A stretch of DNA of 64,000 nucleotides, taken from contig NZ_SRYM01000006.1 in the NCBI RefSeq assembly GCF_004793765.1, positions 1 through 64,000 of the forward strand, written 5' to 3'. The translations under genes and the position numbers were made by a program. Origin of the DNA: Parabacteroides distasonis. Its GTDB lineage: Bacteria > Bacteroidota > Bacteroidia > Bacteroidales > Tannerellaceae. The notes beneath the pieces are model-generated. The model was not told the origin of the DNA and ran no database searches. It saw nothing but the letters and a program-made list of their open reading frames with translations. Shown in pieces: positions 1-64,000 of the stretch; position 1 is the stretch's first letter, and each line of letters starts with the position of its first letter.

Positions 1-426
1 TTATATTAACGTACGCATGTACATTATATCATTAGGTAAAAATGGCTCATGTGATAAAATCCGTGGATGAGATTATCGACAGGGAATGTTCCACGGAACG
101 TGGAAAGTGTTTGGAAAACTACTTAGCAAGCAGACTTCCCCTTTGCTTAGGGAGTAGATGCCGGTCTACTTAGGGAGTCGTTGTCGATAGTCTTAAGGAT
201 TCGTCTGTATTCTTGTATTGTAACTGTCTTATTCTCTAAAGGATAAGTATACCTTCTTCGTTCGGTGTCGTCGAACGATCATTCGCCGCCGGCGAATATA
301 TATTCACTGCCGCCGAACGATCGTTCGCTGTCGCTAGATGAAGTATATATTAGGTTGTGAGGGATTTTCCATAAGATTCAAAGATCGTTTGTTCCGGTTT
401 GTTTCGGCTTTTGTACCTATGGATTG
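1..426 (+). repeat. Long leader repeat, copy 1
   Basis: This stretch matches 63056-63481 in the same orientation with no indels and about 15 mismatches counted by eye. It may extend left of the window. It carries small dyads: TTCCACG-GAA-CGTGGAA (89-105), AGTAGA/TCTACT (150-167), CGAACGATCATTCG (272-285), ATTCGCCGCCGGCGAAT (281-297) and the perfect palindrome CGAACGATCGTTCG (314-327). In copy 2 it lies directly upstream of a signal-peptide start, so I infer it is a promoter/5' leader cassette of a secreted-protein family. The 66-codon frame at 338-538 lies mostly inside the repeat and is not conserved in copy 2, so it is not called. Confidence 0.85.
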
Positions 427-506
427 GATAAGGAGCCTTAGTTATTCGTTTGGATGTTTGCGAGATTCATGGGATGTTCTGTTCTTCTACCATGTATCGC
501 TGAAAC

Positions 507-584
507 GGTATTGTAACCGTTCAGGGTGCCGCCGGTAAGTCTGTTGTTATCACGAACATCTTAGGTAAGGTAGTCGTAAAATGA
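507..584 (+). pseudogene. C-terminal stub of a secreted surface protein
   Basis: After an in-frame TGA at 501-503, the frame reads GIVTVQGAAGKSVVITNILG followed by KVVVK and a stop. This resembles the start of the C-terminal beta domain of large secreted Bacteroidales proteins (T9SS-like or DUF6383-like; family name from memory). With leader copy 1 upstream and a terminator downstream, it looks like a gene whose whole body was deleted, leaving promoter region and tail. The bases between 427 and 506 show no recognisable coding content. Confidence 0.5.
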
Positions 585-608
585 GGCTAACCGATGGACT
601 AAACGAAT

Positions 609-630
609 AAAGGCGGGGAGACCCGCCTTT
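609..630 (+). terminator. Hairpin terminator of the leader/stub unit
   Basis: Perfect 9-bp stem AAAGGCGGG / CCCGCCTTT with a GAGA loop. It lies 25 bases after the stop of the C-terminal stub, where the terminator of the ancestral gene would be. I see nothing else between 631 and 765. Confidence 0.7.
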
Positions 631-765
631 ATGTAATATATAATTAAATAATTGTGCCCCGAAGAAAAGTATCCCGCGACGGGTGAACAGGTGGCATATT
701 AATACTAAAGTAATTAAAATTCTTCCGCAGATATCCTCGTGAGAAGAGAAAGCGGATCAAAAAAC

Positions 766-794
766 AAGCCCTGTAAGATTATCCTACGGGGCTT
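766..794 (-). terminator. Terminator of the small secreted protein gene
   Basis: Imperfect inverted repeat AAGCCCTGTA / TACGGGGCTT. Read on the minus strand it is followed by a T run (bases 759-764), directly after the stop at 799. Confidence 0.7.
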
Positions 795-798
795 TTAT

Positions 799-1119
799 CT
801 ACCGTATCGCCACCTTGCGTACCGTATCGTCAATGCGGATGATATAATATCCCTTTGCGATATCTACGACATATTCGGCGGTGGACTGCTTGATTTCGAT
901 TTCTTTCACCTTGATGCCCACTACGCTGTAGATTTCCAAGATACTCCCGACAGGAGCGTTCTCTACCTTGATGTGATTCTCGTAGGCCGTGATTTCGATA
1001 GGAGAGGGATCTTCTTGCTTAGAAGCAAATATCTTGGCTTCCGATTTATTAGCTTGCGCGTAAACCGGATAACTTGCGGAGCATGCAAGTGCCAAAGCGA
1101 TGATATGTATAAGCTTCAT
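799..1119 (-). CDS. Small secreted protein with T9SS type A-like sorting domain
   Basis: 106 residues. The N-terminus is a signal peptide (MKLIHIIALALACSASYPVYAQ, cleavage probably after YAQ). Residues about 45-106 have the beta-strand pattern of type A C-terminal sorting domains: VENAPVGSILEIYSVVGIKV, then GYYIIRI and a basic end (RKVAIR). Almost nothing lies between the signal and this domain, so it may be a bare sorting domain or the remnant of a longer protein. It is monocistronic, with its own terminator and a TACATTTG box upstream. Function unknown. Confidence 0.7.
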   Translation of the reverse strand: MKLIHIIALALACSASYPVYAQANKSEAKIFASKQEDPSPIEITAYENHIKVENAPVGSILEIYSVVGIKVKEIEIKQSTAEYVVDIAKGYYIIRIDDTVRKVAIR

Positions 1120-1140
1120 TTACTAGTCCCTAAATTCGCA

Positions 1141-1148
1141 CAAATGTA
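1141..1148 (-). promoter_or_regulatory. Promoter -7 box (TACATTTG)
   Basis: Minus-strand TACATTTG matches the Bacteroidetes -7 consensus TAnnTTTG, 21 bases upstream of the ATG at 1119. No good TTG is found 19-20 bases further upstream, so only the -7 element is supported. Confidence 0.45.
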
Positions 1149-1205
1149 GAAAGTTTTCTGCATATTAGAAAGTAATTAGCTTTATTTCGCAAAACGGATG
1201 TATGA

Positions 1206-2120
1206 TTATACGCTCAGCCTCATACCTTCTTCCCCTAAGATCGTGCCGGGAAATATCTTGTCTGCTTCTTTCTTTAACGGAGCCATGTCCTCGTAACGGG
1301 CCGAGTAATGGCCGATAACCAATCGCTTCACTTGGGCTTTATAGGCGATCTCAGCCGCTTGGCGAGCGGTAGAGTGGAAGGTCTCTTTCGCACGTGCGGC
1401 GTCACATTCAGCGAAAGTCGCCTCGTGGTATAATAAATCCACCCCTTCGATGATGGGAATTATAGAGGAATGGAAGGCTGTATCCGAGCAATAAGCATAC
1501 CGTTTGGGAGCGACGGCAGGGCGGGTCAAACGGGCATTCGGGATTACCTCTCCTTCCGGGGTGACAAAATCAGCGCCCCTTTTGATCTCTTGCATCATAC
1601 GGACAGGAACCTGATAGAAATCCGTCATCTCTCGGATGATGTGCGCTTCTTTGGCTTTCTCGGCGAACAAATAGCCACAACAGGGTATCCGGTGCTTTAA
1701 CGGAATGGAATAAACACTTAGGGAGCGATCTTCCATGACCAACGAATGAGTTGTCGGGTCGATTAAGTTAAAACGGATCTCATAAGGCAACCCTTTGCAA
1801 AAGATATCAAGTATCGGACGCATATAACTCTCGATCTCTTTCGGCCCATGAATAACCAATTCTCCGTTACGTCCCAGCATACCTAAGGTAGAGATCAATC
1901 CCGGTAGCCCGAAACAATGATCTCCGTGTAGATGGGAGATGAAGATATGATTTAAACGACTGAATTTTATACGCATACGACGCATTTGTACTTGCGTGCC
2001 TTCTCCGCAGTCGATCATGTATAGTTTATCTCGTAAATCGATGATTTGAGAGGTCGCCAGATGGCGGGTCGTGGGCAATGCGGAACCGCATCCCAATATG
2101 TTTATATCAAAATCAGCCAT
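1206..2120 (-). CDS. rnz: Ribonuclease Z
   Basis: 304 residues, the usual length of this metallo-beta-lactamase-fold endonuclease, which removes 3' trailers from tRNA precursors. The N-terminus INILGCGSALPT and the zinc-binding motif SHLHGDHCFGLPGL (residues about 63-76) are typical; later histidines lie in YHEATF and IGHYSARY. I chose the ATG at 2120 (MADFDIN). The longer frame to 2189 would begin upstream of the promoter box at 2147-2154. Monocistronic, downstream of the cyd operon on the same strand. Confidence 0.95.
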   Translation of the reverse strand: MADFDINILGCGSALPTTRHLATSQIIDLRDKLYMIDCGEGTQVQMRRMRIKFSRLNHIFISHLHGDHCFGLPGLISTLGMLGRNGELVIHGPKEIESYMRPILDIFCKGLPYEIRFNLIDPTTHSLVMEDRSLSVYSIPLKHRIPCCGYLFAEKAKEAHIIREMTDFYQVPVRMMQEIKRGADFVTPEGEVIPNARLTRPAVAPKRYAYCSDTAFHSSIIPIIEGVDLLYHEATFAECDAARAKETFHSTARQAAEIAYKAQVKRLVIGHYSARYEDMAPLKKEADKIFPGTILGEEGMRLSV

Positions 2121-2146
2121 TCGTTGTCTATGGGAATAATTGAGTG

Positions 2147-2154
2147 CAAAGATA
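2147..2154 (-). promoter_or_regulatory. rnz promoter -7 box (TATCTTTG)
   Basis: Minus-strand TATCTTTG fits TAnnTTTG. Transcription would start near 2140, giving a leader of about 20 bases to the ATG at 2120. This rules out the longer N-terminal extension of rnz. Confidence 0.6.
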
Positions 2155-2343
2155 ATACAAAAGCATTTCTGTTCTGTGAAAAATAACAAAAAAACAAAGT
2201 GTAATGTATGCGGGATGATGGGGATTCCATATATTTGTTTGCTGTCCTTCGGGAAAGCGAATATACAGTCGGTAAATAGACTTAAGATATTTTTTTCTAA
2301 GCCTTAACTAACTTTTTCTTTTTGTTTAAAACGGTTAAATGTA

Positions 2344-2380
2344 GAAACGGCCAAGCGTGAGCTTCGCCGTTTCCTTTTTT
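2344..2380 (+). terminator. Orphan plus-strand terminator (possible small RNA end)
   Basis: GAAACGG (2344-2350) pairs with CCGTTTC (2367-2373), followed by CTTTTTT. The T tract is on the plus strand, but both neighbours (rnz, cydB) are on the minus strand, so it ends no annotated gene. A TATATTTG box at 2230-2237 could start a transcript of about 135 nt ending here. The TTG element is absent, so the RNA itself is only a suggestion. Nothing else is recognisable in 2155-2434. Confidence 0.45.
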
Positions 2381-2434
2381 GTAGTTAATTTGAAATCTAA
2401 ATATCTGTATCTAATGAATTATGATTCATAAATC

Positions 2435-3586
2435 TTAATATGTATGTCCGTTACCCTGCATTTCCTTACTATTGATCTTATGTAGATCAAGTGCTCTCCA
2501 AGCATAGAAAATGTAGGCTAATACGAAGGGGACGAGAATAGATACATAACTCATTACTTTCAGCGTGAATGGGCTTGAGCAACTATTCTGGATCGTTAAT
2601 GAACTTTGTGGATCCGCCAAAGATGGGTAATAAGCGGTATTATTCCATCCTGCGCAAAGTAATAAGGCTAATACGGTCAAGACAGTCCCTGCTCCCGCGA
2701 ACCAAATGCCCTTTCTCCAAGTCTTCGACAATACCGTTTTCCCTATGCCGAATAGTACGCCAACCACGCCGATCAATAATACAACCAACACGATTGGCAT
2801 CTCGATCAGGTTCATAAAATACTTATACGGTTGCATAAATACTTCTCCGGTATCCGGGTTTACAGCGAAACCGTCCACCAGTAATAAGCGGATCAAGAAT
2901 GTCAAGAAAAAGACGAGGAACAAGATTGTCTCAGGAATCAACTGTCTCCGGCTTTTAGCGACAATCTCCGGATCATCGATATTGTTGATAAAATAGAGTA
3001 GGGCCAAAGCTCGTGCCAAGAAGAAAACTGCCAGTCCTAGGCACAAATTCCAAAATACCAAAGCCGCCTCTAGTCCATGCCAAGCATTGGCCCACGTAGA
3101 AATAACAGGCATGGCTACATCAGTTAACTGTTCCTTGTTGACAATAAACTCGGCGCCGTTAAAGAAGGTGGCTACAGCGGTTCCGAGCAAGATCGGACCT
3201 GCTATACCATTGATCATAAGAAATACTTGGTACGTCTTTTTCCCGAGTAAGTTACCTTTTTTCGCTTGATACTCGTAAGATACAGCTTGTATCACGAAGC
3301 AAAGCAAGATCAGCATCCATACCCAATAGGCTCCACCGAAGCTTGTGGAATAAAATAGAGGGAAAGAGGCGAAGAAAGCACCTCCGAAAGTGACTAACGT
3401 AGTGAAAGTAAACTCCCACTTACGTCCGGTCGAGTTCAATAACATTTTTTGCTGTATCTCTGTCTTGCCGATAGTGAAGAGAAGAGATTGGCCTCCTTGT
3501 ACAAAAAGAAGGAATACTAATAGCGCTCCCAGTAGAGATACCAAAAACCACCAGTAATGTTGTAACAATATATATGTACTATCCAT
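2435..3586 (-). CDS. cydB: Cytochrome bd ubiquinol oxidase subunit II
   Basis: 383 residues with eight or nine hydrophobic membrane segments, the usual size for Bacteroidales CydB. Partner of CydA in the quinol:O2 oxidoreductase of the inner membrane, which lets these anaerobes consume nanomolar oxygen. It lies 40 bases downstream of cydA on the same strand, in the conserved order DUF4492-cydA-cydB. The ATG at 3586 (MDSTYILLQHYWWFLVSLLG) is the natural start. Confidence 0.95.
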   Translation of the reverse strand: MDSTYILLQHYWWFLVSLLGALLVFLLFVQGGQSLLFTIGKTEIQQKMLLNSTGRKWEFTFTTLVTFGGAFFASFPLFYSTSFGGAYWVWMLILLCFVIQAVSYEYQAKKGNLLGKKTYQVFLMINGIAGPILLGTAVATFFNGAEFIVNKEQLTDVAMPVISTWANAWHGLEAALVFWNLCLGLAVFFLARALALLYFINNIDDPEIVAKSRRQLIPETILFLVFFLTFLIRLLLVDGFAVNPDTGEVFMQPYKYFMNLIEMPIVLVVLLIGVVGVLFGIGKTVLSKTWRKGIWFAGAGTVLTVLALLLCAGWNNTAYYPSLADPQSSLTIQNSCSSPFTLKVMSYVSILVPFVLAYIFYAWRALDLHKINSKEMQGNGHTY

Positions 3587-3626
3587 AGGACTTCCTAATT
3601 AAGAATTGATAATTGAGTTTTGAAAA

Positions 3627-5183
3627 TTAATGATCGGCAGTTTCCGGCCCTTTTTTGATGGCCTTAACCATGATTCCAATCTCTGCGATCAGCAGGATCG
3701 TGAATAAGATAAGGAACAGGTAGAAAGTGGTCTGTACCGAGGACGGATTTAAGTTGGATATCGAAGCGCTGGTCGGCAATATATCCTGTATAGCCCAAGG
3801 CTGACGTCCTACCTCTGCTACGATCCAACCAGCTTGCCCTGCTATATATCCTAAAGGTATAGACCATAGGCCCACGTATTGCAACCAACGTGTATCAGCG
3901 ATTTTCCCTTTTTTATCCCATATCAATGTAATAATGAATAGTAAGATGAAGAAACAGCCAAGGATCACCATCACACGGAAAGAATAGAATGTCAATCCTA
4001 CATGCGGAATTAACTCTGCCGGATCCTTAATATAACCATATCCGAAATAGGGGAAATTCTCTTCCAAGGTTACCCTGTATTGCCCGGCGGCTGCGGTATC
4101 TTTATCTTTGACCGCTTTGCGATAATCGGCTAACGCTTTGATAGCGGCTTTACCTTTCTCTATTTTTTCTTTGGCGGAAAGTGCAACTGTTCCCTTATTG
4201 GTCGTATAGCCTCCCTCGATTAGGTTTACGATACCTGGAACGTATGCGTCCATGTCACGTTCTGCTAAGAAGGAAAGGAGTTTGGGGAATTTAATGTCAA
4301 AAATAAATGCGTTCTGGTTATCCAGATAACTTGTCTTTGCCGGATTTAAGATACCGATGCCTACGAGTCCTACCCCGTTACCACCCTGATAAAGACCTTC
4401 CATAGCGGCTAGTTTCATCGGTTGCTTTTGAGCTACTTGATAAGCGGAACCATCACCTGTCCAGAGGATAAGGATGGAGGCTACCAGTCCGAATATCGCA
4501 CTGACTTTAATACTTGACAAAGCGAATGTGGTATTCCGATTCTTTAATAAATACCAGCAGCTGATTCCTAACACGAATAAGGCACCTACGATCCAACCGG
4601 ACAATACCGTATGGAAAAACTTATTAATGGCGACAGGCGATAAAGCTACGGCCCAGAAATCGAACATCTCGTTACGGACCGTATCCGGATTAAAATGCAT
4701 GCCGACCGGATATTGCATCCATGCGTTAGCGATCAAGATCCAGAGAGCGGAAAGAGTTGCGCCGATGATCGTCAGCCAAGTCGAGGCGAGATGGAACCGT
4801 TTGCTAACCTTGTCCCAACCAAAAAACATGACAGCGATAAAAGTGGCTTCCATAAAGAAGGCGAGAATTCCCTCGATAGCCAAAGGCGCTCCGAAAATAT
4901 CCCCGACAAACCAACTATAGTTAGACCAGTTGGTTCCGAACTCGAACTCAAGGATCAATCCCGTAGCGACACCGATAGCGAAATTGATACCGAATAATTT
5001 CATCCAAAATTGGGCGGTCTTTTTCCATGTCTCATTACCGGTCCGATAATAAATCGTCTCCATAATGGCTTGGATGACGCCAAGTCCTAGTGTTAGTGGC
5101 ACGAAGAGCCAATGATACATGGCTGTAAGGGCAAATTGGGCCCTCGACCAATCGATCAATGAAGTGTCAATGTTTTCAATCAT
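3627..5183 (-). CDS. cydA: Cytochrome bd ubiquinol oxidase subunit I
   Basis: 518 residues, the heme-bearing subunit. Recognisable features are the N-terminal RAQFALTAMYHWLFVPLTLG with the conserved His of the first membrane helix, FEFGTNW, and the C-terminal signature AEVGRQPWAIQ. The soluble stretch at about 250-370 is the quinol-binding Q loop. It catalyses quinol oxidation coupled to reduction of O2 to water. It follows the DUF4492 gene by 13 bases and precedes cydB, forming one operon. Confidence 0.96.
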   Translation of the reverse strand: MIENIDTSLIDWSRAQFALTAMYHWLFVPLTLGLGVIQAIMETIYYRTGNETWKKTAQFWMKLFGINFAIGVATGLILEFEFGTNWSNYSWFVGDIFGAPLAIEGILAFFMEATFIAVMFFGWDKVSKRFHLASTWLTIIGATLSALWILIANAWMQYPVGMHFNPDTVRNEMFDFWAVALSPVAINKFFHTVLSGWIVGALFVLGISCWYLLKNRNTTFALSSIKVSAIFGLVASILILWTGDGSAYQVAQKQPMKLAAMEGLYQGGNGVGLVGIGILNPAKTSYLDNQNAFIFDIKFPKLLSFLAERDMDAYVPGIVNLIEGGYTTNKGTVALSAKEKIEKGKAAIKALADYRKAVKDKDTAAAGQYRVTLEENFPYFGYGYIKDPAELIPHVGLTFYSFRVMVILGCFFILLFIITLIWDKKGKIADTRWLQYVGLWSIPLGYIAGQAGWIVAEVGRQPWAIQDILPTSASISNLNPSSVQTTFYLFLILFTILLIAEIGIMVKAIKKGPETADH

Positions 5184-5196
5184 ATTTATTAATGTT

Positions 5197-5424
5197 TTAA
5201 GGATTTATTGCCCGTTGTATGAGTTCGTTCGATACGTGGTTCTCTTTCTCTCTATCGCTATCGAACTGCCCTAGATAATTAGGAAAGAAGAATAATCTCA
5301 AGATAAAAAACATGATAAACAATTTGACTAAAATGATTAGCCAAAGAGTCTTGCCCAGCTTCATTTCCCGGAATCCTTCCAGATAAAAGCGGTATATTCG
5401 TATGAATGCAGATTCTTTTTTCAT
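5197..5424 (-). CDS. DUF4492 family small membrane protein
   Basis: 75 residues with one hydrophobic helix (LWLIILVKLFIMFFILRLFF, about residues 27-46) and charged ends. DUF4492 proteins are regularly found as the first gene of Bacteroidetes cydAB operons. A role in assembly or stability of the bd oxidase is plausible by analogy with the small CydX-type subunits of proteobacteria, but unproven and not homologous at the sequence level as far as I can see. First gene of the operon. Confidence 0.85.
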   Translation of the reverse strand: MKKESAFIRIYRFYLEGFREMKLGKTLWLIILVKLFIMFFILRLFFFPNYLGQFDSDREKENHVSNELIQRAINP

Positions 5425-5481
5425 ATAGTTGTTCTTATTTAAGATAACAGTTGTTAATATGAATATGTTTTCATGTTTTTA

Positions 5482-5489
5482 CAAATATA
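5482..5489 (-). promoter_or_regulatory. cyd operon promoter -7 box (TATATTTG)
   Basis: Minus-strand TATATTTG, 57 bases upstream of the DUF4492 start. The -33 TTG is not clear. The rest of 5425-5600 is AT-rich with no gene. Confidence 0.5.
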
Positions 5490-5607
5490 TCCAAATCGCA
5501 TTAATAAAATACCCCCAATCCTATAGATAATATTTATGAAATTATAAATAAGATCTATCCTGTCTGTTAAAAAAAACTATTTTAAATAAGAAAGCAGTCT
5601 TTTGATT

Positions 5608-5637
5608 TTGTCAATAATACAGTATTGGCTATATTTG
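5608..5637 (+). promoter_or_regulatory. Promoter of the sugar-oxidation cluster
   Basis: TTG (5608-5610), 19-base spacer, TATATTTG (5630-5637): a full match to the Bacteroidetes housekeeping promoter. Transcription should start near 5644, about 70 bases before the ATG at 5716. Confidence 0.8.
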
Positions 5638-5715
5638 CGACAATTTGTTGCCTGTAAAGGTGTAAAGACACATGAAATATTATTGTTAAGTGCTAATCTA
5701 TAAAAAATTATTACT

Positions 5716-7200
5716 ATGTCAAACATTACTAGAAGATCTTTTCTTCAAAGAGGTACAGCTGCCGCTGCAGCGTTGACAATTGTTCCAAGTTCAGTTCTTG
5801 GTAAAAGTCATGGTCACATGGCCCCAACCGATAAGTTGAATATTGCCGGTGTAGGTATCGGAGGTATGGGTAACGCTAACTTGAAGAACATGGAGACTAC
5901 TGAGAATATCGTAGCTCTTTGTGATATCGATTGGAAGTATGCGAAACCGGTATTCGACCGTCATCCACAAGCTAAGAAATATTGGGATTATCGTAAGATG
6001 TACGATGAGATGGGTAAGTCTATCGATGCCGTTATGGTAGCTACGGCCGACCATACTCATGCCATCATTACGGCTGACGCTATGACACTTGGTAAACACG
6101 TGTACACTCAGAAACCGTTGACTCACTCTGTTTACGAGTCTCGTTTGCTTACAAACTTGGCTAAGAGCACAGGCGTCGCTACTCAGATGGGTAACCAAGG
6201 TTCTTCCGGTGATGGCGTGAACTTGATTTGTGAGTGGATCGCTAACGGCGAGATCGGTGAGGTTACGAAAGTAGAGTGCGCTACGAACCGTCCTATTTGG
6301 CCGCAAGGTTTGAACGCTCCGGAGAAGGCTGATAAGATCCCTTCTACCTTGAACTGGGATTTGTTCACGGGTCCTGCTAAGTTGAGACCGTTCAACAAGA
6401 CATATCATCCTTGGAACTGGCGTGGATGGTGGGATTACGGTACAGGTGCATTAGGCGATATGGCTTGCCACATCATGCATCCGGTATTTAAAGCTTTGCA
6501 CTTAGGTTATCCGACACATGTTCAAGGTTCTTCTACGTTATTGTTGCAGGACTGCGCTCCTAACGCTCAACATGTGAAGTTGATCTTCCCGGCTCGTGAC
6601 AATATGCCGAAGGTAGCAATGCCGGAGGTTGAGGTTCACTGGTATGATGGCGGTATGATGCCGGATCGTCCAGAAGGATTCCCTCAAGGTAAGGAATTAA
6701 TGGGTGAAGGTGGTGGATTGTGTATCTTCCACGGTACGAAAGATACGTTGATTTGTGGTTGCTACGGTGTTAATCCTTGGTTGCTTTCAGGTCGTGTGCC
6801 TAACGCTCCTCAGACAGAACGTCGTGTTCCGAAAGGTAGCAGTGGACATGAGCAAGATTGGATCCGCGCATGTAAGGAGAGCAAGGGCAGTCGCGTAGAG
6901 ACTAAGTCTAACTTCTTGGAGGCTGGTCCGTTCAATGAGATGGTTGTGATGGGAGTATTGGCTGTTCGCTTGCAACGTTTGAACAAGGTGTTGGAATGGG
7001 ATGGTCCTAACATGCGATTCACGAATATCGATCCGAGCGAGACAATCAAAATTATCAAGAAAGATACCTTTGAGGTTATTGATGGTGACCCGAAATTTAA
7101 GACTGTATGGACGGATCCTATCAACGCTCAAGAATTTGCCGCAGGCTTGATCAAGCACAACTATCGTGATGGTTGGAAGCTGGTAGATATGCCGAGATAA
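5716..7200 (+). CDS. Gfo/Idh/MocA family oxidoreductase, Tat-exported
   Basis: 494 residues. The Tat signal is at residues 5-30 (TRRSFLQ, then a hydrophobic stretch ending VLG). The Rossmann fold starts at NIAGVGIGGMGNANLK, and the NAD(P)-enzyme motif TQKPLTHSVYE carries the EKP-type lysine (residues about 130-140). The family oxidises or reduces sugars at C3 or other hydroxyls. Together with the DUF1080 gene 23 bases downstream it fits the periplasmic 3-keto-glycoside route of gut Bacteroidota (established family knowledge). The exact substrate cannot be read from sequence. Confidence 0.85.
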   Translation: MSNITRRSFLQRGTAAAAALTIVPSSVLGKSHGHMAPTDKLNIAGVGIGGMGNANLKNMETTENIVALCDIDWKYAKPVFDRHPQAKKYWDYRKMYDEMGKSIDAVMVATADHTHAIITADAMTLGKHVYTQKPLTHSVYESRLLTNLAKSTGVATQMGNQGSSGDGVNLICEWIANGEIGEVTKVECATNRPIWPQGLNAPEKADKIPSTLNWDLFTGPAKLRPFNKTYHPWNWRGWWDYGTGALGDMACHIMHPVFKALHLGYPTHVQGSSTLLLQDCAPNAQHVKLIFPARDNMPKVAMPEVEVHWYDGGMMPDRPEGFPQGKELMGEGGGLCIFHGTKDTLICGCYGVNPWLLSGRVPNAPQTERRVPKGSSGHEQDWIRACKESKGSRVETKSNFLEAGPFNEMVVMGVLAVRLQRLNKVLEWDGPNMRFTNIDPSETIKIIKKDTFEVIDGDPKFKTVWTDPINAQEFAAGLIKHNYRDGWKLVDMPR

Positions 7201-7223
7201 TATATTTAACTCAATAAATAAAA

Positions 7224-8078
7224 ATGAAAAAGTCAGTATTATTAGCAAGTGCTGCTGTATTGATGTGTTATTTCACGTCTTGCGGTGGTGGAAAAAAGGC
7301 AGATGAAACTTCTGCAGCAGATGAAACAAAGACTGAGGCAGCTGCTCCTGAGTATAAGCTCATGACAGGACTACCAGAGGTAGACATCACGACTTTCCCG
7401 AAAGACAAAGAGGGTAGATACGTGATCTTCGATGGTAAGACTTTCAACGGATGGAGAGGTTACAACCGTGCGGATGTTCCGGGTGCTTGGACAATCGAGG
7501 ACGGTGCTATCAAAATCAATGGTTCTGGTGCTGGTGAGGCTGGTGCTAATAACGGTGGAGACTTGATCTTCGCTGATAAGTTGAAGAACTTTGAATTGGA
7601 AATGGAATGGAAAGTGGCTAAGGGATCTAACTCCGGTATTTTCTATTACATCCAAGAGGTAGAAGGTCAACCTTCTTATATCTCAGCTCCTGAGTGTCAA
7701 GTGTTGGATAACGAGAACCACCCGGATGCGAAGTTAGGTAGCGTATTGGGTATCCGTCAATCTTCTTCTTTGTATGATATGATCCCTGCTAAACCGCAGA
7801 ATGCTAAACCGCATGGAGAGTGGAACAAGGTGAAAATCATGTGCTATAAGGGTACAGTGGTTCATTATCAGAATGATGAGCCGGTTGTAGAGTACCACTT
7901 ATGGACTCCGCAATGGAAGGAAATGTTGAGCAAGAGTAAGTTCAGCCAAGAGAAATGGCCGTTGGCTTACGAGTTGTTGTTGAACTGTGGTGGTGAAAAC
8001 AAAGAAGGCTACATCGGATTGCAAGACCATGGGGATGATGTTTGGTTCCGTAACATTACTGTTAAGGTTTTGGATTAA
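7224..8078 (+). CDS. DUF1080 lipoprotein, 3-keto-glycoside hydrolase/lyase family
   Basis: 284 residues. The lipobox is YFTSC at residues 14-18, followed by a charged low-complexity linker (KKADETSAADETKTEAAAPE). The DUF1080 jelly-roll fold runs from about residue 65 (GRYVIFDGKTFNGWRGYN) to the end (DDVWFRNITVKVL). Members cleave 3-keto-glycosides made by partner Gfo/Idh/MocA dehydrogenases (known for some homologues). It is second in the operon and is followed by a terminator at 8104-8154. Likely periplasmic face, membrane-anchored. Confidence 0.85.
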   Translation: MKKSVLLASAAVLMCYFTSCGGGKKADETSAADETKTEAAAPEYKLMTGLPEVDITTFPKDKEGRYVIFDGKTFNGWRGYNRADVPGAWTIEDGAIKINGSGAGEAGANNGGDLIFADKLKNFELEMEWKVAKGSNSGIFYYIQEVEGQPSYISAPECQVLDNENHPDAKLGSVLGIRQSSSLYDMIPAKPQNAKPHGEWNKVKIMCYKGTVVHYQNDEPVVEYHLWTPQWKEMLSKSKFSQEKWPLAYELLLNCGGENKEGYIGLQDHGDDVWFRNITVKVLD

Positions 8079-8103
8079 TCGTATCAAACATATTCTAGCA
8101 TAA

Positions 8104-8154
8104 ATAACGCCCGGGGTCTAAATCTATGATTTAAACTTCGGGTGTTATGTTTTT
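8104..8154 (+). terminator. Terminator after the DUF1080 gene
   Basis: Outer arms ATAACGCCCG (8104-8113) and the matching arm ending in GGTGTTAT (8148), inner arms TAAATC/GATTTA, then GTTTTTAA. It separates the first two genes from the DoxX pair or acts as an attenuator between them. Confidence 0.7.
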
Positions 8155-8195
8155 AATAATTGACTTTTTCTAAACCAATTTTTTAGGACCAAGAA

Positions 8196-8702
8196 ATGAA
8201 AATAGAACAAGGTTACACGAAAGCGCAGATGATTTGGCTGATGATGCTGCGTCTTTTTATAGGTTGGCACTTTATGTATGAAGGCCTAGTAAAAATCATG
8301 AACCCAAAATGGACATCTTTACCCTATCTACTCGATTCAAAGGGTCCCGCTGCTTCATTTTTTATCAAATTGACTCAAGATGACAGTTTGATGACGGCCA
8401 TCAACTTTTTGAATGAGTGGGCTCTGTTATTGATCGGCCTAGGCTTGACTTTAGGTTGTTTGTATCGTTTATCTTCTGTTGGAGGTATGATTCTTCTCGC
8501 TATGTACACGTTATCCCACCCTTCTTTCGTGGGAGCAAGCTATATGATGCCATTTGAAGGCTCTTATTTATGGATTGATAAGAACCTTGTGGAGTTCGCC
8601 GCTTTAGGCTTGATGTGCGTATTCCCTACATCACAAATCATAGGATTCGATCGTGTGTTAGGACGTGTGTGTCCGATATTGCATAAACTTAAATTTATTT
8701 GA
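8196..8702 (+). CDS. DoxX family membrane protein
   Basis: 168 residues with about four membrane segments (around 13-30, 65-85, 92-110, 130-150). The LRLFIGWHFMYEGLVKI start is typical of DoxX/TQO small-subunit-like proteins. DoxX relatives can pass electrons to quinones. Its stop lies 5 bases before the ATG of the next gene, a membrane-tethered Gfo/Idh/MocA enzyme, so it could be the electron acceptor for that enzyme; this is inference from context. Confidence 0.8.
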   Translation: MKIEQGYTKAQMIWLMMLRLFIGWHFMYEGLVKIMNPKWTSLPYLLDSKGPAASFFIKLTQDDSLMTAINFLNEWALLLIGLGLTLGCLYRLSSVGGMILLAMYTLSHPSFVGASYMMPFEGSYLWIDKNLVEFAALGLMCVFPTSQIIGFDRVLGRVCPILHKLKFI

Positions 8703-8707
8703 TACCC

Positions 8708-10366
8708 ATGGCAACAGAAGATGCAAAGAATACTCCTTCTCAGGAGCAAATGCCCGATAAAGGACGTCGGGACACATTGAAGACATTGGCTACAGTGCCT
8801 ATCTTAGGTGCTTTGGCATATGGCGTTTACCAAAAAAGGAAAGACGCTTTAAGGGGTCGTAACATATCAGATGTATTTCAGGTAAGTAACAGGCAGGCCT
8901 CTTATTTAGAGCCGCAAGGCGATGGTAAGAAGATCCGTATCGGTTTGGTAGGCTTCGGTATTCGTGGAAAGCAATTGATGCGTGCCGCTGGTTTTGCTGA
9001 GCCTTCTTGGATCGATAAGATGAAAGAGGCTAATAAGTTGAATAAGAAAGACACGCGTTATCAACAATATATGGAGCAAGATGATCTGAATATTGAGATA
9101 ACCGCTGTTTGTGATATATTTGATGTATATGGTGAAGCCGCTGTATTGACTGGTTCCAATATCCATCGTGAGGGTAGCGACGGTAAGTTCGGGCCTGCTC
9201 CGAAGCGTTACCGGACTTATCAGGAGTTGGTAGCGGCTCCGGATGTGGATGCCGTTATTATCGCTGGTCCGGACCACTGGCATAGCACGATCGCTATGGC
9301 TGCGGCACGTGCCGGAAAGCACGTATATTGCGAGAAGCCGTTATCATGGACGGTGCCTGAGACCTATATGGTTCGCCAAGTGATCAAGGAGACCGGCGTT
9401 GTATTCCAGTTAGGTCACCAAGGGCGTCAGACCGACTGTTATCAGAAGGCCGAGGAGATTATCGGTAACGGATTATTAGGTCCTGTTAACTTGATTGAGG
9501 TTTGTACGAACCGTAACTCTCCAAATGGTGCTTGGGTATATGATATTATCGAAGGCTCTAATCCTAATACGATTGATTGGAAGCAGTTCGAGGGTGATCC
9601 TGAGCGTATTAAGGAATATATGGATTATATGACATCCAACAAGCTTGAAAGATATATCGGTCCGGACGAGCGTAGCAAGTTCAGTCTGGAACGTTTCTTC
9701 CGCTGGCGTTGTTGGTGGGATTATAGTACAGGTCTTTCCGGTGACTTGTTGACACATGAGTATGACGCTGTCAATCAGATTATGCATGTGGGTATACCTC
9801 ATTCCGCAACTTCATCCGGTGGTGTTTATTTCTTCAAGGACGGACGTACGGTACCTGATGTATTGCAGACTACTTTCGAGTGGCCGGATCGCGATTTGAC
9901 GATGTTGTATAGCGCTACATTGGCAAGTAGCCGTAACCGTGGCAAGGTATTTATGGGACATGACGCTTCTATGGAGGTTTCTAATATCCTAGCTATTACG
10001 GTTGACCAAAATTCCACTCGTTATGCGGATAAGATCAAGGAAGGTGTTATTCCTACAGATACCCCGTTCTATACCTATGTACCGGGACAAAATAGCTCGG
10101 ATTCCGTTACATCTCCTACGGAGTTGTATTTCGCTAAGCGCGGTTTGCTGTATACCTATGTAAATGGCAAGCGTTATGATACGACTCACTTGCATATCCG
10201 CGAATGGCTGGAATGTATCCGTCAAGGCAAGACTCCTAGCTGTAATATTGACGCTGCTTTCCAAGAGGCTATGACCGCTCATATGGGTACTCGCGCTTAT
10301 CTGGAAGGACGTACGATGTACTGGGATAAGGATAAGGAAGAGATCGTAAGAGGTGAACTAGCGTAA
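8708..10366 (+). CDS. Gfo/Idh/MocA family oxidoreductase with Tat-like membrane anchor
   Basis: 552 residues from the ATG at 8708; a TTG at 8699 overlaps the upstream stop and is unlikely. RRDTLKTLATVPILGALAYG (residues 21-40) is a Tat-like signal or anchor without an obvious cleavage site. The Rossmann motif IGLVGFGIRGKQLM follows, and YCEKPLSWTVPET carries the EKP lysine. It is longer than the family norm, with inserts around residues 95-160. It probably acts on the periplasmic side with the DoxX protein. Confidence 0.85.
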   Translation: MATEDAKNTPSQEQMPDKGRRDTLKTLATVPILGALAYGVYQKRKDALRGRNISDVFQVSNRQASYLEPQGDGKKIRIGLVGFGIRGKQLMRAAGFAEPSWIDKMKEANKLNKKDTRYQQYMEQDDLNIEITAVCDIFDVYGEAAVLTGSNIHREGSDGKFGPAPKRYRTYQELVAAPDVDAVIIAGPDHWHSTIAMAAARAGKHVYCEKPLSWTVPETYMVRQVIKETGVVFQLGHQGRQTDCYQKAEEIIGNGLLGPVNLIEVCTNRNSPNGAWVYDIIEGSNPNTIDWKQFEGDPERIKEYMDYMTSNKLERYIGPDERSKFSLERFFRWRCWWDYSTGLSGDLLTHEYDAVNQIMHVGIPHSATSSGGVYFFKDGRTVPDVLQTTFEWPDRDLTMLYSATLASSRNRGKVFMGHDASMEVSNILAITVDQNSTRYADKIKEGVIPTDTPFYTYVPGQNSSDSVTSPTELYFAKRGLLYTYVNGKRYDTTHLHIREWLECIRQGKTPSCNIDAAFQEAMTAHMGTRAYLEGRTMYWDKDKEEIVRGELA

Positions 10367-10394
10367 GTATTAAAAAGACGATAAATAACATTCC

Positions 10395-10433
10395 AAAAAA
10401 GCGAACTTCACAAGTGGTGAGGTTCGCTTTTTT
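10395..10433 (+). terminator. Terminator of the DoxX-oxidoreductase unit
   Basis: Perfect 12-bp arms AAAAAAGCGAAC and GTTCGCTTTTTT; the symmetric A and T runs make it work on either strand. Confidence 0.9.
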
Positions 10434-10538
10434 GTGCGCATGTATAAAATTTCTTCTCTTTCTTGTAACCGATTTGTGATTGCTCATGTCTTATTGATAA
10501 AAGCGAATAATTTATTAAACCTTTAAAGAATAAAAGAT

Positions 10539-10946
10539 ATGAACGAGTTGTGGATTCCTATTTTAGGTGTTATTTGTGCGGTAGGTATGCCGGTATTGTT
10601 AGGTATTATCGCTAGTTACATGACCATTAAAAGTAAGCATGAGGAAAAGATGGCGATGATTGAGAAAGGAATTGTGTTGGAAGAGGCTATGCGGCCCGAG
10701 AGAAGGCCTAATCGTTATAATACCCTGCGTAACGGTATTTTTATGATCGGTTTGTCATTGGGTGTGATTGTCGGTATGATGGTCGACTCTGCTTTCACTT
10801 ACGATAGCGATTGGTTCTTTTTGTTAGTTCCGGCTATTACGATTATGTTCGGTGGAGTAGCTTTTATAATTTATTTCTTTCTTTCCCGTTCTTTAATGGA
10901 GAAGGAGAGATTGGAGGACGAGAAGAAAATGCGTCTGGAAGAATAA
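10539..10946 (+). CDS. DUF6249-type small membrane protein
   Basis: 135 residues with three hydrophobic segments: about 5-27, 65-85 and 94-115. Between the first and second is a charged stretch (TIKSKHEEKMAMIEKGIVLE) shared in style with the protein at 30857. Proteins of this kind accompany ECF sigma factors in Bacteroides; here the sigma gene starts 11 bases downstream, so they are co-transcribed. The role is unknown; a membrane sensor or modulator for the sigma factor is inference. Confidence 0.65.
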   Translation: MNELWIPILGVICAVGMPVLLGIIASYMTIKSKHEEKMAMIEKGIVLEEAMRPERRPNRYNTLRNGIFMIGLSLGVIVGMMVDSAFTYDSDWFFLLVPAITIMFGGVAFIIYFFLSRSLMEKERLEDEKKMRLEE

Positions 10947-10956
10947 ACGATACCGG

Positions 10957-11520
10957 ATGGATGAGCGAAAGTGGATAGAACGTATTTTGGCAGGGGACAC
11001 GCAAAGTTTCTCCTGCCTTGTCGCAAAGTATGAGAAGATGGCTTATACCATCGCTCTTCGTATCTTGGAAAATCGCGAGGAGGCAGAAGAGGCCGTACAG
11101 GATGCGTTCGTGAAGATGTATCGTGCTCTTTCCGATTTTCATTTCGATAGTAAGTTCTCAACATGGTTTTATAGGATCGTGTATCGTACGGCGTTGACAG
11201 CTTTGAGGCAACAGCGTATATTTGTGAATTATGAGGAGGTAGGATCTATAGACCTTTTGAATGACGAAGTTGAATCGGCTACGGCTTTATTGGAGCGTGA
11301 GGATCGAAAAGAGATGATCGCACGTACGTTGAAAAAGCTTCCGGCTGATGAGGCCTTGTTGCTTACTCTTTATTATTTGGAGGAATGCTCGGTGGAAGAG
11401 ATCTGCCAGATCACTGAATTGAGCGCTTCTAATGTGAAAGTAAAACTATTTCGTGGACGGAAACGGTTTTATGAAGTGTTGCAAGATAAAATGAAATTAG
11501 AGACAGCTGATTTGTTATGA
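10957..11520 (+). CDS. ECF-type RNA polymerase sigma factor
   Basis: 187 residues. Region 2 covers about residues 8-80 (EEAEEAVQDAFVKMYRAL and FSTWFYRIVYRTAL), region 4 about 120-175 (LPADEALLLTLYYLEECSVE, then the HTH ending in ASNVKVKLFRGRKRF). It directs RNA polymerase to a dedicated promoter set. It is sandwiched between a membrane protein (10539) and a probable anti-sigma (11517), whose ATG overlaps its stop. Confidence 0.93.
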   Translation: MDERKWIERILAGDTQSFSCLVAKYEKMAYTIALRILENREEAEEAVQDAFVKMYRALSDFHFDSKFSTWFYRIVYRTALTALRQQRIFVNYEEVGSIDLLNDEVESATALLEREDRKEMIARTLKKLPADEALLLTLYYLEECSVEEICQITELSASNVKVKLFRGRKRFYEVLQDKMKLETADLL

Positions 11521-11900
11521 ATATGAATGAGAAAGATATTGATCATTTGACACGTAAGTTGATGCGAGGAACGGCAGAACAACCTTCGGCTTCATTAAAC
11601 TCCCGTATTATGGCATTGATTATGCAAGAGAAGAAGCGGGTATATAAGTACTATATCAAGAAGCGGTTTACGCCTGTAGGCATTTTTAGCATGTTTGTCG
11701 CTTATATGCTTGTATTAGTAGGCATCTTGTATTTGGTTAAGCTTTCTCCGGGCGGGGCGGAAACGGTTTTAGGTTCTTTGCGAGCCTATTTCCCGATTGT
11801 TTTAACGATTGCTTCCGGGATCTCTTGTTTCTTCCTGTTTACACAACTCGATAATTGGTTGAAGAGAGAAGAGATACACCGGCAAAACACCTCAAAATAA
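11517..11900 (+). CDS. Small membrane protein, probable anti-sigma partner
   Basis: 127 residues. ATGA overlap with the sigma gene indicates translational coupling. The cytosolic N-terminus (about 1-50) contains DIDHLTRKLMRG. There are two membrane helices (about 55-75 and 88-106), then a short basic tail. There is no zinc-binding ZAS motif (no HxxxCxxC), so the anti-sigma assignment rests on position and topology alone. Confidence 0.6.
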   Translation: MNMNEKDIDHLTRKLMRGTAEQPSASLNSRIMALIMQEKKRVYKYYIKKRFTPVGIFSMFVAYMLVLVGILYLVKLSPGGAETVLGSLRAYFPIVLTIASGISCFFLFTQLDNWLKREEIHRQNTSK

Positions 11901-11909
11901 AAATATCCG

Positions 11910-11942
11910 GTTGTAGAGACGGGCATGCCCCGTCTCTACAAC
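11910..11942. terminator. Bidirectional terminator; palindromic intergenic repeat
   Basis: Perfect 14-bp stem GTTGTAGAGACGGG / CCCGTCTCTACAAC with a 5-base loop, between convergent genes. The GTAGAGACG / CGTCTCTAC core resembles other hairpins in this window (31269, 32693, 36656), so it belongs to a dispersed palindromic family. Confidence 0.75.
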
Positions 11943-11945
11943 TAA

Positions 11946-13031
11946 TTAATTGGCCTTGACTTTTAGATTTCCGTAACGATTTCCTTCGAAGTGAATCGTC
12001 GGTTGCTTTCCACCATTAATCTCATAGGTGTAATTCTTGTCACGATCCTCATCGTCAAAATGCTTGCGGGTGATATTGAAACCGTTCACGTCGCAGCTTG
12101 AATACTTCATGTTCTCCGCTACTATCCGGAAAGACGTTTTTGCGGGAAGCGCTACTTCCAAATTCCCATAATGGGATTCTACGTTCACTTTCGAGAAAGA
12201 GGGAGACAAGTTTCGTATCTTTAAGTTACTATAGCTAAGGCTACTTACATTCAAGGCATCTTTAAGAGTCCCGATTTTAGCGTCGCTGTACTTAATTTCC
12301 ATGTCTAGTCTACTTACGCTTTCGATTGTAAAATTACCGTATTTAATCTCCATGCGTAAAGATTGTATATTCTGTATATCCAGATTGGAATACTTACTGT
12401 CTATCGTTAATTCTTTAGCGTTGCGGATTTTGGCAGTCCCTACGTAGCCCAGATTCAGTTGGGCATCTTGCAGATTCCCTACCTCAACGTTACCATATTT
12501 AGCCTCTATCATTGCGTTGGCGATAAAATTACCCGCATTCAGGTTACCATATTTTACATGGATATCCATGTTGCCGTTATTATCGCTTGGCAAGTTGATG
12601 TTTCCGTATTTCTGGTTCAAGTCTGCACCGAGCTTAGGTGGCATCTGGATATAATAATTGATCGTCATGGACTCATTATTCGAATTACTATTCATCTCCT
12701 TCTTTATCGTAGTGATCGCTGAGACAATACCACCTATCTTCTTGGTCTCGATTTGGATACGGTCCAAGTTCTCTTGAGCACGTTCCTCGCTGCGAGCCTT
12801 ACATTCTACCTCAACCCGTATAGCTACCGTATTCTGATTCCAGTGGGTAACGGTGATGTTTCCATAACGGTTTTCTACTTGGAGACGATCACCAGCGCTT
12901 ACGCTGTAGGATTGAGATATCTCTTTTTTCTTGATCTTCTCTTGTGGCCTAGCTATTGCCGATAGATTGCATAGCAGCAATACGAAAGTCAGCAATACGG
13001 CGGGACTTAATTTTACGTGTGTCGTGTTCAT
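11946..13031 (-). CDS. DUF4097-like exported beta-repeat protein
   Basis: 361 residues with a signal peptide (cleavage near residue 27, AIA-RPQ). Ten or so short repeats are centred on YGN or YSN (RYGNITV, KYGNINL, KYGNLNA, KYGNVEV, KYSNLDI, KYGNFTI, HYGNLEV, RYGNLKV) spaced about 20 residues apart, predicting a beta-helix or solenoid. It is last in an operon with an ECF sigma factor and a membrane protein. DUF4097-type proteins often sit in such envelope-stress operons; the molecular role is unknown. Confidence 0.75.
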   Translation of the reverse strand: MNTTHVKLSPAVLLTFVLLLCNLSAIARPQEKIKKKEISQSYSVSAGDRLQVENRYGNITVTHWNQNTVAIRVEVECKARSEERAQENLDRIQIETKKIGGIVSAITTIKKEMNSNSNNESMTINYYIQMPPKLGADLNQKYGNINLPSDNNGNMDIHVKYGNLNAGNFIANAMIEAKYGNVEVGNLQDAQLNLGYVGTAKIRNAKELTIDSKYSNLDIQNIQSLRMEIKYGNFTIESVSRLDMEIKYSDAKIGTLKDALNVSSLSYSNLKIRNLSPSFSKVNVESHYGNLEVALPAKTSFRIVAENMKYSSCDVNGFNITRKHFDDEDRDKNYTYEINGGKQPTIHFEGNRYGNLKVKAN

Positions 13032-13056
13032 GATTGATATGTATTAATTGTTATTA

Positions 13057-13593
13057 CTATTTCTGGTTATCTGTGACTAGTTCCATTTGCTTTAGCATCA
13101 GCGTGAGGCCCTCCAAGCTATTGCTGTAATGCTGGGTCATGGCGAAAAGACCGTCGTTGGAACAAGGCAAGGTAGGGAGTATCGTTTCCTCGAACATATA
13201 ATTATCCGTGAGGATTCGTTTGCTCTCTTGCAATAACTCTTCCGCTCCCGGTGTCTGGTCCTGTTTATACAACTTCTTCATCTGCGCCAATACCTCATTC
13301 ATTTGCATATTGTAATATAAGCGTAGTTCCTCTATCTCCTCTTGGGTCTCACAGGCTTGGGCCGTAGTTTTTTGCACGGGCTCCGGTATGTAAGTTCCAC
13401 CCGGCAAGCGGAATAGGAGCAACAAGGCGATAGAGGCGGCTATGGCAAAGGCCGATAGGCTGTATAGAGCCACACGGTTCTTCCGTGGTTTCGGCAGCTT
13501 TTGCTCGAAACGTTCGAAGTGGCCTTCGGGAAGTATCTCATCTTCCTCGAATGCGTCACGGTTTGCGTCTATGAAATTCTTTAGTTTATCCAT
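13057..13593 (-). CDS. Membrane protein, probable anti-sigma factor
   Basis: 178 residues. A cytosolic N-terminus of about 40 residues (DEILPEGHFERFEQKLP) is followed by one membrane helix (about 42-62, LYSLSAFAIAASIALLLLF) and a helical periplasmic domain rich in E, Q and M. The GHFERFEQKL motif is common in Bacteroidetes anti-sigma-like proteins. It lies 2 bases after the sigma factor gene. No ZAS zinc motif. Confidence 0.7.
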   Translation of the reverse strand: MDKLKNFIDANRDAFEEDEILPEGHFERFEQKLPKPRKNRVALYSLSAFAIAASIALLLLFRLPGGTYIPEPVQKTTAQACETQEEIEELRLYYNMQMNEVLAQMKKLYKQDQTPGAEELLQESKRILTDNYMFEETILPTLPCSNDGLFAMTQHYSNSLEGLTLMLKQMELVTDNQK

Positions 13594-13595
13594 GT

Positions 13596-14126
13596 TTAAT
13601 TGGCTGCTATAATGTCTAACAATTTCCGCTTAGCGCGTAGGTACTGGCTACGGACGCTTGGCGGTTGAATTTTCAGGATAGAGGCGATCTCTTCCATATC
13701 ATATCCCTCAAAGAGGTAAAGCGAGAGGATTATGCGGTAGCCTGCCGGCAACTTCTTGGTAGCTTCCTTTATCTGTGCCACGGAATATTGGATTTCTTCC
13801 TCGTCCGGTCCGTCCGTTTCCGGTTCGGCCAGATTGTCGGAAAGCTCCTCTTGGTCCGGTGTTTGGCGGCGTACATAATCGATGGCCGTATGGATGGCGA
13901 TGCGATGCATCCATGCCTCAAAGCATTGCCCGTCATGATATTGGTCCAAGCGTGTGAAGATCTTGAGGAACGAGTCCTGCATGGCTTCTTCCGCCTCGGA
14001 TGAGTTGCCTACGATACGCAAGCAGGCTATATACAATCGCTGTGCGTATTGTTTGTACAACTTCAGTTGCGAGCTCCGGTCTCCCCGGCGGCAACCCTCG
14101 ATCAGATGTTCGGTTACTTTGTCCAT
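13596..14126 (-). CDS. ECF-type RNA polymerase sigma factor
   Basis: 176 residues from the ATG at 14126 (MDKVTEHLIEGCRRGDRSSQ); the frame to 14165 adds a poorly conserved 13-residue extension. Region 2 includes SSEAEEAMQDSFLKIFTRL and CFEAWMHRIAIHTAIDY; region 4 covers about 120-172 (LPAGYRIILSLYLFEGYDME, ending SVRSQYLRAKRKLL). It is first gene of a three-gene operon with an anti-sigma-like protein and a DUF4097-like protein. Confidence 0.93.
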   Translation of the reverse strand: MDKVTEHLIEGCRRGDRSSQLKLYKQYAQRLYIACLRIVGNSSEAEEAMQDSFLKIFTRLDQYHDGQCFEAWMHRIAIHTAIDYVRRQTPDQEELSDNLAEPETDGPDEEEIQYSVAQIKEATKKLPAGYRIILSLYLFEGYDMEEIASILKIQPPSVRSQYLRAKRKLLDIIAAN

Positions 14127-14258
14127 TTGTTTATATAAACGAGAGTGATGCCTTGACCGTTGCATCTTGTAGCGTAAAAATACAAAAAAAAGAAAGGCAT
14201 CATCTCGACGCCTCTCCTCCTGAACTAAATGATAAAAATAAAAGTTATGTGGGAAGGT

Positions 14259-15020
14259 TTATTTCATGTCTGTTATATTGGAGATACTATCGTTCGTATA
14301 GCCTTGCGAAGTATCCTCCATTTTGCTCTTATCCGAATTATATTTTAATTTATAAGCCTGTTTCCCTTCGGAAGTCCAATAGTTTACGACAAGATCGACC
14401 GTCTCTCCTTTGGTATCCGGCAAGGAAGACAAATTGAACGCCACACGTCCGGCCCCGATCGTATATTGGGGATCATCGTAAGCGTTATGCCTAAACTCCA
14501 GCGTATAAGGATCATTCTCGGCATCCGGTTGGATCAGGTTGATAAAGTGGGCGGTCTTGCCTCCCCAAAGTGTCTCGAAATAGATATTCAAATATCCGTC
14601 TCCGATCCACATATTATTGTTATAAATACTTACCGGGTCCGTACCATAGATAGAATCATTAGCCGCTCCCTCGTTCTTAGCGATGGATTTCGTAAGGATG
14701 TTATGGATCGCATTCACCTTGATATAGTGGGAGAAACCTCCTAGGTTACTTTGGGTGGAATCCGCCAATATCGTGAAGTTCACCAAGGCACGTTGGTTAG
14801 GCTTCGGCTGATAGTTCGGATAGTTCGTGGCGGCGGGCCATAGCTTATCTCCGTCGTCCAGCCGTAAGTAATATACGTTATTGCCTTCCGGTACTACGGT
14901 AGCGACCGCTATCCAGATATCACCTAAAGAATACGAGTCATCGTCATCTAAGCAAGAGGGTAGGGTGAGGGATACTAAAGCGATCCCGATAACCAATAAA
15001 AAAGCTCTCAACGTCTTCAT
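14259..15020 (-). CDS. NigD-like lipoprotein
   Basis: 253 residues. The lipobox SLTLPSC ends at residue 23, followed by the run of aspartates (LDDDDSYSLGD) common in surface-exposed Bacteroidetes lipoproteins. The body matches the NigD-like two-domain beta pattern (GDIWIAVATVVPEGNNVYYL, QRALVNFTIL). NigD is named from a Prevotella bacteriocin cluster; the general function is unknown. Monocistronic, with no bacteriocin genes nearby. Confidence 0.8.
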   Translation of the reverse strand: MKTLRAFLLVIGIALVSLTLPSCLDDDDSYSLGDIWIAVATVVPEGNNVYYLRLDDGDKLWPAATNYPNYQPKPNQRALVNFTILADSTQSNLGGFSHYIKVNAIHNILTKSIAKNEGAANDSIYGTDPVSIYNNNMWIGDGYLNIYFETLWGGKTAHFINLIQPDAENDPYTLEFRHNAYDDPQYTIGAGRVAFNLSSLPDTKGETVDLVVNYWTSEGKQAYKLKYNSDKSKMEDTSQGYTNDSISNITDMK

Positions 15021-15114
15021 TCCTTTTGTTTCTTAAAAAGTTCACATTTCATCGTTCTATGAGGAAAGATGTAAGTTCGGGGTGAAATGCTGCAAAAGAC
15101 GTTAATAAAAGATG

Positions 15115-16248
15115 TTAAGAACCAAGGGATTCAACGATTAGCCGTGCCGTACGCTTTGAAGCCCCGGGCATTCCTAGCGTATGGATAATCTTGTCGTATC
15201 CGTCCAGCATCCGTTTTCGATAGGCTGGATCTTGTAGGATGCGTCCTAGCTCGTCTTGTATTTGCGACTCGGAGAAGCGGGCTCCGAATAGTTCTTGTAC
15301 GATCTCCCGTCCCCCGATCAGGTTCACGAGGGATATGTATTTCGTATGGAAGAAATGCTTGAAAATAAAGCTGGCCAACTGTCCGGCTACGACGTAGTAG
15401 CAAACGACTTGCGGAACCCGGAACAGGGCGGTTTCCAAGGTTGCCGTGCCGGAGGTTACCAAGGCGGCGGCGCTATGTTGTAGCAAGGGATAGGTTTTAC
15501 CGAACACGATCTTGGCGGGATAAGAGCCTACGTATTCTTGATAGTAAGCTGGATCGATGCCTGGCGCTCCGGCTATTACCGGCTGGTAGTCGGGATATGC
15601 GGAGGCTACTTTCAGCATAGTCGGTAAGTTGTCCTTGATCTCTTGCTTGCGGCTACCGGATAGCAAGGCGAGGATAGGCTTGTCGGCCAATCCTTCCTCT
15701 TTGATAAATGTATCTCTTGAGATCGCTTGGTGCTCCTTGTAATAGGCTACGGAGTCTACAGAAGGATTTCCTACGTAATCTACCGAATAATTAAGCTTCC
15801 GGAAAAACTCGGTCTCGAACGGCAGGATGCAGAACATACGATCTACATAACGCCGGAAGTCCTTGATGCGGTATTGTTTCCAGGCCCATATCTTGGGGGA
15901 TATATAGTAATATACCGGAAGCCCTAACTGGGTTTTCACGTATTTGGCGATCTTCAGGTTGAATCCCGGGTAGTCAATTAAGATGACGACATCTGGTTGA
16001 TAGCGGCGGATATCCTCTTGGCACGTCTTCATGTTATTTAAGATGGTACGCAAGTTCAGCAATACCGGGATAAAGCCCATGAATGCCATTTCCCGGTAAT
16101 GTTTGACAAGGGTTCCTCCAACGGCTCTCATCAGATCGCCGCCCAGAAAGCGGAACTCGGCCTTCGGGTCATTCTCTTTCAAGGCTGCCATCAAATTCGA
16201 GGCGTGCAGGTCTCCGGAGGCTTCTCCGGCTATCAAGTAATACTTCAT
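15115..16248 (-). CDS. lpxB: Lipid-A-disaccharide synthase
   Basis: 377 residues, the usual length. The N-terminal motif YLIAGEASGDLHASNLM is diagnostic of this GT-B glycosyltransferase (GT19). It joins UDP-2,3-diacylglucosamine to lipid X to give the lipid A disaccharide at the inner membrane. SGSRKQEI and the C-terminal TSGTATLETALF segment line the donor site. It sits 24 bases after surE in the same direction, so both are probably co-transcribed. Confidence 0.96.
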   Translation of the reverse strand: MKYYLIAGEASGDLHASNLMAALKENDPKAEFRFLGGDLMRAVGGTLVKHYREMAFMGFIPVLLNLRTILNNMKTCQEDIRRYQPDVVILIDYPGFNLKIAKYVKTQLGLPVYYYISPKIWAWKQYRIKDFRRYVDRMFCILPFETEFFRKLNYSVDYVGNPSVDSVAYYKEHQAISRDTFIKEEGLADKPILALLSGSRKQEIKDNLPTMLKVASAYPDYQPVIAGAPGIDPAYYQEYVGSYPAKIVFGKTYPLLQHSAAALVTSGTATLETALFRVPQVVCYYVVAGQLASFIFKHFFHTKYISLVNLIGGREIVQELFGARFSESQIQDELGRILQDPAYRKRMLDGYDKIIHTLGMPGASKRTARLIVESLGS

Positions 16249-16272
16249 GAATTGAAAATTGAGGATTGAAAA

Positions 16273-17040
16273 TTAAAGGATCCAGTTGTTTAGGGTGGCC
16301 ATGAAGTCATAGTCCGTAACGTCGATCTTGCAGGGGACTAGGGAGGCGTATCCGCTGTCCAGCGCAAGCATATCATTGTCCGGGTGGATGGGTTTAGCAC
16401 TCTCGAAAGCTCCTGTCAACCAGAATACGGGTTCTCCGCTGGCGTTCTCGGAACGTTTGAATTCACGTACCCAACGGCCATCCGCTTGGCGACAAACTTT
16501 CAACCCTTTCACTTGGGGTAGCTTCGGCACGTTGAGATTTAAGTAGGTTCCGTGCGGTAAGCCTTCTTTTAACACCCGGCGTGCCAGCATACGTCCTAGG
16601 CGGCAGCATTCGGAGAAGTCGGCATCGGCCGCATGATCTAGTAAGGATACACCCATGGAAGGGATGTTGAAAATACACCCCTCGGCGGCGGCACCCATCG
16701 TTCCGGAATAATTTACGCAAATAGCCATATTCCCCCCATGGTTGATACCGGAGACCAGCAGATCGGGCGTGCGCTCCAAAACCTCATTAATCGCTAATTT
16801 AACGCAATCAACCGGTGTCCCGGTGCAACTATAGATGGTTAGCCCTTCCTCCTTTTTCAACAAGGTGTACTTGATAGGAACTAAGGATGTAATGGCGCTA
16901 CCCATTCCGGAACGAGGTCCATCGGGAGCGAATACCACTAAATCGCCTAGATCTTTCAGGCACTCAATTAATTCGTTAATACCTTTGGCCCATACGCCAT
17001 CATCATTCGTGACCAGAATTAATGGTTTCTCGTTTGTCAT
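16273..17040 (-). CDS. surE: 5'/3'-nucleotidase SurE
   Basis: 255 residues. The N-terminal [15 protein letters not shown] carries the metal-binding DD pair; [15 protein letters not shown] and [20 protein letters not shown] complete the active site. It dephosphorylates nucleoside monophosphates in stationary-phase or stress metabolism. It is upstream of lpxB, separated by an A/T-rich gap with AATTGAAAATTGA repeats. A TACCTTTG promoter box lies at 17066-17073. Confidence 0.95.
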
Positions 17041-17065
17041 ATCATTTTATCCTTATTGTGTTGTA

Positions 17066-17073
17066 CAAAGGTA
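17066..17073 (-). promoter_or_regulatory. surE-lpxB promoter -7 box (TACCTTTG)
   Basis: Minus-strand TACCTTTG, 25 bases before the surE ATG. The TTG upstream is about 15 rather than 19-20 bases away, so the -33 element is uncertain. Confidence 0.5.
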
Positions 17074-17119
17074 ACAATAATTTGCGAACAATAGTTGGGG
17101 TGTGAGGGATAGGAGTTAT

Positions 17120-17154
17120 CCTTTCGCCTAGTCGATTGTTGATCAGGCGAAAGG
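17120..17154 (+). terminator. Hairpin at the 3' edge of the gene remnants
   Basis: Perfect 10-bp arms CCTTTCGCCT and AGGCGAAAGG with a 15-base loop. The right arm overlaps the stop of the Rpn remnant. TATTTTT follows on the plus strand, where no gene is seen upstream. Confidence 0.5.
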
Positions 17155-17268
17155 TATTTTTATGATCCTCAAGTCCATGATCGTATGCTCCCCTTCGAGG
17201 AGGTCGTTCAGGAACTCGATTAGTATGTCCTTGTCCATTTCCCTATCGAATATGTGCTTGAAGCCGAA
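17143..17268 (-). pseudogene. Rpn/PD-(D/E)XK nuclease-transposase family fragment
   Basis: 42 codons in one frame: FGFKHIFDREMDKDILIEFL, then NDLLEGEHTIMDLRIIKIPFA and a stop. This matches the conserved N-terminus of recombination-promoting nuclease/PDDEXK transposase family proteins (typical wording TDFGFKYIFG...LIDFLNQLL). The fragment has no start codon and ends far too early. It is joined out of frame to a glycosyltransferase remnant at about 17265-17275. Confidence 0.65.
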
Positions 17269-17520
17269 ATGATAAATTTTCCATTCGCTCTAAGGATTGA
17301 TAGTCAAAATCAACATACATCCCTCCCATGCGATATAATATCAAATAGCGTATCGCATCCCATCGTTGCATATTGTAAGGAAATGCTTGATATATATCCC
17401 AATACTCCGGATAATAGCTTGGGCAAAGTCATTCATTTTTTGATTATCCTATAGGATATATTCCCACTCGGGATAATTGTTCTTCCGACTTTCACCCAGT
17501 ATCTTAAAACAAAAGCCTTT
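17243..17520 (-). pseudogene. Glycosyltransferase (DXD, GT32/capsule type) remnant
   Basis: Read on the minus strand, the conserved block YYPEYWDIYQAFPYNMQRWD then AIRYLILYRMGGMYVDFDYQ runs from 17416 down. It has the donor-binding DXD as DFD after GGMYV. Upstream, in another frame, is NNYPEWEYIL, an in-frame TAG where Trp is expected, then DNQKMNDFAQ. So there is at least one nonsense change and one frameshift, and the C-terminal half is missing. It is a dead fragment of a sugar transferase of the Gly_transf_sug family. Confidence 0.65.
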
Positions 17521-17606
17521 ACACGACCAAATTTGTTTTTCATGACGCTTGAAAATTAAGTTAATTCTTACTTTATTAAGGCTTTTCGGATTTCACCTTA
17601 TATCGT

Positions 17607-20088
17607 TTACTTTGAATTTACATTCACACGTCCTCTCACTCCCGAATTAGAAGTATTTCTTTGCTGAACTTGTTTTACCTTATTATTACCAAAGCGATAA
17701 GAGAGACGAAGCCCTACTTGAAAGTTCCTGCCCTTGGAAAACTGGTAGTCCCTCAAAAAGTCATTTGTCATCGTAGATCTCATAGTTCCAGAAAGCTTTC
17801 CGTCATACATATAGCCGGAAAGCTGTGAGTAAACAGCAAAAGAAAAATTCTTGAAACTCGTATTCAATTCCGCATATCCTGCAATAGAAGAAGGTGTTAC
17901 CATATAACCATTTTTTTCTTTTGTACGAAATTCTCCTGTCAGATTGAATCGGATATTTTGCTTGGGAAACAGTAAAAAGCTATTACTGATTGTTGCACTT
18001 CCCAAATGGCGAGAATAGTCCAATTTTCCAACCTCGGTGTCTCCGCTCATTTTAAACCATGCGTAATTGGCATTCATGTTTAAAGTACCTCTGTTGTTCA
18101 TATAGGGAATATATCCTGTGATACCAAAACCTACATAGTTACGTTTTCCTATGTTTTCAGGCTTGTTTTCCACTACCCCCTCACCCATATCCTTTTGGGT
18201 GGTGGTCTGGATATCGTCTTTTAGTTGATATTGAAGATAAAACGACACGTTATTGTTTAACGTGTAATTCAACTCAGTGAAAAATATCTTGACTGGTTGC
18301 AAATAAGGATTGCCTACAGAATATTCCGTAGGGGATATACGCTGAACAAATGGGTTCATATCATAGAAAGACGGACGCGACAACCCATACGAAAGCATAT
18401 ACGAAATGCCTTGGAATTGTGAAATACGGTAATACATATTCAACTTAGGCAACACCCTAAAAAAGTCATTTTCAAACTTCGTATCTTGCCGATATTCCTT
18501 GCCGTCATATTTCGTATATTCCATACGTGCAGATAAAGAGGTATAAAATCTCTCGTTCCACCATTTGGTAAGATCAAAAAATATGGCCGGGGTAAATTCT
18601 TTTATTTTGAAATCACTGCTATAGCGTGAATCGAACTCAAATTCGTTCTTGTCCCAATTCCAATACTGATTATCCGTATGTATATGAGAGTAGTAGGCAT
18701 CTGCCCCAAAGTCATAGCTGAATCCATTATCTGACTTTCCGCCATATTCCATTTTGGCGGAATAGATGTCGCTTCTCTGAGGGACATTCTGCCGCTCTTT
18801 CAGATACAAAGACTGTAAGTTTCCCTGTTCGTCCACATTGTTCATCTCATTGGTTACGTGTTGCTGGTAATCATTGTACAAATAATCGGCATCGGCAATA
18901 AAATATCTCTTTCCGTCTTTTGAGTGATATTGATAATTCAAATTGGCGGTAGCTCCCCAAACGGTTCCTTCTCTTTCAGACAAAGAAGAAACATGCTGCT
19001 TGTTGTTGTAAACAGTCATGCCGGTTCTACTTCCATCGTTATCATTCAAAGACGCACTAGCATTGATTCCTAAACTATGTGTATCGGAAAACTGATAGAC
19101 ACCAATGAAGTTCATGTTGCCTACTTTTCCATTTGATTTATCCAAACTGATACGGTCTACTGTATAGGCCTCTTTCAAATAATGAGTCTCATAACTGTTG
19201 TCATAATAACCCCTGCGATCTCCCAAGAATACATTTAAAAAGCTGTTCCATTTGTTTTTCGTGTAGTCCAAACTTACATTCAAATCTTCTTCGATGTCAT
19301 GGATCTTCCAGACTTTACCGTTAATGAAACCTTTCACGCCATCATTTTCTCTTTTTTTCAACTTGATCTCCAATACGCAGTCTGCTCCTCCATATCGGGC
19401 ACTCGGATTGCGGATGATCTCTATCGTTTCGATACTCTTAGCCGGCAAAGATCTCAAATATGCCGTCAGCGATTGGCCTGAGAGTTTCAATTTACGGTTG
19501 TTTATATAAACAACTGGCACTCCTTTTCCCACGACAGAGGGGAGATCGTCTTTTACCATCATCATCGGAACAAAGCGAAAGGCTTCAAGTGCATCATCAT
19601 TATTTCAATGGATTCTCATTCATGTTATAAATAAATCCCGTGGGGGTAGTGACGATTGTCTTACGTTTAGCAGTGACAATGACATCCTCCATCTTGACAT
19701 CGGGATTCATCTCCAGTGTGATGTTCAACTGCTTGCTTCTTTGATATTCAGAAGGTTTAAGCTCGAGTGGCAGATAACCGACAGCGGACACGATAAGCGA
19801 GGAGCCAGTTTTAACATCAATCTCGAAGTATCCTGTACTGTCACTTTCCACCATATTATTACTATATATATCTATCTGTTCAGCTATAAGGGCGCATGGA
19901 ATCGGTGTTCCCTCCTTGTCCATTATCTTTCCTTTAATCTTTTCCGGAGAGGATACATCTGAAATTATCGCAGTCTCCACATCAAAATAAGAAGATGAAT
20001 AAGCGGGAGAAAGTAAAGATAATCCCACAACCAAAATAAATATTTTTTTTCTATTCATGTTAGCAAAAGCGATACACGTCTTCTTCAT
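17607..20088 (-). pseudogene. Outer-membrane beta-barrel (TonB-receptor-like) gene split by a frameshift
   Basis: Two frames make one protein. 20088-19600 gives a signal peptide, a carboxypeptidase-like regulatory domain (IKGKIMDKEGTPIPCALIAE) and VIVTAKRKTIVTTPTGFIYN. 19565-17607 continues with PSVVGKGVPVVYINNRKLKL, plug motif IETIEIIRNPSARYGGADCV, then a barrel ending in RVNVNSK. Removing one T from AAATAAT near 19610 restores NPLKNDDALEAFRFVPMMM in a single frame. The family is the outer-membrane beta-barrel group related to TonB receptors (OMP_b-brl_3). It could be phase-variable, recently broken or a sequencing error. Confidence 0.75.
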
Positions 20089-20207
20089 TAAGTAATTAAA
20101 TTTATAAAATCTAAGGAGTTAGCATCTAAAAAATAAGTTCGATGGTCATTTTTTAATAGCTTGATCCTGAATTTGCGCTAAAAGTAACGTTTTTTTATTA
20201 ATAATAG

Positions 20208-20495
20208 ATATCTTATTGGTCTAGTCAAGGAAAAACTGTAACGACAAGATTTGACAAGTACATCTACATGACTAAATTGGACGGTACGAATGTGTTGACA
20301 CTGAATACGAATAAGATGGATGGTGGTACTCCTACCGCTGCTTCACAAAATATTACGGTTAAGGCTTCTGCTGACTATAGTAGCCTTATATTAACTATGA
20401 TTCCTTCTGGTGTATACTTGATCCAGTATAAGGCTGGTGGTTCTTTCAAGTATACCGCGATGGTAGAACATGCGGGAGTATTAATACTAAACTAA
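20208..20495 (+). pseudogene. 3' fragment of an unidentified secreted protein gene
   Basis: Open from after a TAG at 20205 to the stop at 20495, without a start-proximal signal. The content is beta-rich (KYIYMTKLDGTNVLTLNTNK, MIPSGVYLIQYKAGGSFKYT). The in-frame sequence upstream of the first ATG (20268) still reads like coding (YWSSQGKTVTTRFDKYIY), so this is a gene tail, not a small gene. The family is not recognised; the GVYLIQYKAGG pattern suggests a C-terminal beta domain. Confidence 0.4.
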
Positions 20496-20630
20496 TAAAT
20501 TAAAAGCTCATCCGTAAGTACTTCCGTATTGAACTCTTTATTTTGATGCGAAGATAATAATCTAAAAACATTGTCATGTCATATTAAAGCCTTATTTTTG
20601 GATGATCTTATAATTAAGATATTGTATACG

Positions 20631-23288
20631 ATGATAGCGTGGTTTCGTTATATATGTTTAATTGTTAGCCTTCTAATCACCTTGCCGGAATTACTTTCGG
20701 CACAACGTCTGGTTGCTCAACGTCAAGAGGATGTAGAGGCCGGTCTTTTATATAACGAGAGCGTCTATATCCTATCTAATTATTCTTGTCTATCCTCCAA
20801 TTCCCCGGAAAAACTTTCTTTGGACGAGTTGCTTCGGAAGCAGATCGAAGGCTTTTATTTCTATTTGAAGCGGGATACGGAGACAAATGTATTGTTACTG
20901 AGGAAACCTGATGGTACGTTTACCCCTTTTAGTGAGTCATTGGAAGCCATTAAGACGGCCTTGGATGCGGACTCCACTAAGGTTATGACGCTTTTCCTTG
21001 ATTTCTATGTAGAGACGGAGCTGGAATCCTCTTTTAAGGAAATAGGCTTGATGGAGTATGTACTTGAGTATGATACGAAAAACGGATGGCCATCCCTGAA
21101 GGATATGTTGAGTTCAGGAAAGCGGTTGGTCGTTTTCGAGGTTCAGAAACATTTGAACAGTCCTTCATGGTTGCATAATATGAGGGATTTCGTGGAGCAT
21201 ACGGACGCTGATTGGGGAAACCAACCGGAAGGGGTTGAGAGTTTTGATGAGCGGCTGAAAAAGAATTTGTCTTTATTTACCGGATATAAGTTCTTGGAGA
21301 CTTCCCGGGGAAATAGCAATGATATCTCGGCTTTAGCCCGGCAGACGCCCTATTTGATAGAATCGTTTAAAAGGGCGTGGATCCGGGATGGAAGGGTTCC
21401 CAATTTTGTCTTAGTAGATAAATATTACGCATGGTTGGATGTCTCGTTGGTTACTTTCCGGAATTTCGATATCATCTACGGCGCGGTTACGAATAACAAT
21501 GAGCTGCTTAACTACGTGAATTGGGATGGGATGTCTAATTATACGACGGGTAAATATTGCTTTCCGCTAGAGCCCGGGGCCGAGTTGATGCTTTCCCCGG
21601 TCTCTCCGGGCTATAGGATAGAGCCGGCTACGGTTTATGTCTCCGGTACCCAAAGGAAGGCTTTCGCCGGCGATTTTAAGGCCAGGCCTTTGCGGATTGA
21701 CGAGGATATAGAGATTTATTTACCGTTTGAGGGCGATGAGAAAGATGGTTCGTCCAATCATAATCTCACGGTATCTAGGAATGTCGAGTTTATTCAGGAC
21801 CCTATACGGGGGCAGGTCGCTTCCTTGGAGAATCAGGCTCGTGTAGATTTACCGACCGCTTCGGAACTTCATATGCGGGATCATGATTTCACAGTCGGCG
21901 TTTGGTTGAAAATACCTAAGTACTTGCCGGAGAAGGAGGATTATTGTATTCTGGGCGCTAAGAACAGTACTTATCAACAAGCGTTGCATCTGTTGATACG
22001 GAACCGGAAACCGTATATGGGATTCTTTAACAACGATCTGGTTGGTAACACGGTGATCGAGCCGGGCAAATGGTACAATGTCGTATGGCGGTATAATAAG
22101 CGGAATGGGGAGCAGGCTATATTCGTGAATGGAAAACTGGACGCGATCTCTTTCGATCGTCCGGCTTACCTGGGTAGTGATAGCTTATATGTCGGTTTCG
22201 TGAATTTCAGTCAGTCCTCGAACTTCGTGGGTGTGCTGGATAATCTTTGTATTTGGTCTCGTGTCTTGAGCGATAAGGAGATATTGGGATTGAGCAACCA
22301 GTTATTAGATTTACATATATCGAATGCGATTACTTGGTTGGATGTCCTTGGGGTTGTGTTGATCTTGATGGCTTTGGCCTCGATAGCTTATCTAGGCTAT
22401 CGGAAGGTGAAAAAAAAGCCAAGGCAGGATGAGACAGATGCGGGAACGGTTGCGGAGGAGGGAATCGAAGAAGGAATCGAGGAGCCGGATCGTTCTTCGC
22501 GAGAGATGCCGGAGGAGATCGAGGAGGTTCCGGCACGGCGTAATTATATCCGATTGTTTGGTGAGTTCTATGTGCTAGACCGGGATGGAAATGATATAAC
22601 CTCTCTATTTACCCCCAAATTAAAACAGCTGTTTATCTTGATTATGCTTCACTCTTCCCGCGGAGGTTTCGGGATATCGAGCAAGGACTTGACACGGATG
22701 ATTTGGGGGAATGACAACCCCTCGAAAAGTACGAAGAGCCTTCGAAGCGTATCTATATTGAAACTCCGGAAGATATTGGAGCGTATCGATACGGTCGAGG
22801 TCCTATTTAACGCGAATCGATATATTCTCCAGCTTTCGGAGGATGTCTATTGCGATTATTTGGTTTGTTTGGATTGGCTGAAAGATAAACGGGTACGGAC
22901 TCAGCCGGACTTTGAATATTTCTATGATATTATCAGCAAGGGAGAAGTGTTCAAAGGGGAATCGTTTGATTGGATGGATGATTTTAAAAGTTATATCTGT
23001 AATAGTACGGTGGATGTCTTGTCTCGCTTTATCGACACTTACTCGATCGAGGATGAGGCGGATCGGGTGATCCAGATAGCAGACCAGATCCTTCTGAACG
23101 ATCCTTGCAATGAGGAGGCTTTGCTCTATAAGATCAAAGCCTTGATTTACCAGAACAACTTCAAGTTGGCCCGTTATGCGTACGACCGCTTTTGCGCTTT
23201 ATACCAAGAGATGTATGGCGAGGCTTTCCCTTCTTCTTTTGAGCAGATCGTACCGTCTCCGCTGATGAGTCAGCAATCTCCCCAGTAA
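20631..23288 (+). CDS. Membrane-spanning regulator: PLC-like domain, LamG domain, TM helix, winged-helix domain
   Basis: 885 residues from the ATG at 20631 (MIAWFRYICLIVSLL, a signal or anchor); a TTG at 20571 opens the frame further. Residues about 30-350 resemble PI-PLC-X/TIM-barrel phosphodiesterases (STKVMTLFLDFYVE, WPSLKDMLSSGKRLVVFEV), but the catalytic histidines of THNAY and CHG motifs are absent (SNYSC, LLRKP). Residues about 360-555 form a LamG/concanavalin-like domain (YLPFEGDEKDGSSNHNL, DHDFTVGVWLKI, VFVGVLDNLCIWSRVL-like end). A TM helix is at about 565-590, then an acidic linker. The C-terminal part (about 637-870) is a SARP-like winged helix plus helical-repeat domain (RLFGEFYVLDRDGNDITSLF). 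I infer a one-component transmembrane regulator. Confidence 0.75.
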   Translation: MIAWFRYICLIVSLLITLPELLSAQRLVAQRQEDVEAGLLYNESVYILSNYSCLSSNSPEKLSLDELLRKQIEGFYFYLKRDTETNVLLLRKPDGTFTPFSESLEAIKTALDADSTKVMTLFLDFYVETELESSFKEIGLMEYVLEYDTKNGWPSLKDMLSSGKRLVVFEVQKHLNSPSWLHNMRDFVEHTDADWGNQPEGVESFDERLKKNLSLFTGYKFLETSRGNSNDISALARQTPYLIESFKRAWIRDGRVPNFVLVDKYYAWLDVSLVTFRNFDIIYGAVTNNNELLNYVNWDGMSNYTTGKYCFPLEPGAELMLSPVSPGYRIEPATVYVSGTQRKAFAGDFKARPLRIDEDIEIYLPFEGDEKDGSSNHNLTVSRNVEFIQDPIRGQVASLENQARVDLPTASELHMRDHDFTVGVWLKIPKYLPEKEDYCILGAKNSTYQQALHLLIRNRKPYMGFFNNDLVGNTVIEPGKWYNVVWRYNKRNGEQAIFVNGKLDAISFDRPAYLGSDSLYVGFVNFSQSSNFVGVLDNLCIWSRVLSDKEILGLSNQLLDLHISNAITWLDVLGVVLILMALASIAYLGYRKVKKKPRQDETDAGTVAEEGIEEGIEEPDRSSREMPEEIEEVPARRNYIRLFGEFYVLDRDGNDITSLFTPKLKQLFILIMLHSSRGGFGISSKDLTRMIWGNDNPSKSTKSLRSVSILKLRKILERIDTVEVLFNANRYILQLSEDVYCDYLVCLDWLKDKRVRTQPDFEYFYDIISKGEVFKGESFDWMDDFKSYICNSTVDVLSRFIDTYSIEDEADRVIQIADQILLNDPCNEEALLYKIKALIYQNNFKLARYAYDRFCALYQEMYGEAFPSSFEQIVPSPLMSQQSPQ

Positions 23289-23298
23289 GTATTTATTG

Positions 23299-23431
23299 TG
23301 CCTTCTCATTGGCAGGGCTGCGCCATCGCTATTGTCACATCTGTGTCATCGTTGTGGCAAGACCGTGCCACCGTTATGGCATGCCTGTGCCATCGTTGTG
23401 GCACTCCTCTGCCATTACTGTGGCAATGTAT
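23299..23431. repeat. Six imperfect 22-bp repeats, each a TGCCA/TGGCA dyad
   Basis: Units start at 23299, 23322, 23344, 23366, 23388 and 23410; one extra C follows the first. The consensus is close to TGCCATCGTTGTGGCA plus six variable bases. Each unit has inverted TGCCA and TGGCA half-sites around a 6-base centre. The array begins 11 bases after the stop of the membrane regulator. A 70-codon frame across it is a by-product of the repeats. The region 23432-23722 shows no gene. Confidence 0.8.
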
Positions 23432-23722
23432 GCGCCTCACTGATAGCGATCCTTTCGAATAGGGAGATAGATGCTATGCCTCTGACTTATCGAAGATTTT
23501 TATAAATATTTCTTGATTTATTTATATCGCTGTTATTATGTGAATTATGCTTTGTGAAAATCTGAAATTAGCCTTAAATTAGCCCTGGGTTAATGCCTTG
23601 TTTAGCGTTCGTTAACTCATGGTTTACTGCTGATCCCTATATTCGCTCTCGTTGTTTCGCACGAGGAAGCGAAGTTGTGTTTTACTATATATATATTTTT
23701 TTTTCGACTTTAATTTAATACT

Positions 23723-23989
23723 ATGTCTGACAAGAATTCGGTGAGCTTCACACGTAGGGAGTTCTTAGGCACAGTAGCTGCTCCGGCGGCGTTTGCGATC
23801 GTACCTCGTTCCGTTTTGGGTGGACCGGGCTATACGGCACCTAGCGATGTGGTCAATTTGGCTGGTATCGGTGTGGGTAGCCAAGGTGGTGGCGATATAC
23901 AGAATATCGCTGCTCCGGATGTACCTATCCTTATGCGGGCATCCAGCCACCTAGACGGGAACGAAGAGCGTCCATGTTCTAAGGATTAA
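23723..23989 (+). pseudogene. Truncated Gfo/Idh/MocA oxidoreductase
   Basis: 88 codons. Tat signal [20 protein letters not shown], then [20 protein letters not shown] (the Rossmann start), then [12 protein letters not shown]. After this the family similarity stops, and 20 unrelated residues lead to a stop. Intact relatives have more than 400 residues, so the catalytic EKP and substrate domain are missing. The intact isomerase follows 24 bases downstream, so the pair was probably a working sugar-oxidation operon before the deletion. Confidence 0.75.
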
Positions 23990-24013
23990 GATTAATTTAT
24001 AAATTGAATAGTT

Positions 24014-25108
24014 ATGAATAAAGATGTGAACAATGGTCAGTCCAGACGTGCGTTTCTAGGAAGATCGGTCGCTGCTTTGGCGGCTGCGTCTTTCCTTCCG
24101 AGTGCTTTCTCTTGTACGGGGAAGAGTGTGGCGGCTCCCGCTCCGGTTGATACGGCGGCGGAGGCAGGTAAGGTGAACTCGAAGTTCGGTGGCGTGCAAA
24201 TCGGCACGATCACTTATAGTTGGCGTTCCATGCCGGGTGGATTGGAGAATATCATCAAGTATTGCCAAGAGGCGAATGTCAGTTCCATCGAGTTGATGGG
24301 AAGTGATCTGGAAGCTTATTTAGGAGCTCCGGAGAATCCGATGATGAGATTCTTCCGTCAGCAAGCTCCTCAACCCGCTGCGAAACCGGGCGAGAAACCT
24401 GCGGCTCCTCGTCGGATGGGGCCTCCGAAGTTTACTCCGGAGCAGCAGGCTGAGATTGATAAATATAAGGCTGAGATGAAAGCGTGGCGTCTCGGGTTGG
24501 ATCTATCGAAAGTAGAAGGTGCCCGTAAATTATTGAGCGACGCTGGAATATCGGTGCATATCGTGAAAATGCAACCTTCCGGCATGGGATCGGACGAAGA
24601 GCTCGATTATGCCTTCAAGGTGGCCAAGGCCATGGGCGCTAAAGCCGTGACGGACGAGATTAATTTGGAGACGGCAAAAAGAGTCGCTCCATTCGCCGAG
24701 AAGCATGGGATGTATATGGCTTTCCATAATCATATGCAATATGCCGAAGAGGGGTTTAGTTGCGATCCGATCTTAGCGGTCTCTCCTTCTATTATGTTGA
24801 ATTTTGATGCGGGCCACTTCTTTGGCTCTACAGGTATCCATCCGAATGAGATGATCAAGAAATACCATGATCGGATCTATAGTATCCACTTGAAAGACAA
24901 GACGGGACCTACGACAGGGGATCAGCCGAATACGAATCAGGTATGGGGACAAGGTGAGATGCCGCTAGAAGACGTGCTCTTGTTGATCAAACAAGAGAAA
25001 TGGCCTATCTATTGCGATATAGAACTGGAATATGATATTAAGCCTTGGTCTGATTCCGTGAAAGAGGTAGGCACTTGCGTGAAATATGCTCGACAGATAT
25101 TGATGTAG
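24014..25108 (+). CDS. Sugar phosphate isomerase/epimerase family TIM barrel, Tat lipoprotein
   Basis: 364 residues. The Tat motif SRRAFLGRSVAALAAASFLP leads into lipobox SAFSC (Cys about residue 34). The AP-endonuclease-2-like TIM barrel starts at VQIGTITYSWRS and carries metal ligands in SSIELMGSDLE, GMYMAFHNHMQYAEE, IMLNFDAGHFFG, YSIHLKDK and the terminal CDIELEYD. There is a proline-rich insert at about 115-145. Homologues act beside Gfo/Idh/MocA enzymes in keto-sugar metabolism at the periplasmic face. Its partner oxidoreductase is broken here. Confidence 0.85.
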   Translation: MNKDVNNGQSRRAFLGRSVAALAAASFLPSAFSCTGKSVAAPAPVDTAAEAGKVNSKFGGVQIGTITYSWRSMPGGLENIIKYCQEANVSSIELMGSDLEAYLGAPENPMMRFFRQQAPQPAAKPGEKPAAPRRMGPPKFTPEQQAEIDKYKAEMKAWRLGLDLSKVEGARKLLSDAGISVHIVKMQPSGMGSDEELDYAFKVAKAMGAKAVTDEINLETAKRVAPFAEKHGMYMAFHNHMQYAEEGFSCDPILAVSPSIMLNFDAGHFFGSTGIHPNEMIKKYHDRIYSIHLKDKTGPTTGDQPNTNQVWGQGEMPLEDVLLLIKQEKWPIYCDIELEYDIKPWSDSVKEVGTCVKYARQILM

Positions 25109-25152
25109 ATTATAGAATGTTGTCTTTGGTATGTCATTAATAAGTATGATGG

Positions 25153-25182
25153 AAGGGTCGATTCCTTGTGGAGCCGACCCTT
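25153..25182 (+). terminator. Terminator of the isomerase gene
   Basis: 8-bp arms AAGGGTCG and CGACCCTT, followed by TATTTTTC. It sits between convergent genes. Confidence 0.8.
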
Positions 25183-25188
25183 TATTTT

Positions 25189-25464
25189 TCATTTATTGAT
25201 CTCTTTTATCAAATTAGGAGCGCATTTGAAATGGATGATCGTTCTAGGAGTTAACATGACACTTTCCCCACTCTTCGGATTTCTAGCCAACCTGCTTGTC
25301 TGTAAGCGGGGTGTGTAAACGCCAAAACCTTGCATGCATATTTTTTCTCCGGCTTTTGTTTTCTCTAAGATGATGTTATTCAGTTCTTCCAATATGTACC
25401 GGATTTCTTCTTTGTCATTACCGACTCTTTTCGATAATTCCTCGATTAGCTGACTTTTATTCAT
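25189..25464 (-). CDS. HU/IHF family DNA-binding protein
   Basis: 91 residues, the standard size. MNKSQLIEELSKRVG is the dimerisation helix; GFGVYTPRLQTSRLARNPKSG contains the beta-arm with the RNPxSG-type motif that inserts into the minor groove. It bends and compacts DNA. The arm sequence departs from canonical HU, so it may be a specialised paralogue. Monocistronic. Confidence 0.9.
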   Translation of the reverse strand: MNKSQLIEELSKRVGNDKEEIRYILEELNNIILEKTKAGEKICMQGFGVYTPRLQTSRLARNPKSGESVMLTPRTIIHFKCAPNLIKEINK

Positions 25465-25562
25465 ATCGTATTATTTTTATGACGGCAATTTATAAAAATA
25501 TATTGAAATTCAAACGCTGGATGAAAGAGATAATTCCCAATAGGGTTTATTTTTTTTAGAGG

Positions 25563-26210
25563 TCAGATAAACTTGAGTATATCTTCTGCTTTTTCCGCAA
25601 TATGGTCGGGTGCGTATTTCTCTAATTCCGCACGAGGGCGAAAACCCCATGTTACTCCACAGGATGTCACTTCACTGTTGATTGCGGTTTGCATGTCTAC
25701 GTCCGAGTCTCCGACATAAAGAGTGTCCTCTTTGGATATGTTCACTTGTCCTACGATCTCATTGACGATACTAGGGTCTGGTTTCGCTTTTACTCCTTCA
25801 CGTTGCCCGAGGACTTCTGTAAATTGTATGGAAGGAAAGAAATGGGCGATGAGTTTACGAGTAGCGGCTTGATATTTATTAGAAGCGACTGCCAGTTTTA
25901 TTCCTCTTTCCTGCAACATGGCTAATAGCTCAGGGATACCGGGGTAGGGAACGCTGCGATCCGTGTTATGCAGATCGTAATGCTTTAAGAATACTTCCCT
26001 TACCTTTAGTATATTCTCTTTCGTTTTCTCGCCTTCGGGCAGCGCACGTTCAAATAGCTTGTTGATGCCATTTCCTACAAAGAAGTTATACTCGTTTACG
26101 TCATGCGTCGGAAAGCCGTTTTGCCGTAACGCATGATTCGTACTATGGGCTAAATCTGCGATCGTATTTAATAATGTTCCGTCAAGATCGAATATTACTA
26201 ACTTTTTCAT
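25563..26210 (-). CDS. HAD family hydrolase, phosphoglycolate phosphatase-like
   Basis: 215 residues. HAD motif I is IFDLDGTLLNT (residues 5-15), the cap domain is about 16-85, motif II LAVASNKYQ, the motif III lysine is near VKAKPDPS, and motif IV YVGDSDVDMQTA. It dephosphorylates small phosphate esters such as 2-phosphoglycolate. The size and cap fit the Gph/PGP subfamily, but the substrate is not certain. Monocistronic. Confidence 0.88.
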   Translation of the reverse strand: MKKLVIFDLDGTLLNTIADLAHSTNHALRQNGFPTHDVNEYNFFVGNGINKLFERALPEGEKTKENILKVREVFLKHYDLHNTDRSVPYPGIPELLAMLQERGIKLAVASNKYQAATRKLIAHFFPSIQFTEVLGQREGVKAKPDPSIVNEIVGQVNISKEDTLYVGDSDVDMQTAINSEVTSCGVTWGFRPRAELEKYAPDHIAEKAEDILKFI

Positions 26211-26389
26211 TTTAGTTTTCTGGCAAAATTAATGGAATGTGGAGACATACTTTTCCTTTCGACTGATAAAATAGATGAACCGATTTAAAAATAGATAAAA
26301 AGTATTAGGTCATATATAAGATATTCGTATCTTTAGGACAGGAATAGAAATCCTTTGTAATATATTGTATAACCTAAAATTGGAACATC

Positions 26390-26632
26390 ATGGGAAAGAA
26401 TCAATTAATTCACGGGAATGAATTTCATTTGCTGAAACAAGCTGAGATTCACAAAGCTACAGGTAAGTTGGTAGAGTCATTAAACTTAGCGGCCGGTTCT
26501 ACGGGAGGTTTTGATATTTATAAAGTTGTAGAGACTTATTTCACGGATTTAGAGAAAAGAAAGGAGATCAATGATTTGTTAGGCATTTCCGAGCCATGTG
26601 AGACACGTGCCACGGAAGAAAGTTTCTCCTAA
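26390..26632 (+). CDS. Small hypothetical protein
   Basis: 80 residues, soluble, with no signal or membrane helix. It begins MGKNQLIHGNEFHLLKQAEI; the middle SLNLAAGSTGGFDIYKVVET and a helical end carry one cysteine. Codon use is like its neighbours, and it has its own terminator (26661-26691), so it looks real. I do not recognise the family. Confidence 0.6.
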   Translation: MGKNQLIHGNEFHLLKQAEIHKATGKLVESLNLAAGSTGGFDIYKVVETYFTDLEKRKEINDLLGISEPCETRATEESFS

Positions 26633-26660
26633 ATAAAGCCGCAGTAGGAATAACATAGAA

Positions 26661-26691
26661 AAAGGAGATACCTGAATCAGATATCTCCTTT
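26661..26691. terminator. Bidirectional terminator between the small gene and rpsA
   Basis: 10-bp arms AAAGGAGATA / TATCTCCTTT flanked by A and T runs on both sides. It serves the convergent genes ending at 26632 (+) and 26717 (-). Confidence 0.85.
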
Positions 26692-26716
26692 TGTTATAAT
26701 CTTAAGGAAGAATCAA

Positions 26717-28507
26717 TTACTTACCAGAAAGTTTCTCTTTCAAGGCAGCCAATTCCTCAATGTCACCTAATGTAGTCTTCTCAACCGGACCAGTTACCAT
26801 TGCGGATTCCTCTTCTTTCTTACCACCGCGCTTAGGGGATGCTTTCTTCTCAGAAGTAGCTTTAGCACCTTTTTGCTCATCTTCAAAGATACGACTGTGA
26901 GAAAGGATGATACGTTTAGCTTCCTTGTTGAACTCGATTACCTTGAATGAGAGTTTCTCATCTACTTGAGCTTGAGAACCATCTTCTTTTACAAGGTGCT
27001 TCGGAGTCGCAAACCCTTCTACGCCGTAAGGCAAAGAGATAACAGCACCCTTATCCAATACTTCGATGATCATACCTTCGTGGATAGAACCAACCGTGAA
27101 GATTGTCTCGAATACATCCCAAGGATTCTCTTCCAATTGCTTGTGGCCTAAGCTTAAGCGACGGTTTTCCTTGTCGATTTCCAACACTTGAACCTCGATC
27201 TCCGCACCGATCTGAGTGAATTCAGACGGGTGTTTGATCTTCTTCGTCCAAGATAAGTCTGAGATGTGGATCAAGCCATCAACACCTTCCTCGATTTCTA
27301 CAAATACACCGAAGTTAGTGAAGTTACGAACCTTAGCCATATGACGAGAACCTACAGGGAAACGCTCCTCGATATTTTCCCATGGATCAGCCTTCAATTG
27401 CTTGATACCAAGAGACATCTTGCGCTCGTCGCGATCCAAAGTCAAGATTACAGCTTCAATCTCGTCGCCAACTTTCATGAAGTCTTGAGCGGAACGCAAG
27501 TGCTGAGTCCAAGACATTTCAGATACGTGGATCAAACCTTCTACGCCAGCAGCGATCTCGATGAACGCACCGTAGTCAGCCATAACGACAACTTTACCCT
27601 TAACTTTGTCACCAACTTTCAAGTTCGGATCCAAAGCATCCCATGGGTGCGGAGTCAATTGCTTCAAGCCAAGAGCGATACGTTTCTTCTCGTCATCGAA
27701 GTCCAAAATAACGACGTTGATCTTCTGATCAAGCTGAACGATTTCTTCCGGATGAGAAACACGTCCCCAGGAAAGGTCTGTGATGTGGATCAAACCGTCT
27801 ACGCCACCCAAGTCGATGAATACACCGTAAGAAGTGATGTTCTTGACAGTTCCTTCCAATACCTGTCCTTTCTCCAATTTGGAGATGATGTCTTTCTTCT
27901 GTTGTTCCAACTCTGCCTCGATAAGAGCCTTGTGAGATACAACAACATTCTTGAATTCTTGATTGATCTTGACAATCTTGAATTCCATAGTCTTACCTAC
28001 AAAGACATCGTAGTCGCGGATCGGTTTAACATCGATCTGAGAACCCGGCAAGAACGCTTCGATACCGAATACGTCAACGATCATACCGCCCTTCGTACGA
28101 CATTTGATGTAACCTTTGATAATTTCATCTTTTTCAAGAGCCTCGTTAACACGATCCCAAGAACGTGTAGCGCGTGCTTTTTTGTGTGAAAGGATTAATT
28201 GTCCTTTTTTGTCTTCTTGGCTTTCGATGTAAACCTCTACCTCGTCACCAATCTTTAAATCCGGGTTATAACGGAACTCGGACATAGGAACAACACCGTC
28301 AGATTTGAAACCGATGTTTACAACAACCTCACGTTTGTTCATAGAAGTAACGGTACCCATAACCACCTCTTTGTCTTTTACGGTGTTCAAGGTCTCGTCA
28401 TACGTTTTTACAAGATCGTCCTTGCTTACTTCGGTGTAAGTCTCGCCTTGCTCAAAAGCGTCCCAGTTGAAATCTTCAACCGGCTGGATGTTTTTTAAAT
28501 TTTCCAT
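26717..28507 (-). CDS. rpsA: 30S ribosomal protein S1
   Basis: 596 residues with six S1 (OB-fold) RNA-binding domains. They start near EVVMGTVTSMNKREVVV, EIIKGYIKCRTKGGMIV, GQVLEGTVKNITSYGVF, GDKVKGKVVVMADYGAF, SRHMAKVRNFTNFGVF and SIHEGMIIEVLDKGAV. Domains 3-5 carry the classic VDGLIHI motif. The C-terminus is a lysine/glutamate-rich tail. It binds mRNA leaders at the small subunit, important in Bacteroidetes, which seldom use Shine-Dalgarno pairing. It has its own canonical promoter. Confidence 0.97.
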   Translation of the reverse strand: MENLKNIQPVEDFNWDAFEQGETYTEVSKDDLVKTYDETLNTVKDKEVVMGTVTSMNKREVVVNIGFKSDGVVPMSEFRYNPDLKIGDEVEVYIESQEDKKGQLILSHKKARATRSWDRVNEALEKDEIIKGYIKCRTKGGMIVDVFGIEAFLPGSQIDVKPIRDYDVFVGKTMEFKIVKINQEFKNVVVSHKALIEAELEQQKKDIISKLEKGQVLEGTVKNITSYGVFIDLGGVDGLIHITDLSWGRVSHPEEIVQLDQKINVVILDFDDEKKRIALGLKQLTPHPWDALDPNLKVGDKVKGKVVVMADYGAFIEIAAGVEGLIHVSEMSWTQHLRSAQDFMKVGDEIEAVILTLDRDERKMSLGIKQLKADPWENIEERFPVGSRHMAKVRNFTNFGVFVEIEEGVDGLIHISDLSWTKKIKHPSEFTQIGAEIEVQVLEIDKENRRLSLGHKQLEENPWDVFETIFTVGSIHEGMIIEVLDKGAVISLPYGVEGFATPKHLVKEDGSQAQVDEKLSFKVIEFNKEAKRIILSHSRIFEDEQKGAKATSEKKASPKRGGKKEEESAMVTGPVEKTTLGDIEELAALKEKLSGK

Positions 28508-28581
28508 TCTTTAATTGTTAATACTAAGTTTGTTTTAATTAGTAAGTTAGACTTTATGTTGTCATCTCTCAAAAATTGGGG

Positions 28582-28611
28582 CAAAGGTAATGCTTTTTTT
28601 CTGACTGACAA
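28582..28611 (-). promoter_or_regulatory. rpsA promoter
   Basis: Minus-strand TTG (28609-28611), 19-base spacer, TACCTTTG (28582-28589): a full consensus match. Start of transcription near 28575 gives a leader of about 70 bases. The -33 element lies only a few bases from the stop of the upstream gene. Confidence 0.85.
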
Positions 28612-28617
28612 GTGTTC

Positions 28618-28986
28618 TTATCCTTTCTTGTGAAGCATATTTCTCAATTTGTAATCCGCTAGTAGGAGGATGAGTGCTATGGCTCCTATATATAGATAAA
28701 AAACCAAGGCCGATGTGTCTAGGACTGGGAGGCTGATCTGAGGTATCTCCATGTAGATGAAAGACGCGACGGCGAGGGAAATCATGATAAGCGACGCAAG
28801 GATTACCGCTAGCAGGCTGAATCGTTCATTGCGTTTCTTCGCTTTGACGGATTCAAGCATGATTTGTCGCATTACGTTCGAACGGAACGAGGCAGGCAAC
28901 TCCTCCTCTGGTATACGGCTGAATAAATCCCCCAAGAAATCGGGTTGTTCTTTATTTGTGTTTAGCTTACTCATGATCCATTCCAT
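28618..28986 (-). CDS. Small two-helix membrane protein, probable anti-sigma partner
   Basis: 122 residues from the ATG at 28986; a second ATG (MSKLNTNKEQPDFLGDLFSR) follows four codons later. The cytosolic part has IPEEELPASFRSNVMRQIML (about residues 24-45), then helices at about 62-82 and 92-113. It overlaps the sigma gene by 20 bases, which points to coupled translation. Same architecture as the 11517 protein. No zinc motif, so the anti-sigma role is inferred from position. Confidence 0.6.
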   Translation of the reverse strand: MEWIMSKLNTNKEQPDFLGDLFSRIPEEELPASFRSNVMRQIMLESVKAKKRNERFSLLAVILASLIMISLAVASFIYMEIPQISLPVLDTSALVFYLYIGAIALILLLADYKLRNMLHKKG

Positions 28987-29524
28987 TTAATAATACAAAC
29001 AATTTTTTTCGGATGCGATGTAGCTTGACTTTAATATTCGAGGCGGTCAAGCCGGTGATAGAGACTATTTCTTCTATTGTCTTTTCTTTCCAATAGAAGA
29101 GCAAGATTAAGGCCCGTTCATCTGGAGGAAGCTGTTCAAGGGCGATCTCCAGTCTTTGGACTTGTTCCGTGGAATCGGTCTGCCCGAATAAGTTAGCGGC
29201 CTCTTCCTCCGATACATTATCCAATGTTGTCTCCTCGATCGTCAGGAACTCATGTTTCTTCTTTCTTACGGACGATATCGCCGTATTATAAGCGATCCGG
29301 TAAAGCCATGTAGAGAAACTGCAATCGCCTTTGAACGAGGCTAAGTTCTTAAATACCTTCATAAACGTATCCTGCGCCAGTTCCTCTGCATCCTCTTGGC
29401 TTTGTACCACTTTGAGAATCAGCGAATGTATTGGGCGGCTATACTTATCCAAAAGGCAAGCGAAACACTTCACGTCCCCCGCTTGTATCCTCTGTATATA
29501 ATATGTGTCGGTATACAATTCCAT
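28967..29524 (-). CDS. ECF-type RNA polymerase sigma factor
   Basis: 185 residues from the ATG at 29524 (MELYTDTYYIQRIQAGDVKC); the longer frame begins with a TTG. Region 2: SQEDAEELAQDTFMKVFKNL and CSFSTWLYRIAYNTAI; region 4: LPPDERALILLFYWKEKTIE, then an HTH ending ASNIKVKLHRIRKKL. Closely similar in plan to the sigma factor at 10957. A TAATTTTG box lies upstream (29573-29580). The start codon sits in a small dyad CCATTA/TAATGG (29521-29536). Confidence 0.92.
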   Translation of the reverse strand: MELYTDTYYIQRIQAGDVKCFACLLDKYSRPIHSLILKVVQSQEDAEELAQDTFMKVFKNLASFKGDCSFSTWLYRIAYNTAISSVRKKKHEFLTIEETTLDNVSEEEAANLFGQTDSTEQVQRLEIALEQLPPDERALILLFYWKEKTIEEIVSITGLTASNIKVKLHRIRKKLFVLLNGMDHE

Positions 29525-29572
29525 TATACTTAATGGACGCAAACTTGGTTAATAGGTTACAACTTGCGTCTA

Positions 29573-29580
29573 CAAAATTA
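29573..29580 (-). promoter_or_regulatory. Sigma-factor promoter -7 box (TAATTTTG)
   Basis: Minus-strand TAATTTTG, 49 bases upstream of the ATG at 29524. A GACGCAA/TTGCGTC dyad (29535-29570) lies between box and start and could fold in the leader. No clear -33 TTG. Confidence 0.45.
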
Positions 29581-29687
29581 CCAAATAATTTAATACTTTT
29601 TGCGATTAAAGTGGTTTCTTGACGAAAAAGGCGTTGAAAGCGAACGAATAAAGTCATATGATGATAGAGATTCTTGCGTAATTCAGC

Positions 29688-29695
29688 TACTTTTG
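29688..29695 (+). promoter_or_regulatory. Promoter -7 box (TACTTTTG)
   Basis: TACTTTTG, 46 bases upstream of the ATG at 29742. The -33 TTG is not at the usual distance. Confidence 0.45.
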
Positions 29696-29741
29696 TAGAC
29701 GAAATGATCCAACAAAGTTAAACCATTAAAAGAAAATAAGA

Positions 29742-30353
29742 ATGGAAAATGAGGTGTTATATCTGTTATTAGACAATTACGCCGATCATGAAACGGTCTA
29801 TCTCATGGAAGCCATTGCTTCCGATGAATTTGCTTTGAAAGAAAATCCGAAGTATGTCAACAGGATTGTTGCCCCTACATTGGAACCTGTCCAATCAATC
29901 GGAGGTTTCCGTACCTTGCCCGATTATTCGTTTGATACGATGCCCGACAATTATGTCGCCTTGGTATTGATCGGAGGTTTCGGATGGAGTACCTCTGTGG
30001 CGGAGAAAGTTGTTCCGATCGTAACAAAAGCCATTAAGCAAAACCACATTGTAGGTGCTATCTGCAATGCTGTGTCATTTATGGCTAAGCACGGATTTCT
30101 GAATGCGGTGAAGCATACCGGCAACGGACTAGATCAATTGAAACTTTGGGGCGGTGACAATTATACGAATGCCGATGGCTACATCCACGTTCAAGCAGCT
30201 AGAGATAAGAACATCGTGACCGCAAACGGCTCAGCGACGCTCGAGTTCGCTAAAGAACTCTTATTATTGCTTGAGAACGATACGCCGGAACGCATCGAAA
30301 TGTACTATCAGTTCAATAAACAAGGGTTCTGCGCCTTATTCCCTGAAAATTGA
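29742..30353 (+). CDS. DJ-1/PfpI family protein
   Basis: 203 residues. The fold is a class I glutamine-amidotransferase-like sandwich. The nucleophile-elbow cysteine is in HIVGAICNAVSFMAKHGFL (about residue 108), with an upstream acidic region (MEAIASDEF) and LVLIGGFGWS. Members act as chaperones, glyoxalase III-like enzymes or amidases; the exact activity cannot be assigned. Monocistronic. Confidence 0.85.
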   Translation: MENEVLYLLLDNYADHETVYLMEAIASDEFALKENPKYVNRIVAPTLEPVQSIGGFRTLPDYSFDTMPDNYVALVLIGGFGWSTSVAEKVVPIVTKAIKQNHIVGAICNAVSFMAKHGFLNAVKHTGNGLDQLKLWGGDNYTNADGYIHVQAARDKNIVTANGSATLEFAKELLLLLENDTPERIEMYYQFNKQGFCALFPEN

Positions 30354-30506
30354 AGACAGTGATCTGTTTACTTGATTTCTTAGAGTCTGTCCGCAATACA
30401 TTTGATTATTTTACAAGAAATGCAATTTGACTGTAGAAAATGATCGCAAAGCAGTCTTGACATGGCTGGTTGTAACCTTGCAGGGAGATGATTGCTTTTT
30501 GACATC

Positions 30507-30611
30507 ATGGAAATATGGTTTGTTATCTATGCTGCGGTCTATCTCTTGATTGGAGGAGTGTCAATGGGAATAAGCCGATATAAACTCAAGCAGGATAATC
30601 AAAAGGATTAG
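30507..30611 (+). CDS. Possible 34-residue membrane peptide
   Basis: ATG at 30507: MEIWFVIYAAVYLLIGGVSM, then GISRYKLKQDNQKD and a stop. One hydrophobic helix followed by a charged tail, the form of many small bacterial membrane proteins. There is no clear ribosome site or promoter, and a strong inverted repeat follows at 30672. The rest of 30354-30856 shows no other gene. Confidence 0.3.
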   Translation: MEIWFVIYAAVYLLIGGVSMGISRYKLKQDNQKD

Positions 30612-30671
30612 CATCATGCCATACTTGCTATGGGAGGTAAACGCTCTTTTAGCGGAAGATATACTGATTTG

Positions 30672-30719
30672 GTCAAGTAATATATACTGTGCTGGTAAAG
30701 TTAGTATATATTACTTGAC
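30672..30719. repeat. Perfect 17-bp inverted repeat
   Basis: GTCAAGTAATATATACT (30672-30688) and its exact complement AGTATATATTACTTGAC (30703-30719), loop 14 bases. There is no T run after either arm, so it is not an ordinary terminator. It may be a regulator site, a mobile-element end or an RNA hairpin. Confidence 0.9.
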
Positions 30720-30856
30720 TAAGCCAGGGTACATCGTTTTGCCCTATAGATAAAGAAAATATTTTTAGCCAAAGGTGTAACCTATGGGAATTTGTTGCGT
30801 CAAAAAGGCAAACAGAGATGAGAATGAATTATAAATCAATTTAAAATTATACAGTT

Positions 30857-31264
30857 ATGATGGATTTTATTTCTATTCCGTTAGTTGTCGGAATCGTTTG
30901 TGCAGGCATTTATGGATTATTTGAGTTGTTTGTTCGCAAGAGAGAGCGTTTGGCGATTATCGAGAAGATTGGTGATAAACTGGATGCCTCTGCTTTCGAT
31001 GGAAAATTGGGACTACCTAATTACATGCGAAACTTCTCGTTCAGCAGCTTAAAGGTCGGATGCCTTTTGGCGGGAATCGGATTAGGTCTGTTGGTCGGCT
31101 TTATTATTAACATGTGTATGGCGACAAATTATTGTTATGATGATGGTTGGTATAGGAATGAGGTAGCAGGTACGGCTTATGGGGCTTCGGTTCTTTTATT
31201 CGGGGGAATCGGCTTGATAATAGCCTTTGTCATTGAACTGAAACTAGGCAAGACTAATAAATAG
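30857..31264 (+). CDS. DUF6249-type small membrane protein
   Basis: 135 residues. Membrane segments are at about 4-24, 66-87 and 108-128, with the charged stretch FVRKRERLAIIEKIGDKLD after the first. The layout matches the protein at 10539 (same length, same order), but here there is no sigma factor downstream. An extra loop before the last helix contains ATNYCYDDGWYRNE. Function unknown. Confidence 0.6.
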   Translation: MMDFISIPLVVGIVCAGIYGLFELFVRKRERLAIIEKIGDKLDASAFDGKLGLPNYMRNFSFSSLKVGCLLAGIGLGLLVGFIINMCMATNYCYDDGWYRNEVAGTAYGASVLLFGGIGLIIAFVIELKLGKTNK

Positions 31265-31268
31265 CCAT

Positions 31269-31306
31269 ATAGACGTAGCGTGCTGCATGCAGCACGCTAC
31301 GTCTAT
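31269..31306. repeat. Perfect 38-bp palindrome
   Basis: ATAGACGTAGCGTGCTGCA (31269-31287) is followed directly by its exact complement, with no loop. It lies between convergent genes (stops at 31264 and 31308). The GACG..GCAGCACGC content resembles the hairpin at 36656-36677, so it probably belongs to the dispersed palindrome family and may act as a terminator. Confidence 0.9.
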
Positions 31307-31307
31307 A

Positions 31308-31949
31308 CTACAGGTAGATCTCCCCAAAGAACTCCGGGCAATGGAAATTAGGCTCGGGAAGGTTGATCGGGTTCCAACTTACGAAATGCGGATTCATTGT
31401 CTCATCGGCGCATTTATAGAAGTTCCCTAGTATTTTTTCCGGCAGATTACTAGGAGCTAACCCCATCAACTCGAGTGGTATGACTACGATCAAGCTCCAC
31501 GTATGAATACCTTTAATCTCCTCGAACGTCCCTCTTTTCACGGACGGGAGCCTTATGATGCTTTTATACTCTTCTTGCGAAAGCGATGTCTTGATATCCC
31601 GTGAGGTACGGCGGGCGGCATCGCAAGTCCCGATACAGTTAAACTCGAAATTCATATAATGCGAGTCACCTTCCTTTTTCATGAAAAATTCCACGCAACT
31701 ATCTTTATGGACCGGGGAATCGTCTATCTCATAAGACGCCTTCAGCGAATTACCCTGTACGCTATATCGTATATATAGATTTTTCTCTGTCCGGGCTATA
31801 TTAAAAGCGGTGATTGGTTTATATGGATATTCACGCCAATTGGCATGGGTGAGGAACCCACGTTGGGATTGCACCTCAAGAATCGGTTCTATGGATGTTA
31901 TATCGAGTACATCCAGAACGGGGATAACAGGAACTTTCAGTCTTTTCAT
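31308..31949 (-). CDS. CBM9-like carbohydrate-binding family protein
   Basis: 213 residues without a signal peptide. The beta-sandwich has the CBM9-like pattern: THANWREYPYKPITAFNIAR, NLYIRYSVQG, the conserved DSCVEFFM, MNFEFNCIGTC and WSLIVVIPLEL. The family contains cell-wall- and xylan-binding modules, but free-standing cytosolic Bacteroidetes versions are uncharacterised. It ends against the palindrome and follows the LysE-type gene by one base, so the two share a transcript. Confidence 0.75.
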   Translation of the reverse strand: MKRLKVPVIPVLDVLDITSIEPILEVQSQRGFLTHANWREYPYKPITAFNIARTEKNLYIRYSVQGNSLKASYEIDDSPVHKDSCVEFFMKKEGDSHYMNFEFNCIGTCDAARRTSRDIKTSLSQEEYKSIIRLPSVKRGTFEEIKGIHTWSLIVVIPLELMGLAPSNLPEKILGNFYKCADETMNPHFVSWNPINLPEPNFHCPEFFGEIYL

Positions 31950-31950
31950 T

Positions 31951-32610
31951 TTAACTATAGATTTGAAGTAAAGGCCATTGTAAGTAGGAGGTCAATAAAA
32001 CCGATAGGGCACCGATAATAGACAATACGATAATGACAGAGCCCACGATCCGGTTCAGTAACCAAATACCTCTAACGTTGAACCATTTTCTCAGTTTTCC
32101 AATAATATATGTTATGCCGAACCACCAAAGAACGGCCCCTAACCCTATGCAAACAATGCCCAATACCAGCAGCCAAAACGAATGTTCAGGCAGCACGAAA
32201 CCAAACCGGGCGAATAATCCGATATAGAGCAAGACGATTAACACGTTGCTAAAGGTAAGTAGAAAAGCTGTAATAAAGTCTTGGGTGAACGATAATTTTT
32301 TTTCTCGGTGTTTCTTTAGGTTCCTAGTCGGGTTGCTTTGGAAGATATAATACCCGAAAATGCCGAGAACGATACTTCCGATCAATTGCAGGGGCGCCTG
32401 GTTCGCCTCCACGAAGTTGACCACAACTCCCATGCCCAGACAAGTCAGTGCCGCATAAATCACGTCGGATAGAGCAGCCCCTAATCCGGTGACGAATCCG
32501 TGCCAACGTCCTTTATTTAGTGTCCTTTGTATACAGAGCATACCGATGGGGCCCATGGGGGCCGAAACCAATACACCTATAATGATTCCTTTACTGACGA
32601 TTCCTAGCAT
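31951..32610 (-). CDS. LysE family translocator
   Basis: 219 residues, six membrane helices. The N-terminal KGIIIGVLVSAPMGPIGMLC carries the LysE/RhtB signature PxGP, and KGRWHGFVTGLGAALSDVIY follows as usual. It probably exports an amino acid or other small metabolite across the inner membrane; the substrate cannot be read. Upstream partner of the CBM9-like gene. Confidence 0.85.
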   Translation of the reverse strand: MLGIVSKGIIIGVLVSAPMGPIGMLCIQRTLNKGRWHGFVTGLGAALSDVIYAALTCLGMGVVVNFVEANQAPLQLIGSIVLGIFGYYIFQSNPTRNLKKHREKKLSFTQDFITAFLLTFSNVLIVLLYIGLFARFGFVLPEHSFWLLVLGIVCIGLGAVLWWFGITYIIGKLRKWFNVRGIWLLNRIVGSVIIVLSIIGALSVLLTSYLQWPLLQIYS

Positions 32611-32692
32611 TAAGTTGAGTCTCTTCTAGTTTCTCCGGGCAAAGATACATCCATTCTGTGATAAAAAAAAGGTAAAAAACGTAAGAGACTGT

Positions 32693-32715
32693 AGGGACGA
32701 ACAAGCCTCGTCCCT
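32693..32715 (-). terminator. Terminator of the sulfatase operon
   Basis: Arms AGGGACGA (32693-32700) and TCGTCCCT (32708-32715) overlap the last base of the sulfatase stop; on the minus strand a T run follows about 18 bases later (32674-32679). The GTAGGGACGA form is another variant of the dispersed palindromes. Confidence 0.65.
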
Positions 32716-34277
32716 TATTTCGGGAAATTGGGACTGTACAATAGGGTCGTATCGAGAGTCATCAGTTTACCGTCTTTCACGAATGAGTCTCCTCGCTCGG
32801 ACAGGTGTTCTGCCATCGCCTCGCGTAATTCGGACAATTGAGTCTGATAGGCTGCGTCTTTACTAAGATTATGTGTCTCTCCCGGATCTTCCTGTAAGTT
32901 GAACAACTGTTCGCTTCCGTTATGGAAGTTCCAGATATACTTGATCTTCCCATCGGTAAGGGCAGTCCAGTAATTATCATCACTATAGCAAGTGGCATGC
33001 TCCATGTCTATATAGGGGCGCCATTGTCCCTGCTGTCCTTGGATCAGCTTGAGTAAAGATTGACCATCCATATCAGGAGGAATCGATCCGCCGGCGATAT
33101 CGATAAAGGTCGGCAAGAAATCCCTTAGCTCTACAGGCTGTTCTATACTGCTTCCGTCTGGTATGGATTTGGATATACCGGCGGGCCATTTTACGATATA
33201 AGGTATATGGGTCGAACCTTCGTACGGATAGGTTTTACGCCAATGATAATGATCGCCCAACATATCGCCATGATCCGCCGTGAAACAAATCAGGGCATTG
33301 TCGTACATTCCTTTGTCTTTTAGGGTCTGGATGATTTGCCCAACTTGATCGTCGATAAAGGTGATGTTAGCATAATAATGACGACGGGAGTTTATGGCAT
33401 ATGCGTTCCCGAAATTGCCGAATGGAGCATCTGATGCTCCTTGGAGGGGGTCTTTCGGTTCGGCGTATTGTCCGCACCAATCTCCTATATGGGGTTTGGG
33501 GATATCCGTGTCTTTGTACATATCCAGATAACGCTGAGGCGGATCATAAGGACTATGCGGGCGGGCGAATGAAACCTTGAGAAATAAGGGTTTGTCATTG
33601 TCGTAGTTCCGGATCAACTCGCAAGCGGTCTGTCCGGTCCAAGCCGTAGGATGAAGTCGCTCGTCTAGCTGATAGACACCGGCGGCATGGTCGTTCCAGC
33701 CGATACCCGTAAGATCCGGATCTTTTCCGGGTGCCTGTAATTGAAACCATTTCCGGTAATCGCTGATGAAATCGGGACTTTCCACCCGTCCACTTTCATC
33801 GACCAAGGTTGCGTGGAAGCCGTGAAGTGCTTTTTGCGGAAACCAATGCATTTTACCGATCCCGAAGGTGTAATACCCTAGATTTCGCATCATCTGAGGC
33901 ATCTCGTAGCGATACTTCAAAGCCATGCGTCCGTATCCCAGCATACCGTGATGCCAAGGGGACATTCCGGTCAATAAACCGGCCCGGCCCGGAGTACTAC
34001 TTGGTGCGGAGGAATATCCGCTTACGAACAATGAGCCTTCTTGCGCCAGCCGGTCGATATTCGGTGAGATCACCGCCTTGTTTCCCATGCAGCCGAGGGC
34101 GTCGCCCCGTTGTTGATCGGTCATGATCAGGATGATATGAGGCTTACCGCTCTTTACGGGCATGGCGGGAGAGACGGCAGTCTCTGCCTCTTTCCCGCTT
34201 TTGTTATGCGCCATCCCCGGAAGTGTCGCGCACAGGCCGATTCCGATGGATGACTTAATGAAATTTCTTCTTTCCAT
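32715..34277 (-). CDS. Sulfatase (Ser-type), Tat-exported
   Basis: 520 residues. Tat-like start MERRNFIKSSIGIGLC. Metal-binding IILIMTDQQRGDALGCMG; formylglycine site S94-T-P-G-R98, of the serine type matured by anaerobic radical-SAM enzymes (anSME, not in this window). FTADHGDMLGDHYHW is the second metal/substrate motif. It hydrolyses sulfate esters, probably on host or dietary glycans. The start ATG shares a base with the upstream stop (TAATG), so the two sulfatases are coupled. Confidence 0.92.
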   Translation of the reverse strand: MERRNFIKSSIGIGLCATLPGMAHNKSGKEAETAVSPAMPVKSGKPHIILIMTDQQRGDALGCMGNKAVISPNIDRLAQEGSLFVSGYSSAPSSTPGRAGLLTGMSPWHHGMLGYGRMALKYRYEMPQMMRNLGYYTFGIGKMHWFPQKALHGFHATLVDESGRVESPDFISDYRKWFQLQAPGKDPDLTGIGWNDHAAGVYQLDERLHPTAWTGQTACELIRNYDNDKPLFLKVSFARPHSPYDPPQRYLDMYKDTDIPKPHIGDWCGQYAEPKDPLQGASDAPFGNFGNAYAINSRRHYYANITFIDDQVGQIIQTLKDKGMYDNALICFTADHGDMLGDHYHWRKTYPYEGSTHIPYIVKWPAGISKSIPDGSSIEQPVELRDFLPTFIDIAGGSIPPDMDGQSLLKLIQGQQGQWRPYIDMEHATCYSDDNYWTALTDGKIKYIWNFHNGSEQLFNLQEDPGETHNLSKDAAYQTQLSELREAMAEHLSERGDSFVKDGKLMTLDTTLLYSPNFPK

Positions 34278-35824
34278 TATTTAGCCTTGATTGTTTGCTC
34301 TCGAACTCCTTTTAGGATACCCTGCAATTGGAATACGATCTCCGGATGTTGCAAAGCCTTATTTCCTTCCTCGTAGACCTTCGTCATGTCGTATAACTGA
34401 GGCTCGGGGGAATATCCTGTCTCTATCTTTTCATATTCCATGATAGCGGAACCTACGCTCGGCTCGATGTATTTCCAATCTTTCGTACGGACGGAGAGTG
34501 CTTTATTAAGCGCTTGCTCGATTACCCACGGGCGGTCTTCCTTGCTTTTCCCGATCCAAGTATCCAGATAATCATAGCTATCCGGCGCGCTTCCTTCCGG
34601 AAGACGGGAATTCGTCAGTGAGGCAAGGGAGGCGAACCAGTCGATCTGGCTCACTAGCGCATCTGATACGGCGGCTTGCTTGATCTCCTTTGGCCAATGT
34701 ACGATAGCCGGGATACGGGTTCCCCCTTCGAAGGCACTGTATTTATTACCTCTAAGCGGTCCGGCGGGTTTATGATCGCCTAATAGCTCCACGGCCCGGT
34801 CCGCGTAACCATCGTCTACGACAGGTCCGTTGTCGCTTGACAAGATGATCAAGGTGTTTTCCGTCAATCCCATCTCATCCAATGTTTTCATCAATTGGCC
34901 TACGCTCCAGTCGAATTGCTCGATAGCGTCGCCCCTCACGCCCATCGGGTTCTTTCCCCGGAAACGGTCGTGCGGGAAGCGGGGTACATGCACGTCGTTC
35001 GTGGCGAAATACATGAAGAAAGGCTTCTCTTTATTCTCCTTAATAAAATCGATGGCGTGTGTCACGATAGAATCGGCGATATTCTCGTCTTTCCAAAGCG
35101 CCTTGCCGCCACCTTTCATGTAACCGATACGGCTGATTCCGTTTACGATGGATTGGTCGTGCCCGAAACTAGGCTTCTGGTTGTATAATAATTCCGGATT
35201 ATCTTTTCCGGTCGGCTCTCCGGGAAAGTTCTTCTGGTAACTGACATAGATCGGGGCATCCGGATCGTAGTTCGCCACCTGCCCGTTCTCGATGAATACG
35301 CAGGGTACACGGTCTGCCGTCGCCGCCATGATATAGGAATAATCAAATCCCAGATCGCCAAGGGCGGTGGGGAGTGGGGCGTTCCAGTCTTGCTCGCCCG
35401 CTTTGTCTCCTAGGCCAAGGTGCCATTTGCCGATAGCGGCCGTGGCGTATCCCGCGTTCTTGAACATATCGGCTATCGTATAACGCTCCGGTCGTATGAT
35501 CATTCCGGCGTTTCCCGCGGCGATGTCCGTTCCCGGGCGGCGCCATGCGTACTCTCCGGTTAGCATGGAATATCGGGAGGGCGTACTGGTAGAGGCGGTC
35601 GCGTGAGCGTTGGTGAAGCGGATACCGTTCTTGGCGAGCCGGTTGATATTCGGGGTTTTCACTTGTGTGCCGTCGTAGCATTCCAAGTCTCCATATCCCA
35701 AGTCATCCGCGTAGATGAACAATACGTTTGGCGTTCTAGGTGTAATGTCTTGTCTCTGTTGGGCTTTTGCGATACCGGCTGTAAGAAGCGAGGCACCGAT
35801 CCCTACGATAAGTGTTGATTTCAT
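34277..35824 (-). CDS. Arylsulfatase-like sulfatase (Ser-type)
   Basis: 515 residues with a cleavable signal peptide (about 1-21). Metal site VLFIYADDLGYGDLECYDG; formylglycine site S80-T-P-S-R84; IGKWHLGLG and ILSSDNGPVVDDG motifs of family S1. First gene of a two-gene operon. No SusCD pair or glycoside hydrolase is adjacent, so the target glycan is open. A TATTTTTG box lies at 35910-35917 on the minus strand. Confidence 0.92.
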   Translation of the reverse strand: MKSTLIVGIGASLLTAGIAKAQQRQDITPRTPNVLFIYADDLGYGDLECYDGTQVKTPNINRLAKNGIRFTNAHATASTSTPSRYSMLTGEYAWRRPGTDIAAGNAGMIIRPERYTIADMFKNAGYATAAIGKWHLGLGDKAGEQDWNAPLPTALGDLGFDYSYIMAATADRVPCVFIENGQVANYDPDAPIYVSYQKNFPGEPTGKDNPELLYNQKPSFGHDQSIVNGISRIGYMKGGGKALWKDENIADSIVTHAIDFIKENKEKPFFMYFATNDVHVPRFPHDRFRGKNPMGVRGDAIEQFDWSVGQLMKTLDEMGLTENTLIILSSDNGPVVDDGYADRAVELLGDHKPAGPLRGNKYSAFEGGTRIPAIVHWPKEIKQAAVSDALVSQIDWFASLASLTNSRLPEGSAPDSYDYLDTWIGKSKEDRPWVIEQALNKALSVRTKDWKYIEPSVGSAIMEYEKIETGYSPEPQLYDMTKVYEEGNKALQHPEIVFQLQGILKGVREQTIKAK

Positions 35825-35909
35825 GTTGTTTATTATTTAGATGTTCTTGTTGTGTATCTGCGATTTCTTATTCATGGCATGTTCTATGGACATTAATTGA
35901 ATTATATAC

Positions 35910-35917
35910 AAAAATAA
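35910..35917 (-). promoter_or_regulatory. Sulfatase operon -7 box (TATTTTTG)
   Basis: Minus-strand TATTTTTG, 85 bases upstream of the ATG at 35824; no clear TTG 19-20 bases away. Confidence 0.4.
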
Positions 35918-36057
35918 CCAAATTATTTCAGAATAAGGGTAACCACACCAAAATATCTATGAGATGGAGCTTAGGAAGAAATGCTTTTTGGCTCTGGTTA
36001 AAAGGGGGGCTTATCGTATATTTTCATGTACGCTCTTGCTCCTTATCGTATAATGCT

Positions 36058-36122
36058 GTAAAAAGTCGTACGTGTTTCCCGAAAAACATGTACGACTTTT
36101 TACAGAAACACGTACGTGTTTT
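36058..36122. repeat. Nested inverted repeats in a non-coding stretch
   Basis: GTAAAAAGTCGTAC (36058-36071) and its exact complement GTACGACTTTTTAC (36090-36103), then a separate perfect palindrome AAACACGTACGTGTTT (36107-36122). CGTAC/GTACG and ACGTGTTT words recur between them. Nothing coding is supported in 35825-36176. Confidence 0.85.
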
Positions 36123-36176
36123 TCAAAAATCACAATCGTGTTTTTAAGGTGTTGATATTAAGCAATTTATATATTT

Positions 36177-36690
36177 GTGCCATTTGTATACCTTATTGTA
36201 TATTATTATTACCAAGACGGAACACGCACTGCCTATACAAGAGTGGGTAATGAAAGTGTAGAATGTAATTCTCAACAACTTCTTTCATTGATATTGAAGT
36301 GTATGCACATGACATGGGATTCACTTCCTACCCAAGTGGATGCCAGCAAACATTCTTGTAAATGAAGAAAAGTTCGGAGAGAAGGTTCGGAGAGCCCCAT
36401 AAAAGTTCGGAGAGTGAGTTCGGAGACACTGCGGATAAGCCTAAAAATATAGGTAGAACAGCACAGAAGATCATCGACCTTGTCATTTCCGACCTTTCTA
36501 TGTCAGCCGAAGCTATGGCTTATAAAATTAGGTATAAGTTCCCGTGCTGTAGAGAAACAAATCGCAAAATTGCGTTCTATGGGTATATTGTCTCGTGAAG
36601 GCGCAGACTTTGGTGGTTATTGGCGTATTATTTTAAGTTACCATTTTGAGGGGATGAGACGCAGCACGCTGCGTCTCTACAACTGGAGAC
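36177..36690 (+). pseudogene. Remnant of an AlbA_2/Schlafen-type ATP-binding regulator
   Basis: Pieces in two frames. 36210-36365 reads QDGTRTAYTRVGNESVECNS, then MTWDSLPTQVDASKHS. 36362 onward reads KSSERRFGE repeats, NIGRTAQKIIDLVISDLSMS and AEAMAYKI. Then, after a one-base shift near 36530, SSRAVEKQIAKLRSMGILSR and EGADFGGYWRII. These match the middle and the C-terminal winged helix of COG2865-type proteins (putative DNA-binding AlbA_2 plus ATP-binding). The N-terminus and most of the centre are deleted, so it is dead. Confidence 0.65.
36656..36677. repeat. Dispersed palindrome (GAGACGCAGC/GCTGCGTCTC)
   Basis: 10-bp perfect stem with a two-base loop, at the 3' edge of the pseudogene. The flanking bases read TGAGACGCAGC and GCTGCGTCTCTACAAC, sharing GTCTCTACAAC with the terminator at 11910-11942. 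Confidence 0.8.
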
Positions 36691-36704
36691 AAAATTGGGC
36701 GAAA

Positions 36705-36790
36705 AAAGTAAGTTAACTTCGTTGGCAAAGTAAGTTAATTAAAATACCGAAGTAAGTTAACTTACTTTGCCAACGAAGCTAGCTTACTTT
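36705..36790. repeat. 34-bp inverted repeat built from AAGTAAGTTAACTT
   Basis: Left arm 36705-36738, right arm 36757-36790, two mismatches, 18-base loop. Each arm contains CGTTGGCAAAGTAAGTTAA or its complement, and the motif AAGTAAGTTAA occurs several times in both orientations. It stands between a dead gene and a consensus promoter. It could be the paired ends of a lost element, a regulator cluster or a structured RNA. Confidence 0.9.
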
Positions 36791-36809
36791 GAAAGTGAGG
36801 CATTGGTGG

Positions 36810-36839
36810 TTGGAAATCAAATAAAATATTATACATTTG
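36810..36839 (+). promoter_or_regulatory. Consensus promoter without a near gene
   Basis: TTG (36810-36812), 19 bases, TACATTTG (36832-36839). The next supported gene starts at 37335, about 490 bases downstream. A second box TATATTTG at 36933-36940 and a small hairpin (about 36951-36971) follow. The long leader may hold an RNA element or a small gene I cannot recognise; the frame 36973-37236 shows no family match. Confidence 0.65.
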
Positions 36840-37334
36840 CATGACTGGATAAGTCAAAGCAAATAATAGGTATCAAACAATGATAAACTAAAAAACATAT
36901 GGATTATCTTAGGTTGAAATATTATTAATACGTATATTTGCGACAAGAAAAGGCTTTTAAGTTAAGAGCCTCGTGTTGCGAGTGATATTTGTTCCATTGA
37001 TTGAAAATCGGCAAAATTTTCTTACAATTCCCAATGGACAAAGAAGGCCCCGCAACCCTTTACCGACTATACGTGTTATCTATGCTGCCGTAGGTAGTAG
37101 AGGTATGTTATTGTATATAGATAAAGGGGGCGTGTGGCTGACTTTACTGGGAGTTGGGTCTTTGCCGAACCTTCAATCATGTAAATGTTCAGTCTGCGCC
37201 CTTTCCTTATATCTTAATGAAAGGACCACTACTTAACAAAAGCCATATAGCGCCCGTCTTTACGAAGGACATCTTTTCTAAAACATGTCCGGATCTTGTA
37301 AATCTAATAATTAATTATGTAAAGTGAATGGCTT
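36840..37334 (+). other. Long unannotated leader
   Basis: About 500 bases between a consensus promoter and the 37335 gene. One 87-codon frame (36973-37236) encodes a basic N-half and a leucine-rich end without signal or known motif. I see no tRNA or known riboswitch. Function not assigned. Confidence 0.4.
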
Positions 37335-37604
37335 ATGGACGCTTGTAATATTGATGAGATCCAGAATCTCTTTATTTACTACTCCGCTTGTTTCAGCAAG
37401 TATTTTCCAGAGTTAGGGTTTTATTGTAATGAGAGGGAATTCCAGATACATGGTATCGTGCGGAGATATAGTGACATCACGGGAGTGTCCCATGATGGCT
37501 CTTATTTCTTAATTGAGATGCGAAAAGAATACCTGATCTACTTACCGTTATTGGTCGGTTCCAAATTCCGCATTTTAACTAAACAAAAACAACTTTATTC
37601 GTAA
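37335..37604 (+). CDS. Small hypothetical protein
   Basis: 89 residues, aromatic-rich and soluble (NLFIYYSACFSKYFPELGFY, DITGVSHDGSYFLIEMRKEY), ending in a basic tail. It precedes the 37614 regulator by 9 bases in the same direction, so they are likely one unit. I do not recognise the family. It could be a partner or ligand-binding subunit of that regulator. Confidence 0.5.
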   Translation: MDACNIDEIQNLFIYYSACFSKYFPELGFYCNEREFQIHGIVRRYSDITGVSHDGSYFLIEMRKEYLIYLPLLVGSKFRILTKQKQLYS

Positions 37605-37613
37605 TACAATCTT

Positions 37614-38525
37614 ATGCTTATGCCAGAACTCATATCCATAGAAGAAGCCGCCCGTATTACCGGTTTCCCGTACGAGGAGATTGAAGATTGGGTAAAATCC
37701 CGAAAGATAACCTCTTTCCATACGAGAACCGGTACACGTATGGTAGATATTGGGAACCTACGTGATTTCATAACCCATATCGAACATCTAGGGATTCAAA
37801 AACTATACTTGCAACTGGTCATTCAAGACAAGGAGGAGGAAGCCGACGAGATTATCGCCCAGTACGACGATTACCTTTTCTGCCTACGATCCTTAAAGAA
37901 CATCTCTCCCCTACTTAAACAAATCATCGCCGAACTATCCACATTTATAGATGATAAGCAAGATCGGTATATATTCACGGAAATAACCTCTGGGGCAAAA
38001 ATACTGGACGTAGCCAAACGCTGCGATATATCTTACGATAGGATGTGCTACCGATATAAGAACATAGTACTCCGCTTGCAGGAAAACACCGGATTCTTAG
38101 CCGAATATAAGAAAACGATCAGCTGTCAAGACCTAGAGATAGAGCGCCTGCGGCTTGAGAAGCGAAACATGGAATATGAGCTGAGAACGCTCTATAAAGC
38201 AGTCCTCAAAAGTGGCTTGAGTCTCGATGCTCCGAAATCGTCGTTCGACATCCCCACGGATGCGGCCAGACGGATCTCCCTACCGGTCACAAGCCTAACC
38301 CTGTCTCCCTACATCCGTAAATGCCTCCAAAAATTGGAGCTGGAGACTATGGAGGACCTATTGCGCTACGCTAGGAAGAAAGGGCTCGATTCTTTGTTGA
38401 AGATTCCGGGATTCGGCCCTCTCGGTTTAGACCAGTTAAAATTTCAGCTGGAAAAGCATAAGATCATGAATAAGGCCGGAGACTCGGATCTCTATCAATA
38501 CATCATCAATGAGCCGGATAGCTGA
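37614..38525 (+). CDS. Putative regulator with HTH, sigma-4-like HTH and RNAP alpha-CTD-like domain
   Basis: 303 residues (an ATG at 37620 is an alternative start). Residues 7-53 form an excisionase/MerR-type HTH (ISIEEAARITGFPYEEIEDW). Residues about 130-160 read AKRCDISYDRMCYRYKNIVL, like a region-4 HTH, followed by a coiled coil. Residues about 218-285 read SLPVTSLTLSPYIRKCLQKL, then ETMEDLLRY and LLKIPGFGPLGLDQLKFQLE. This aligns by eye with the C-terminal domain of RNA polymerase alpha. I infer a DNA-binding regulator that mimics alpha-CTD. No match to a named family from memory. Confidence 0.65.
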   Translation: MLMPELISIEEAARITGFPYEEIEDWVKSRKITSFHTRTGTRMVDIGNLRDFITHIEHLGIQKLYLQLVIQDKEEEADEIIAQYDDYLFCLRSLKNISPLLKQIIAELSTFIDDKQDRYIFTEITSGAKILDVAKRCDISYDRMCYRYKNIVLRLQENTGFLAEYKKTISCQDLEIERLRLEKRNMEYELRTLYKAVLKSGLSLDAPKSSFDIPTDAARRISLPVTSLTLSPYIRKCLQKLELETMEDLLRYARKKGLDSLLKIPGFGPLGLDQLKFQLEKHKIMNKAGDSDLYQYIINEPDS

Positions 38526-38529
38526 ACAC

Positions 38530-38563
38530 AAAAAGAGCCTCTCTTCACAGGGAGGCCCTTTTT
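38530..38563 (+). terminator. Terminator of the regulator gene
   Basis: AAAAAGAGCCTC pairs with GAGGCCCTTTTT with one mismatch, then AT. It directly follows the stop at 38525. Between 38564 and 38950 I see no gene. Confidence 0.8.
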
Positions 38564-38953
38564 ATGTGATGCCGGAAATAACCAATAAAAACTTCCCGAC
38601 ACTACGGTGTTAATCATCTTATATGCTTACATAAAATTAGCAGAAGGCTTTGGTTTGCGATATACTAATAGTGTTACATTCTTTTTGACATTGCAAAGAT
38701 ACGTCGGCCTATAAGGGTGCGCAATACCTATATATATGTAAAAAAGGAGAGCTCATACCTATTAATTGTTATATATCTTTTCATGGAGATCGATTTTTAG
38801 AACTAATGATCTTCTCGCTTGTAATAACTAACGCTTACCTCTGAAATAATACAAAACCGTATTTTCCAAAATTAACTATCAAGTTGTCTTGCGGGTCAAT
38901 AATGGGGCCTATTCGGTATGACGTCCTGAAAATATTCTTCCGGGATACCTATG

Positions 38954-38984
38954 AGTAGGTAATTAGGGTCTTATTTTACCTACT
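38954..38984. promoter_or_regulatory. Candidate operator: AGTAGGTAA/TTACCTACT dyad
   Basis: Perfect 9-bp inverted repeat with a 13-base centre, ending 8 bases upstream of the -33 TTG of the operon promoter. The position suits an activator or repressor controlling the 39043-47559 operon, for example the LuxR-type product of its last gene. That link is inference. Confidence 0.5.
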
Positions 38985-38992
38985 TCGGGCGA

Positions 38993-39023
38993 TTGTAGCA
39001 AATTCTCAGCCTCTGTAATTTTG
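38993..39023 (+). promoter_or_regulatory. Promoter of the imelysin/cytochrome operon
   Basis: TTG (38993-38995), 20-base spacer, TAATTTTG (39016-39023). Transcription near 39030 gives a very short leader (about 13 bases) before the ATG at 39043. Confidence 0.8.
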
Positions 39024-39042
39024 CCAAAAATTATAAAACGCA

Positions 39043-40356
39043 ATGAGAACGTTAACAAATTTATTAGCGATTGGATTACTTTCCTTTACCGCTCTACATG
39101 CTCAAGAGAGTAATATGAGCTCTACCGTAAAGGCATCGGAGATGTATGCCGACGGTTTTTCTAAATTCCGTTTTGGAGGATATGGTGAGATGGCTGCCAG
39201 TTATATGGATTATGACTGGAATTGGGTGACACCTCAAGGTACATCACATATGAATCGGGCTACTGTCTCTATCCCTCGTTTTATTTTAGCTTTTGATTAT
39301 AAGTTCTCTCCCAAATGGGTACTGAGTTCCGAGATTGAGTTTGAGTATGGAGGAACAGGCGCCGCACGGGAAGTGGAGTGGTACGAGGAGAATGGAGAAT
39401 ATGAGACCGAGATCGAGAAAGGTGGCGAGGTCGCCTTGGAGCAGTTCCATATCTCTTATCTGATGAACAAGCATTTAAACTTCCGTTTTGGACATATGAT
39501 CGTACCGGTAGGCTTGACCAACGCACATCATGAACCCTTGAACTTTTTTGGTGTATATCGTCCGGAAGGAGAGACTACCCTATTACCTTCTACTTGGCAT
39601 GAGACGGGTGTGGCTCTATTTGGTGATTTAGGAAATTTCGATTACGAGTTACAAGTCGTTTCCGGTCTGGACCCACAAGGTTTCCGTATGGAGAACTGGG
39701 TTGGCAAAGGTACGCAAGGCGCTTTCGAGGAAACTCAATTTACGCATCCTGCCTTTGTGGCTCGTGTCAACTATAATGGAGTGAAGAAATTTAAAGGCTT
39801 ACGTGTGGGCGCTTCTTTTTATTATAACCAACCCTCTAAGAATAGTAGCAAACCGCTGCGTAACCAAGGTGAGAAATATCCGCTTACCATCGTGACGGCG
39901 GACGCTCAATATAAAAGTCCGAACAATAATTTGATCGCCAGAGGTAATATCGTTTACGGCCATCTGGGCAACAGCAACGCTCTGACGAAGGTAAACAATA
40001 ACTCATCTTCAGCTTCCGGATATCCTAATTCAACCGTGGCGGAGACCGCTGTCAGTTATGCGGCTGAGGTTGGCTATAATGTAGGTTCCTTTTTTAGTCG
40101 GAAAGCCCCTAGAATTTATCCTTTCGTTCGCTACGAATATTATAATCCGATGCAATCCGTAGAAAAAGGCAGTAATAAACTGGCGGATAGACGTCTTCAA
40201 AAGAGCGTGATTACGGCTGGCCTTAACTATTACGCATTGCCTAATCTGGTCGTAAAGGCGGATTATACGCACCGTATTGTCGGTAAGGGGGATTATAATA
40301 GCCAGAATATGGTTTCTGTCGGTATCGCTTATATCGGCTGGTTCTTATCAAGATAA
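39043..40356 (+). CDS. Outer-membrane porin, OprP/phosphate-porin-like
   Basis: 437 residues. The signal peptide ends near LHAQ (residue 21). The barrel follows with alternating strands (FRFGGYGEMAASYMDYD, FILAFDYKFSPKWVLSSEIE, LNFRFGHMIVPVGLTNAHHE) and a C-terminal strand ending IGWFLSR. Long acidic insert EVEWYEENGEYETEIEKGGE. First gene of the eight-gene operon, so it likely brings the substrate (iron complex or another charged solute) to the periplasmic imelysin and heme proteins. Confidence 0.8.
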   Translation: MRTLTNLLAIGLLSFTALHAQESNMSSTVKASEMYADGFSKFRFGGYGEMAASYMDYDWNWVTPQGTSHMNRATVSIPRFILAFDYKFSPKWVLSSEIEFEYGGTGAAREVEWYEENGEYETEIEKGGEVALEQFHISYLMNKHLNFRFGHMIVPVGLTNAHHEPLNFFGVYRPEGETTLLPSTWHETGVALFGDLGNFDYELQVVSGLDPQGFRMENWVGKGTQGAFEETQFTHPAFVARVNYNGVKKFKGLRVGASFYYNQPSKNSSKPLRNQGEKYPLTIVTADAQYKSPNNNLIARGNIVYGHLGNSNALTKVNNNSSSASGYPNSTVAETAVSYAAEVGYNVGSFFSRKAPRIYPFVRYEYYNPMQSVEKGSNKLADRRLQKSVITAGLNYYALPNLVVKADYTHRIVGKGDYNSQNMVSVGIAYIGWFLSR

Positions 40357-40388
40357 TAGACTATTGACAAATAAATATGTAAGAAAAA

Positions 40389-41600
40389 ATGAAAAAAGTA
40401 CTTTTATTACCCATGATGTTGATGGGTGTGGCTTTGAGCTTCACTTCTTGTGGAGACAACGATGATCCGGGCAAGGACCCCGATGTTGTAACTTATGACT
40501 TTAAGAATCTTCCTGCGGATTCGGGTACAAAACCAACAGAAGATCAGATGAGTGCGGTTGTCGCTACTTTCGTTGATGAGGTAGCTTTGCCTACCTATAA
40601 GGACATGTTGACAAAGATGACCGCCTATAAAAATGCGATAGACAAGTTCATTGCGTCTGGTTCTAAGAATGATTTAGCGGATGCCTGCGACGCTTGGCGT
40701 GCGGTTCGTGTACCTTGGGAACAAAGTGAGGCATTCTTGTTCGGTGTGGCGGATTTGGCACAGCTCGACCCGAGCTTGGATAGCTGGCCTTTGGATAAGA
40801 ACGGTATAGAGGAGATTATAGCTACAGGAGAATTCAGCAAGATTTCAGGAGCTGTAGACGAAGACGCGGAAGATGGTCCTCAAAATTTACGTGGATTCCA
40901 TACGGCGGAAAAGATGTTATTCTTAGACGGCGAGCCTCGTGATCTGGAAACAAGCCCGTTCGCAAAGAATGAATTGGAGTATTTGAAGTTAGTGTCCGAA
41001 CGTATGTTATCTGATACTCAAGACTTATACAATGGTTGGTTGAAAGGCTTAGGAACTTCGGATGTCCCTTCTTCTTATGCGGAGGCTATGAAGAAACATG
41101 ACGGTTCTGCCTATTCCATTGGTAATGTGTATCAGGCGATTGAGCTTATGCTGAATGGAAATAATGGTATGGCTGGAATCTCCAATGAAGTAGGTTCCGC
41201 TAAGATAACTGACCCGGTGACTGCATGGAATGGAAGTAATAAAGACGCTACCGACCCGAATAACCCCGGTGTCTTGGCTGTAGAGTCTTGGTATAGCTGG
41301 AATTCCTTGGACGACTATAAGAACAATATCGTAAGTATCAAGAACGCTTATTTCGGCGGTCGTGATTTGGATGAGGAATCCGCTTCCGAGAGTAGCTTGC
41401 ATGCGTTGACTAAAATGATTAATCCTACGTTGGATAGTTTGATGGTAGTTCAAATTGATAAGACAATCGACGCTATCAATGCGATCGGCTATCCTTTCCG
41501 TAACAATCTAGGGGATACGGAGCATATCAATACGGTTACAGAAGCTTGCGCTGATTTAACGACAGGTTTGGGCGTTGTTAAGTCTAAGTTCACGAACTAA
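40389..41600 (+). CDS. Imelysin family (peptidase M75-like) lipoprotein
   Basis: 403 residues. Lipobox LSFTSC (Cys 21), then acidic linker GDNDDPGKDPD. The imelysin fold has the conserved ACDAWRAVRVPWEQSEAFLF region and the GxHxxE motif as RGFHTAEKMLF (residues about 169-179). Imelysins of the EfeO/IrpA group are implicated in iron uptake and bind metal through this motif. It follows the porin by 32 bases and precedes the di-heme protein by 17. Confidence 0.9.
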   Translation: MKKVLLLPMMLMGVALSFTSCGDNDDPGKDPDVVTYDFKNLPADSGTKPTEDQMSAVVATFVDEVALPTYKDMLTKMTAYKNAIDKFIASGSKNDLADACDAWRAVRVPWEQSEAFLFGVADLAQLDPSLDSWPLDKNGIEEIIATGEFSKISGAVDEDAEDGPQNLRGFHTAEKMLFLDGEPRDLETSPFAKNELEYLKLVSERMLSDTQDLYNGWLKGLGTSDVPSSYAEAMKKHDGSAYSIGNVYQAIELMLNGNNGMAGISNEVGSAKITDPVTAWNGSNKDATDPNNPGVLAVESWYSWNSLDDYKNNIVSIKNAYFGGRDLDEESASESSLHALTKMINPTLDSLMVVQIDKTIDAINAIGYPFRNNLGDTEHINTVTEACADLTTGLGVVKSKFTN

Positions 41601-41617
41601 TCGGACAAGCCGATACG

Positions 41618-43024
41618 ATGAAACGAAGATTACTTCTATTATTCGCTTTATCCGGTAGTCTGCTGTGTAGTTGCGAATCCGAGGACTTGGAAAATTGGCA
41701 GGTTAAGAAACCCAATGGGCAGGTAGCTTCCGAGAAGGAGTTGTCCGCGGGTATCTCAACCATTTTCTCCAATGCCCCGGATGCGTACGATACGCAGGCA
41801 AACTGGGTTACGGGCGAATTAGAGACGCGATTTAATCGTGGTGATGGATTGTACGACGATGCTCGCGGTGTTGAGAATGTGGATGGTGGAGGACTAGGGC
41901 CGCTTTATGCCGGATATTCTTGCGGTTCCTGTCATAAAAGTACCGGGCGGACCCGTCCGGCTATAGCTGATGGAGGTTCCGGCCCCGGCTTCTCATCCAT
42001 GCTTATTTATATATCACGTAAAAGTGGCGGCTATTTTCAAGATTACGGCCGGGTACTACATGATCAAGCGATATACGGAACGAAACCGGAGGGAAGGGTT
42101 AAGATTACTACTACTTCCCAAAAATATACGTTTCCCGATGGGGAGGAATATGAGTTGGTCACTCCTCATTATGAGATAAAAGAATGGTATGCCGATAGTA
42201 TCCCGATGTCGGATTTACGGATTTCCGTACGTCAACCCTTACGGCATGTCGGAATGGGGCAGATGATGGCGCTCGACTTGGATATGCTAAAGCAGATCGC
42301 CGCTAAAAGCAATTATCCGGAATATGGTATTAGTGGACGTATAAACTATGTGACGGAAAAGGGAAAGAAGCAGATCGGTATCTCTGGTAATAAGGCGAAT
42401 CATGCCGACTTAACGGTGGAATTGGGATTCTCTTCCGACCTCGGTGTAACGAACGATCGTTTCCCGCATGAGGTAGGAGAAGGACAGAGTAATATGATGG
42501 GTTTTGCCATGACCGGGGCGCAGGTCTCTACGGAAGATATGGAAGATGTGGATTTATACCTCCAGACCTTGGGGGTACCCGCCCGTCGGAATGTGGATGA
42601 TCCTACGGTTGTTCAAGGAGAGCAACTTTTCTATCAAGCGAAATGTCATTTATGCCATGTGACTTCCTTGAAGACACGCCCTCGCGGATCTGTCCTTTTG
42701 AATAATACGGAATTGCCTCAATTAGGTAATCAGGTGATCCATCCTTATTCGGACTTTTTATTGCATGATATGGGGGTTGAGCTAGGGGATGATTATCCCA
42801 GTGGCTTGGCTAACGGTAATGAATGGAGGACTACCCCGTTATGGGGATTGGGATTACAAGAGGTCGTAAACGGCCATACCTATTATTTACATGATGGCCG
42901 TGCCCGGAACCTGACGGAGGCTATTATGTGGCATGGTGGGGAAGGGGCTGCGTCGCGTACCCTATTCTCTCGTATGACAAAAGACGAGCGGGCCGCTTTG
43001 ATTAAATTCCTACAAAGTTTATGA
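41618..43024 (+). CDS. Di-heme oxidoreductase (DUF1111, MauG/CcpA-like), lipoprotein
   Basis: 468 residues. Lipobox LLCSC at about residue 20. Two heme-c sites CxxCH: CGSCH (about residue 102) and CHLCH (about 342), with candidate distal ligands in LLHDMGVELGDDYPSG and TYYLHDGRARNLTEAI MWH context. Similar proteins sit next to imelysin genes in many bacteria (called thiol oxidoreductases in annotation). Likely role: periplasmic electron transfer or peroxide/iron redox chemistry beside the imelysin. Confidence 0.88.
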   Translation: MKRRLLLLFALSGSLLCSCESEDLENWQVKKPNGQVASEKELSAGISTIFSNAPDAYDTQANWVTGELETRFNRGDGLYDDARGVENVDGGGLGPLYAGYSCGSCHKSTGRTRPAIADGGSGPGFSSMLIYISRKSGGYFQDYGRVLHDQAIYGTKPEGRVKITTTSQKYTFPDGEEYELVTPHYEIKEWYADSIPMSDLRISVRQPLRHVGMGQMMALDLDMLKQIAAKSNYPEYGISGRINYVTEKGKKQIGISGNKANHADLTVELGFSSDLGVTNDRFPHEVGEGQSNMMGFAMTGAQVSTEDMEDVDLYLQTLGVPARRNVDDPTVVQGEQLFYQAKCHLCHVTSLKTRPRGSVLLNNTELPQLGNQVIHPYSDFLLHDMGVELGDDYPSGLANGNEWRTTPLWGLGLQEVVNGHTYYLHDGRARNLTEAIMWHGGEGAASRTLFSRMTKDERAALIKFLQSL

Positions 43025-43046
43025 ATAAATAACGCATAGAATCGAA

Positions 43047-44282
43047 ATGAAAAAAATATATAGGACGTTGCTTGTGGTGCTTCTATCAGCGGGTGTTTTC
43101 TCCGTGAAAGCTCAAGATACAAAGAAAGAGATGGATGATAAATATGTAGAGAACGATGTGGTTTCACTAGCGGGAAAGAAGGGCTTTTCCTTTTCTACCA
43201 AGGCTGGTGACTTTTTGTTTAAGCCCTATGCGTTGGTACAGGCAAGCGCTTGCTACAACCGGTATGACGACCAAGGGCTGGAAAGCCATTATGCCAAGAG
43301 CGTAGCGAACTCTGGTTTCGCGATCCCTAACGCTATTCTCGGTTTTACGGGTAAGGCTTTTGGACGGGTTACTTTCAATTTATCGCTGAATGCCGCTAAG
43401 AGTGGAGGGGCCTTATTGCAACAGGCTTGGTTCGACGTAGCGATCAAGGAATCGTTTCGTATCCGTGTCGGTAAGTTCAAGACACCGTTTATGCATGGCT
43501 ATTTAAGTACTTTGGGGGAGACGTTGTTTCCGGTACTGCCTTATTCCGCTTCCCAATCCGTATTGCTTCCTTACGACGTGAATTATGTTATACCGAATAT
43601 GTCCACGGGATTCGACTTGGGTGTACAGGTACATGGTTTGATCAATGATAAATGGAATTATCAAGTCGGTATTTTTAATGGTACGGGTATCGACGTGAAT
43701 TTGGCGACTAAGACAAACTGCGATGATCATAAATGGTTGCCTTCGCTGTTATATGCGGGTCGTCTGGCCTTTATGCCGAAGGGGGAGATGCCAACGTCTC
43801 AAGGCTCGCCGGAGAATCTGAACGACGATAAGATGTCTATCGCCGTATCTGCCTCTTATAATGCGGAGGCTGAGTTCTTGACCAGTAGCGACACCCGTGT
43901 GGGCGTTGAGTTCGCATGGATCAAGAACCGCTGGTATGTAGCAGCCGAAGGTTATTATATGAATATGCATTTTACCAAGATCATGCAAAAGCCGGATAAG
44001 AATTTCTGGGGAGCTTACGCTCAATTGGGCTATTTCATCACTCCGAAATTACAGGGTGCTTTGCGATATGATTTCTATGATCGAAACGCTACGGATGAGG
44101 GTGGTTTGTTAAATATGCCCGCCGCTGGTTTGAATTATTATTTCTTTAATAATAATTTGAAACTACAGGTTATGTATCAATATTTAGGTCGTAGCGGTCA
44201 TGCTACGCAGAATGACCGGGATGAGGACGCTATTGGATTGGCTCGTCACTCCGCTACGGCTATGTTGCAGTTCACGTTCTAA
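43047..44282 (+). CDS. Outer-membrane porin, OprP/O-like
   Basis: 411 residues, signal peptide (about 1-22, ending VKAQ). Barrel strands with alternating aromatics: GDFLFKPYALVQASACYNRY, FRIRVGKFKTPFMHGYLSTL (a motif typical of phosphate-selective-porin-like proteins), terminal strand LQFTF with the C-terminal Phe needed for BAM recognition. Second porin of the operon, 22 bases after the di-heme gene. Confidence 0.82.
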   Translation: MKKIYRTLLVVLLSAGVFSVKAQDTKKEMDDKYVENDVVSLAGKKGFSFSTKAGDFLFKPYALVQASACYNRYDDQGLESHYAKSVANSGFAIPNAILGFTGKAFGRVTFNLSLNAAKSGGALLQQAWFDVAIKESFRIRVGKFKTPFMHGYLSTLGETLFPVLPYSASQSVLLPYDVNYVIPNMSTGFDLGVQVHGLINDKWNYQVGIFNGTGIDVNLATKTNCDDHKWLPSLLYAGRLAFMPKGEMPTSQGSPENLNDDKMSIAVSASYNAEAEFLTSSDTRVGVEFAWIKNRWYVAAEGYYMNMHFTKIMQKPDKNFWGAYAQLGYFITPKLQGALRYDFYDRNATDEGGLLNMPAAGLNYYFFNNNLKLQVMYQYLGRSGHATQNDRDEDAIGLARHSATAMLQFTF

Positions 44283-44291
44283 TCTTTGGGT

Positions 44292-44999
44292 ATGAAACTA
44301 TATAGTCTATATATAATGTATGCCTTATTCCTGTTATTCGGGCTGGGTTGTGATGAGGGTAAGATTTATCCGGATGAGACGGTTGATTCCGGGCGAACCG
44401 CTACCGTGTCACTTTCTTTCACTGGCCTGAAAGCTTGGCCGAAGGAGAATATGCTCTCGTTATGCGCTTTTGGCGAGGATAAGTCGAAACCTTTGCAAAC
44501 CCAGCGTATCAGTAAGCCGGCGGAAGACGGCAAAAGACTAAAACTCCGATTGAATAATGTCACTCCGGATACGAGGAGTATAGAGGTCGCTGTGATTAGT
44601 AGGGGATTGCGGTTGGTTTACTCCTATTATACGTCTCCGGTGGATGATTCGGACGAACCGCTTGATTTGTCTGTGGGCGAATTGGATTTAGCGAGCTTCA
44701 AACGTGTACAAGCGCAGGTGTTCGACTTGAATTGCCTGTCTTGTCATGGCGGGGGATCGGGATTGGCCGGTCAGCTGGATCTTAGGGACGATGTAGCCTA
44801 TAAATCCTTAGTGAATGTCAAGGCGCCCCTTTCGGAAGAGGGTAAGAACTACGTGACCCCGGGTGATATAAACGATAGTTTCTTGCTGGATATATTGGAG
44901 GATAATCCGGTACATAAGGATATGTTCAATAGTTCCGGGAAACAGGAGGTCCTTGCTTTGATCCAAGGTTGGATCTTAGGAGGGGCATTGGATAATTGA
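44292..44999 (+). CDS. Mono-heme cytochrome c-type lipoprotein
   Basis: 235 residues from the ATG at 44292; an upstream TTG adds two residues only. Lipobox LFGLGC (Cys 18). A beta domain (about 30-125) is followed by a cytochrome c segment with one CxxCH, NCLSCHGGGSGLAGQLDLRD (about residue 148), and a distal Met candidate in VHKDMFN. The layout matches planctomycete-type c cytochrome domains. It could pass electrons to or from the di-heme protein encoded just before. Confidence 0.8.
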   Translation: MKLYSLYIMYALFLLFGLGCDEGKIYPDETVDSGRTATVSLSFTGLKAWPKENMLSLCAFGEDKSKPLQTQRISKPAEDGKRLKLRLNNVTPDTRSIEVAVISRGLRLVYSYYTSPVDDSDEPLDLSVGELDLASFKRVQAQVFDLNCLSCHGGGSGLAGQLDLRDDVAYKSLVNVKAPLSEEGKNYVTPGDINDSFLLDILEDNPVHKDMFNSSGKQEVLALIQGWILGGALDN

Positions 45000-45010
45000 T
45001 AAGAAAGAAA

Positions 45011-46165
45011 ATGATGAATTATACGAGAAAAATAGATACGGATAAAGCGGTAGAGGTTCAGATCTCTTCATTCACGGGCAAAGGTGGAACAACGGAATAT
45101 CAGGTGATGGTATCGATTACAGACCCTTGTTTGTCTTTCGTGGAGCAATTGCAAAACCTTTTGCGGGTTTATGTGACTGTCGTGAAGGAAGAGCTATCGA
45201 ATGACGCTACCGCCGTTTTCCGCCGTTATTTTTTAAGTGACGCGGCTAATCAGACGGATAGCGTGATGGAGTGGGAGTGCGAGAGCGCCTTTTGTCCGCT
45301 CTCTATCGTGCAGCAACCGCCTTTGAATGGAACAAAGATCGCTATGTGGACTTATTTGCAAACGGGCATGTCGGTACAAACGTACGATTCCGGTTTACTG
45401 GAAGCGTCGCATAACGGTTATAGGCACCTCTGGGGGGGAGGTGCCTTCAATAAGGCGGCCAATTCGGAATACCAGACCCGGCTTTTATTGAATGACTATG
45501 TGATGCAATTGATGGGGCAGCGTTGTACGTTGGCCTCTCATTGTGTCCGTACTTGGTTCTTTGTGCAAAACGTAGACGTGAATTACGCCGGTGTGGTGAA
45601 AGCCCGGAAAGAAGTTTTTATCACGCAGAATCTTACGGAGAAGACGCATTATATCGCTAGTACGGGTATCGAGGGACGTCATGCCGATCCCTCGGTGTTG
45701 GTACAGATGGACAGTTATGCGGTGGATGGGTTGGAGCCGGGACAGATTCAGTTCCTTTACGCTCCCACGCACTTGAATCCTACTTATGAATATGGAGTAA
45801 CCTTCGAGCGGGGTACGGCTGTTACGTATGGGGATCGTAAACAGGTCTTCATCTCGGGTACGGCGAGTATAGATAACCGGGGAGAGATTGTCTATCCGGG
45901 CGATATCGTAAAACAAACCGAGCGGATGATGGAAAATATCAGCGTGTTGCTGAAAGAGGCGGACGCTACTACTCGTGATATTACGCAGGCGATCACCTAT
46001 TTGAGAGATATGGCTGATTATGCGGTGGTTAAGAAGTATTTTGAGGCGCATTACCCGGATTTGCCACATTTGATAGTCTTGGCCCCCGTTTGCCGTCCCG
46101 GATGGTTGATAGAGACTGAGTGTATAGCGGTCGTGCCGACGGAGTCGTCCTTTAAGCCTTTGTGA
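45011..46165 (+). CDS. RidA/YjgF-like protein with FkbO/Hyg5 chorismatase-type layout
   Basis: 384 residues from the ATG pair at 45011; the upstream TTG overlaps the previous stop. No signal peptide, so cytosolic. The N-terminal half is unassigned but contains GVVKARKEVFITQ and ASTGIEGRHADPS, like FkbO/Hyg5 chorismatases. The C-terminal third is RidA-like: KQVFISGTASIDNRGEIVYP through PVCRPGWLIETECIAVV with the conserved arginine. The activity could be enamine deamination or chorismate-derived acid formation; not certain. Its place in an iron/heme operon hints at an aromatic ligand, but this is speculation. Confidence 0.65.
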   Translation: MMNYTRKIDTDKAVEVQISSFTGKGGTTEYQVMVSITDPCLSFVEQLQNLLRVYVTVVKEELSNDATAVFRRYFLSDAANQTDSVMEWECESAFCPLSIVQQPPLNGTKIAMWTYLQTGMSVQTYDSGLLEASHNGYRHLWGGGAFNKAANSEYQTRLLLNDYVMQLMGQRCTLASHCVRTWFFVQNVDVNYAGVVKARKEVFITQNLTEKTHYIASTGIEGRHADPSVLVQMDSYAVDGLEPGQIQFLYAPTHLNPTYEYGVTFERGTAVTYGDRKQVFISGTASIDNRGEIVYPGDIVKQTERMMENISVLLKEADATTRDITQAITYLRDMADYAVVKKYFEAHYPDLPHLIVLAPVCRPGWLIETECIAVVPTESSFKPL

Positions 46166-46187
46166 AATAATAATAAATGTACGAGAT

Positions 46188-46937
46188 ATGGAAGAAAAAG
46201 GAGTATATTTGGCTATTCAAACACCAAGACAAGTTAGAAAGAAGCCTATGTATAAAAATGGAATGTACCGGGAAACCGATAAAATGAGTGATCTGATCTG
46301 CGAGAACTATCCGATGGTTTTAGTCATGAGCCGCTTTGGTATAGCGCTCGGGTTCGGAGAGAAGAATATCGGGGAGGTTTGCCGGCAGAATGGGGTGGAT
46401 GCTTGTACTTTCCTGACGGTCGTGAATTTCTTGGTCGAGGAAGTGAATACGCCTGTCGAGAATATCAGCAAATGCCTGTCGATCGAGAACTTGATCCGCT
46501 ATTTGCATAATGCCCATGATTACTTCTTGAACTTCCGCTTGCCACATATCCGTCGTAAATTGGTAGACGCTATATCCGGGTGCCCGGAGGATGTCGCTTT
46601 TGTGATCACGAAGTTTTTCGATGAGTATGCGGAGGAGGTAAATAAACACATGTCTTATGAGGAACGTGCTGTTTTCCCTTATGTCCGTAATTTGTTGGAA
46701 GGAAAGAGAGATCCGAAATACAATATTACGATCTTCCGTAAGCGTCATGATCAGATCGAGATGAAGATCACGGAGTTGAAAAATATCCTGATCAAATACT
46801 ATCCGGGAGCGGGTACGAATATGCTGAATAGTGTCTTGTTCGATATTTTTGCCACGGAGGAAGACTTGGCTTCACATACCCGTGTGGAGGATTATTTGTT
46901 TGTACCGGCCATATTGGCTTTGGAAAAACAATTATAA
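46188..46937 (+). CDS. Hemerythrin-domain protein (RIC/ScdA-like di-iron)
   Basis: 249 residues; a second in-frame ATG (MYKNGMYRETDKMSDLICEN) gives 229. Residues about 35-80 resemble the ScdA N-terminal helical domain (ALGFGEKNIGEVCRQNGVDA). The hemerythrin bundle has metal ligands in LIRYLHNAHDYFLN, LPHIRRKL, NKHMSYEERAVFPY, FRKRHDQIEMK and SHTRVED. Such proteins sense O2 or NO or repair iron-sulfur clusters. It lies immediately before the LuxR-type regulator gene. Confidence 0.85.
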   Translation: MEEKGVYLAIQTPRQVRKKPMYKNGMYRETDKMSDLICENYPMVLVMSRFGIALGFGEKNIGEVCRQNGVDACTFLTVVNFLVEEVNTPVENISKCLSIENLIRYLHNAHDYFLNFRLPHIRRKLVDAISGCPEDVAFVITKFFDEYAEEVNKHMSYEERAVFPYVRNLLEGKRDPKYNITIFRKRHDQIEMKITELKNILIKYYPGAGTNMLNSVLFDIFATEEDLASHTRVEDYLFVPAILALEKQL

Positions 46938-46947
46938 GCATGAATCG

Positions 46948-47559
46948 ATGAGTACAAATCTAAAGATTGCGATAGCCGAACCTTCTGTTATCATAAGGAG
47001 CGGACTGGAGAACCTGTTGAAACGGTTACCGGGTTTCCGTATCCAGATGGTGGAGATTCATTCGGTGGAATCTCTTTTCGACTCGCTTCGTATGCACAAA
47101 CCGGATGTGTTGATCGTGAATCCGGCTTTGCCCGGCTATTTCACGTTGCAACATTTGAAGGAGGAAAGCGGCTGTGCCGAGATGAAATGTATCGCTTTAT
47201 TATATTCTGTCTCAGACAGTGTGTTATTGCGTTCTTATGATGAACAAATTAACATATACGATAGCCCTGATGAGATCAAGCACAAATTGGAACGGTTGAA
47301 CGCCGAGGTACTTCCGGATGACGAGCCGGAAGGGGATGACGAGCAACAATCGTTAAGCTCGAGGGAAAAAGAGATCGTAGTCTGCGTCGTGAAGGGAATG
47401 ACAAACCGGGAGATAGCGGATCGTTTGTTTCTTTCTACGCATACGGTCATCACCCACCGCCGTAATATCGCTCGGAAACTTCAAATTCATAGTGCCAGCG
47501 GTCTTACGATCTATGCGATTGTCAATAAGCTGGTCGAATTAGGCGACATTAAACAGTAA
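46948..47559 (+). CDS. LuxR/NarL-type regulator with atypical receiver domain
   Basis: 204 residues from the ATG at 46948 (the frame opens earlier, inside the hemerythrin gene). Receiver-like domain about 5-110, but the phospho-acceptor position reads LIVNPALPG (Asn 57 instead of Asp), and the first acidic pair is IAEPS, so classical phosphorylation is unlikely. LuxR HTH at about 133-198 (SLSSREKEIVVCVVKGMTNR, STHTVITHRRNIARKL). No sensor kinase in the operon. It probably responds to a ligand or partner, possibly the hemerythrin, and controls the operon. Confidence 0.85.
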   Translation: MSTNLKIAIAEPSVIIRSGLENLLKRLPGFRIQMVEIHSVESLFDSLRMHKPDVLIVNPALPGYFTLQHLKEESGCAEMKCIALLYSVSDSVLLRSYDEQINIYDSPDEIKHKLERLNAEVLPDDEPEGDDEQQSLSSREKEIVVCVVKGMTNREIADRLFLSTHTVITHRRNIARKLQIHSASGLTIYAIVNKLVELGDIKQ

Positions 47560-47580
47560 TCGTATATTTATAAGTAAGTT

Positions 47581-47626
47581 AAAGGGAATGTGGATAAGCG
47601 ATAAAAGCGCCTTCCGCATTCCCTTT
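47581..47626 (+). terminator. Operon terminator
   Basis: 10-bp arms AAAGGGAATG / CATTCCCTTT with a 26-base interior; it follows the regulator stop by 22 bases. No long T run (ACTATTAAT follows). Confidence 0.65.
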
Positions 47627-47730
47627 ACTATTAATATAATTAAATTTAATGATCATATCTTATTAACGCTTATCGAAAACTAAAACCCGTTTATTCCTGT
47701 TTCTTCTTCAAATCATTAAGCTTATAAGAA

Positions 47731-48297
47731 ATGAAGAAAGCATTTTTACTTGGATTAGCATTGTTATTTTCCTTATCTATGAGCGCACAACATTTCGCGT
47801 TGAAGAACAATCTTCTCTACGACGCGACTACGACTCCGAACTTAGGATTCGAGGTGGGCTTAAGCAAAAAGGTTACATTGGATGTCTCGGCGGGATATAA
47901 TCCTTTCAAGTTCAATGACGGTAAGAAACTGAAGCATTGGCTTGTCATGCCGGAAGTGCGTTATTGGACTTGCGAGAAATTCAACGGTACGTTTATTGGC
48001 GTGCATGCGTTGGGCGGACAGTATAATATCGCCGGGATTAAATTACCCTTTGGCATATTCCCTAATTTGAAGGACCATCGTTATGATGGTTATTTGTACG
48101 GTGGCGGACTTACGTTGGGACATCAATGGATACTGAATAAGCGTTGGAGTATAGAAGCCGCTATCGGCGCCGGTTATGCCCGTGTACATTATGATAAGTA
48201 TAATTGCGGGGAATGTGGCTCCAAGATCGAGACCAAGAACTCGAACTATTGGGGTGTAACGAAAGCGGCCCTTTCTATCATTTATTTTATCCACTAA
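47731..48297 (+). CDS. DUF3575 outer-membrane protein
   Basis: 188 residues, signal peptide ending SMSAQ (residue 20). The start of the mature part ALKNNLLYDATTTPNLGFEV is the DUF3575 signature; the C-terminal strand ends IIYFIH. DUF3575 proteins usually sit in fimbria-assembly operons of Bacteroidales next to DUF3868, as here, but no fimbrillin gene follows. One CGECG motif near residue 158. Confidence 0.85.
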   Translation: MKKAFLLGLALLFSLSMSAQHFALKNNLLYDATTTPNLGFEVGLSKKVTLDVSAGYNPFKFNDGKKLKHWLVMPEVRYWTCEKFNGTFIGVHALGGQYNIAGIKLPFGIFPNLKDHRYDGYLYGGGLTLGHQWILNKRWSIEAAIGAGYARVHYDKYNCGECGSKIETKNSNYWGVTKAALSIIYFIH

Positions 48298-48315
48298 AAA
48301 ACGATCTAGAGAGAT

Positions 48316-49764
48316 ATGAGACATTTATTGAGTATATGTATCGCTTTATTGTTCCTCGGAGGTGTGAGCCTACAGGCACAGAACGGTGTGCGGGGAACTG
48401 TTAGTTTCGAGAATGTAAGCGCAAAGAAGGACGGAAGCCAGCTTATGATGAATTTTACGACCAATCTGAGCAATCTGCGTTTGAAATCCCAAGAGATGGT
48501 CATCCTGACACCGGTATTGCAATCGGTGGATAAATCGCAGTCTTACCAGTTTAACCCGATCGTGATTACCGGGCGGGCACGTATGAAGGCGTTGAACCGT
48601 GAGTTGGGTTTCAATAGTTATGAATTTCCCCAAACTCCTAGCTTGATTATCCGTCAGACGAAGAAGGGGCCCGAATTGATTCCGGTGGAGTTGTCCGTGC
48701 CTTATGCGGGATGGATGCGAAACGCTACCTTGATGGTGGATGAGAATACCACGGGATGCGCTTCTTGCGAGGTATCAGATGAAACCTATGGGGTGATGAA
48801 CCGTGTATTGCCTCCGTTGGCTCCTCCCGTTTATGAGCTTAGCTATGTTACTCCTCCGGTAGAACCGGTAAAACAGCGAAGTGAGACGCATTCCGCTTAT
48901 TTGAATTTTGAGGTAGGCAAGTCCGTATTGTTACGTGCTTTCAAGGATAACACTACCGTACTGAATGAGGTGAATAAGATTGTAACGGAAGTCCGTAGCG
49001 ATAAGAATCTTAGTTTTACCGAATTTAAGGTTACCGGATACGCTTCCCCGGAAGGTGGTTACGACTATAATATGAGATTGTCCGAGAGCCGTGCCAAGGC
49101 TTTTGTCGCTTACATGAAAGATAAGGAGAATATAGATCCTTCCTTGATGAAAGTAAATTGGATGGGTGAGGATTGGATCGGGTTGCGTCAAGCGATTATG
49201 AAATCAGATCTAGCGAATAAAAAGGAGATTCTGGAGATCTTGGATATTCAAGATATAAACAAGCGCAAAGCTAAATTGCAAGCCTTGAACGGAGGTCGGA
49301 CGTATAAGATATTATTGGATAAATACTATCCTCCTTTAAGACGCATTGATTATACCTTGGCTTATATCGCACGTCCGTTCGACGTGAACGAGGCTAAGCA
49401 AGTGATCAGAACGAAGCCTCAATATTTAAGTTTGAATGAGATGTTCTTGGTGGCTAATTCCTATGATAAAGGTAGCGATCAGTTCAAGGAGGTATTTGAT
49501 ATCGCTGTTCGTCTTTATCCGAGCGACCCAATCGCTCAATTGAATACGGCGGCTCTTGAGATTGAGACAGGCGCTTACGATCCGGCCATCAGTCGTTTGC
49601 AAGGCATTAATTTGCCGGAAGCATGGAATAACCTAGGTGTCGCTTATGCGATGAAGAAGGATTATACGACCGCTATGCAATATTTCGATCAAGCAGCCCA
49701 AGCCGGCGTGCAGGATGCCGCCGCGAACCGGAATGAACTGACCGCTTGGTTGGCCGAGCAATAA
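48316..49764 (+). CDS. DUF3868/OmpA-like protein with TPR end
   Basis: 482 residues, signal peptide (about 1-22, ending LQAQ). Residues about 25-170 form a DUF3868-type beta domain. Residues about 195-300 are OmpA-like (YLNFEVGKSVLLRAFKDNTT, TEFKVTGYASPEGGYDYNMR, SESRAKAF), and the C-terminus has TPR-type helices (AWNNLGVAYAMKKDYTTAMQ). It probably binds peptidoglycan and supports a surface structure together with the DUF3575 protein 18 bases upstream. Confidence 0.85.
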   Translation: MRHLLSICIALLFLGGVSLQAQNGVRGTVSFENVSAKKDGSQLMMNFTTNLSNLRLKSQEMVILTPVLQSVDKSQSYQFNPIVITGRARMKALNRELGFNSYEFPQTPSLIIRQTKKGPELIPVELSVPYAGWMRNATLMVDENTTGCASCEVSDETYGVMNRVLPPLAPPVYELSYVTPPVEPVKQRSETHSAYLNFEVGKSVLLRAFKDNTTVLNEVNKIVTEVRSDKNLSFTEFKVTGYASPEGGYDYNMRLSESRAKAFVAYMKDKENIDPSLMKVNWMGEDWIGLRQAIMKSDLANKKEILEILDIQDINKRKAKLQALNGGRTYKILLDKYYPPLRRIDYTLAYIARPFDVNEAKQVIRTKPQYLSLNEMFLVANSYDKGSDQFKEVFDIAVRLYPSDPIAQLNTAALEIETGAYDPAISRLQGINLPEAWNNLGVAYAMKKDYTTAMQYFDQAAQAGVQDAAANRNELTAWLAEQ

Positions 49765-49788
49765 TGGAGATACTTACCTCCGAAGATA

Positions 49789-49816
49789 AAAAAGTCCCCG
49801 TTTCGGGGGCTTTTTT
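49789..49816. terminator. Strong bidirectional terminator
   Basis: AAAAAGTCCCCG and CGGGGGCTTTTT arms, symmetrical A/T runs, between convergent genes (49764 + and 49821 -). Confidence 0.92.
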
Positions 49817-49820
49817 GTGC

Positions 49821-50891
49821 TTATAATTTCGCTTTCCATTCATTCATCAATTCGGTAATGGTTTCCCGTACCGAAGTGATCTTATTCGCTCGCCAAGCGT
49901 TGCTGCCGGCAAAAGCGTATCCATTCTCGAAATTACCTTTGAAAGCATTGTACAAGGCGGTGACGATGCAGTACGGACTGCGTGATATATCACACGTCTT
50001 GATACAGTTGAAGGGACAAACTTTCGGTTGCTTGATTCCTGCCTTCACTTTCTCGAGGAAACTGCAATGGATGGCTCGTCCAGGCATACCGACGGGGCTT
50101 TTGATAATCTCTATATCCTTCTCTTCAGCCTGTATGTAGGTCTGTTTGAAGGCTTCCGAGGCATCGCATTCCGTGGTGGTAACGAACCGGGTTCCTAACT
50201 GAACGCCTGATGCTCCAAGGTCTATCATGCGTTTGATATCTTCACCCGTGTAAATGCCTCCTGCTGCGATTACCGGGATCTTTTTGTCGTATTTTTGTTC
50301 AAAATGAGAGACTTCTTCTATGACTTGGGGTAGCAGCTCTTCCAAAGAGAACTGTTGGTCTTCCAACTGGTTTTCCTTATATCCCAGATGTCCACCCGCT
50401 TTCGGACCTTCCAGTACCACCGCATCCGGAAGATAATCATAGTTATTCTTCCATTTCTCGCAGATGATACGTACGGCACGTGCGCTGGAAACGATGGGAA
50501 CCAGCTTGGTGACGCTATCTTTCTTGAGGAAAGAAGGTAAGTCCAAGGGCAGTCCGGCACCGCTGAAAATGATGTCTACCTTTTCCGCTATACTGGTTTT
50601 CACCAATTCAGCGAAGTCGGAAAGAGCTACCATTACGTTTACGCCGATGATACCTTTCGCTTTTTCCCGAGCCTTGCGGATCTCTTCCGCTAACCCGAGA
50701 TTCCCAGCTTCCGTATAATTGCCGGGTGACAATTTCTTATATAAGAGTCCGAGACCGGCTGCGGAGATAACGCCGATCCCACCTTCATTTGCAACGGCCG
50801 AGGCTAAGCCGGAAAGAGAGATACCTACGCCCATTCCACCTTGGATGATTGGAATACGAGCCTTTAGGTCTCCGATTGTTAATGTCTTCAT
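49821..50891 (-). CDS. Nitronate monooxygenase (2-nitropropane dioxygenase-like)
   Basis: 356 residues. FMN-binding TIM barrel: IPIIQGGMGVGISLSGLASA at the start, GIIGVNVMVAL, VVLEGPKAGGHLG, VIAAGGIYTGEDIKRMIDLG and SGVQLGTRFVTTTECDAS. Oxidises nitronates; some relatives are FMN-dependent enoyl reductases (FabK), and the ending with a CPFNCIKTC segment differs from classical FabK. Monocistronic, divergent from the porin. Confidence 0.88.
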   Translation of the reverse strand: MKTLTIGDLKARIPIIQGGMGVGISLSGLASAVANEGGIGVISAAGLGLLYKKLSPGNYTEAGNLGLAEEIRKAREKAKGIIGVNVMVALSDFAELVKTSIAEKVDIIFSGAGLPLDLPSFLKKDSVTKLVPIVSSARAVRIICEKWKNNYDYLPDAVVLEGPKAGGHLGYKENQLEDQQFSLEELLPQVIEEVSHFEQKYDKKIPVIAAGGIYTGEDIKRMIDLGASGVQLGTRFVTTTECDASEAFKQTYIQAEEKDIEIIKSPVGMPGRAIHCSFLEKVKAGIKQPKVCPFNCIKTCDISRSPYCIVTALYNAFKGNFENGYAFAGSNAWRANKITSVRETITELMNEWKAKL

Positions 50892-50925
50892 TAAAAAAAT
50901 AAATATAGTGTTTCAAAAATCGAGG

Positions 50926-50933
50926 CAAAGGTA
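50926..50933 (-). promoter_or_regulatory. Promoter -7 box (TACCTTTG)
   Basis: Minus-strand TACCTTTG, 35 bases upstream of the nitronate monooxygenase ATG at 50891. The nearest TTG is 22 bases further upstream, slightly too far. Confidence 0.5.
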
Positions 50934-51060
50934 GCACAATATCCTAATAAATGTGCAAAATGAACCATAATTATCGCGCAAATATTATAGTTATGTGCAA
51001 TGTATGGAACGAACAGATTATTTTATGTAAATTCGTCCCTAAATAATTAGACAAGACGAT

Positions 51061-51107
51061 TTGTAACAGGATTGTAATGTATGTGAAACGGAGGCGTTGT
51101 AACTTTG
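51061..51107 (+). promoter_or_regulatory. Pho-box-like array and promoter of the porin gene
   Basis: Three 7-mers TTGTAAC (51061), TTGTAAT (51072) and GTGAAAC (51083), each separated by 4 bases (11-bp period), then exactly 10 bases to TAACTTTG (51100-51107). There is no -33 TTG; the repeats take its place, as in PhoB-activated promoters. The same design lies before pstS at 52434. Confidence 0.65.
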
Positions 51108-51136
51108 CGACGCAAATATAGTTTTTATTGTTAGGA

Positions 51137-52423
51137 ATGAAAGTAGGAAAAGTTATAGCGTTCATGCTAGTGCTGCTTCCATTTAGCATGGGAGCGCAGG
51201 AGATGGATCAGCCGGTGGAAAAACGTATCGATTCCTTGGCTACGGAAGTGACTACCTTGGATAAGGTAGTCCGGAAGCTAAGCAAATTCAAGGTTTCCGC
51301 TTATATCCAAGGACAATACCAATATGGACAGCAAGACGCTACCTTGAAAGTGGGCGATAAGAACGAGAACTTGGATAAAGGGTTTAACCGGATCGGTATC
51401 CGCCGGGGGCGTATGAAGTTTGAGTACAATGATGGGATCGGAACAGGTGCTGTCCAGATCGAGGTGAATGATAAGGGAGTAAGTTTCCGTGATCTGTATA
51501 TCGGTATCAAGGATCCTTGGACGAAACGTAGCCAGTTGATGGCTGGTGTGTTCAACCGTCCTTTCGGCTATGAGGTCTGTTATTCTACGAGTGCTCTCGA
51601 ATCTCCGGAGAGAGCGACTATTATCCAGTATTTCTTCCCGGATGAGCGTGACTTGGGAGCGATGCTTACCTTACGTACCCAAACTACCAGCCCATTGAGT
51701 TTCTTGCGATTGGATGCCGGCGTGTTTGCCGGAAACAGTATTAACCGGGAGACGGATAGCCGGAAAGATTTCATCGGGCGTCTGGGTGCCGAGAAGGCGA
51801 TAGGCGACTGGGGAAAATGGGGAGCCGGTTTCTCCTATTACCATGGCTTTGTCTACAACCCGACAACCGAGGCGTATGAGATGCGTGGCAATCATTTCGT
51901 TAAGAGGGATATGGGAGAGACGGGTACTTATATGAAGCGCCAGTATTTAGGTTTGGATGGACAGTTTAGTTTTCTTTCATCTTTAGGAAAGACCACTCTC
52001 CATGCGGAAGGTTTGATCGGTACCCAACCTGGTATCGCCGGAAGCAGTAAAAGCCCGAACTACAGTACCCGACCGGAGAATTTGCCGGAAAATTCTTTGT
52101 TCAAGCGCCCTTTCCTCGGTTACTTCTTTTATTTGGTACAGGATATAGGCACCTCTCCTTTCTCCGCCGTATTGAAATATGACGTTTACGATCCGAATAC
52201 GAAGGTGAGTGGCAATGAGGTCGGGGCGGAAAACAGTTTCACCTCAAAAACCGACTTGGCTCAAAGCACGATAGGTATCGGCGGTATCTATAATTTCAAT
52301 AAACATATCCGTCTACAAGCTTACTACGAGTTTAACTTTAATGAGAAAAGTAACCTCGTGAAGGGCTACGAGAACGACCGGAAGGATAATGTATTGACAG
52401 TCCGTCTTCAATATAAGTTTTAA
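51137..52423 (+). CDS. Phosphate-selective porin O/P-like
   Basis: 428 residues from the ATG at 51137; the TTG at 51128 is less likely. Signal peptide ends SMGAQ; a short coiled-coil (KRIDSLATEVTTLDKVVRKL) precedes the barrel. OprP/O signatures include GFNRIGIRRGRMKFEYNDGI, LMAGVFNRPFGYEVCYSTSA and SPERATIIQYFFPDERDLGA. Terminal strand VRLQYKF. The Pho-box-like promoter and the pstS gene 85 bases downstream point to phosphate uptake through the outer membrane under starvation. Confidence 0.88.
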   Translation: MKVGKVIAFMLVLLPFSMGAQEMDQPVEKRIDSLATEVTTLDKVVRKLSKFKVSAYIQGQYQYGQQDATLKVGDKNENLDKGFNRIGIRRGRMKFEYNDGIGTGAVQIEVNDKGVSFRDLYIGIKDPWTKRSQLMAGVFNRPFGYEVCYSTSALESPERATIIQYFFPDERDLGAMLTLRTQTTSPLSFLRLDAGVFAGNSINRETDSRKDFIGRLGAEKAIGDWGKWGAGFSYYHGFVYNPTTEAYEMRGNHFVKRDMGETGTYMKRQYLGLDGQFSFLSSLGKTTLHAEGLIGTQPGIAGSSKSPNYSTRPENLPENSLFKRPFLGYFFYLVQDIGTSPFSAVLKYDVYDPNTKVSGNEVGAENSFTSKTDLAQSTIGIGGIYNFNKHIRLQAYYEFNFNEKSNLVKGYENDRKDNVLTVRLQYKF

Positions 52424-52433
52424 TTCATAGGAT

Positions 52434-52480
52434 TGTAATATCTGTTTCATCCCATTGAAATACCGAAGTATTTATTTTGT
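52434..52480 (+). promoter_or_regulatory. Pho-box-like array and promoter of pstS
   Basis: TTGTAAT (52434), GTTTCAT (52445) and TTGAAAT (52456), 4-base spacers, then exactly 10 bases to TTATTTTG (52473-52480). Spacing is identical to the array at 51061-51107. The distance from the -7 box to the start codon also matches (29 and 30 bases). Confidence 0.6.
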
Positions 52481-52508
52481 ATCGTAAATAAAAGATAAAT
52501 ACAAAGTA

Positions 52509-53327
52509 ATGAAGAAGACGATTTTATTAGCTGCCATGGCAGCCTGTTTGTTTGCTACGAATGTGTTTGCCCAGAAGATAAAGGGTAGTGATACTTGTTT
52601 GCCTCTTACCCAGACTGAAGCCGAGAATTTCATGAATAAAGACAAAGCCGCTAAGATCACGGTGACGGGTGGTGGCTCCGGCGTGGGGATCTCCGCTTTG
52701 ATGGAAGGTACTACGGATATAGCGATGGCTTCCCGTAAGATGAAATTCGACGAGCGCATGAAGTTGCAAGAAGCCGGGAAGAAGACGAAAGAGGAGGTGA
52801 TCGCCTACGACGCTCTGGCTGTTGTCGTGCATCCTTCCAACAAGGTATCCAATCTGACCCGGGAGCAATTGGAAGGCATTTTTACCGGCAAGATCAAGAA
52901 TTGGAAAGAAGTGGGTGGTACGGATATGAAGATCGTGGCCTATTCCCGCGAGACTTCTTCCGGAACCTACGAGTTCTTCAAGGAGAGCGTATTGAAAAAT
53001 AAGAACTATATGAACGGTATCTTGAGCATGCCGGCTACAGGTTCCATTATCCAAAGCGTGAGCCAGACGAAAGGAGCTATCGGCTATGTGGGTCTCGCTT
53101 ATCTGAACAAAGAGGTGAAGCCGATCCATGTATCGTATGATGCCGGAAAATCCTACGTGGAGCCTTCTTTGGAGAACGCGAGGAATAAGACCTACCCGAT
53201 TGTTCGTCCGTTGTTCTATTACTATGAGACGAAGAATGCCTCAAAAGTGCAACCATTCATTGATTATGTAATGTCGGCCGAAGGGCAAGCGACGGTGAAG
53301 AAGGGCGGTTATGTTCCGGTAAAATAA
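52509..53327 (+). CDS. pstS: Phosphate ABC transporter substrate-binding protein
   Basis: 272 residues, signal peptide (about 1-21, ending VFAQ). PBP-II fold: KIKGSDTCLPLTQTEAENFM, VTGGGSGVGISALMEGTTDI (phosphate-binding GSG), SRETSSGTYEFFKESVL, SVSQTKGAIGYVGLAYLN. Binds phosphate in the periplasm for PstCAB. Those transporter genes are not in this window, so this is an isolated pstS, regulated in parallel with the porin upstream. Confidence 0.9.
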   Translation: MKKTILLAAMAACLFATNVFAQKIKGSDTCLPLTQTEAENFMNKDKAAKITVTGGGSGVGISALMEGTTDIAMASRKMKFDERMKLQEAGKKTKEEVIAYDALAVVVHPSNKVSNLTREQLEGIFTGKIKNWKEVGGTDMKIVAYSRETSSGTYEFFKESVLKNKNYMNGILSMPATGSIIQSVSQTKGAIGYVGLAYLNKEVKPIHVSYDAGKSYVEPSLENARNKTYPIVRPLFYYYETKNASKVQPFIDYVMSAEGQATVKKGGYVPVK

Positions 53328-53353
53328 ATATCTTATATAGGTTTTGTTTCTCC

Positions 53354-53424
53354 TAGGGAAAACAAAAGTTTCCCTATGAAGAAACTACAATTACACTTAG
53401 GAGAAACAAAAGTTTCTCACTAAG
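53354..53424. repeat. Two successive GAAAC-AAAA-GTTTC hairpins
   Basis: Hairpin 1 (53354-53376): TAGGGAAA / TTTCCCTA around ACAAAAG. Hairpin 2 (53396-53424): CTTAGGAGAAAC, AAAA, GTTTCTC, then CTAAG with one bulge. Both share the core GAAACAAAAGTTTC-like sequence. They lie between convergent pstS and lpxH genes and may end both transcripts. Confidence 0.75.
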
Positions 53425-53462
53425 AAATTCGCAGAAACCTTTTAACTTTTAGAAACGATCGC

Positions 53463-54221
53463 TTATTCATTCCCCTCAAGGAACTGATCCATATACAGAT
53501 GTTCGCCATCCCATACGATATAAGAGAAGAATTGCATCCAATCCCCGGCTATCAGGATACGGGAGGTACGGCTGAGCATCAAGTCCAACATGATGTGACG
53601 ATGGCCGAAAATGAAAAAATTAATGTCGGGATGCGTCTTTAGATATTCCTTGGCGAAAACAACCATATATTCTGCGTCTTCCCCTTGATACTTTTTAGCC
53701 TCTTGCTTTTCCAGTCCGCTCTTCCGGCTGTTGAGCGACCAGCCTAAAGCGAACCCGAACGTCCAGCGGGGATGTATTCCCGCATATAACCATTGGCAGA
53801 ACTTGTTCCGGAAAATAGCCCTGATCAGACGGAATGCCTTACTCCGGAAATCTACCTCATCGCCATGCCCGAGGAAGAAACGTTTCCCTAATAAATCGAC
53901 TGTCAAGGTATCCCGATGGATGATGGCGCCTATCTCTTTCGGCAAGTAGTCGAACATCCAGATGTCATGGTTACCGATAAAGATATGTATTTCTATGCCT
54001 CTGTCCGCTAACTCGGCCAATTTCCCCAGAAAACGTACATGGCCTTTCGGCACGACGTATTTGTATTCGTACCAATAGTCGAATAGATCTCCCAGAAACC
54101 AAATGGCGGAAGCGTCTTCCTTGATGCTATCCAGCCAACGTGCCAGTTTCTTCTCGATAGCTAAAGGGTCCTTGTGGAAACGGGCTCCCAGATGTGCGTC
54201 TGAGGCGAAATATATTTTCAT
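53463..54221 (-). CDS. lpxH: UDP-2,3-diacylglucosamine diphosphatase (LpxH-like)
   Basis: 252 residues, calcineurin-like phosphoesterase. Metal motifs: FASDAHLGARFHKDP (DxH), WFLGDLFDYWYEYK, HIFIGNHDIWMFDYL (GNHD), FLGHGDEVDF and FFIFGHRHIM. Splits UDP-2,3-diacylglucosamine to lipid X and UMP in lipid A synthesis, the step before LpxB (15115). The start overlaps the Fe-S assembly gene by 4 bases, so the two are co-transcribed. Confidence 0.85.
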   Translation of the reverse strand: MKIYFASDAHLGARFHKDPLAIEKKLARWLDSIKEDASAIWFLGDLFDYWYEYKYVVPKGHVRFLGKLAELADRGIEIHIFIGNHDIWMFDYLPKEIGAIIHRDTLTVDLLGKRFFLGHGDEVDFRSKAFRLIRAIFRNKFCQWLYAGIHPRWTFGFALGWSLNSRKSGLEKQEAKKYQGEDAEYMVVFAKEYLKTHPDINFFIFGHRHIMLDLMLSRTSRILIAGDWMQFFSYIVWDGEHLYMDQFLEGNE

Positions 54222-54535
54222 AGAAAACCTAGTTCCAGTTTAGCCTCCTCTGTCATCATGTCCTTGTCCCATTCCGGTTCGAATACGAGGTTTACCTCTA
54301 CGTTGTTCACCCCATCGACCGTTTCTACCTTCATGCGTACATCTTCCAATATGAAATCGGCAGCCGGGCAGTTCGGAGCGGTGAGGGTCATATCGATGCG
54401 TACATTCTTTTCTTCATCGATATCTACTTTATATATAAGTCCAAGATCGTATACGTTTACGGGTATTTCCGGGTCGTATACCGTCTTAAGCATAGCGACG
54501 ATCGCTTCTTCTGTTTGGAGAAATTCGTTGTTCAT
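54218..54535 (-). CDS. DUF59/MIP18-type iron-sulfur assembly factor
   Basis: 105 residues, one DUF59 domain: EAIVAMLKTVYDPEIPVNVY then DLGLIYKVDID (DPE(I)P..V..LG(L)I signature), VRIDMTLTAPNCPAADFILE with the conserved cysteine, and NVEVNLVFEPEWDKDMMTEE. SufT/PaaD-like proteins help mature Fe-S proteins. It precedes lpxH with a 4-base overlap. Confidence 0.88.
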   Translation of the reverse strand: MNNEFLQTEEAIVAMLKTVYDPEIPVNVYDLGLIYKVDIDEEKNVRIDMTLTAPNCPAADFILEDVRMKVETVDGVNNVEVNLVFEPEWDKDMMTEEAKLELGFL

Positions 54536-54742
54536 CTTCTTTTATAAGTTCGTGAATCCTGTATTGAACTACAAACTTACGAAATAGTTGAGAGTTGGCG
54601 ATGTTTATTTGAGACTATTAACGCTTGTATCCGTATTGCCCATATGGAAGGTTTAATGAAAAAAAGAAGAGAGGAGTAGGGGTTTTGGCTGATGCGCTTG
54701 TCTTGTAGATACAAAACATCATTATAAAAATATATACGAGGT

Positions 54743-55498
54743 ATGAAAAAGTTGATTTTGTTAATGGCAGTGGTTTTCAGTAGTGTGGCGGTGAACGCTC
54801 AGTCCCGTTGGTTGGTTACGCCGGAAGCCGGTCTTACCGTGAACAAGGAGAATGAGGGGAAAAGTGAGACAACCTTGGGATTCAAGGTCGGTGCCGGTGT
54901 ATTGTACCAAATAAAGGAGGCGCAAGGAAATAAGCCCTCTTTTGGTTTAAAGTCCGGCTTGTATCTATTGATGCAAAAGGGAGATTTGCATACATGGAAT
55001 GACGGGTATAATTATCATGGCTATCAGAATGAGTTTTATCCCGGGGGGTATGGCCAGGCATCAATGAGCGGTGAGGGAGGCAAGCATACCATAGGGGTTT
55101 GTGCCAATGAGATGACTCGTTATAACCTGCAATTACCTATCATGGCACACTGGGGATTCAAGCTTTGCGATGATATCCGTTTGAATCTGGCGGTAGGTCC
55201 GTATGTGGCGGTTGCGTTAGGGGGTACCGCATCTGCCTTTCAGACCATAGACAATAAGGTAGACTATAGTTATAACTATGATTTCAACCCGTTTAAAGAG
55301 AAGACGCTAGGTAATGGCATTACGCTGAAAGGTGCTCCCCGTTTTGATTGGGGCGGTACAGCCTCGGTGGGTATCACGGTGAAACGTGTCTCTTTCCAGA
55401 TTGGTTATGATTTGGCTTGGGGCAAATACCATAAGGACCAAAACGATCTCCGAATCCGTAACCACCAAGTGAGCTTTACGTTCGGATATACGTTCTGA
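54743..55498 (+). CDS. Outer-membrane beta-barrel protein
   Basis: 251 residues, signal peptide (about 1-19, ending VNAQ). Eight or so amphipathic strands with glycine/aromatic pattern (LGFKVGAGVLYQIKE, PSFGLKSGLYLLMQKG, IMAHWGFKLCDDIRLNLAVG, VSFTFGYTF at the end). A small OmpX/porin-family barrel without known function; the loop near 90-115 is rich in Gly, Tyr and His. Monocistronic. Confidence 0.8.
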   Translation: MKKLILLMAVVFSSVAVNAQSRWLVTPEAGLTVNKENEGKSETTLGFKVGAGVLYQIKEAQGNKPSFGLKSGLYLLMQKGDLHTWNDGYNYHGYQNEFYPGGYGQASMSGEGGKHTIGVCANEMTRYNLQLPIMAHWGFKLCDDIRLNLAVGPYVAVALGGTASAFQTIDNKVDYSYNYDFNPFKEKTLGNGITLKGAPRFDWGGTASVGITVKRVSFQIGYDLAWGKYHKDQNDLRIRNHQVSFTFGYTF

Positions 55499-55513
55499 TC
55501 CTTCTAGCGGAGG

Positions 55514-56218
55514 TTAGCGAAGCTTACCCTCGTCAGCATAACTGTAATAGATACCCTCGGCCAAGATTATGTGATCTAATAAGATAAGATCCATGATCTT
55601 GGCTGCTTTTTGTACCTGCTCGGTTAACGTGTCGTCTTGTCGGCTGGGCCTGATATTCCCGGAGGGGTGGTTATGGCATAGGATGAATCCGGTAGCTGTT
55701 TCCATTAATGCGGTTTTCAGGATTAGACGAATGTCAGCGGCGGAAGAATTGATACCACCTTGACTGATTTTGCATTTCTTCAATATCCGGTTGGCCGGAT
55801 TGGTGAGTATGATCCATAGCTCTTCGTAGGGTAGGTCTCGCAATTCGGCTTGCAGCGATAGATATGCGTCGTTGCTGCTACGTATTTGCTTTGATTGAAG
55901 GCCCTCGGAGGCTCCCCGTCGTTTCCCCAACTCTAAGGCGGCGCATATAGTGACGGCTTTTGCCTCGCCGATTCCTTTGAAATCGGCTGTAAGTTGCTTG
56001 ATAGAAAGCTTGGCTAGCTTATTTAGATTGTTGTTTACGGAGTGAAGTATCCGTTGGGAGAGTTGTACGGCTGTCTCCTCATTGTTTCCAGAGCCGATTA
56101 GTATGGCGATCAATTCGGCGTCGCTTAATACGGAAGCACCTTTTTGAAGCATTTTCTCACGGGGCCTGTCTTCTTCGGCCCATTCTTTGATGGAAAGTTT
56201 TTCTGTTGTTTCTTTCAT
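55514..56218 (-). CDS. radC: RadC family JAB-domain protein
   Basis: 234 residues. N-terminal helix-hairpin-helix part (LSIKQLTADFKGIGEAKAVT), then the JAB1/MPN metalloprotease-like domain with GFILCHNHPSGNIRPSRQDD (HxH...S...D zinc motif). Despite the name, a DNA-repair role is doubtful; the domain suggests a metal-dependent hydrolase. It ends 16 bases from the barrel gene on the opposite strand. Confidence 0.92.
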   Translation of the reverse strand: MKETTEKLSIKEWAEEDRPREKMLQKGASVLSDAELIAILIGSGNNEETAVQLSQRILHSVNNNLNKLAKLSIKQLTADFKGIGEAKAVTICAALELGKRRGASEGLQSKQIRSSNDAYLSLQAELRDLPYEELWIILTNPANRILKKCKISQGGINSSAADIRLILKTALMETATGFILCHNHPSGNIRPSRQDDTLTEQVQKAAKIMDLILLDHIILAEGIYYSYADEGKLR

Positions 56219-56251
56219 AGCCAGGAAAGGTTTAGATCGGGTTAAAAAATA

Positions 56252-56278
56252 GTTCCCGCCTGCTTATCAAGCGGGAAC
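56252..56278 (-). terminator. efp terminator
   Basis: 8-bp arms GTTCCCGC / GCGGGAAC; on the minus strand it is followed by TATTTTTTAAC. It lies between efp and radC. Confidence 0.85.
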
Positions 56279-56301
56279 CGTATATTTTGACAAGACCCGG
56301 A

Positions 56302-56868
56302 TTACTCGCGGATACGCCCTACGTAAGAACCATCAGTCGTATTGATCTCGATAATCTCGCCCTCGTTGATGAACAACGGAACGCGAACTTCCGCGCCAGT
56401 CTCTACGGTTGCCGGTTTCAAGGTATTAGTAGCAGTGTCACCTTTAATACCCGGTTCTGTATAAGTAACTTTTAATTGAACTTTTGTAGGCATGTCGGCG
56501 AAAAGAACCGTATCGGTAGATGCATCAGAAACAACGTCTACGATTTCTCCCTCTTTCATGAAATCAACGCCGTTGATCAAGTTTTTGTCGATGATCACGT
56601 CGTCGAATGTCTCTTGGTTCATGAAATGATAATGCTCGCCTTCCGTATAAGTGAACTGATACGGGCGACGTTCTACGCGTACATCTTCCAACTTCTCACC
56701 GATATTGAAGCGACGCTCGATCTGACCGCCTTTTACAACATCTTTTAATGTCGTACGCATGATGGTATTACCTTTACCCGGTTTTACGTGAAGGAAATCG
56801 ACGCAGAAATAGAGTTTTCCGTCTAAGCGGATACAAGTTCCTTTCTTAATGTCTTGTGAATTGATCAT
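56302..56868 (-). CDS. efp: Translation elongation factor P
   Basis: 188 residues, three beta domains. The domain I loop FLHVKPGKGNTIMRTTLKDV carries the lysine that is the usual tip residue. TYTEPGIKGDTATNTLKPAT in domain II-III and the terminal GEIIEINTTDGSYVGRIRE are standard. It relieves ribosome stalling at polyproline. It has a canonical promoter and its own terminator. Confidence 0.97.
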   Translation of the reverse strand: MINSQDIKKGTCIRLDGKLYFCVDFLHVKPGKGNTIMRTTLKDVVKGGQIERRFNIGEKLEDVRVERRPYQFTYTEGEHYHFMNQETFDDVIIDKNLINGVDFMKEGEIVDVVSDASTDTVLFADMPTKVQLKVTYTEPGIKGDTATNTLKPATVETGAEVRVPLFINEGEIIEINTTDGSYVGRIRE

Positions 56869-56924
56869 ATTTATTTTCTTTATTTATAGTATGTTATAGA
56901 GTAATCCTTAACAATTTTCGGATA

Positions 56925-56955
56925 CAAAAGTAGTATATTCCTGCTAAAGTAGCAA
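56925..56955 (-). promoter_or_regulatory. efp promoter
   Basis: Minus-strand TTG (56953-56955), 20-base spacer, TACTTTTG (56925-56932). Transcription near 56918 leaves a leader of about 50 bases. The promoter lies inside the gap of about 100 bases to lrgB. Confidence 0.8.
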
Positions 56956-56969
56956 AAAGTTTTGCGTAT

Positions 56970-57674
56970 TTATATGGAAAAATAGTTGCAAATCAACCGA
57001 ATAACCGGAACCAAGACCGCTGTCATTATACCCATCAAGCCAATCGCCAGTCCGCTTAATGCTCCTTCGATGGCCCCGATTTGAATGGCCGCCGCTGTCC
57101 CTACTCCATGGGAGGAGGCCCCTAACGCCAATCCTTTAGCTATATGGCTATCTATTCCCAGTACTTTCATCACGATTGGGCCGACTATACTACCAAAGAT
57201 TCCCACCGCTACGACAATGACGGCGGTAAGTGAAGGTATGCCGCCCGCTTTCTCCGCTATCCCCATAGCGATCGGGGTGGTGACGGATTTCGGCTGGAGC
57301 GTGGCGATCAACGCTTGGTCGGCTCCCATCAATTTACCGATGATGATTACGCTTACGATTCCGACAATGGCTCCGACAAATACGGAAGTCAAGATCGAAA
57401 CGACATTTCCCTTTAGATATTGGATTTGCTCATATAACACATAGCCAAGGGCCACTACGGAAGGCCCCAGCATAAAATGGATCAAATGACTGCTTTGCTG
57501 GAACGACTCATATTGAATGCCTAGGACTTCCAGTACCACGATAATCACGAAGATGGTCGTAAGCAAAGGATGCAAAAGACTGATATGGACTTTCTTGTAA
57601 AGAGCCAAGGAAGTCAGGTAGGTACCAATTACCAAGGTAAGAGCGAAAATCTCGGAATGCGCCAGATTATCCAT
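56970..57674 (-). CDS. lrgB: LrgB/CidB family membrane protein
   Basis: 234 residues with about seven membrane helices. LrgB signatures: HLIHFMLGPSVVALGYVLYE, LQPKSVTTPIAMGIAEKAGG, GASSHGVGTAAAIQIGAIEG. Works with LrgA in the holin-like system named for control of murein hydrolases; plant and bacterial homologues transport glycolate or pyruvate. It follows lrgA by 3 bases. Confidence 0.92.
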   Translation of the reverse strand: MDNLAHSEIFALTLVIGTYLTSLALYKKVHISLLHPLLTTIFVIIVVLEVLGIQYESFQQSSHLIHFMLGPSVVALGYVLYEQIQYLKGNVVSILTSVFVGAIVGIVSVIIIGKLMGADQALIATLQPKSVTTPIAMGIAEKAGGIPSLTAVIVVAVGIFGSIVGPIVMKVLGIDSHIAKGLALGASSHGVGTAAAIQIGAIEGALSGLAIGLMGIMTAVLVPVIRLICNYFSI

Positions 57675-57677
57675 GGT

Positions 57678-58016
57678 CTATTTTCCCTTTTCCAGTTTTT
57701 GTTGCACCAACGCTACGCTGGCGATGACTAAAATTGTACTTACTACGGAAGCGATCAGCAGGACTGCCCAATACTCGGAGATGATCCCGAAGGAATTCAT
57801 AAGCCCTACACCGGCAGGAACGAAGAATAATCCCATGTTTTGGGTAAGAACCGTGGAAAGACGTTTCACCTTTTCAGGTTTTACTTTCTTGAACGCGAGG
57901 GCTAAAAACAATAGCACCATCCCAATTACGCTACCCGGTATGAAACCGTCGATAAAGTAGCTGATAAACTCTCCCGTGAAATAGAAGAAGAGAATGTAAA
58001 ATGCTTCTGTTAGCAT
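57678..58016 (-). CDS. lrgA: LrgA/CidA family holin-like protein
   Basis: 112 residues, four membrane helices. SYFIDGFIPGSVIGMVLLFL and LTQNMGLFFVPAGVGLMNSF are typical CidA/LrgA motifs. First gene of the lrgAB pair. A TATCTTTG box at 58046-58053 (minus) is the likely promoter. Confidence 0.92.
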   Translation of the reverse strand: MLTEAFYILFFYFTGEFISYFIDGFIPGSVIGMVLLFLALAFKKVKPEKVKRLSTVLTQNMGLFFVPAGVGLMNSFGIISEYWAVLLIASVVSTILVIASVALVQQKLEKGK

Positions 58017-58045
58017 AGTTTTTCTACCTTTTTTGATAACTGCTA

Positions 58046-58053
58046 CAAAGATA
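58046..58053 (-). promoter_or_regulatory. lrgAB promoter -7 box (TATCTTTG)
   Basis: Minus-strand TATCTTTG, 29 bases upstream of the lrgA ATG; no clear TTG at the right distance. Confidence 0.5.
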
Positions 58054-58127
58054 ACAGCTATTTCGTAGATATGTTCTATAACATATTATTTTAACATAAT
58101 AGGGGCGGGGTTCGCCCACCCGTGGCA

Positions 58128-59474
58128 TCAAGCTAACGCGGAAGTAATGAACATATAAATCATCATACCGATAATATCGTTGGTAATGGTGATAAACGGT
58201 CCGGTCGCCAAGGCCGGATCTATCTTCATCTTATCTAAGGTCATGGGAACTAACGTGCCGAATATACTGGCGAACATTACGACGGCGAATAGGCTTAAAG
58301 ATACGGAGGCCGTAATCCCCCGGTCTCCCAGCATGAAGAAGTTGTAAATGAACACGACCAGACTGATAATGCTGGCATTGATTAACGAGACTACAGACTC
58401 TTTTAGGATTTGCGGTACGATATTCCCTTCCTTCAAGGTATTGTTTGCCAAGCCCTGTACCACGATAGCGGAAGATTGTATGCCTACGTTTCCACCGGTA
58501 CCACCGATCAGCGGGATAAATAGCGCCATCTTCGGGTTAGTGGCGAAACTGCTCTCGAAACCACCGAGGATAACGGAGTTGCCCAATCCTCCGATCATGC
58601 CGATCAGCAGCCAAGGTAGGCGGGCAGCGGTTTGGGTAAATACATTATCCGAGGTTTCCACGTCTTGTGAGATACCGGATGCCAACTGGTAATCACGCTC
58701 GTGTTGCTCGCGTACCTCATCCATAACGTCGTCGATCGTGATACGTCCTACCAGACGTCCGATACTATCGACTACGGGCAAGGCTACCAAGTCATATTTC
58801 TCGATTGTCTCCGTAACCTCCTCTATACTGTCGCTGTCGCGAACGGAGATCGGGTCTTTTTTCATGACATGCTTGATCTTGGAGACAGATGGGTGGGTGA
58901 TCAGTTTCTGCAAGGGGAGCACGCCTTTCAGCCGCTCGTCGTCATCCACTACATATACATAATAGATCTCGCTCATTTCCTCCGCTTGCTTACGCATCTC
59001 GTCGATACATTTGGGCATACTCCAATTCTCGTTCACCACGATCATTTCGGTACCCATCAAACCGCCGGCGGTGTCCTCGTCGTATTTCAACAAGTCCACG
59101 ATATCACCGGCCTGCTCTACGTCCTCAATATGCGAAAGGATCTCCTCTTGGGTATCCTCGTCCAACTCACGCATCAAGTCAACGGCATCATCTGTTTCCA
59201 TGTTGTCGACGAAACGCTTGGCGATAAGCTCATTGGGAAGTTCCTTCAATAACTTATGACGGTCTTCCTCATCCAACTCCATCAAAACATCCGCCGCTTT
59301 GTCGCCATCCATCAATAGATAGAGATAAATGGCCTCTTGCAAGTTCAGTTCTTGATAAAGCTCGGCTATATCAGCGGGATACAGTTCATGAAGTACCTCC
59401 TGTGCCTTTGCGTCATCTTTGGCCTCGATGATGCTTTTCAGGTTCTCGATGTAATCTTTCGTCAGTTCGATCAT
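58128..59474 (-). CDS. mgtE: Magnesium transporter MgtE
   Basis: 448 residues. N-terminal helical superhelix domain (about 1-130, many ELDEEDRH-type repeats), a pair of CBS domains (about 135-255; GLMGTEMIVV, VMKKDPISVRDSDSI), a plug helix, and five membrane helices (about 285-448) with the pore motif GGTGGNVGIQSSAI. Mg2+ channel gated by cytosolic Mg2+. It is 15 bases downstream of rsmA, in the same operon. Confidence 0.95.
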   Translation of the reverse strand: MIELTKDYIENLKSIIEAKDDAKAQEVLHELYPADIAELYQELNLQEAIYLYLLMDGDKAADVLMELDEEDRHKLLKELPNELIAKRFVDNMETDDAVDLMRELDEDTQEEILSHIEDVEQAGDIVDLLKYDEDTAGGLMGTEMIVVNENWSMPKCIDEMRKQAEEMSEIYYVYVVDDDERLKGVLPLQKLITHPSVSKIKHVMKKDPISVRDSDSIEEVTETIEKYDLVALPVVDSIGRLVGRITIDDVMDEVREQHERDYQLASGISQDVETSDNVFTQTAARLPWLLIGMIGGLGNSVILGGFESSFATNPKMALFIPLIGGTGGNVGIQSSAIVVQGLANNTLKEGNIVPQILKESVVSLINASIISLVVFIYNFFMLGDRGITASVSLSLFAVVMFASIFGTLVPMTLDKMKIDPALATGPFITITNDIIGMMIYMFITSALA

Positions 59475-59489
59475 TGGACTCTTATATTA

Positions 59490-60290
59490 TTATAGGACAT
59501 CACCAGCCTGCTTCTCCAAATGCTTTTGGCTGATCAAGGTCAGTTCCACGAATTGCTCCACAGACAACTGTTCCGGCCGCTTGTCGAATATCGGCAAGGC
59601 GTAATCCGAGCAATCCTTACCCAATAGGGGTTTCATGGAATTACGAAGTGTTTTCCTTCGTTGGTTGAATGAGGTCTTTACTACGGTCTTGAATAACTTC
59701 TCGTCGCATCCCAGCTCCTTGCGGTCGTTACGAGTCATTTTCAATACGGCGCTTTTCACCTTTGGAGGCGGATCGAATACTTTCTCACTGACAGTAAAGA
59801 GGTATTCCACGTCGTACCAAGCTTGGAGCAATACGCTCAGGATTCCGTACGTCTTGCTACCGGGACCTGCCGCTAGGCGTTCCGCTACCTCTTTTTGTAA
59901 CATCCCCGAGCAACAAGGAATCTGATCCTTATAATCGAGGACCTTGAAGAATATCTGGCTGGAGATATTATAGGGGTAATTACCGATCACGCAAAACTGA
60001 CCCGGAAATAGCTTCGAGAGATCCAATTTCAGGAAATCCTCGGCGATGATATGTCCTTTTAGATCGGGGAAATTCTGGTTCAGGTAATCTACGGATTCCA
60101 TATCCAACTCGACAACGGTCAAATCATGTCCCGCCTCCAGCAAGAACTGGGTAAGGACTCCCATTCCCGGCCCGATTTCCAAGACCGGGAAGGATTTGAA
60201 AGTATCGAGTGTGTCCGCAATGCGCTGTGCTATTTGCAGATCCTTTAGGAAATGTTGTCCTAATGCTTTTTTGGGCTTAACTAATCTCAT
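59490..60290 (-). CDS. rsmA: 16S rRNA dimethyladenosine transferase
   Basis: 266 residues (KsgA). N-terminal [23 protein letters not shown]-binding [20 protein letters not shown], catalytic [18 protein letters not shown] (NxPY type). Dimethylates two adjacent adenines near the 3' end of 16S rRNA. The C-terminal domain [13 protein letters not shown] is typical. First gene before mgtE; divergent from the flippase-like gene. Confidence 0.96.
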
Positions 60291-60310
60291 CCACTTTTCG
60301 GTGTAATGTG

Positions 60311-60339
60311 TTTGTTTTTAAATATTATGCTTATCTTTG
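60311..60339 (+). promoter_or_regulatory. Promoter of the flippase-like gene
   Basis: TTTG (60311-60314), then TATCTTTG (60332-60339); spacer 17 bases, shorter than usual. The ATG at 60386 is 46 bases downstream. Confidence 0.5.
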
Positions 60340-60385
60340 CGGATGCACAAAAGTACAATAAATAATTTAAAGTTCTCTATACCTA

Positions 60386-61399
60386 ATGGATTTTAAGAGC
60401 ATTCTACGTACGTTTCTGAAGATAATTCTACCTTTAGCCTTCGGCTGTTTACTCCTTTGGTTTTTGTATCGGAAAATGGATATCACTGAGATTTGGCGAG
60501 TCGTCAAGGAGGGGGTTCGTTATGATATTATTCTGGTTTCTTTACTGTTCGGCTTGTTCGCCAATGTCGTCCGTGGCTTACGGTGGGGGTTGCTGATCAA
60601 TTCTTTGGGCGAGCGTTTCAAGATGAGTAACGTGATTTACGCCGTATTGGGTAATTATGCGGTGAATCTGGTATTGCCCCGTGTCGGTGAGGTTTGGCGT
60701 TGCGGTATGATCACGAAATACGATAAGATCTCGTTTACCAAACTTTTAGGTACGCTGTTGATCGACCGTGTGAGCGATACGATCATGGTCGGTTTGATAA
60801 CCTTGTTGATATTCATATTTAATATAAGCTTCTTTACGAGTTTCTTCGCCAAGAACCCGGCTTTGCTCGAAGGGTTCCAGTCTATGTTCAATTCGATATG
60901 GATTTATGTGGCGGTGATAATTTTTGTCGCTGTAATTTGGTTTGTATTCACTTATATGAGTAACTTTACGCTGGTACAGAAAGCCAAAGGGCTGTTGAAG
61001 AATGTATGGACCGGTATGAAGAGTATCTGGTACATGGAGCATAAGATGCGTTTCGTGATAGAGACGTTATTGATTTGGGGAGGTTATTTCTGTTACTTTT
61101 ATATAACGTTCTATGCTTTCGACTTTACCAAGGACTTGGGTATCGTAGTCGGGCTGATCACTTTTACGATGAGTAGTATCGGTGTGGCGGTGCCTGTTCA
61201 AGGTGGTATCGGACCGTGGCATTTCATGGTGATCGCTACCTTGGTTTGTTTCGGCGTGAACGAGAATGATGCGGCGGCGTTCGCCTTGGTCGTTCATACG
61301 GTACAGACGGTATGGACGGGATTGTGCGGATTATTCGGAGTGGTAGCTTTACCGCTCACCAATCGGGAGAACAAGGAGGCTCCGGTCGCTGTTTCGTGA
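60386..61399 (+). CDS. Flippase-like / lysylphosphatidylglycerol synthase TM-domain protein
   Basis: 337 residues, about eight membrane helices. LLFGLFANVVRGLRWGLLIN and YAVNLVLPRVGEVWRCGMIT are the conserved motifs of the LPG_synthase_TM (UPF0104) family, followed by VPVQGGIGPWHFMVIATLVC near the end. It lacks the soluble aminoacyl-transferase domain, so it is probably a lipid flippase or transporter of unknown substrate. Confidence 0.85.
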   Translation: MDFKSILRTFLKIILPLAFGCLLLWFLYRKMDITEIWRVVKEGVRYDIILVSLLFGLFANVVRGLRWGLLINSLGERFKMSNVIYAVLGNYAVNLVLPRVGEVWRCGMITKYDKISFTKLLGTLLIDRVSDTIMVGLITLLIFIFNISFFTSFFAKNPALLEGFQSMFNSIWIYVAVIIFVAVIWFVFTYMSNFTLVQKAKGLLKNVWTGMKSIWYMEHKMRFVIETLLIWGGYFCYFYITFYAFDFTKDLGIVVGLITFTMSSIGVAVPVQGGIGPWHFMVIATLVCFGVNENDAAAFALVVHTVQTVWTGLCGLFGVVALPLTNRENKEAPVAVS

Positions 61400-61450
61400 T
61401 GAATACAAGATTATGTATTAAATATGAACTGAACTAAATTATTAACATCT

Positions 61451-62905
61451 ATGTCAGCAGAAATCAAAGATCTATCTCCGAAGCATGTATGGGGTTATTT
61501 TTATGACCTTACGCAAATCCCCCGTCCGACCGGACATATGGAGGCAGTAACCCGTTTTATGATATCTTTTGGTAAAGGATTGGGACTGGAAACCCTGCAA
61601 GATGAGGTGGGTAACGTATTGATCCGTAAGCCGGCTACTTCCGGAATGGAAGGTTGTAAGACCGTGACATTGCAGTCTCATCTGGATATGGTTCCTCAAA
61701 AGAACTCTTCCGTAAAGCATGATTTCGAGAAAGATCCGATTGACGCTTATATAGACGGTGATTGGGTGACGGCCCGTGAGACGACTTTAGGGGCGGACAA
61801 TGGCATGGGTGCCGCTCTAGCGATGGCCGTGTTAGCGGACGATAATTTGCGCCACGGACCTATCGAGGCCTTGTTTACGATTGATGAGGAACAGGGCATG
61901 GACGGCGCTTTTGGTCTAAAGCCACATTTCTTAAAGGGTGATATTTTATTGAATTGCGATTCCGAGAAGGAAGGGGAGTTGTTCGTAGGTTGCGCGGGGG
62001 GCGCGAACGTGAATATCTCTTTCCAGTTTAAGGAGGATACTTATATCCCGGAAGGCGACGTGGCCGTCAAGGTTAGTTTGGCGGGCCTGAAAGGTGGCCA
62101 TTCCGGTGTGGATATTCATTTAGGGCGTGCGAACGCGAATAAGTTGATGTTCCGTTTCTTGAAAGAAGCGGTATGCGATTATGGCGCTCGTTTGTCTTCT
62201 GTGGCAGGTGGTTCCTTGCCTAACGCTATCTCTCGTGAAGCTTTTGCCGTGATAACGATTCCGGGTGATAACGTGGAGTCTCTTTGGGAGCTAGTGGCTG
62301 ATTACCAAGATATGTTCCGTACGGAGTATATGGGTGTGGAGGATCGGATCGATTTCGTTGCGGAGATGGTTGAATTGCCGTCCACGTTGATTCCGGAGGA
62401 GATACAGGATGATTTGATCAATGCGATCGAGGGATGCCAGAATGGTGTGATCAGCATGTTACATGATTTCCCGGGTACGGTTGAGTCTTCCTCTAATTTA
62501 GCGATCGTGAAGACTTCTGATGGATTGATCGAGGTGAAGATCTTGGTGCGGAGCTCATCCGAGTCTCGCAGGGATTCTGTTTGCTCAAGTTTGGAGAGTG
62601 TATTCGCTTTGGCAGGAGCCAAGGTGGAGGAGTCCGGTCATTATAATGGTTGGCAGCCTAATATAAATTCCCCGATCTTGAATTTGATGAAATCTACTTA
62701 TCTGGATTTATTTGGTAAGGAACCTGAGGTGAAGGTGATGCATGCCGGATTAGAATGCGGTATCATTCAAGGCGCTTATCCGGAGATGGATATGGTTTCT
62801 ATCGGACCGGATTTGGAATATCCGCACTCGCCGGACGAGCGAGTGAATATTCATTCCGTACAGAAGATCTGGGAGTTTATTACAACTACATTGGAGAGAA
62901 TCTAA
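61451..62905 (+). CDS. pepD: Aminoacyl-histidine dipeptidase (Xaa-His, carnosinase-like)
   Basis: 484 residues, M20 family di-zinc peptidase. TLQSHLDMVPQKNSSVKHDF has the first zinc His and Asp; LGADNGMGAALAMAVLADDN the bridging Asp; LFTIDEEQGMDGAFGL the catalytic Glu pair; VMHAGLECGIIQGAYPEMDM and YPHSPDERVNIHSV the last ligands. A dimerisation lid is inserted at about 200-390. Cytosolic hydrolysis of dipeptides. Monocistronic with a strong terminator. Confidence 0.95.
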   Translation: MSAEIKDLSPKHVWGYFYDLTQIPRPTGHMEAVTRFMISFGKGLGLETLQDEVGNVLIRKPATSGMEGCKTVTLQSHLDMVPQKNSSVKHDFEKDPIDAYIDGDWVTARETTLGADNGMGAALAMAVLADDNLRHGPIEALFTIDEEQGMDGAFGLKPHFLKGDILLNCDSEKEGELFVGCAGGANVNISFQFKEDTYIPEGDVAVKVSLAGLKGGHSGVDIHLGRANANKLMFRFLKEAVCDYGARLSSVAGGSLPNAISREAFAVITIPGDNVESLWELVADYQDMFRTEYMGVEDRIDFVAEMVELPSTLIPEEIQDDLINAIEGCQNGVISMLHDFPGTVESSSNLAIVKTSDGLIEVKILVRSSSESRRDSVCSSLESVFALAGAKVEESGHYNGWQPNINSPILNLMKSTYLDLFGKEPEVKVMHAGLECGIIQGAYPEMDMVSIGPDLEYPHSPDERVNIHSVQKIWEFITTTLERI

Positions 62906-62929
62906 GGATCTTTTTCCTTATAGATATTA

Positions 62930-62995
62930 AACAAACCCTCCAGCCTTTGTTCTTCTAACCATTTGGTTAGCGAGAATAGGGCCGGAGGGTTTGTT
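62930..62995 (+). terminator. Long hairpin terminator after pepD
   Basis: 12-bp outer arms AACAAACCCTCC / GGAGGGTTTGTT enclose an inner stem CTAACC-ATTT-GGTTAG, so nearly 66 bases fold into one rod, followed by TTGTTTCTC. Longer than an ordinary terminator. Between it and the leader repeat (62996-63055) I see nothing. Confidence 0.75.
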
Positions 62996-63055
62996 TTGTT
63001 TCTCTATATCCTCAAGGGAGAGCCCTGTGTGTTGTTCGCCATTGTAGCCTAGTCG

Positions 63056-63481
63056 TTATATTAACGTACGCATGTACATTATATCATTAGGTAAAAATGG
63101 CTCATGTGATAAAATCCGTGGATGAGACTATCGACGAGGAATGTTCCACGGAACGTGGAAAGTGCTTGGAAAACTACTTAGTAAGCAGACTTCCCCTTTG
63201 CTTAGGGAGTAGATGCCGGTCTACTTAGGGAGTCGTTGTCGATAGTCTTAAGGATTCGTCTGTATTCTTGTATTGTAACTGTCTTATTCTCTAAAAGATA
63301 AGTATACCTTCTTCGTTCAGTGTCACCGAACGATCATTCGCCGCCGGCGAATATATATTCACTTCCGCCGAACGATCGTTCGCTGTCGCTAGATGAAGTA
63401 TATATTAGGTTGTGAGGGATTTTCCATAAGCTCCAAGGATCGTTTGTCCTGGTTTGTTTCGGCTTTTGTACCTATGGATTG
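63056..63481 (+). repeat. Long leader repeat, copy 2
   Basis: Same as 1-426, including the palindromes (CGAACGATCGTTCG lies at 63369-63382). Similarity ends abruptly after GTACCTATGGATTG, 22 bases before the ATG of the secreted-protein fragment. The TTCCACG hairpin near the 5' end and the palindrome cluster are retained, which suggests selection on these elements or recent duplication. Confidence 0.85.
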
Positions 63482-63503
63482 ATTAATGTTAAATTTTTGA
63501 TTT

Positions 63504-63689
63504 ATGAACAAAAAGATTACTACGCTTTTGGCTAGTGCTATGCTGGCGACTGCATTCTCGGCGGGAGCACAGAAGGTAGGGGATCAGATCTTGCTGAAGT
63601 CTTCGTCAAAGTTTTTAACTGTAGCTACTGAAACAACTAATGGAAGTCAGTTTGGCCAGATCGGGACTTTTTTTGGTGAATATCTTTAA
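63504..63689 (+). pseudogene. Truncated secreted surface protein (N-terminus only)
   Basis: 61 codons: signal peptide MNKKITTLLASAMLATAFSA ending GAQ, then KVGDQILLKSSSKFLTVATE, and a stop after IGTFFGEYL. Full-length relatives in Parabacteroides are very large secreted proteins (family knowledge, from memory DUF6383-type). Here everything after about 35 mature residues is gone. The rex promoter begins inside the last codons. Could still be a tiny secreted peptide, but a deletion remnant is more likely. Confidence 0.6.
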
Positions 63690-63702
63690 TTTTGTACTTT
63701 TG
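63673..63702 (+). promoter_or_regulatory. rex promoter
   Basis: TTG (63673-63675), 19 bases, TACTTTTG (63695-63702): full consensus. The -33 element lies inside the 3' end of the truncated frame. Leader of about 35 bases to the ATG at 63745. Confidence 0.8.
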
Positions 63703-63744
63703 TAAGCTTGCACGAATGTTATACATGAATAGGAAAATTAGACA

Positions 63745-64000
63745 ATGGCCAGCGATGATATAAAACAGGCATGGAAAGTGCCGGAACCTACGTTAAGGAG
63801 GTTGCCGTGGTACCTCGCGTTTGTAAAGTTGATGAAAGGGAAAGGGGAAACGTTTATCTCATCTACCCAGATCGCTAAGGAGATCAATGTAGATCCCAGT
63901 CAAGTCGCTAAAGATCTCTCTTTTGTGAATATCTCCGGGAAGACGAGAGTGGGATACGATATTAACGCATTGGTTGACGTACTGGAGGATTTCCTCGGTT
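63745..64000 (+). CDS. rex: Redox-sensing transcriptional repressor Rex (partial)
   Basis: 85 codons seen, cut by the window end. The winged-helix domain is clear: VPEPTLRRLPWYLAFVKLMK, ISSTQIAKEINVDPSQVAKD, LSFVNISGKTRVGYDINALV. The NADH-binding Rossmann half lies outside. Rex represses fermentation and respiration genes when NAD+/NADH is high; cydAB at 2.4-5.4 kb is a plausible target but no operator was identified. Confidence 0.93.
   Translation, partial: MASDDIKQAWKVPEPTLRRLPWYLAFVKLMKGKGETFISSTQIAKEINVDPSQVAKDLSFVNISGKTRVGYDINALVDVLEDFLG

What the first reader, a model, noticed from the sequence alone, without database searches (positions are those of the whole stretch)
39043..47559. 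Eight-gene envelope operon linking imelysin, heme c proteins, two porins, a RidA/chorismatase-like enzyme, a hemerythrin and an atypical regulator
Seen: eight same-strand genes with gaps of 10-33 bases, one consensus promoter at the front and a terminator at the end. Known: imelysins and DUF1111 di-heme proteins pair in iron-linked loci elsewhere, and hemerythrins sense O2/NO or repair iron centres. Inference: this is one functional module that takes up or handles iron or a redox-active iron ligand at the cell surface and reports to its own regulator. The addition of the cytosolic RidA/chorismatase-like enzyme, hemerythrin and kinase-less LuxR protein to the imelysin core is the part I do not know from the literature.
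Basis: partly seen in the sequence, partly recalled or inferred. Interest (0 to 1): 0.78.

Follow-up and report, generated by a model that had tools for sequence, protein, structure and literature searches.

The report
Iron-starvation surface operon with its switch
A gut bacterium carries a set of genes that probably handle scarce iron at its surface, and the DNA beside it points to a shared on-switch, perhaps an iron-sensing protein, and to a small RNA; how these bacteria sense iron is an open question that this makes testable.

Summary
The eight-gene operon is real and not strain-specific. Porin-imelysin-DHOR order holds in 34 of 38 loci examined from an order-wide sample; porin2, cytochrome, chorismatase-fold gene, hemerythrin and LuxR are lineage-dependent additions. 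The 'RidA' protein has a full-length chorismatase fold. The LuxR receiver lacks its phospho-acceptor in 25 of 25 rows; hemerythrin and LuxR are one fused protein in 10 loci. Known already: B. thetaiotaomicron BT2473-BT2482, evidently the same operon, rises 63-324-fold in low iron and 14-33-fold in colitis, and hemerythrin-CdhR is an iron-regulated pair (PMC10434189). New here: (1) an operator TACCTA-N4-TAGGTA abutting the -33 element, upstream of porA in 23/71 versus 31/6057 background tiles; its half-sites precede 25/36 stand-alone hemerythrin genes but 0/17 inside the operon. The same promoter precedes FeoAB, flavodoxin and ZIP genes in relatives; (2) a Parabacteroides RNA gene divergent from porA, compensatory changes in 15 of 22 pairs, this promoter directly upstream in 24 of 27 copies. 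Best reading: an iron-starvation module under a hemerythrin-LuxR switch. Binding, signal, RNA targets and enzyme chemistry are untested.

The parts
38519..38693 (-). predicted small RNA gene, ending in a hairpin at 38537-38556 that also lies downstream of the preceding gene
   Evidence: CM R1 built from 16 copies; 15 of 22 pairs with compensatory changes; 27 copies at E < 1e-10 in 22 of 25 same-genus genomes. No expression data.
38694..38730 (-). composite promoter of the RNA gene: TAGGTATTG-N20-TATCTTTG
   Evidence: one of only two exact matches in the own genome; directly upstream of 24 of 27 RNA copies
38725..38740 (-). operator of the RNA promoter, TACATATATATAGGTA (one mismatch)
38946..38961 (.). 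perfect operator TACCTATGAGTAGGTA, 7-2-7 inverted repeat
   Evidence: only exact match in the 4.2 Mb own genome; class enriched upstream of porA
38977..38992 (+). half-degenerate operator TACCTACTTCGGGCGA abutting the -33 TTG, 31 bp from the perfect site
   Evidence: sequence; spacing as in relatives
39016..39023 (+). -7 box TAATTTTG of the operon promoter
39043..40356 (+). porA, outer-membrane porin (Porin_O_P-like)
   Evidence: just below cut-off; orthologues at the head of the operon
40389..41600 (+). imelysin / M75 lipoprotein with GxHxxE (GFHTAE)
   Evidence: very close to PDB 4ecg (E 9e-256)
41618..43024 (+). DHOR/DUF1111 di-heme lipoprotein, CGSCH and CHLCH
43047..44282 (+). porB, Porin_O_P porin
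   Evidence: E 1.8e-43
44292..44999 (+). mono-heme cytochrome lipoprotein (CLSCH), N-terminal beta domain of no clear known fold
   Evidence: one CxxCH in 51 of 51; model pLDDT 88.6, no PDB match at E <= 0.001
   Evidence: model pLDDT 94.8; best PDB matches 5a3k, 5ag3, 4bps over 340-344 columns
46188..46937 (+). RIC-like hemerythrin-domain protein (PG1236/BT0519 type)
   Evidence: invariant H110, H154, E158, H230, E234 in 22 rows
46948..47559 (+). LuxR/NarL-type regulator with pseudo-receiver (CdhR type)
47581..47626 (+). inverted repeat after the operon, terminator-like
   Evidence: sequence; not listed by the scan

Best explanation
An iron-starvation response module of Bacteroidales. SHOWN: gene order, heme sites and lipoprotein-type signals, predicted chorismatase fold, the conserved operator-promoter, and the conserved RNA gene. 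SHOWN BY OTHERS: strong induction by low iron and in colitis of the B. thetaiotaomicron counterparts of the operon and of hemerythrin-LuxR. INFERRED: the hemerythrin protein senses iron (possibly with O2 or NO) through its di-iron site and controls its LuxR partner, which lacks the phospho-acceptor; when the site empties the LuxR partner activates promoters by binding TACCTA-N4-TAGGTA next to the -33 element. This turns on (i) the surface operon, where imelysin holds an iron-bearing ligand, the di-heme and mono-heme lipoproteins do the redox step that loosens iron, and the two porins pass the product inward, with FeoAB (same promoter in some genomes) as the inner-membrane importer; (ii) the regulator itself; (iii) in Parabacteroides a small RNA that probably spares iron by silencing iron-using enzymes. 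The chorismatase-fold protein probably makes a chorismate-derived aromatic acid used as ligand or reductant; this is the weakest step.
For: Order conservation. Heme motifs: cytc 51 of 51, DHOR two motifs in 76 of 83. Lipobox-like Cys with at least 2 acidic residues in the next 6: imelysin 56 of 76, DHOR 61 of 83, cytc 41 of 51, porins 1 of 126. CcsBA in the same stretch in 24 of the 38 order-sample loci; a Cytochrom_C_asm ORF elsewhere in the own genome. Operator: TACCTA is the hexamer with the largest excess upstream of porA (55 of 71, background 9.9%); palindrome 23/71 against 31/6057, reversed control 0/71 and 12/6057 (Fisher p 5e-32); gap to the -7 box 20 bp in 29 of 30. In 40 fetched composite sites the left TAC, which the search did not fix and its output did not show, stands at the symmetric offset in 23. 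Half-sites before stand-alone hemerythrin 25/36, in-operon 0/17. Genes behind the promoter: FeoAB x2, FeoB, flavodoxin, ZIP, CDF, TonB receptors, hemerythrin x4, porA. Fusions in 10 loci. Literature induction. RNA gene.
Against: No direct binding or iron-sensing data; [quoted passage not shown] 48 of 71 porA upstreams lack the palindrome; only 2 of 36 stand-alone hemerythrin genes have it and 11 of 36 lack even a half-site, where about one in ten background tiles has one. 15 of 38 fetched promoter sites with a gene behind them precede genes without a clear iron link, and no functional background was run; TonB receptors are common in this order (recalled). The reversed composite pattern gave 37 places against 147 (my sums). 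Only 6 of 40 hmuY upstreams carry the composite (reversed control 1 of 40), although hmu is the known CdhR target. Chorismatase-like genes outside the operon mostly lack a site. Hemerythrin homologues occur in many genomes without the operon. A Fur-family ORF is present. Two imelysin-like proteins did not bind heme or Fe3+. L002, the closest relative, lacks the RNA.
Confidence: 0.6

Rival explanations
1. The operator belongs to another regulator (a Fur-family protein or an unknown one), and hemerythrin-LuxR is only one of its targets.
For: The own genome has one Fur-family ORF. Being a target also explains half-sites before stand-alone hemerythrin genes. P. gingivalis Fur affects gene expression in low iron and heme (PMC6613475, passages).
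Against: The site has the 7-2-7 inverted-repeat geometry typical of NarL/LuxR proteins (recalled), not of a Fur box (recalled). The abstract of PMC6613475 says PgFur binds neither the canonical E. coli Fur box nor iron. CdhR is described as the hmu activator (PMC10101095, passages).
Confidence: 0.22
2. A nitrosative/oxidative defence module: the hemerythrin is a RIC-type sensor or repair protein and the DHOR is a surface peroxidase.
For: TIGR03652 hit over residues 57-239; RIC proteins respond to NO and ROS (PMC9268430, passages); cdhR is lowered under microaerophilic conditions.
Against: TIGR03652 cut-off not met (53 against 204.7). Among the 20 genes behind the shared promoter that were scanned, metal-transport and TonB genes and a flavodoxin appear and no NO or peroxide defence family. 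The strongest published induction that I saw is by low iron.
Confidence: 0.18
3. A porin-cytochrome conduit that passes electrons to outside acceptors, induced in low iron because insoluble ferric iron is the acceptor.
For: Two porins, three c-heme motifs, surface-type signals, CcsBA in many loci.
Against: Three hemes are few to span an outer membrane (recalled: known conduits carry about ten). Imelysin and the chorismatase-fold protein have no role in such conduits that I know of.
Confidence: 0.15
4. Unrelated envelope genes that share a promoter by chance.
For: Composition varies by lineage.
Against: Core order in 34 of 38 order-sample loci; porB-cytc coupling in 45 loci; co-induction in B. 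thetaiotaomicron.
Confidence: 0.01

Closest known systems
B. thetaiotaomicron BT2473-BT2482 (iron- and colitis-induced locus, PMC10434189)
   Same: Peptidase M75, thiol oxidoreductase, porin, hypotheticals and CcsA in a row; by order and names evidently the homologous operon (its sequence was not compared here).
   Different: There CcsA and a fimbrillin are part of the locus and hemerythrin-LuxR (BT0519-0520) is elsewhere; here both regulator genes close the operon. In that paper the words 'motif' and 'regulon' were not found.
Hemerythrin-CdhR pair (PG1236-PG1237; BT0519-0520; fused in P. intermedia)
   Same: Same two kinds of gene, same fusion, iron-regulated.
   Different: The operator, its autoregulatory pattern, the promoter link to this operon and the RNA are not in the passages I read.
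Imelysin-DUF1111 iron loci (P. aeruginosa PA4370-PA4373, EfeUOB; Xu 2011, PMC3143127)
   Same: Imelysin beside a DUF1111 di-heme protein, iron-linked; BDI2603 itself is named there.
   Different: No EfeU permease gene in the operon; two porins, extra cytochrome, chorismatase-fold enzyme and hemerythrin-LuxR; operator unlike a Fur box (recalled).
Chorismatases FkbO/Hyg5 (PDB 4bps, 5a3k, 5ag3)
   Same: Full-length fold; SGTAS, YxR and CR..LxExE stretches shared with 5ag3.
   Different: 15-20% identity; TIGR04444 33.6 bits against a 325 cut-off; no polyketide context seen.
RyhB/PrrF-type iron-sparing RNAs (recalled)
   Same: Iron-type promoter, unpaired conserved stretch, terminator, tandem copies in some genomes.
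   Different: No Rfam family reached its gathering score; targets and expression unknown.

Membership tests
Imelysin (IrpA family) | M75 domain with GxHxxE | tested here: met
   PF09375 E 4e-67; motif in 38 of 38 canonical and 36 of 38 permuted members
Imelysin-DUF1111 iron operon | DUF1111 partner next to imelysin | tested here: met
   67 of 69 loci with room
Imelysin-DUF1111 iron operon | Induction by iron limitation | not testable with these tools
   reported for the B. thetaiotaomicron counterpart; not measured in this organism
EfeUOB | EfeU permease and CUP-domain EfeO | tested here: not met
   no such gene among the eight; EfeO model 21 bits against 270
Two-component response regulator | Phospho-acceptor Asp in the receiver | tested here: not met
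   N in 23, C in 1, S in 1 of 25 rows (the row L049, an unrelated LuxR protein, was left out)
Hemerythrin-CdhR regulator | RIC-like hemerythrin gene followed by a LuxR gene, or one fused protein | tested here: met
Hemerythrin-CdhR regulator | Activates iron/heme genes by binding DNA | not testable with these tools
   operator inferred; binding not tested
RIC / YtfE iron-centre repair protein | Curated model cut-off and di-iron ligands | tested here: inconclusive
   TIGR03652 53 of 204.7 bits; candidate His/Glu ligands invariant
Chorismatase FkbO/Hyg5 | Chorismatase fold | tested here: met
   TM 0.62-0.64 on the query over 340-344 columns, predicted model
Chorismatase FkbO/Hyg5 | Curated subfamily cut-off | tested here: not met
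   33.6 against 325 bits
Chorismatase FkbO/Hyg5 | Chorismate turnover | not testable with these tools
   needs enzyme assay
RidA imine hydrolase | Free-standing single-domain Rid protein | tested here: not met
   Rid domain only at 276-375; whole chain is chorismatase-like
Rfam BTnc231 | Gathering score 80.4 | tested here: not met
   20.7 bits, E 0.11

The most novel reading that the evidence does not exclude
Hemerythrin-LuxR is the general iron sensor of Bacteroidales, a bacterial parallel to the hemerythrin iron sensors of animals and plants: apo-hemerythrin switches on a 7-2-7 operator regulon comprising the surface heme-c/imelysin system, FeoAB, flavodoxin and metal transporters, with a Parabacteroides iron-sparing RNA as its second arm.
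Probability: 0.45. Interest if true: 0.85.

Novelty: new variant of a known kind. Interest (0 to 1): 0.66.

Why it matters
How Bacteroidales sense iron is open: PgFur is reported to bind neither iron nor the canonical Fur box (PMC6613475, abstract), and CdhR is not yet shown to bind iron (PMC10434189, passage). A concrete operator, its geometry and a predicted regulon make that question testable with one binding assay and one deletion. The operon's B. thetaiotaomicron counterpart is raised 14-33-fold in colitis, so its chemistry bears on how gut symbionts persist in inflammation. The RNA gene would be an iron-linked regulatory RNA of a gut symbiont that no Rfam family covers at its gathering score.

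Tried and rejected
Generic sigma-70 and terminator scan: no better than shuffles, so dropped for Bacteroides-type boxes. DHOR against PDB sequences: no match. Cytochrome model against PDB: no match at E <= 0.001; the top listed chains are chance-level. Rfam: only sub-threshold hits. RNA model outside the family: only weak hits (E 3e-4 or worse; 0.09 or worse in non-Parabacteroides loci), not counted as homologues. hmuY as a general target of the operator: only 6 of 40. Chorismatase-like genes outside the operon as direct targets: half-sites before 2 of 22 copies looked at (some of the 22, such as L033 and L035, lie in operons); L172 is an exception, a chorismatase-like gene behind a perfect site. 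The exact palindrome alone: one per 4.2 Mb is not remarkable by itself (about 0.25 expected by equal base count), so the case rests on position and conservation. The idea that chorismatase-like, hemerythrin and LuxR genes form the core was rejected by the order-wide sample.

Caveats on samples: L002-L050 were found through the chorismatase-like gene, so its share among them is biased, and the all-loci counts mix them with the order sample. Of the 40 DHOR genomes two (G109, G286) were not fetched; among the 38 examined L061 and L087 are cut by contig ends, L059 has a porA fragment and no imelysin, L051 has neither. L001 (a piece of the window) was left out of the scripts. The porA upstream set holds 71 sequences, the window among them, out of 77 porA ORFs plus the window, because short or contig-end cases were left out. 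The 40 composite sites fetched are a choice from 147 places (my sum), favouring genomes with the system or several sites, made before seeing genes or left halves; one of them (L170) is the porA promoter of L083 and had been printed. hmuY: the 40 upstreams are of 55 places listed. Stand-alone means not preceded by the chorismatase-like gene on the same strand within 900 bases; its count accepts TACCTA, TAGGTA or GGGTATTG within 300 bases. The RNA model was built from loci that may belong to the same species as some genomes, so the 27 copies are not independent.


Full report
OBSERVATION. The imelysin is very close to PDB 4ecg (E 9e-256). The genus is Parabacteroides by its nearest loci; P. distasonis is my inference from 4ecg (species recalled) and the BDI2603 mention in PMC3143127 (passages and one section read).

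CONSERVATION. One genome-contig scan with the chorismatase-like protein gave 49 loci. Parabacteroides, Bacteroides and some Prevotellaceae share porA-imelysin-DHOR-porB-cytc-chorismatase. In most Bacteroides loci the next gene is CcsBA (family F5 in 30 of 49 loci; Cytochrom_C_asm plus ResB), and in many hemerythrin-LuxR lies on the other strand nearby. In an order-wide sample DHOR occurs in 40 of 295 genomes, the chorismatase-like gene in 25 and hemerythrin homologues in 196. Of 38 DHOR genomes examined (window plus L051-L087) 34 have porA-imelysin-DHOR in order, 24 have CcsBA in the locus, and 10 have hemerythrin-LuxR in the fetched stretch. Over all 69 loci with room the pair porA-imelysin is upstream of DHOR in 67. 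porB and cytc are both present in 45 of 63 loci with room and never apart there; L057, cut by its contig end and outside that count, has cytc alone. So the core is porin-imelysin-DHOR, often with CcsBA, and the window shows one of the fullest versions. Imelysin exists in canonical and circularly permuted forms here, as already reported for Bacteroidales.

SURFACE AND HEME. DHOR has two CxxCH in 76 of 83 and the cytochrome one in 51 of 51. Lipobox-like Cys followed by at least two acidic residues in the next six: imelysin 56 of 76, DHOR 61 of 83, cytochrome 41 of 51, porins 1 of 126. This resembles the Bacteroidota surface-export signal (recalled). Supporting literature: the BT_2479 peptidase (the imelysin) was found in culture supernatant and its mutant kept the EspB-cleaving activity (PMC6282197, one passage); its signal peptide is used to direct cargo to outer membrane vesicles (PMC13192842, passages).

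REGULATOR. The receiver of the LuxR protein has N, C or S in place of the phospho-acceptor Asp in all 25 rows compared. In 10 loci one protein carries both the hemerythrin domain and the LuxR HTH, without the pseudo-receiver in the ten fused rows aligned, which argues that the two gene products act together. H110, H154, E158, H230 and E234 are invariant over 22 sequences. PMC10434189 (abstract and passages) already identifies this pair as PG1236-PG1237 (CdhR) and BT0519-0520 and the P. [quoted passage not shown]

OPERATOR. TACCTA/TAGGTA is the hexamer with the largest excess in 320 bp upstream of porA: 55 of 71, against 9.9% of background tiles. Pairs recur at 10, 21, 31-32 and 41-42 bp. The palindrome TACYNA-N4-TNRGTA is in 23 of 71 upstreams against 31 of 6057 tiles; its reversed control is in 0 of 71 and 12 of 6057. 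Where RGTATTG occurs upstream of porA, the left TAC is at the symmetric offset in 23 of 41, and the gap to a TAnnTTTG box is exactly 20 bp in 29 of 30. The right half therefore abuts the -33 TTG, a position usual for an activator (recalled). In the window the perfect site is 38946-38961, the only exact copy in the own genome, and a half-degenerate copy 31 bp downstream touches the -33 element. Hemerythrin genes transcribed on their own carry a half-site within 300 bp in 25 of 36 cases, hemerythrin genes inside the operon in 0 of 17, which fits autoregulation; the strict palindrome is in only 2 of those 36.

REGULON. The exact composite TAGGTATTG-N17-23-TANNTTTG was searched in 295 genomes (101 genomes with a match, 147 places against 37 for the reversed pattern, both by my sums of that table). 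I fetched 40 of these sites. Their left halves, not part of the search, show TAC at the symmetric offset in 23 of 40. In 38 of the 40 an ORF of 80 aa or more starts within 900 bases. By my tally 20 of the 38 are metal, TonB, flavodoxin, hemerythrin or porA genes or lie directly before hmuY: FeoAB (L175, L186), FeoB (L181), flavodoxin (L185), ZIP (L160), CDF (L162, named by 69% identity to the scanned L159), TonB-receptor types (L156 in the own genome, L161, L174, L176, L178, L180, L193), porA (L170), hemerythrin (L184, L188, L189, L195), and L163 and L177 before hmuY places. Three are LCM methyltransferases 697-845 bases away (L164, L168, L171; only L171 was scanned). Fifteen have no clear iron link (L158, L159, L165-L167, L169, L172, L173, L179, L182, L183, L187, L191, L192, L194); the L159 promoter belongs to the RNA gene, and L172 is a chorismatase-like gene. 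L157 (an RNA promoter) and L190 had no ORF. These classes overlap the published low-iron stimulon: flavodoxin, hemerythrin-LuxR, SAM methyltransferase, FeoB and BT2473-2482. hmuY, the known CdhR target, carries the composite in only 6 of 40 upstreams.

RNA GENE. On the minus strand facing away from porA the same composite promoter (38694-38730) is followed by a conserved stretch that ends in a terminator hairpin. Sixteen copies from Parabacteroides loci align (A4); the consensus has two hairpins with compensatory changes in 15 of 22 pairs and an unpaired, conserved 5' part. The covariance model finds 27 copies at E < 1e-10 in 22 of 25 same-genus genomes, five of them with tandem copies. In 24 of the 27 the exact composite promoter ends at the RNA start, within three bases; G299, G300 and G304 are the exceptions. 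In G205 and G289 the RNA lies next to hemerythrin. Convincing copies were not found outside the family (stricter filters in 91). L002, the closest relative, has none. Rfam gives only a sub-threshold BTnc231 hit; BTnc231 itself is a Northern-validated B. thetaiotaomicron RNA (PMC7366714, passage).

MECHANISM AND LIMITS. Taken with the published induction (BT2473-2482 63-324-fold in low iron, 14-33-fold in colitis), the best reading is an iron-starvation surface module under a hemerythrin-LuxR switch. Iron sensing by hemerythrin, activation by the apo form, redox release of iron at the surface, the product of the chorismatase-fold protein and the role of the RNA are inference. Against direct iron binding by imelysin stands the thermofluor result of Xu 2011. 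Literature searches were limited to in an open-access library; key older papers on CdhR (Wu 2009, Chawla 2010) were not read, so a published CdhR site cannot be excluded.

Noticed in passing
37614-38525 (+): Gene before the operon: HTH_17 start plus a C-terminal domain like the RNA polymerase alpha CTD (both below cut-off); its terminator hairpin also ends the predicted RNA on the other strand.
   Followed up: no
47731-49764 (+): DUF3575 and DUF3868/OmpA genes follow luxR; the same order follows the second regulator copy in L006 and L009. In B. thetaiotaomicron a fimbrillin is part of the iron-induced locus.
   Followed up: partly
L005-L009 and L058, after the first luxR: A second chorismatase-like gene (60-62% identity in L005-L009), with a second hemerythrin-LuxR pair in L005-L009, follows the operon in several Parabacteroides.
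   Followed up: partly
L043-L045: Two tandem chorismatase-like genes near CcsBA in Hallella/Prevotella.
   Followed up: no
L031, L032, L034: The chorismatase-like gene also sits beside SusCD-like, DUF4369 and DUF6057 genes and a PD40 protein carrying CxxCH (SusCD by own reading).
   Followed up: partly
L042:4751-11131: A Verrucomicrobiales homologue follows DUF1549/DUF1553, DUF1501 and PPC-domain genes.
   Followed up: no
2435-5183 (-): Two genes that look like cytochrome bd oxidase subunits (own reading of the translations, no family search).
   Followed up: no
51128-53327 (+): A further Porin_O_P-like porin followed by a PstS-like phosphate-binding protein (porin, PstS by own reading).
   Followed up: no
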